DNA of 27,949 nucleotides, taken from Saccoglossus kowalevskii. Its lineage: Eukaryota; Hemichordata; Enteropneusta; Harrimaniidae. The notes below the pieces were generated by a model. It ran no database searches and was not told the DNA's origin. It saw only the letters and a program-made list of their open reading frames with translations. The stretch lies in assembly GCF_000003605.2 (NCBI RefSeq), contig NW_003153258.1, positions 1,082-29,030 of the forward strand, given 5' to 3'. A program made the translations under genes and the position numbers. Positions 1 to 27,949 of this stretch are shown here, piece after piece (positions within the stretch are counted from its first letter, which is position 1; every line of letters begins with the position of its first letter).

Positions 1-1885
1 GAATATAGCTGTGGAAATTACACTCTGCATATGAATATAGCTGTAGAAATCTCACTCTGCATACGAATATAGCTGTAGAAAAAGCACTCTGCTTATGAAC
101 ATAGCTGTGGACCTTACACTATGCATATGAATATAACTGTAGCAATTACACTCTGCATATGATGTTCGTCTGGAAATTACACTCTGCATATAAATATAGC
201 TATAGAAATTACACTTTTCATATGAATATAGCTATAGAAATTACACTGTATATGAATATAGCTGTGGAACGTACACTCTGCATACATATGAATATAGCTG
301 TGGAAATCTCACTCTGCATATGAATATAGCTATGAAAATTACACTCTGCGTATGAATGTGAATATAGCTATTGAAATTACACTGCATATGAATATGGCTG
401 TAGAAAATACACTCTGCATATGAATATAGATGTAGAAAATACACTCTGCATATGAAAATTGTTATAGACACTATACTCTGCATATGAATATACTGAGCAA
501 TTACACTCTGCGTATGAATATAGATGTGAAAATTACACTCTTCATATGAATATAGCTGTAAAAATCTCACTCTGTATATGAATATAGCTGCAGAAATTAC
601 ATTCTGCATATGAATATAGCTATGAAAATTACACTCTGCGTATTAATATAGCTGTAGAAATTACACTCTGCATATGAATATAGCTGTGAAAATAACACTC
701 TGCATATGAATATGGCTGTAGAAAGTACACTCTGCATATGAATATGAGTATAGCTATACAAATTACACTGCATATAAATATAGCTGTAGAAATTACACTC
801 TGCATATGAATATAGCTGTGAAAATTACACTCTGCATATGAATATGGCTGTAGCAAGTACACTCTGCATATGAATATGAGTATAGCTATACAAATTACAC
901 TGCATATAAATATATCTGTTGAAATTACATTCTGCATATGAATATAGCTATGAAAATTACACTCTGCGTATGAATATAGCTGTAGAAATTACACTCTGCA
1001 TATGAATATAGCTGTAGAAATTACACTCTGCAGATGAATATAGCTGTAGAAATTACTCTCGCATATTAATATGAGTATAGGTATAGAAATTACACTCTGC
1101 ATATGAATATAGCTGTAGAAATTACAGTCTGCATATGATTATCGCTACGGAAATTACAAACTGCATTTGAATTTAGCTTTGAAAATTACACTGAGCGTAT
1201 TAATATAGTTATGGGAATTAAACTCTGCATATGAATATAGCTGTAAAAATTACACTCTGCATATGAATATAGCTGCAGAAATTACATTCTGCATATGAAT
1301 ATAGCTATGAAAATTACACTGCGTATGAATATAGATGTGAACATTACACTCTGCATATGAATATGAGTATAGCTATAGAAAGTACACTGCATATAAATAT
1401 ATCTGTGAAATTACATTCTGCATATGAATATAGCTATGAAAATTACACTCTGCGTATGAATATAGCTGTAGAAATTACACTCTGCATATGAATATAGCTG
1501 TAGAAATTACACTCTGCATATGAATATGGCTGTAGAAATTACGCTCTGCATATGAATATAGCTGTGAAAATTACACTCTGCGTATGAATATAGCTGTGAA
1601 CATTACACTCTGCATATGAATATGAGTATAGCTATAGAAATTACACTGCGTATGGATATAGATGTTGAAATTATACTCTGCAGATGAATATAGCATTGAA
1701 CATTACACTCTGCATATTAATATGAGTATAGCTATAGAAATTACACTGCATATGAATATAGCTGTGTAAATTACACTCTGCATGTGAATATAGCTGATTA
1801 CATTGTGCATATGATTATAGCCGTGGAAATTACATTCTGCATATAAATATAGTTATGGAAATTACAGTCTGCATATAGCTGTGTG
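1..1885. repeat. 32-bp minisatellite array, truncated by the window start
   Basis: About 58 head-to-tail units of a 32-bp motif, core atgaatatagctgtagaaat followed by tacactctgcat. Units vary by substitutions (ctgtag/ctatgaa/ctgtgaa) and small indels. Some units are shortened (tacactgcat) or extended (gaatatgagtatag). A higher-order repeat of 132 bp is visible: the variant gaatatggctgtag recurs at 708 and 840, and gaatatgagtatag at 740 and 872. The array begins inside a unit at base 1, so it continues outside the window. It decays at about 1860-1885. Two apparent minus-strand reading frames inside it (241-609 and 629-937) are only the repeat read in successive frames and are not genes. Confidence 0.97.
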
Positions 1886-3340
1886 GCTGCTTATGACAAT
1901 GACACGTGTGGATTGACAGAAAAAAAAGTAATATAAGTCCCTTTTTTCATTTTTGAATAAATTTTACTATGTTCCATTAAAAATGAATAATGCCAATGTA
2001 GTTATTACTATTATTATGTTTTATAAGTGTCTATGAGTAGAATATACCAGCCTATATATTTGATAGTGGTGCAGTGAGTAGTCCATTCTATTACGACGAA
2101 ATCAAGCCTTCCATTTTATTTACAAGAGATCACAATTTTTGATGTACTAGTATGTACATTTTCCTGTGTATTTGTTGCAAACAAATGTGGTAATTTCATT
2201 TAATGTCATGTAAAGAAAAAATTACCATTAATTTGTTCAAAGCTTGAATGAGGAATAATTATTTCTGTGTGCCACATTCAACACATACTATGTTTCGTTC
2301 GTGTAACAAGACCAGTTTTTGTGTGATTTTGCGATTCTGTTCATTATATGCTAATTTGAAACTAACTTGAACTAAAATATATGGTAAATTTCAGCTCTGG
2401 ATTTTAATAAAATACCTCATGTTTATTAGCCAAGGGTTTCTACTTAAATTTACTCAGTGTACAATATCAATAGAGATCACTATGAATAAGAAAATGTGTC
2501 ATTGTATTATTAATTATAATTAGTGGAATGATGTTAGAAATAAATTCCTCGTGGCAAGGTATCCATTGATGTGCTATGTTTTGATAGTTTGGTATTTCAA
2601 ATTGTTGTATTATGTAAATTTGTGCCATACAAAATTAATTTAGTAATAATTGATTTGAAGCGCCATTTCTGTTTGTATGTTTGTTGTTGTTTTTTTGTGT
2701 TTTTTGTCTTTGTTATTTTGTTTTTTTGTTGTTCTCTTTTGTTCATAATTCACTATGAGGTAGAGGTTTGGAATGGAATTACATATATAACAATAACAAA
2801 TTTGAATATATCTTGGCAATTCATTTTTTACTTTATAGTACATAAGCATACCAACATTATGTAATATATTACCTATATACACAAGAAAAACATATATATT
2901 ATTAAAGACCGTAATCCCTTTAAACACTGACAATTATGAGAAACAGGAGTAATAACTTTATTTCTTTCAAATAGCAGAATGGACTAATCATTTCATCTTT
3001 ATCACAGTATAGGTTAGTGTATTATACCAAATATGCCAAATATTTGGAAGACTCCTTAAAATGGTTGTGTTAAAGCGTGTTTTGTGGTTTTTTTCTTTAC
3101 TTTACGCAGTTACAAAATGGCAAAATAGAATTCTCATTCAAACACTTAATATGTTGTTTGATTTTTTTAAATTATTTCCAAAAAAAAACTTATGATTTAG
3201 GGTCTTACAGAAAAACTCCCCTGGACTGTCTCAGATCACAATGATTATAACCAAACTCTGACTGTGATATTTAATATCGATATCAACAAATCGTGTTGTC
3301 CGAAATCAGTCAGGTGGTGTCATAGTAAAAACACGGACAG
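1886..3340. other. AT-rich intergenic sequence, no gene seen
   Basis: Unique-looking AT-rich DNA after the minisatellite. It includes a T/G-rich low-complexity stretch at about 2680-2745 (runs of tttg and ttgt). That stretch produces short open frames on both strands without protein-like composition. I see no splice-flanked coding segment, RNA gene or transposon terminus. Confidence 0.6.
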
Positions 3341-3557
3341 ATTTATCTTTCAATCTTGTGTGTCATGTGCACTGGCAAGCGCATGGCTAGTTCGCATTAT
3401 ATGGCTCAACGCATAATGAGCTTGAGTGGCAAAATTCACGTTATCAATGGCCGTATTATTTACCGTGTCAGACAGGAACAAGATACCGGGTGAACTCTGC
3501 CAGGGATTACATGATTTACCGCTGTTTGGTTTCGCAAAGGAGAACAAGACAGGCTAG

Positions 3558-3591
3558 TAACCTTTGTGACCTTTGTTTATAAACAACCAAT
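3558..3591. promoter_or_regulatory. Candidate regulatory cluster: DR3 nuclear-receptor half-sites, FOX palindrome, CCAAT
   Basis: Three motifs abut within 34 bp. TAACCT (3558-3563) and TGACCT (3567-3572) read on the other strand as AGGTCA-3-AGGTTA, a direct repeat with 3-nt spacing. A perfect 14-bp palindrome TTGTTTATAAACAA (3573-3586) contains forkhead cores on both strands. A CCAAT box follows at 3587-3591. The cluster lies about 7.3 kb upstream of the Xlox start codon, in a locally less AT-rich patch (about 3350-3760). Forkhead and nuclear-receptor inputs are known for vertebrate Pdx1, but the link to this gene is only inferred from position. It could equally be chance or the promoter of an unseen transcript. 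Confidence 0.3.
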
Positions 3592-3759
3592 AGTAGGAAT
3601 GTTGTGTCTATACTTAGTTCCATATCGCACATTTAAAAAAACGCGTGACATGGTGTGTTCTTCTCCTCTTGTCACGGCTTTATACGGACTACCTGGTCAT
3701 CGAACTTTTGTTCGCGGCCAGGCTTCTCCTTTTATCGCGACAAACGCCCGTGATTGAAA

Positions 3760-6700
3760 TAAGTAAAGACAAAATTAAAAATAAAGAAAATTATATATTT
3801 TTGAATATATCGATTTTTCTTTGCTATAGTGCAGCAATGCGTCGTACCTCAAGCATAGAGGGCGCTATTATCGGAAGGTCTTACCTGAGGTTATATAGTT
3901 AATCCTCTTAATCCCCCTTTGCTAAATTTAACTTTTGATCGTTTGTTTTGGTTCATTATTATAAAACTCTTCTGTAGGTAACGTAACACGTGTTTACCTC
4001 TCATGATAGCATGTTGTTTTACTAATTATTGTTAAGGCGGCGGCGTACCTAGAACATAGTACGTAGATAAAGTACCGACAAGGGATGTCACCGTCTACAA
4101 TCACTAGGGTTGTTGTCAATTGCTAACTCTGTCTGACCTTGAACAAATTTCTACCATAGTCAGTGGCTTGTACGTCGTAGCATCTGTGTATGGGTATTGT
4201 GTGGGTGTGTAAGTGCTCGTGAGTGTTTTTTCGTCTACGTCTATTTTTCGCAATATAATATAAATATGTGTGATCTTGTGTGTATGTACTTATTATAATT
4301 CTAATTTTTCCTGCGTTTGTGTGTATGGTTGTTACCATAATTTACATTTACGACCGTTACCAGGATCTCCAGTCGTTGCTGATAACCGGCTGCCCACGAT
4401 TTGTCATAAGATAGTTTTGTATATGGTCCTCTGTCAGTGTTATAATGTATATTTTTGGTTTTTACTATGACCAGCATTAAAATTCAGCCGATTTAGCACT
4501 GTTGTCTCATTGCCTAATCTAATATTACCGTTCCGAGAAAGGATGCGGACAGAATACCGAGGATCACCATCGAGGAAAAATAAAATCCCAGTTATTCCCC
4601 GTGCTCTGGGCACGATTCAATGGATGGTTTGATTTCTAATCCGGAACCATGCTAACGGTCGTTGGATTAACAATAAAACTATCATTACTATTCATTAAAT
4701 ATGCCTGAAAATGTGTTTCCTGCTATCAATCAAATTTTAACGTAAAATACGTTGTTGCAATGTTTTACCTAAATTTATAACTTTTATTTTAATATTCATT
4801 TTGTAATTGTTTTGTGTCCACTGTTTTTTGTCCTACAATAGGTTTGTCGAGTTTTTGAGTGGCTATTAAGTTGGCGTTTCAAAACGACGAGTTAATTTAT
4901 TTTGATGTATATAGAAGTGTGTATAACATCGGATTGGCTCAACTGTGTGTTTTATAATATATAAGGTAATATATTTATATTCGTATTCTGCAGATATGCA
5001 GAAGTAGAAAGAATACGTACTTGGCCTTGATGCATAACTGCGGATGTATTAGCACTGCTCGCATGTGAAGCAGAATGTCCACACCTTACCCGGACTGATA
5101 CGGTCATGTATCTTGCATACAACCGCATTATACTAGTATTCACGCAATCTATGACACATTTTTTGTCAATATATTTCATTTTATTTCACTGAACGAACAC
5201 ACACACAATATTTACATTAATTCCGTGAAAAACATCAAAATATACGAGTTTAAGAATGGTATGTACATGTTTTGCGCTCTTTGAGAATAAATATTAAACT
5301 TGAAAAGGTAATTTTCTAGAACTTTGGGATATGCAAAACATATTCTTATATATAACTTCTTATAAAGTATTGACACATCAACATTATTGGATGACAGTTG
5401 TAGCCATTTAATTATAGTACACGGTAAGTCTGTCATAACGATGTCAATATAAAATAGTGAATATGTCTGTTTATTTCTAGACACTCAAAAAAGGTAAAGG
5501 TTTTATTTTTAAAAAACGCTATTTTGTTACTTACTGGTTTGGGACTTTCAGAATTGTCTCATCATAGTGGTATTAGCGTCAGTATACATAACGTAAAAAA
5601 GTAATTGCTCCTAAAAGCTTATTTTAGTGTACAGATTTTAAAAATTGTCCCATTAAGCACAAAATTGGATGAAAAGTGTGTACACTATTTATTTGTTATT
5701 TTACTCTCCGAAAAAATTATATTTAGGCGTGGATAATTGAATGACTTGCTTAACAATATTATTGATAAACTGAAATAGCTATATTTCTGAAGATGTCTAA
5801 CCTGGCTTAAATTACATTTTGCTCAGCGATCAGTTTATTCATAAAATCAATATTATAAAATGATTTATAAGACCGGTACAATGCATCACTTTAGGACGAC
5901 ATAAATATTGATCAAATATAATATTACCTCAATTACAGGACTTGCAATTTTTCACGCAGAAAAATTCTCTAAAAGCATTGCAGTTGTTACCGCTATTATC
6001 ACACAAAACCACTGGAATTGACGCTTGACATCAGAGTGTTCCATCAATAACACATTCGTCTAGTTTGTTATGTATATTGATTTACTCAATTTTATACCAC
6101 TGTAATTACTAAGAAAAATTACAGAGATCTTATTTCAAGACTCATTGAGTTAAGTAACTTTTTTCGGGGCTTGTGATAGGAATAATGTGACAGGTAGTCT
6201 CCATCATTACCCCCACACGTTAAGCCAAGAGTGGAACATGCTTATCCTGTTTGTTTTAGGCTGCATACACACTTAAGGTGATGAAATGAGAATCTCCACC
6301 AGACAAGTACACTATTAAAATCCTTTACCCAGAACAAATCTGAAAGAATAAAATAAAATGGCATTAATATTCATAAAAATAAAATAAATGTGAGGTATAT
6401 TGTCAAAACTGCCTGTATTACCTTGTTTATTTCTCAGCCTGTAGAGTGAGTCTGTGTTTGTGGCACACCAGTGAGACGGACATGATGATGCCAACACGCA
6501 GCATTGCGCAAGTTATTATTTTTAATAAGTTATTCGTTTAAGCCGATGGAAACTCATGTATTATCCCATTAATAAATTATATACATTACTTGTGTTGTAA
6601 ATATCCTCATAAACATGAACAGATTTGAATCTTGTGGAGGGGTACACTTAGAAAAATAATTAACAACAGACATTGAACACTGTGAGATGTTTGTCGCGGA

Positions 6701-7860
6701 TATTCAAAACAAAATGGCGATGGCGATATGATATGTGAGAATTTGCTTCTACTGAGCTACTGTTCCAATGATGATATTAGTTAAACCAACTAGCACAATT
6801 AGGCTGTGTTTACATTTATGTTCGAGTCTTAAGTATTATATCTGGGAATTTGTTATTTGGACTTACTGCAGTTTTCATTCGTCAAATTTCTGTTGACCAA
6901 CGCTTTCTCAGATGGTATTGCTCATTTTTGCCCAGCACCGATAATATATAATTTCAACGTTCACACATTTTGCTCACCAACAGCGAAAGAAATTGACAAT
7001 AGCCGTGAGTTTGTGGCAATTTTTCAGCTTCTGTCAGAACTTTGCTTAATCTTACCAAGAAAATAGTGTGATTGTCATGCACTATATCCGCCATTGTAAG
7101 TTTTTTTAACAAAATCTGTACAGTATAATATACATCTATGTCTGCACAGTATTATGCCCATTTATACAAGTTATTTAACATTTTTTCTACTTAAATAACT
7201 CAACTAATTACAATAAATTATGCTAATTTGATAACTAATAAGAAAATATTTAGAACGAAGCAATAAACAAAAGCAAAACAGATACAACAAAAGTCCATTG
7301 TCAAAAATCGAATAATTATATTTGCAAAACGTTTTTTATTAGTATAACATCATAGCTACACAGTAACTCGTCATGGCCTTCAATAACCGTTTACAAATAT
7401 TGGAATCGAGTCGGTGGAAGTATTGCTAATATATGTCATCGGTAGGACCAGTGTGTACATTCCGTAGTTCATGTCTTCCAGTATTGATAAAACACTTCAC
7501 AATTTGAAGGTGTCTATGTTCTACAAATTAATACTCAAAAATGTCATTGCTATATTACGAAATAATCCTGCCCAAATGTATGCGATCGCCACTCATGTTA
7601 GATAGTCAATGTAATAACAGGTATTGTCCAATACAGAAAGTAATTGAATTGATTCCTACGTATTTATCACGAGTTAGGACATATTAGCTATATCTCCGTC
7701 ACTACGGTTTGCAGCTGCCGTGGGTATATATTGTATACAAGAGTTCAATATCGTGGTATTTTGCTTCGCTGTTGCTGTTGTTTTTCAAATCCAAATTGCA
7801 CGGTATGTCCCTCTATAGGGGGTCTTTCGAGTTAACTCAGTGAGCACGATCCGTTAAAAG
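3760..7860. other. Intergenic sequence without recognisable genes
   Basis: AT-rich DNA with scattered open frames of 60-90 codons on both strands, for example 5212-5484 minus and 6857-7066 plus. None has a recognisable domain, coding-like base composition or a convincing pair of splice sites. I found no tRNA, rRNA or transposase remnant here. A small hairpin CGTGC-TCTGG-GCACG lies near 4600. Confidence 0.55.
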
Positions 7861-7869
7861 CGTATAAAG

Positions 7870-8238
7870 GTGACTGGGCGTCTAGGGGACATTAAAAACA
7901 CTACACTGTCAAAGTGCCGCCGTTGTGGTTACCTAGGCGATGCTAGAGCATCTTTCGTTCCCGTATCTATATTAAGTATACAAGGCGGCGTTTTTGAAGA
8001 ATTGTTTTATATCAACATTGGTGTCCTTCCTCATTTCAACAGAGCGAGGTTGCTCCGCTCGAACGCATCATGTGGTGAATCTATAGTACATGGCAAATGT
8101 CAGAATTGCATGGTCGCCCCGCAAACCTGCATAAAACAGCACAAATTCAGATTCACAGCTTTTCATATATCAACCCACTCCACACTCCTAAAATATAATT
8201 CAATTTGCACAAGCTGGTATGATGAGTTTGAATATTAA
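7870..8238 (+). other. Open frame of 122 codons, not accepted as a gene
   Basis: The frame opens with GTG rather than ATG, and its first in-frame ATG comes only about 80 codons in (near 8110). It has no recognised domain; the C-x2-C spacing near its start (CRRC) is not part of a repeated zinc-binding pattern. Base composition is somewhat richer in G+C at 7870-7960 than in the surroundings, which is why it is mentioned. I think it is a chance frame or an old degraded sequence. Confidence 0.25.
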
Positions 8239-8265
8239 TATCATACGTCAGACATGCGTGATATG

Positions 8266-8275
8266 ATGACGTCAT
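8266..8275. promoter_or_regulatory. CRE palindrome ATGACGTCAT
   Basis: A perfect 10-bp palindrome containing the full cAMP-response element TGACGTCA, the binding site of CREB/ATF bZIP factors. It sits at the edge of a patch at about 8280-8383 that is clearly richer in G+C than its flanks. Whether it belongs to a promoter cannot be told from the sequence. Confidence 0.35.
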
Positions 8276-8799
8276 GTAACATGTATGTTTCCCGTCGCTT
8301 GCTAGGTTGACACCTGTTGTGGTGTTGCTGGTCAGAAACTGGTACTCGGTGAGCTCTGTCATGGCAGCCAGCCTAGTCACCAAATGTTATATTCCTATTA
8401 CATAATGATGCATTTATTAGTTTTTCCCGAAACCTAATTTTTACGAGGAAAAATAAAGCGAATTATCGACACGCTGAGTATGGTTTATCCCAAACACCAC
8501 AAGTCTCTGTCGATTTGAAAATGAAATTTGAATATTAGCCCTGCGCTCTATAAGACTTATACTTCATCTCCAAATCTCTAGGATCTGTATCAGTATTTTT
8601 TATTTATTTTTTATTTATTCATATATCTAATTATTTCACTTGAAAGAAGCGAAGTTTAGTGTTTATGAGTTGGTGGCATTGGCACATCCATTCGGAGATC
8701 GAATAATAATAGGAATAAATGCAGTATGAATTAGAAAACTAGGGGTTCCAGGTTTTTTAGATACTGCTTGAGATGCGTGTCTGAAAATTGTATCGCCAA

Positions 8800-8835
8800 C
8801 TTAGAATACAAGGTGTTTGCCTCCTTGTATCTAAG
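8800..8835. repeat. Compact near-perfect hairpin
   Basis: Inverted arms 8800-8813 (cttagaatacaagg) and 8823-8835 (ccttgtatctaag) pair over 13 positions with a single bulged base, around a 9-nt loop. Pairing does not continue outward, so the structure is too short for a typical animal pre-miRNA. No T-run follows that would suggest a pol III product. Confidence 0.6.
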
Positions 8836-9670
8836 TCATGTCTAATTGGTCAACTTAGTAAAGTGACATCTACTCATGTGTCACGTTAGCCAAATATCCC
8901 CTCCGCCTCTTCCATTCTGCATCTAGCAATATTGTCACTACGGGTCGATTTTAAAAGCATCTTTTTGAGATTATATAACTCTCGTTAACATAAAATAACA
9001 TAACATAAAACATATTTCAATAACTTAAATGGAAACGTCAATTAAGTGCTGGGGAAACGTTTGGCCCAGATACGATGACGAGGTGAATGTATTTGGTGTT
9101 TCAGCGTAATTCGCGTGTAAATACGTATGAAGTGTGGCTCGTTGATTGACTGTTTGATGTTTGCGTAACTGTGAATTCATCTGCATCTGTACGGAATGTA
9201 GTCGCCGATGTTAGTGAGCGTGGCCTTCACGTTGAACAATGAAAATATTACAAGTATGGAATGTTTATTGATCCAGTCATTATTGTTTACAATAAATGAG
9301 AATGAAAACAAATGTGAGTTTCTTGCCGTAGATTCTTGATGGCGCGCTCCATGGCGTGTTTGCCCGACGCTGTTCGGAATGACTTGTTTCCAGGGCGATC
9401 TGAATCCACATAAGACTTTGTAAACAGGTTGGCTTAGTGGCAAGTATCTTTAGGTGTCTTACACACGCCCTCCGAAATGGGTCATCAAATTATGTCGGCC
9501 GGCGTACTTTGTGTGTCTTTGGGAAAGATAGCAACAATTGGCGGCATGTATTTCTAGGGTTTTACTATCAGTAGCGATCTTGTTCCCGATCTCAGAGCAG
9601 ACAGGCGCGTCTATACAAAACAGATTGAGCTATCAAACTTCGTTGCTTAGTTACTGAAATTCGACAAAAA
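8836..9670. other. Intergenic stretch, no gene supported
   Basis: Contains an imperfect (aacat)n-like microsatellite near 8985-9020 and a G+C-richer patch at about 9320-9500. A minus-strand open frame at 9177-9443 (88 codons) starts with a non-ATG codon and shows no recognisable domain, so I do not call it. Confidence 0.5.
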
Positions 9671-9920
9671 ATGGCACAAAAGGTTGTGAATGTTCCAGTT
9701 TTTGGGAGTGGTGAATCGCAAAAAAATGAGCTCGTAACACTTTATGAAGTTACTAAATTGTTCATTTGCGTGAAATAATTGAACAAAAACAAAAAAACAC
9801 GGTGAATTCAAAGCGTGTTTATCAACGTCTTTATCTGTTATATCTTGATGGCCGTGTATACCACATGGACGATTGTGGTTATCACATGAACGTCATTCGC
9901 GAAGGTCGGTACATTTTTTG
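9671..9920 (+). pseudogene. Coding-like segment broken by one frameshift, possible exon of an unrecognised gene
   Basis: An ATG at 9671 in good context (aaaaaATGg) opens 31 protein-like codons, beginning MAQKVVNVPVFGSGE. Frame 1 then runs into TAA at 9776-9778. From 9763 the next frame is open for 53 more codons with equally protein-like content (segments HLREIIEQKQK, RLYLLYLDGRVYHMDDCGYH). One extra T at about 9761-9763 would join the two. The second frame runs to TTTTTTG|GTAAGA, a good splice donor at 9921, just before its stop at 9922. I do not recognise the protein. Each frame alone is short enough to occur by chance, and the claim rests on composition, the shared direction and the donor. 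It may be a decayed gene, an exon with a sequencing error in a T-run, or chance. It lies about 1 kb upstream of Xlox. Confidence 0.3.
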
Positions 9921-9929
9921 GTAAGAATC

Positions 9930-10480
9930 CATGTCTATACTGTAATATTGTAAACAACGCGAACCGATAGTTAGGGCATGCCGGGCATTCGACGGGAGAG
10001 GTCAAACAACAGCAATGTTGACTAGAGATGTACAGTCAATATGTATATTCAAGGCTATTTAATTAGTACGTGTTCAACATGACGGGTACAAGATACGATT
10101 TGTTGATAATATGATTGAGTTCTGATAACATTTATAATAAATATATCGGGGTGTTATAAAGAGAAAATTGTAAATTATTTCAGATCATTTTTATATTATT
10201 TATGTTACTCTCCGTGGCAAAACTGTTAGAATATGCTGATAACACTTGCAAATGTAAGTCGTATATCTCAAGCTTTCAGACATTAGAGAAAAAGTAATAA
10301 AATACGTTTTAATAAATCAATCGAGACGGGATCCCTACATGTTGACACATTAATTCCTGTCAAGGGATTTATTCTCGTTTAGTGGGGCCCTAGAATTCAG
10401 GCTCCTCTTAGAATGAGAAATTGTAAACATAATATATGTGTCTGAAGTAATAAAATAATCTGAATAGAAAATCGAACTCG
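9930..10480. other. Stretch between the coding-like segment and the Xlox promoter
   Basis: Mostly AT-rich. The only structured item is a weak exon-like interval at 10184-10253: ATTTCAG acceptor, a single open frame of hydrophobic residues, and an AAT|GTAAGT donor. Its entry phase does not match the phase-2 donor at 9921 (joining would create TGA), so I do not link the two. Confidence 0.4.
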
Positions 10481-10728
10481 CTTTTCTTATCAGTACAGGG
10501 GGGAATGAAGTACATTTTAAAAGTTGTGTTCATTTCCCGGCCGAATTTTTATTGACATTTACAGAACATGTGGTGCGAAATGCGTGCGAGCACTGCCCTA
10601 TTTTTTATTCCAAAACATCAACAAGTATTTATGTTCCGTTGATAATTTAATGCTTGTTTCGTTATATAAATTATAGATACAAAATGTATAAAGTTAGTTC
10701 TAGCGAATCGCGTAACTGCTTGCATATT

Positions 10729-10850
10729 GTTTGTTTGTTTGCGTTTATCTGTTGCTCAACTCGTCGGTGACAACGGTGGAAGCCGCAGTGGTCATGTGAC
10801 TCTTTGGTTCAATTATAAGCCAAATGACAATGATTGATAGGCATATATAG
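10729..10850 (+). promoter_or_regulatory. Proximal promoter region of Xlox with FOX, GATA, E-box, PBX-HOX and TATA-like motifs
   Basis: Upstream of the start codon, in order: repeated TGTTTGTTTG forkhead-like sites (10729-10741); TTATCT, a GATA site in reverse (10745-10750); GTCATGTGAC, an E-box with USF/MiT-type flanks (10791-10800); TGATTGATAG, matching the PBX-HOX composite consensus (10831-10840); and TATATAG (10844-10850). A TATA box there would place transcription start near 10870-10880 and give a 5' leader of only about 20 nt. Vertebrate Pdx1 promoters use forkhead and E-box/USF inputs, which makes the set plausible, but these are short motifs and could be chance. Confidence 0.4.
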
Positions 10851-10893
10851 TGGTGTCTATTCTATAACTCTAATTTACCTGGATATTTTCAAC

Positions 10894-11335
10894 ATGGACA
10901 ACTCAAATCCATTTTATTCCCCGGCTATGTTCTCAAAAGAGCAGTACGTTCCGCAACAGGGCGTTGTTAACTACGCCACTTCGCCACCGGCTTGTATTTA
11001 CGCCAAGCCGCATATCCAAAACAACTATGGTGGTCATACCATGTCGGTGGTGGAAATGGACGGGCATTTGCGTATGGAACACGCACAGGTGGCAGTGACG
11101 GAGCCGTGTCAAATCGGCCAACAGATGCAACACCAAGTTTCTCGGGTAGCGGTATCTTTGCCGGTGAATTCGCCGGCTTCTTCGATAGCTGTTCACCACC
11201 AACCACAGAATCATCAACAGATGGGTCATACCGGACATCAGATACATAACGCGGACGGACGACCCCAAAACCTGCAGTTTCCGTGGATGAAGACGACCAA
11301 GTCCCACGCACACACGTGGAAGGCGCAGTGGCCAG
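10894..11335 (+). CDS. Xlox: ParaHox homeobox gene Xlox (Pdx1/IPF1 class), first coding exon, partial
   Basis: Encodes the N-terminal 147 residues, plus the first base of codon 148, of the Xlox/Pdx1 transcription factor, which patterns endoderm and foregut in bilaterians. Residues 30-36 are SPPACIY, the conserved N-terminal motif of Pdx1 (SPPACLY in vertebrates). Residues 129-138 are FPWMKTTKSH, the Xlox-type hexapeptide that contacts PBC/Exd (Pbx) cofactors, followed by a Trp-Lys-rich tail. Residues about 79-128 are rich in Gln and His. The start is the ATG at 10894: it has a good context (aacATGg), it is the first ATG after an in-frame TGA at 10831-10833, and the reading before it has no ATG. 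The exon ends at CCAG|GTAAG (donor GT 11336-11337), phase 1. In vertebrate Pdx1 the intron falls at this same point, just after the hexapeptide block. The homeodomain exon is not in the window. The region is also open in other frames on both strands, which I treat as shadow. Confidence 0.96.
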
Positions 11336-14300
11336 GTAAGAACACAAACTGAACCATCCACAAGTCCATCTTCTCATAGCCCCGCATAACTACAATAAAA
11401 CGAGATCCCTTCACCATCGCGACGTTTATAGCAATAAACACTACAACTGAACAGTACTTAATGACTGTACGAAGAGATCCCTCATAATGAGGTGATATTA
11501 GTAGATAAATCTTTGGGCAGGAAACGATTTGGCTGTGTGTTGGTAACTCGTTAATGACATTTGATTTGTTTAACCGAATTTGTTTTCCTTGCTGGTGATT
11601 TACGAAGAAGCAAATTACACCGACTTAACTATGCGTAGAGACGGCCCACACATTAGGGTAGATTGTCGACATCCCCAATATAATCTCCTGCTTCAAATGT
11701 TGTAAATCAATCTACTATTTTTGTAATAAAAACTCAGTTTGGCGAGGTTCTTATATTTCGGAATTTCGAGGACGAAATTATCAATAATCAGTTGAGTTTT
11801 TACCTAATTAGTCTTTTGTTTGCTGTATGTTTTCTTTATTTATTTAATATAATAGAATTTGAATTAAAATTGTTTTTTATGGTTCAATTGGTGTTGGGGT
11901 GATTCCAATTACGTTATCGGACGAGGGCTCGTGTAGAAAGTTATTTATATTTATTTAATTCAAAATTTACGTTTTTGTTGCGCATTCCCGTCCTAGTATT
12001 CGCCTAATATTCATATTATTATCACCATGTATGCGGTGATTGTAAAAAAATCACAGTCGGACTTAGTTATCCCAGCCGTGTTGTTGGTGAATTGCTTTGC
12101 AAGTTAAATCATTCCTCCTTGGCTTCAATTGGAAGTAACGATCTGTTTTTTTAAACCTGAAGTTGTCTCGTACTATATATAGTGCGTGGCTGGGACGGAA
12201 AAGACATACAAAGTGCATTAAGTCTGCCATGAACTCTAAACTCTGAAATTTCGATAATCCACACAAAGCAAAACTCGTTCGGCGCAAACTGTGATGAACA
12301 CACTAATCGGTGATGTGAGTTTATGTCAAATTACAGAAACAAACACACATTTGATTTAAAACAACTAAACAATAAAACTGTTAATTTAATGGTATGACCC
12401 AATCAGCCTGCTTGATACAAGACCCGGTTGAAATATCTCCTCCATTTAAGTTGAAGTATTTATAATGTTGTAGAAATTAATTGTTTGAAGTAGGCTCGTT
12501 ACTTTATATGACATAATCTCATTTTATTCTTCACGTTTGGTTGGCCTTCACTCTATGGAGACAAACAAATTTCAAGTTTAACGACTGTAATAAAAGTTTC
12601 CGAGAAGGGAATCAGATTAAAACAAGTAAATTCTGAGACAGAGAAAAAAGTGGCAGGTCACCAAGTTTACCGATCTTACTGATAATTCATGTTTTGTCCG
12701 CCGCCCCTAGCGAGGTATTTTATAAATATATTTTTTTCAACAACACAAGGTGAATTATGTTAAACGTCTGGTATGTAAATATGCTGGTACGCGCTGTCTA
12801 TTTTCTGTACAATAAAATCAAATCTTTTATTCAACATGCAAGTGTACGGCCATGCTATGCCGATCGTGTCTAAGACAGAGTTGTTAAATGAAATATATTT
12901 AGAAATACTATAGTGACAAAAACTTCGGATAAATAACAGTTTGAATTTGTAACATGCGATGGTATCTGGTGATTTTCTTTTGTTAGTGAAAAATATAAAG
13001 AATAATGAATTCTTTTTTAGATAATAAGCTTATAGTTTTCTATAAATAACCCGAAGTTAAAACTAGTTATTTACTGATTACAATCAGCCGTAGTAATTAG
13101 TAGCGATTTCTTATCAAATATGGTAGTGAAAAAGTAAGATATTAGGTGAAAAGACTAGTCACCGTGTTACACCGTACTTATTCCAGTCGTAAAAATGTCA
13201 ACCACGTTAGGACAAATCAGTGATAAAACTGTAGTTCTGGCATATTGCTGATAAATGAAATGGTGTAAATCATATCGTCTATCGTCTTTAATGTTCACTG
13301 AAAACAACACCTTTACTTCTCCATCATCTGAAAGTAAAATAAAACTATTGATATGTTTGTTAATAATATGCTTACAAAAATAATAATAAATAAAAGGGCG
13401 AAACACTTGTCAATAACCTCGACAGGAAATTGCCGTCTACAAATGTTGTCAGTACGAAAAGTAATTGGAACAACAGAAACATGAATCGTGAAGGTAATGC
13501 GTAGAGCCTTTTTTGTTTTTATAATCGCAGATTTTCCGAATAGTTTAGTACCTGGTGTTTGAGATAAAAAGCCCAGGTATTTTTATCCCTCTTGGTAGTG
13601 TCCAAGCACACAGTAGTCCTGTCTACATAGCGTTATGTGAGACATGGCGACATCCCGTACTGCTACGAACTATTTTTATAGTTCTGGTAAATTATCATAT
13701 ATTTTGATTCGATGTTTTTGTTTCTTTTTCTTCAAGAAAACGAATAAATAAGTAATGTAATTTTCGTAATATAGTAGGCGTTTTTTTCTGATTCTGACAA
13801 TACTGTAGTTTTAATGCATATTGGATGTGAATAGAATTTGGTGCACATTTTATACAGTTTATACAATGAACATACAACGAAATTTGCTAAATCTCGTCTA
13901 CTCGTAATCATAATTAAAGGCAAGATAGTATGACATATACATAGCATTGACGTATCTGGGATTTCTAGCACACTCATACCAACCCATCATTGAATTAGGA
14001 CATAGACAACAAATTATCAGGGAATAAAACGGCTATCATTTAACTACAACTCATTCGAAGGTTTTTGTAAATGCTCTGTCTACCAGGAAAAGGGCCAGAT
14101 TATCTCCCGATATTGTTCCCAGGGACTGAATTTTACTGACCGATATTTCGCCCATTATCCCTGGATTTTAGTCCCTGTATATATTTGTTGTTGTCTGGAA
14201 TTCTGTCTTTTACAGATGTAAGTAAGAAGTTGTTTGTACATTTATTCATGCCTTCCGAATATATGATACAATAAAACAACCATGACAAAACTATTTATGG
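11336..14300 (+). other. Xlox intron 1, first unique part
   Basis: Begins with the consensus donor GTAAGA. AT-rich, without recognisable coding segments. The homeobox exon was looked for (IWFQNRRMKW and flanking residues) and not found here or further on. Small inverted repeats occur, for example GATAAAAA/TTTTTATC at 13563-13587 and CAGGGACT/AGTCCCTG at 14120-14177. The 60-80-codon open frames on the minus strand look like chance. Confidence 0.65.
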
Positions 14301-14309
14301 CACCGTGTT

Positions 14310-14770
14310 TCTGACACGAATCTGGAGTAGGTCGTTCTTTTTAAAAGAAACTATGTGTATAATATTACCTTTTGAGATGTACGAGTATATCCCGTGTTTC
14401 TAATATAAACTAATGTATTACGTTTGTATTTCTTCTAAGCGAAGCATTCCGCTTCCCGCTGTTCTTGAAACGAATACCGCTGTTCCTGGAACAAAAAACA
14501 TAAAATGTTGTTTTCAATTCAGATAAGGTGGTTGCCACTGTTTCTGGGCCTAGTGTTTGCCGTGTTTTAAGGTGAACCCGGTGATTTCTGTTATTTCTAA
14601 AATGTTGACTATTGTTTTGTCATGTTTCTAATCGGAACAGGGTACACGCTGTTGTTCTGTTTCTTTTAACCTGGACCAGGTGGTACGTTTCTCGATGAAC
14701 AAGGTGACCGCAATTGTTTTAATCCAAACCAGATACGGATTGTTTACGGTGCTTGTAAAACCTCCCCTAG
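14310..14770. repeat. Degenerate tandem repeat region
   Basis: Loose repetition of a motif of the form ggaacaggg-tacacgctgtt-gtttct. Instances are near 14467 (cgaataccgctgttcc), 14519, 14568, 14636 (aacagggtacacgctg), 14676 (accaggtggtacg), 14699 (aacaaggtgaccgc) and 14729. Spacing ranges from about 23 to 60 bp, so the period is not well fixed. It looks like an old minisatellite. Confidence 0.45.
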
Positions 14771-15235
14771 GCTCTATAATGTTTTCAGCTATTCTAAACG
14801 GGGCATCTTTTTTTTAAATAACTTGGATACTGTTACATTTTTAATTCTATTAATTGTTTGTTTGTACTAGTTTCTTTTTTTTCACGAAAGAAGTGCATCG
14901 ATTAGGTCTTTGCTACTTTTCTTAATGAAAATAGATGTATGTTATTATTTCCAAACGACGTTTTACTCATAAACGTTTACATTAGGTAACAGCGCAGTAC
15001 AGTTTGTTTTATGGACCAGTGAAATATGATACATAATTACCGATAAATTAGACATAAATATGCTGCTTATTATTCTTATTTATTATTTAATGTGGGTAAA
15101 TTGGTGAAGATTTACCACGTTATATTAATATTAAATACTGACTGTATGTTCTGTTTTGCGAGTGTCAACTATCAATGCATTGCAAATCACCTGATTTCCA
15201 GGAGTTTACAACACTAGTCTGCATCGACGTTCCAC
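14771..15235. other. Unique intron sequence between tandem arrays
   Basis: AT-rich sequence with no coding, RNA or transposon signal that I can support. An AG|GTAACA junction near 14988 lacks a strong pyrimidine tract. Confidence 0.5.
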
Positions 15236-16722
15236 TGTGAGCGTCCAATATATTGCCGCTGCTTTTATTTGTGAGTCATCAGCTTCCGCCAATGCCGCTG
15301 CCGGCTCTGATCTGTGGGGTATACATTGCCGCTACTCCACTGTTAAGATCTGCGAGACATCGGATCGCCCTATATAGCTGTTCAAATCTGTGAGACGTCC
15401 AATCCCCCTACTGCCGTTGCTCTGATTTGTGAGACATCTGATCGCCTTATTGCCGTTGCTCAAATTTTGTGGGACGTCCAATCCCCTTACTGCCGCTGCT
15501 CGAATTTTGTGAGACGTCCAATCCCCTTACTGCCGCTGCTCGAATTTTGTGAGACGTCCAATCCCCCCACTGCCGCTGCTCTGATTTGTGAGACGTCCAA
15601 TCCCCTTACTGCCGCTGCCCGAATTTTGTGAGACGTCCAATCCCCCCACTGCCGCTGCTCAGATTTGTGAGACGTCCAATCCCCTTACTGCCGCTGCTCG
15701 AATTTTGTGAGACATCCAATCCCCTTACTGCCGCTGCTCGAATTTTGTGAGACTTTTAATCCCTCCACTGCCGCTGCTCTGATTTGTGAGACGTCCAATC
15801 CCCCACTGCCGCTGCCCGAATTTTGTGAGACGTCCAATCCCCCCACTGCCGCTGCTCTGATTTGTGAGACGTCCAATCCCCTTACTGCCGCTGCCCGAAT
15901 TTTGTGAGACATCCAATCGCCCTATTGCCGCTAGTCAGATCTGTGAGAGTTCCAATCGCCCTATTGCTACTGCTCAGATCTGTGAGACATCCAATCCCCC
16001 TACTGCCGCTGCTCAGATCTGTGAGACATCCAATCGCCCTATTGCCGCTGCTCAGATATGTGAGACATCCAATCGCTCTATTGATGCTGCTCAGATCTGT
16101 GAGACATCCAATCCCCTTACTGCCGCTGCTCAGATCTGTGAGACATCCAATCTCCCTACTGCCGCTGCTAAGATCTGCAAGACATTCAATCGCCCTATTG
16201 CCGCTGCTCAGATCTGTGAGACATCCAATCGCCCTATTGCCGCTGCTCAGATCTGTGAGACATCCAATCGTCCTAATGTCGCTGCTCAGATCTGTGAGAC
16301 ATCCAATCGCCCTATTGCCGCTGCTCAGATCTGTGAGACATCCAATCACCCTATTGCCGCTGCTCAGATCTGTGAGACATCCAATCGTCGTAATGTCGCT
16401 GCTCAGATCTGTGAGACATCCAATCGCCCTATTGCCGCTGCTCAGATCTGTGAGACATCCAATCACCCTATTGCCGCTGCTCAGATCTGTGAGACATCCA
16501 ATCACCCTATTGCCGCTGCTCAGATCTGTGAGACATCCAATCGCTCTATTACCTCTACTCAGACCTGTGAGACATCGGATCACCCTATTCCGCCGCTCCA
16601 ATTCCTGAGACAATCGATCGCCTTACTACCGCTGCTCTGATTTGTGAGACAATATTGCCGCTGCTCTGATTTGTGAGACACCCGATCGCCCTATTGCCGC
16701 TGCTCTGATTTGTAAGACTTTC
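15236..16722. repeat. 39/40-bp satellite array with two subfamilies and higher-order repeats
   Basis: About 38 units. The 5' block (about 15385-15905) alternates 40-bp units with cgaattttgtgagacgtcc and 39-bp units with tgatttgtgagacgtcc, giving a ~79-bp dimer. The 3' block (about 15905-16570) is a very regular 39-bp unit, agatctgtgagacatccaat plus cgccctattgccgctgctc. It carries a BglII site (AGATCT) in most copies. A 117-bp (3 x 39) higher-order repeat is seen from the variant cgt(c/g)(c/g)taatgtc at 16269 and 16386. Both ends of the array decay into diverged units. Because 39 is 13 codons and the unit has few stops, long frames of up to 258 codons open on both strands, reading for example AAQICETSNRPIA. 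They are not credible genes: several frames are open at once and the 40-bp units break them. Confidence 0.97.
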
Positions 16723-17330
16723 CGTTCGCCTTTTTTCAATTCCCTGATTTGCAGAACATACGATTCGCCCTGTCGCCCAAGGACTATTACCGCGGCCAAA
16801 TAAGGGAATGTCATAATACTCGTGCAACATTTCGCATTATAGTCTATTGCATTTCCACGGCTTGTTTCTTGTACTGTAACGTAATCGGAACGCCATATCA
16901 CCGAATCTTCTACCCCAAAATCTTACATTAATGATCAAAAATGAAAATTCACACACACGGGAGTCAATTTTTTTACCACTAAGCGTCATAAATGACGCAA
17001 TTTGACTACAATCTGGTTTTTCTTCTGTCAAATTTCGAACTCACGACTACGGCAAATAAAAATGAGCCTCGACACTGTAAGCGGGAGAAACCATGATGCT
17101 CACGTAAACCTTATTTTTCTACCCTAAATTGTAGTGCGTCGTTTTGCATATTGCGTTTTTTTTTTGTTTTTTTTTGTATATTTATCTTTTTTTAATTTTG
17201 GATTAAATTGGCATAATTGCCCGTTAACTACAGAATTTGGTCAGATGAAAAGATTTTACAGATTTATTTATTTGAAATAATGGCAAAAGTTTGTGGTACT
17301 TATGGTTAACGTAGATACTTAAAACAAGCA
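16723..17330. other. Unique intron sequence after the satellite
   Basis: No gene seen. Contains a 16-bp inverted repeat GCGTCATAAATGACGC (16983-16998) that includes GTCATAAA, a posterior-HOX/CDX-type core, and a long T-rich tract at about 17157-17190. Confidence 0.5.
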
Positions 17331-17339
17331 GCCTCTCAA

Positions 17340-18200
17340 CTGAGATAGATCCGCTGTTAGCAATGCACATTTCACTTAAAGAACTCGAGATATCTACCTG
17401 AGCTACCTATCTATATAGTATTAAATCAATGGGATTGCTGTTTTCAACAAGAAGCCAAAAATATTTTTACTAACAATTACAAAAATAGTCATAAAAAATA
17501 GAACATTGAAGATATCATCACAAAATGAACAAATCTGAGAGAGGTACCTACATGCACAACATCAAAGCAATCGGACTCGCGGTTTTAACAAGTTGAAAAT
17601 ATCACTTTTTACCAAAAATTGCAAAAATATTCAGCAAAATTATAAAATTGAAGATATCATCATGAAATAAACAAATCTAAGAGAGGTCTACCTGTATATG
17701 TATAATTTCAAAGCAGTCGAACTTGCGATTTATAACAAGAATTCGAAAATATCACTTTTTACCAAAAAAAACAAAAATATTCTTCCAAATTAGAGAGCTG
17801 AAGATATCATCACGAAATTGGCAAATCTGAGAAAGTTCACCTGTAGTATCTATATATAAAATATAAAAGCATTTGAACTTTGTTTTTCAACAATAAGTGA
17901 CAAAAATATTCATCAAAATTAGAAAATTAAATTTTCACCACGAAATGAACAGATCTAAGAGATGTCTACCTGAGGTACCTATATGTATAATATCATAGCT
18001 ATTGGACCTGCTGTCGAAAATATCACTTTTTACCAAAAATAACAAAAATATTCATAAACATTAGAGATTTGAAAATATCATCAAAAATGAACAAATCTGA
18101 GAGAGGTCTGTCTACATATACACCAAGTATAAAAACATTCAAACTAGTAGTTTTCAAGAAGTCGAAAAAGTAAAAAGTTGACGCGGACGACGGACAATCG
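17340..18200. repeat. Diverged ~140-bp tandem array, five to six copies
   Basis: Landmarks recur with spacings of about 142, 150, 128 and 142 bp: gaagatatcatca(cg)aaatgaac (17509, 17651, 17801, about 17930, about 18071), acaaatctgagagaggtcta, and gaaaatatcactttttacca. Copies differ by many substitutions and small indels, so the array is old. The right end runs into gttgacgcggacgacggaca (about 18178-18197); GACGGACGACGGAC-type sequence is common in molluscan repeats, from memory, which weakly supports the taxonomic guess. Confidence 0.85.
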
Positions 18201-19640
18201 ACAGCGGGGCTAAAATGTATACATGCTAAATCTATATCTAATAGAGATACAATGCTCTGCTATGCAGCATACATCAGACATAAACTCGAGCCTAATGAAA
18301 TCGTAGTGCTCACCACATTCTTGTTCAAGTTTTCACCCAAATAATTACTGAAAATACAGATTTTTTGAGCCAAAATTGATATTGGATTCAAAGAAAATTA
18401 CAGAAATTGTGAGAAAGATTGATCACAATTTATTGGGCGGGATTGCCGACGTGTAAAATAACGTCGTTCATACATGTGAAGGAGTGACTGCGCGTCGCAT
18501 TATCTTAAAATTAACGACAATATACGACCTCAATCAAGAGCCGTCATAAATTCACACGCTGCATTTATAGTACATGATAGTAATTACAACGACTGATTTA
18601 TAATTTGAACCTCAACGACGAATAGTTTAGATGATAAATAGTCGACACTTATATAAATAAAACAAAATAACATCAATTAATTAAATAATGTCCGTGCGCT
18701 TTTAACAATGTACACAAGATTCGTTTCACCAATGTGACATATTCACTTTCATGGTGCCACATTACTTGTTAAGATATCGTTTAGTTTTCGGCGTTTCTTT
18801 TTCCACTATTATGCACGGCAGTTGCATACGAATTACTGCATCCATGGCATGATAATGAAGTTATTGTATATAGTTCATCTAAGATAATTGAAATTTTGTT
18901 CGTTTTCGAGATCGTTTTTAATTTGCTTGCGTTTCAGGCATTATAACGCTATCACAATACTCGTGCGTTGTTTCATTTTTGCCTAAACCACGTAGAGTGG
19001 GTCGACAGGGACCAGAAACAAATATGAGTCGGCATTTATGCTGTCCACACACTCGTTTGACGTGTGTTTAAAACTGCATCAGCACAGAGAGGCGAGGGAA
19101 ATTGAGAACGACTTTATGTTGGATAACGTGCTCATGTAATGATAATCACATGTCACTTTGTAAGTGGCCCCAACCGTGTTTGGAGTCTGTCTTATTACAG
19201 CGTCACCGTAAACACATATGTCAATTGCAGATGTGAGTTTATTTTATAACATCAAAACATTATAGTCACATTACGAGTCAGCAACTAATAACTGAACACT
19301 GTATGGACGAAACGTACTGATTTACCAGTGATCATAAGGACTAGTCGCAAATTAGTTTACTTTTAAAGTTGTGTACGTGTTTTACTCTGCGCTAGCTTAG
19401 GGATATCGGTTCCGAGGTCCGTTAGATTGCGTTCTTGGGTTTGGATTTGGCGTCTACGACAACAAGAGAAAAAAACACATTAATGTATTAGTTTTCACAG
19501 CAACTTGGATCATGTCTGAAATTTCGGGTATAATTAGTTGTTGTGCTATGTTAGATCAAATACACCCGACTAAACATGTTACCATGGCAATTGTGTCTAG
19601 CTTTATTGTAACAACACAACCAAACACAGATTATGTAAAC
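18201..19640. other. Intron sequence without recognised features
   Basis: AT-rich, no coding exon with splice signals, no RNA gene and no clear repeats seen. Confidence 0.5.
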
Positions 19641-19757
19641 GAATCCAACGGGTCTTGGAGGCTTACTTTCAATAGATCGTAGCGAAGCGGCTGCTCTGCT
19701 AAGTACGATACCCCGATCCAAGTGATTCGGCGCCCCTTTCACGGAGGGGATGATCAC
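19641..19757 (-). rRNA. Fragment of the 3' end of 28S rRNA (pseudogene/retrocopy)
   Basis: Read on the minus strand, the segment contains atcggggtatcgtacttagc, then agagcagc, then cgatctattgaaagt. This is the highly conserved block just before the 3' terminus of metazoan 28S rRNA (the human gene has the same block ending GCGATCTATTGAAAGT). The match is clearest between about 19665 and 19735; the outer bases up to 19641 and 19757 are more divergent. No other rRNA is present, so this is an isolated fragment. It could be a 5'-truncated retrocopy of rRNA, the head of a 28S-derived SINE, or an rDNA insertion. A 69-codon open frame across it is meaningless. Confidence 0.85.
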
Positions 19758-20510
19758 CACTTTCTTCTTATAATATAAGGCAATATCGTAGGTCCCTGAA
19801 ACATAAATTAGGGTTTGTCCAATCCCTTAAGTCAGGTGCTTCAGCATTTTTTTTTTTTTTTGAACTTCGTGTGAATATACATATGACATATGACGGGTTT
19901 AATTTGCCGGTCGAGATCCTGACTTTTAGTCGTATTCTTTTATTTAAATTACTTATAGCAATACTTTGTTTTATGTATCAATTGTTATGTCATGTATTAT
20001 ATAATGTACAACGCGGGGATTTCACAGAAAATGTTTTTGCATGTTTTCTTCAATTTAAGTATGGAGATAGAATATAAGGCTACACCAATTCATTACGTTG
20101 ACATCATGATCGTGTAACAGAAATCAATACAAATGGGTTTCGACGCGTATGTCAGTGTGATGACGTGTCAGAATATTAGGCAATGGACGGACATTACAGA
20201 AATAGAAAATCGGTTTGACCATTTATGATTTTGGGCATTTTATAATTAACAATGGTCACCGGAGTGAGATAGAACGCTACCATGTGAAACTAGCATCTTG
20301 TTTATTTGTTATATTTTGGAGGGTTAGTGTGTGTATAATTCAGCTTGGTGGTTACTTTTTAACATTTGCATACTCACACGTTTTTAAAATCAAAACCTCG
20401 CTCTCGTCACAAACTACCGAGATTATAACAGTGAATTGGCTCACAAATATCGAGAGAGAAATTAAGTGAAACAAATACTGGTTTTCTTTGTGTGCATACG
20501 ATGGGAAGAT
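19758..20510. other. Intron sequence, no gene seen
   Basis: Includes a T15 homopolymer at 19847-19861 and an 84-codon open frame at 20215-20469 without recognisable features. The T-run sits on the side of the rRNA fragment that would be its 5' end, so it is not that fragment's poly(A) tail. Confidence 0.5.
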
Positions 20511-20514
20511 TGGG

Positions 20515-21228
20515 TTAAGGTAGAGATGCAGTTTACCTGACAGGTGTTTTAATCAGTTAAATTAAGAAACCAAGATGACCTCCCTTGTCCACAAAACTAT
20601 ATATTTTCGGAAAGCTTATTGTATGAATTTCAACATTTTGTAAGTATTTTTTTATGGACATTGTAGTTTGAAATATGCACAAAAATGTGTTTTTGGTCAA
20701 AAATGATTTTAAAAAATTAGCTTCTAAACCATGCCTCTGTGTCCTGTCAAAATTGGTTTACAGGTACATCTGTTTACTATGAAGCAAGTGCCGTCTTGAA
20801 AACTGTATACCAGTTGTCAATTTTGATGGGCAGCAGCTCAAATTTCACTAATTCAAGTTTATGCATAAATTAACACCCAGGCTAGTTGTCTGTACGATTG
20901 TTTTAACACTATTCACCAAAATGCCCCGACGTTTTGAAGATAAATACATTGTCAATCATTTGTGAAAATTTCAAAAAAAAGGTCAAAGCGTCTAGAAGCT
21001 ATTTGTTCTGGGACGTGCACTAAAAGAAGCTGAGATAATTGCTAATTTGCATATTTTAAAGTTAAGTAAAAATATATGCTGATTTACATCGCCATTGGAT
21101 TTAACAGAGTTCCACTAATGATTTTAATTTCAAATTTTCAAAGAATACAGATGTTCATACAATGCCATTAAAATAAAAAAAAGTGAAATTTGTCAAAATT
21201 TGCAAAATAAACTGCATCTCTACTTTAA
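20515..21228. mobile_element. MITE-like element with ~17-bp terminal inverted repeats, TTAA at both ends
   Basis: Left terminus ggtagagatgcagttta (20519-20535) and right terminus taaactgcatctctact (21208-21224) are inverted copies differing only at the outermost base. Both are immediately flanked by TTAA (20515-20518 and 21225-21228), consistent with a TTAA target-site duplication as made by piggyBac-type elements; a TA duplication is the alternative. The interior of about 670 bp is AT-rich and has no transposase frame, so it would be non-autonomous. The inverted repeats and flanking TTAA are seen directly; the superfamily is inferred. Confidence 0.7.
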
Positions 21229-22510
21229 AACCTAAACATCTCCTTTGAACAGAGCGTAATACTAGCATACGCAATCAAGGTGAATTAGTAATACATATGT
21301 AATATTGTTGACGACATTTTGCAGTCATTACTCAATCGCCACTGCATGTTCCTCTTAAAACATTCACTATACACAATATCATTAGGGAAACAAGAGTAGG
21401 TGTGTAAACTTAAATTAAGTCGCTCGACCAATCAAACACGTAAGGTGTCGTCATTTTTGACTCGATCTAAGAATAGTGATGTGCCCTGCTGTTCAGTCTG
21501 GAAATCATGTGAAATCTCGTCAGTGCAATATCTGTTATCCCATTCATTGCAACTCAATAACGATCAATGCGGCAACTGGTTTACAGTGAGGGAGGTACCA
21601 GATTATCACGTTGAATGTATGAATAAATCATATTTTGATGTCGGAATATGTCTCCACTTGTAATTGTTTTAAATGTATTTGATTCATTTGATATTTGAAA
21701 TAACGCGTGGACCATTCTAGCGGACTGATCTGAATGCACCGACAATAACGTCTGTGCCATTCTGTTCCACTGTCTTGTGAAAATTACATAATGCGTGATG
21801 TTCGGTAAACAAAAAATCAAATCTGCGGGGACGGATTACTAATTTTCGCACGGTACCTTTTCTCTTGTACTTTTTCATTATTTCCATGAAAAGTGAAAGT
21901 AGTTCCGATCCAAAACGAGTTGAAATTTGTCCTTAAATAAATCACACAATTTAATTTAATCTGTAATTTTTGTGTAAACTGGTAAAATATACAACATATT
22001 TTTATGTTTGACAACATAATACTGGGACTCTTTCTAGGGAAAACCTATCAAAGTCAAGTCGTTTTCATGTTGATATCATATCAACGGACGGACCTCTTTG
22101 AAATCAATGAGACCAGACTTTATTTACATGATTAGAGCTAGGATTGTATAAAATACTAGTACAATCATAGACTATACAGCACACTGGAAATATATTCAAA
22201 TAAACAATAGTTTTTTTTATATAAAATTCATGCAATGTGGAATGCTTCCCGCATCAAGATCATAGCATCAATCATTGTGATGACAATTTGCATACAAAAC
22301 CGGCATTATGAATGCTAACTTGCTGTTTCTAACAATTAATTCAAACAACAATGTCACACTAAAATTAATTTTAACAAAAATATAATATTTGTAAACAAGC
22401 TGCATTTTATTCTAAATATGCGTATATACAGGGATCAGTAGATTTTTAAAAGTCCCACGATCATAGACGGTATGTAGTCTACATTCCAATATACAGCTTC
22501 GTTATTTCTT
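21229..22510. other. Intron sequence, no gene seen
   Basis: Short open frames on both strands (21400-21663 plus, 21581-21820 minus) show no domain or splice context. A perfect 8-bp-arm inverted repeat GTTGATAT-c-ATATCAAC is at 22069-22085. Confidence 0.5.
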
Positions 22511-22511
22511 C

Positions 22512-22860
22512 AGCCGCGATCAGCAAGGTGTGCTACTGTAGCATTTTACGAATGACTCTAAAAAATTCTTCCTTATAGTGTATTTGATTTAACAGAAGTA
22601 AATTTGCGACACGATTTCATCTTAACAACAATGACCACATATAAGGTCACTGAAGTTACATAGCAAGAATAAAATAAGGGCAACGAAACAAAAAAGAACA
22701 AATAATAACATTTTTAAAAATATAGCTTCCTCTTTCTATATAATGATTTGATGTTTCTGCCTTGTAGAAAGGTTCCATTACACTGTAATAAATGTATCGT
22801 CATGATTAATAAAGCCAGGGGTGGATTTTGAAACTTCTTCATATAACCGTCTTTGCTGAT
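22512..22860 (+). repeat. Dispersed repeat family, copy A
   Basis: Shares with copies at 23924 and 25159 the core cgcgatcagcaaggtgtgct followed by actgtagcattttacgaatg. It continues with tgtatttgatttaacagaag and atttcatctt (to 22642). After about 190 bp not present in the third copy, the shared end ataaccgtctttgctgat appears at 22843-22860. Confidence 0.85.
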
Positions 22861-23514
22861 CAATACATAAATAAATGTATAATGAAGAGTAATTCATCTT
22901 CGATTTCCTACTTATCACATAGGTTTTGCTTTTGTGCGTTTACCTGTTGAAATTTTCAATGAATGGATGCTTAATCTAAATCTGCTTGATTGATCACGTT
23001 CATCTTTTCTTTATCTCATTATTCATCGGTTTCCCAATATATCGTGAGCTATTCTCTAAATTTGTATTTATTTCTTTTATCTGTTCACCTGTAAAAGCAC
23101 AAGTAAAAGAATCAACTGCATTGTACCATTTGGTGTTAATCCGCAGCATGCCTTAGGAGTGAGTTATTAATAATGAATATGCGGTTATAATATTTATTTG
23201 GCTGTCTTTAATAAAGATAGCTAGTTGAAATCGGCCTAGCCCCCGATAGATACCCATTATGGGTGTAATTTTAGAAACTTGAAAGAACCGATAATAGTTT
23301 AGGTGCATCTCTTCTACAGCTGTCTTATAGGCATTATCCCATATTTCACAACCATGTCATAAAATTGGGCGAATGAATTTTTCAAACCGAGAAAGAAAAG
23401 TTGTAATTTCTATATTTTGCTTATAACCAATTTTCTCTTTTGTAGTTTTGGGCCTTTTTTCTTCACGTTTGTCGTGTCCTTTTTAATTGTTTTTGGTAAG
23501 AGTTCTTTGGGCCC

Positions 23515-23634
23515 CTCACCCATAACTCTAATCCTAACCCTGCCCTCCAGTACCCCTTCTGCATTTCTATTGTATATACCCCTTATTGAGTCACTTGGGT
23601 GGCTGGAGTGTTAAGGTTAGGGTTTAAGAGTGAG
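23515..23634. repeat. Fold-back with telomere-like CCTAACCC/GGTTAGGG arms
   Basis: Arm 23515-23550 begins ctcaccc, contains ctaatcctaaccct and ends ctccag. Arm 23603-23634 begins ctggag, contains aaggttagggttta and ends gagtgag. The two are imperfect reverse complements around a loop of about 52 nt. The cores resemble one to two units of the TTAGGG telomere repeat in opposite orientations. It overlaps a 65-codon open frame (23417-23614) that has no gene-like features. Confidence 0.65.
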
Positions 23635-23732
23635 GAAGCTATAAAGTATTTTTTCCTTTTTTTATTTATGCTCAATACCACATCTAGATATTAGAAATAT
23701 CTAACAAGAGATAAATTCAAATAATGTCATAT

Positions 23733-23766
23733 TTTTGTGTGTTTTGTGTGTGTGTGTGTGTGTGTT
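23733..23766. repeat. (GT)n microsatellite
   Basis: Dinucleotide run of GT units with one TTTT interruption. Confidence 0.95.
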
Positions 23767-23923
23767 CACTGAGAGCTTTACCTGTTTTGTTTATTTTGTG
23801 AGATAGTCCCAACTGCTTTAAAAGCTGGATTTTGTTTCCGGGAGAATAACAAGGGCATCAGCATATATGAGATAACTGGCCTAATTGTGGGACATGCAAT
23901 AGACAGCATCATTGTAGCTCCAT

Positions 23924-24058
23924 TCGCGATCAGCACGGTGTGCTACTGTAGCATTTTACAAATGACTCAAATTCATTTTGTTTTTCAGTTTGATCGTTAT
24001 TAATGTGTATTTGATATTTAGTAGTCTATTTAACAGAAATAAATATTGTATACGATTG
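23924..24058 (+). repeat. Dispersed repeat family, copy B
   Basis: Starts tcgcgatcagcacggtgtgc, then tactgtagcattttac, and continues with a diverged body (gatcgttattaatgtgtatt and a later taacagaaataa). It is the most divergent of the three copies. Confidence 0.8.
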
Positions 24059-24743
24059 TAAACGCTCGGACAACAACGGCAGCTTCAGTAATGGTCGGCG
24101 CAAATCATACATACAGCACCCCCAGCGTCATAACAGAGTAACGAAAATATCCATGCATTTTTATTTCTCGCTTTTTGATTTTCCGCGGATTACGTTTTCA
24201 CAAAGGTCCGGAAATTCTGCCTAGGTCGCATATATAAACATTTGTTACGATTTCTAGGTTTCTAGGTTATGGGGAAAAGTTGAATTATATGGTTGTATTG
24301 GTAAATTAGAATATTGTTTTTGTCCGATTATTCACATGTGTTATATTGCGATTAAGACAAAGCTATTATCTAGTATTATGTTCATGTTGTGGAGTTAATT
24401 CAGTTTTGACTAATGTTACGTACTTGCTGATTTAACAAGGTACAATATTGTCAAGTAGTTTAAAACTTAAGCTGTGTGAAAGTGTTCTCTGCCATCTGTA
24501 CTTATCCATTTAATTTTTAGGTTGTAATAAAATGTCTCTTCATAATGTTATTATTATTATTTATATTTATTCACTGTACCTGTGAATGGCCTCGATATTA
24601 ACCAGTTAAATACAAAAGAATAACTATAAACATGTAAACATATAGAAATAAAATAAATGTATGGAAAAATGTGCCAATATTGCACCAACATTGGAGGTGG
24701 GGAATAAAACTTATTCAAATGGTTTTGATAGTTCTACTGTAAA

Positions 24744-24869
24744 CATTCAGCTTTTCTGTTCTAACTAAAGTATTCAATTTTATTTGAATATCATATCATA
24801 TCATATCATTCAGCTTTTCTGTTTTAACTAAAGTATTCAATTTTATTTGAATAACATATCAATGTTAAT
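24744..24869 (+). repeat. 63-bp tandem duplication with an (ATATC)n microsatellite at the junction
   Basis: cattcagcttttctgtt followed by aactaaagtattcaatttta recurs exactly 63 bp apart (24744 and 24807) with only a few differences. The junction is four units of ATATC (about 24789-24808), which suggests slippage or unequal exchange at that tract. Confidence 0.95.
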
Positions 24870-24901
24870 GTGCAATACAGAATTTATTGTAGGTATGTAG
24901 T

Positions 24902-24989
24902 GTACATGTGATTGACGTAACTGTGTATGTAATCTTATAACTTATGGCGTGATGTGATAAAATGTGATTACCATCAATGATTGTATGGA
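24902..24989 (+). repeat. Dispersed repeat pair D, first copy
   Basis: gtacatgtgattgacgtaac through gtgattaccatcaatgattg matches 25651-25744 over about 90 bp with small indels. A 68-codon minus-strand frame here (24865-25071) is a shadow of repeat sequence. Confidence 0.8.
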
Positions 24990-25158
24990 TCCGTGCCCCC
25001 TTACACCCGTCTCTATTTGCGCTAAACGACAAGTAAATAAACGTATCAACCGAAAACAGAGAAATTAACAATGATTTGTACTGAATGTATACTATGCAAA
25101 TTAGAATTCAAAAATACCTTATGAAATGAAGTTTAATGACAATAATTCTCATACATCA

Positions 25159-25362
25159 GTCGCGATCACAAGGTGTGCCACTGTAGCATTTTACGAATGA
25201 CTCTAAAAAATTCGGATGGATACTCAGTATGATCGTTCTTAAAGTGTATTTGATTTAACAGAAGTGAATTATCGACGCGATTTCATCTTCACTACAATGA
25301 CCACATACACAAAAAATATTCATACAACCGTCTTTGCTGATTATACATATGTATTAAGTGTA
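25159..25362 (+). repeat. Dispersed repeat family, copy C
   Basis: gtcgcgatcacaaggtgtgc, then cactgtagcattttacgaat, then tgtatttgatttaacagaag and atttcatctt. It then runs directly to caaccgtctttgctgat without the extra ~190 bp found in copy A. It keeps a segment (atgatcgttcttaa) that copy A lacks and copy B has in changed form. Confidence 0.85.
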
Positions 25363-25650
25363 GGTAAGCCTAATTCTTTGGGCACTTGAGCAATAATTGA
25401 TGTAGGTTGTAACAGTAGTATACGTTCACGAAGATTGTTTTAGGGAATGATATCAACAATTGTTAGAACAATGTATAATCTTGCATGCTGTCCGATGTAT
25501 TTGATAGAGTGGGTATATATGTCTCAATTGATTGACGGTGTATTCAAATTGACAGTCTGGACAGCTGCGTCACAATGATTTTATCAACGATTTGTCTGTG
25601 TCATGATTAATACAAACGTCTTTTGTATTGTTATTACCTAGTCATTCAGA

Positions 25651-25744
25651 GTACATGTGATTGATGTGACTGTGTGTGTACGGAGCACGCTTGCAACTTA
25701 TGACATGATTTGATATGATGTGATTACCATCAATGTTTGTATCC
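25651..25744 (+). repeat. Dispersed repeat pair D, second copy
   Basis: gtacatgtgattgatgtgac through gtgattaccatcaatgtttg; partner of 24902-24989. It lies a few hundred bp to the right of copy C, suggesting that C and D may be parts of one composite repeat. Confidence 0.8.
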
Positions 25745-26012
25745 AATCAGAGTTCTTTACATTGATAGTTATAGCGGGCGATCATAAACCCCTTTTGTAT
25801 TTTTTTTTATAAAATGCGTTGAGAGGCATCAATCCAAAAAGAAATATATAAAAATATGTGTACAGGGGGAGATAAATTGAACGGTAGGTGCATTTGTTAC
25901 GGTGACAATTAAGTTATTTAACATTCTAACTAGTTGTCAGATTGCCTAATACATTGATTTATACGGCACACTGGTTGTATCAATGATAATTCCCAACATT
26001 GACATGTAATCG

Positions 26013-26037
26013 GATTAGGGTTAGGTTAGGGTTAGGT
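26013..26037 (+). repeat. Short interstitial telomere-like tract
   Basis: About four units of TTAGGG/TTAGG type (attagggttaggttagg then gttagg). Too short to be a telomere; an internal telomere-like stretch. Confidence 0.8.
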
Positions 26038-27400
26038 GTGCGTCAGATAAGAGGCTAGGACATTGACATAGATTATGTATGAAAATGTATACGATTTACG
26101 CAATGATGAGAAGTGTGAAACTCTCAATAATAAGTTATTATGAGTTCGGGTCAAATAAAGCAAGCCTGTGTGATTTTGTATTATATTGGACATAATTTAT
26201 AATACATTGCTTTCTTTAATCAAGATGTAAAATAAAACACACGTTAGCATACGTTATCTGGGGGTAGATAAGGACAAAGCATTCCTTTCATTTACTATCT
26301 TTTAATTTTATCACGACTGTTTTTCGTGATACTTGTACGAAAATAATGTTTTAAACATAAATAGTGTAATGAAAAGAATTTTAGCTGATTTAGATATCAT
26401 AATTGAGTTATGTCCAGCTGACCAGATTTCGCTGAAATTCATATTTTATCAAAATTGAAATGCGACATCAGTGTGGTTAGTAATTGTTATGACGAATATC
26501 TTGATTAGCATAAATACAGTTTATTTTGGTTCATTTTTAAGAAGCGAAACCTGATAAAATTAGAAAGTTGGATATCAAATATTATATATAAACACGTTTG
26601 TAAACACCATATTCAGGCAAGCGATTATTAACCCTTAACTGGCATGAAACGCTGAACTGACCCCTATATGTATATTAGTCTTGTTAATCTGGTTTATTTA
26701 AACTCAAATTAACTTCAATACTAATTAATACCAGTCAATATAAATACCAGTAATGACTAACTTCACACCCTGTTAAACTGTTGTCAATATCACTAAAGAC
26801 AAGAATTGTTCTTGACTGGTAGAAAACCGGAATCTGGGCTTAGTTATTGAAGTGTTTTGACCACAGGATTTAAGTGTAAATAAGTAATAATATTGAAGAT
26901 ATTTGTTCCTGGAATGTTCTCAAGCAGGACAACTTGTAACTGAAAATAAAATCCAGCATTAAATTCTGAATTGCAAATAGAGCATAGTCTTAAATTCTAA
27001 TCTGTTAATTCTTGCATGTCTAACCTTTTCTGTTGCCAAATGTGTAGTTTGAATATCCCAAACAGGCGTAAGCCCGCATCCGGGTGTATGCACTATTCTG
27101 AAATATCTGAAACAGATATTCTAACATTGGCGCAGTTAAATAACATTAATTATTAAAATATAAAATATATGTGACTATAGCTGAAACAAAAATTCAAGAA
27201 TATGCAGGAAAAAGGCACAAACAAAAGACAATATTTGGTTCAGTTCCAGTATCAGTCACACACGCTTATTTATATTGGTGACACTATGGTAACTTATTTA
27301 ACATATATTTAAAAACGTAGTATTTTCAAAGAAACCACATTCTGAATTCAAGCAGTCTAACAATAATAAAATAAATCAAATGTTCAATACAATCAGTCTG
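26038..27400. other. Intron sequence leading to the candidate micro-exon
   Basis: AT-rich. A hairpin with AATATCTG/CAGATATT arms lies near 27102-27120. No other coding segment supported. Confidence 0.5.
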
Positions 27401-27421
27401 CCTTCACTTCTCTTTTTATAG

Positions 27422-27475
27422 ACTGGCATCACGGCCGCTTTCCTAAAGTAGAAGTTGAAGTGCCTCCGAGCAAAG
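27422..27475 (+). CDS. Candidate 54-nt micro-exon of Xlox between hexapeptide and homeodomain
   Basis: Left side: pyrimidine-rich tract ccttcacttctctttttatag with AG at 27420-27421. Right side: CAAAG|GTATGG with GT at 27476-27477. Two of the three frames contain stops (TAG, TAA); the only open frame enters with two bases of a codon and leaves with one base of a codon. This is exactly compatible with the phase-1 donor of Xlox exon 1 at 11335. Joined, the first codon is GAC and the exon reads DWHHGRFPKVEVEVPPSK. Length 54 makes it a symmetric cassette that can be included or skipped without shifting the frame. G+C is 28 of 54 in strongly AT-rich surroundings. I do not recognise the peptide from other Xlox proteins, where the homeodomain exon usually follows the hexapeptide exon directly. 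It may instead be a chance splice-flanked segment or an exon of a different gene. Confidence 0.5.
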
Positions 27476-27949
27476 GTATGGAGATATCATACACCAATCC
27501 TCTTATTTGGAATCACCCTTGGTATTCGGGATTCATTACTGTCACTTTAATTGGAATCTGTGTCCACTTATGTAATTATTCATAGCATCGTGTCCTTTTT
27601 AAATACTGTCACTTCTTGTGCTCTGTTCTCCTTTTATCAATATCTCATTTGAAATATCATATTAACGTATTATGTCTATATTGAAATACCATGGTTTCTG
27701 CAAATGGGTCATGGAAAGCAATGGAAACATGTGTTCTGAATAAACTGTGCACCATTTGTCTGCAAGAACATAGATTAGTTGTTTGAATGTGTTGTCTATC
27801 TTTGAAAGTCAAACGTTATTGGCACACAACAGAAACTTGACCTTGACATCGGTAATTGATTACAATAATGACAACAATAATTGCCTATCAGTCTTGAATA
27901 CAACTAGTGTCAGTGAGCACATAGGTGATTCAAGTCAACAGCTGACAAA
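27476..27949. other. Sequence after the candidate micro-exon to the window end
   Basis: AT-rich, no homeobox or other coding exon recognised before the window ends. Confidence 0.5.

Follow-up and report, generated by a model that had tools for sequence, protein, structure and literature searches.

A candidate 54-nucleotide micro-exon between the hexapeptide and the homeodomain of the acorn worm Xlox gene

Xlox, a gut-patterning gene, corresponds in invertebrates to the pancreas gene Pdx1, and the FPWM-type motif of Hox-type proteins contacts Pbx/Exd partners. The question raised by the locus studied here, in the hemichordate Saccoglossus kowalevskii, is whether the linker that joins this motif to the homeodomain of Xlox is lengthened by a separate small exon. 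The window, by which we mean the whole stretch of 27,949 nucleotides that was analysed, corresponds to C4312:1082-29030 in the assembly that was searched (572 Mb, 4830 contigs). We consider it probable that positions 27422-27475 of the window are a real small coding exon of Xlox, with the hexapeptide exon before it and the homeobox exon after it. As far as sequence can tell, this segment is best read as a micro-exon that would extend the hexapeptide-homeodomain linker in frame, and its phases would permit use as a cassette. The features on which the argument turns are the following, in window coordinates:

10894 to 11335, plus strand: Xlox/Pdx exon 1, from the ATG to a phase-1 donor, with an open frame, donor GTAAGA and the hexapeptide FPWM at 11278
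11336 to 27421, plus strand: intron from exon 1 to the candidate exon, or part of a larger intron entering the gap; donor at 11336, acceptor at 27421
27403 to 27421, plus strand: polypyrimidine tract and acceptor TTCACTTCTCTTTTTATAG, acceptor score 5.74, with possible branch points at 27360 or 27406
27422 to 27475, plus strand: candidate micro-exon of 54 nt, phase 1/1, predicted peptide D-WHHGRFPKVEVEVPPSK
27473 to 27481, plus strand: donor AAG/GTATGG, score 4.37
27476 to 27585, plus strand: stretch beyond the donor over which the frame stays open until a TAG, codon score -15.9, read as intron or, on a rival view, as an alternative terminal exon

The upstream anchor of the argument is exon 1, which we take to belong to Xlox from the family motif FPWMK..KSHA..WK..W. 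It is 442 nt long, hence of phase 1, and both the Xlox-type stretch after FPWM and the phase-1 junction are present, the exon ending in FPWMKTTKSHAHTWKAQWP plus G before its GTAAGA donor, which scores 7.20 on a simple matrix. Exon 1 had no match in Pfam or PDB. Its protein had no relative in prokaryote and virus contig collections and its DNA had no match in a plasmid collection, all of these collections being uninformative on conservation. A TATATA-box-like sequence at about 10843-10850, some 50 nt 5' of the Xlox ATG, suggests a short 5' leader, and a 32-bp tandem array of 58 copies occupies window positions 1-1876, also 5' of the gene.

The downstream anchor is absent from the assembled letters. 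Among 41 matches in the assembly to an Xlox-type homeodomain query there was no Xlox homeodomain, and the best of them (75% identity) is one that we read as a Hox gene. A run of N begins one base past the end of the window, at C4312:29031-39507, and presumably contains the Xlox homeobox exon. Beyond it, at C4312:44139-44306 on the minus strand, 15.1 kb past the window end, lies a homeobox that we take by reading of the sequence to be that of Cdx, and that points towards Xlox; Gsx, on contig C628, was named in the same way. An OHCU decarboxylase gene also lies beside the ParaHox genes, with an exon on the minus strand covering L014:9153-9191 and more; the vertebrate ParaHox neighbour PRHOXNB/URAD belongs to this family. 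Two further contigs carry Hox-type homeoboxes in a consistent order, every one of them on the plus strand: C132 presumably runs from the posterior genes to a Hox3-like gene and C1423 presumably holds Hox2 and Hox1, both assignments being made from sequence signatures; the Hox3-like homeodomain on C132 appears divergent. In the text available from PMC3698058, SkXlox is placed adjacent to SkCdx in an arrangement worded as "head-to-head", with SkGsx on another scaffold. As assembled here Xlox and Cdx are convergent, as against that wording, and the part of PMC3710244 at hand describes Cdx as reversed relative to Gsx and Xlox.

The same assembly includes a mitochondrial contig, C4830, of 17,037 bases, on which COX1 was identified by Pfam and the tRNAs by ARAGORN, the remaining genes being presumed identifications, named from their translations. 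COX1 lies on the opposite strand from most genes, nd4L is adjacent to nd4 and nd5 to cob, and ND2 precedes ND1. One tRNA has the anticodon TTT, which stands for Lys under one genetic code and for Asn under another. Of the nine ATA codons of COX1, five align with Ile (the others with Val, Val, Leu and Met), and the sole AAA aligns with Lys. Extracts of PMC3121625 and PMC2697986 give AUA as Ile in echinoderms and hemichordates and AAA as Lys in Saccoglossus kowalevskii, and the extract of PMC3121625 also reports for this species the UUU anticodon, inversion of COX1 and relocation of ND1 or ND2. By its gene order and code the contig fits Saccoglossus, most likely S. kowalevskii, and argues against an echinoderm.

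The candidate exon begins ACTGGCATC and ends GAGCAAAG, with CCTTCACTTCTCTTTTTATAG as its 5' flank and GTATGG as its 3' flank. The original prediction had attributed to it a single open frame whose phase (1/1) fits the Xlox exon 1 donor 16 kb upstream, a raised G+C content and a strong acceptor, and all of these properties were recovered. Only the phase-1 frame is open, with stops in both of the others; its conceptual product, the peptide DWHHGRFPKVEVEVPPSK, would contribute 18 residues, among them three acidic (including the junction D), two His, three Pro and three Val. The G+C content is 0.52, versus 0.28 and 0.37 in the 100-nt flanks, a level reached by 1.1% of 54-nt windows of the visible intron when the stretch from 14.9 to 17.0 kb, which contains the tandem array, is excluded and by 6.2% when it is included. 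The T-rich acceptor at 27421 is equalled or exceeded in score by two of 747 AGs, the candidate counted, and the best-scoring acceptors of 5 of 14 homeobox exons of the same genome fall below it. The donor, which had been called good, is present, but it is only moderate, at 4.37 against 7.20 for exon 1; seven of 1008 GTs score at least as high, again with the candidate counted. Two motifs resembling branch points, at distances of 16 and 62 nt from the exon, are both less than ideally placed. The frame runs open beyond the donor for 36 codons, to a TAG at 27583-27585. The codon score is +3.25 over the 54 nt, and the coding-like sequence seems to end at the donor at 27475, because the 36 codons past it score -15.9.

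The region 26900-27949 is single copy in the genome, and the predicted RNA fold around the candidate is ordinary (z -1.19). An exact 20-mer of the exon had no match in a viral contig collection, which is uninformative on conservation; a text search of open-licence papers for peptide fragments found no paper, and the window contains neither a tRNA nor an Rfam match at the gathering threshold. The Xlox intron further contains a 39-bp tandem array of 34.5 copies (window 15377-16718), its G+C well above that of the remainder of the intron, in which 13-residue repeats run without stops at about 15.86-16.64 kb in two frames of the plus strand and one of the minus strand, and a 150-bp unit present 2.5 times (window 17464-17832).

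The homeobox loci of this genome served as calibration and control only. In all 14 homeobox exons examined, out of 95 homeobox matches, the best-scoring acceptor is of phase 1, and a 1/1 exon therefore fits between exon 1 and the homeobox exon. With these phases both inclusion and skipping would keep the frame. Within the preferred reading of a real linker exon there is accordingly room for a constitutive one, such that all mature Xlox mRNA carries the 54 nt. We put this forward tentatively and regard it as about as likely as a cassette: PMC3710244 gives the PmLox gene of the sea star three exons, and nothing noticed in the sequence here marks the exon as regulated, whereas the 1/1 phase permits skipping and forms without the exon are reported in relatives.

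A different account would make the segment a chance pseudo-exon, that is, splice-like sites around an open stretch of a long intron that are never spliced in. Splice sites were scored here with a simple matrix built from human frequencies and untrained on Saccoglossus, and a qualifying pair was defined as an acceptor and a donor both scoring at least zero, 20-250 nt apart, in phase 1/1 and enclosing an open frame. The 16.6 kb of visible intron contains four such pairs, of which 27422-27475 ranks best; the runner-up, 12711-12749, has a codon score of -9.3, and the third, 14680-14703 (24 nt), one of +1.0. The entire minus strand of the window and positions 1-10800 of the plus strand contained no pair as good, and the whole plus strand yielded one further such pair, 11189-11335, which lies within exon 1 and ends at the true donor of that exon. 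When splice sites and phase were the sole criteria, simulated introns contained a pair as good in 5.4% of 500 runs and, under two models with 1200 runs each, in 4.5% and 6.8%, and the latter range speaks for a pseudo-exon, as do the moderate donor and the description of Ptychodera Xlox with two exons. Against it stands the codon score, computed from a table of 1960 codons drawn from the 14 homeobox exons of this genome and exon 1: among 4138 open 54-nt frames of the repeat-free intron just 127 score at least as high as the candidate, and the score drops after the donor. When the codon score was required too, a criterion added after the candidate was seen, matching simulated introns fell to 0.6% and 0.25% under the two models; this joint rate and the precedent of the sea star exon also argue against a pseudo-exon.

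The real-DNA control, of about 173 kb of strand-bases from the same genome, gave two pairs as good as the candidate. Both fell in its first part (122.6 kb of strand-bases, to which the window contributes its intron on the minus strand and positions 1-10700 on both strands); the second part, about 50.5 kb around Hox1, Hox2 and Gsx (with 3263 N in L037), gave none. Several of the control stretches are rich in N, L033 and L034 wholly, L032 largely, and L012 and L013 by about half, which leaves the control smaller than intended. One of the two pairs lies inside a true exon, that of the OHCU decarboxylase gene (Pfam PF09349, E = 8e-32); the other, of 57 nt, lies on the sense strand inside the Cdx linker intron. 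Left unsorted, two pairs in 122.6 kb amount to 0.27 for an intron as long as this one; of all the estimates this is the least favourable, and it counts towards a pseudo-exon; the unsorted control makes a weaker case for the candidate exon than the simulations do. With both sides considered, we hold a chance pseudo-exon to be unlikely.

The Cdx match, which surfaced in this way as a control match, occupies the same place as the Xlox candidate, in the intron that separates the hexapeptide and homeobox exons:

C4312:45867-45923 (L011:6837-6893), minus strand: Cdx candidate of 57 nt, phase 1/1, open, GDVSQLISGSQVVDGGMLT, acceptor score 5.91, donor score 5.56

Cdx exon 1, the hexapeptide exon (PYAWMR), ends in PYAWMRPATYNKNQQT plus G, in phase 1, with a donor score of 7.38; the Cdx homeobox exon has a phase-1 acceptor scoring 8.43, and the linker intron between them measures 4703 nt. 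The threshold was reached in 1.6% of 1500 simulated introns of Cdx intron composition. A second, weaker donor lies inside the candidate, and a Pfam scan of its peptide gave no match. The Cdx segment is a lead only and is weaker than the Xlox candidate, because its codon score is negative (-3.4). A far broader proposal would have Xlox and Cdx, the two ParaHox genes of this animal with a hexapeptide, both carrying cassette micro-exons (54 and 57 nt, phase 1/1), so that splicing would tune the length of ParaHox linkers as it does in insect Ubx. On this view the Xlox exon would be an old bilaterian one, shared by acorn worm, sea star and cuttlefish, which mouse, sea urchin, Gibbula and Ptychodera have lost or in which it has escaped notice; we think this improbable.

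Least credible is an alternative last exon, in which the acceptor at 27421 would be used and read-through to the TAG at 27583 would give an Xlox form without a homeodomain, and which we judge very improbable: the 36 further open codons and an AATAAA at 27739-27744 would suit it, whereas the continuation has a codon score of -15.9 and an in-phase donor ends the coding-like part. We return to a small linker exon as the probable reading, for which we count its rank as best of four pairs, the simulations, the codon score, the sorted control, the phase-1 acceptors of the homeobox exons, its single-copy status and the sea star precedent, and against which we count the moderate donor, the awkward branch points, the open frame past the donor, the rate in the unsorted control, the late addition of the codon criterion, the homeobox exon missing from the assembled letters, the two-exon Xlox of Ptychodera and the reported lack of the extra peptide in sea urchin, mouse and Gibbula.

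Were the exon spliced in, the linker between FPWM and the homeodomain would be longer by 18 codons, which would alter its reach and charge. By analogy with Hox proteins, the reach of FPWM to Pbx would then be altered while the homeodomain sits on DNA, and the altered linker would probably change the spacing or strength of partner-assisted DNA binding. We infer use of the exon in transcripts, regulation of that use and an effect on Pbx binding. If the reading is true, Xlox would have a linker exon in a hemichordate as well as in a sea star, which would point to an early origin of such exons in this gene, and partner use tuned by splicing, in the style of Ubx, would become testable in a gut-patterning gene.

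The candidate is of interest though it has precedent, and it is not the first of its kind. The original prediction had held that no such exon was described for Xlox/Pdx1; this does not stand, since PMC3710244, in the part available, reports for PmLox of the sea star Patiria miniata that an additional exon supplies 23 residues after the hexapeptide. The sea star exon is small and separate, sits between hexapeptide and homeobox and lengthens the linker, as the acorn worm candidate would do in the same gene; the two differ in length (23 residues versus 18 codons) and in phylum (echinoderm versus hemichordate), and they are compared by position and description. We infer that the candidate is the positional counterpart of the PmLox exon, a homology by position only. 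In the same partial text the extra PmLox peptide is said to have no counterpart found in sea urchin, mouse or the mollusc Gibbula, and a peptide of like size is placed at the same position in Xlox of the cuttlefish Sepia officinalis on the basis of a cited personal communication, a likeness in place within the protein that is known from one sentence without exon structure. In its authors' proposal the length of the linker is of consequence, and alternative splicing may produce both forms. The other hemichordate in the comparison, Ptychodera flava, shares the gene and a relatively long intron; its PfXlox is described with two exons and no extra exon is reported in the sections of PMC3698058 seen, which argues against an exon common to all hemichordates, although one that is skipped might have been missed there.

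The comparison with Drosophila Ubx that the original prediction drew holds as to alternative splicing and partner binding: according to the text seen of PMC4186791, the b element, mI and mII are alternatively spliced micro-exons next to the homeodomain, and Exd binds the isoforms differently. The likeness lies in short exons next to a homeodomain, with Ubx isoforms that differ in partner binding, Exd included. The difference is that Ubx is a Hox gene and Xlox a ParaHox gene, that alternative use is established for Ubx and putative for Xlox, and that the two arrangements are presumably of independent origin; Ubx is thus a fair functional analogy only.
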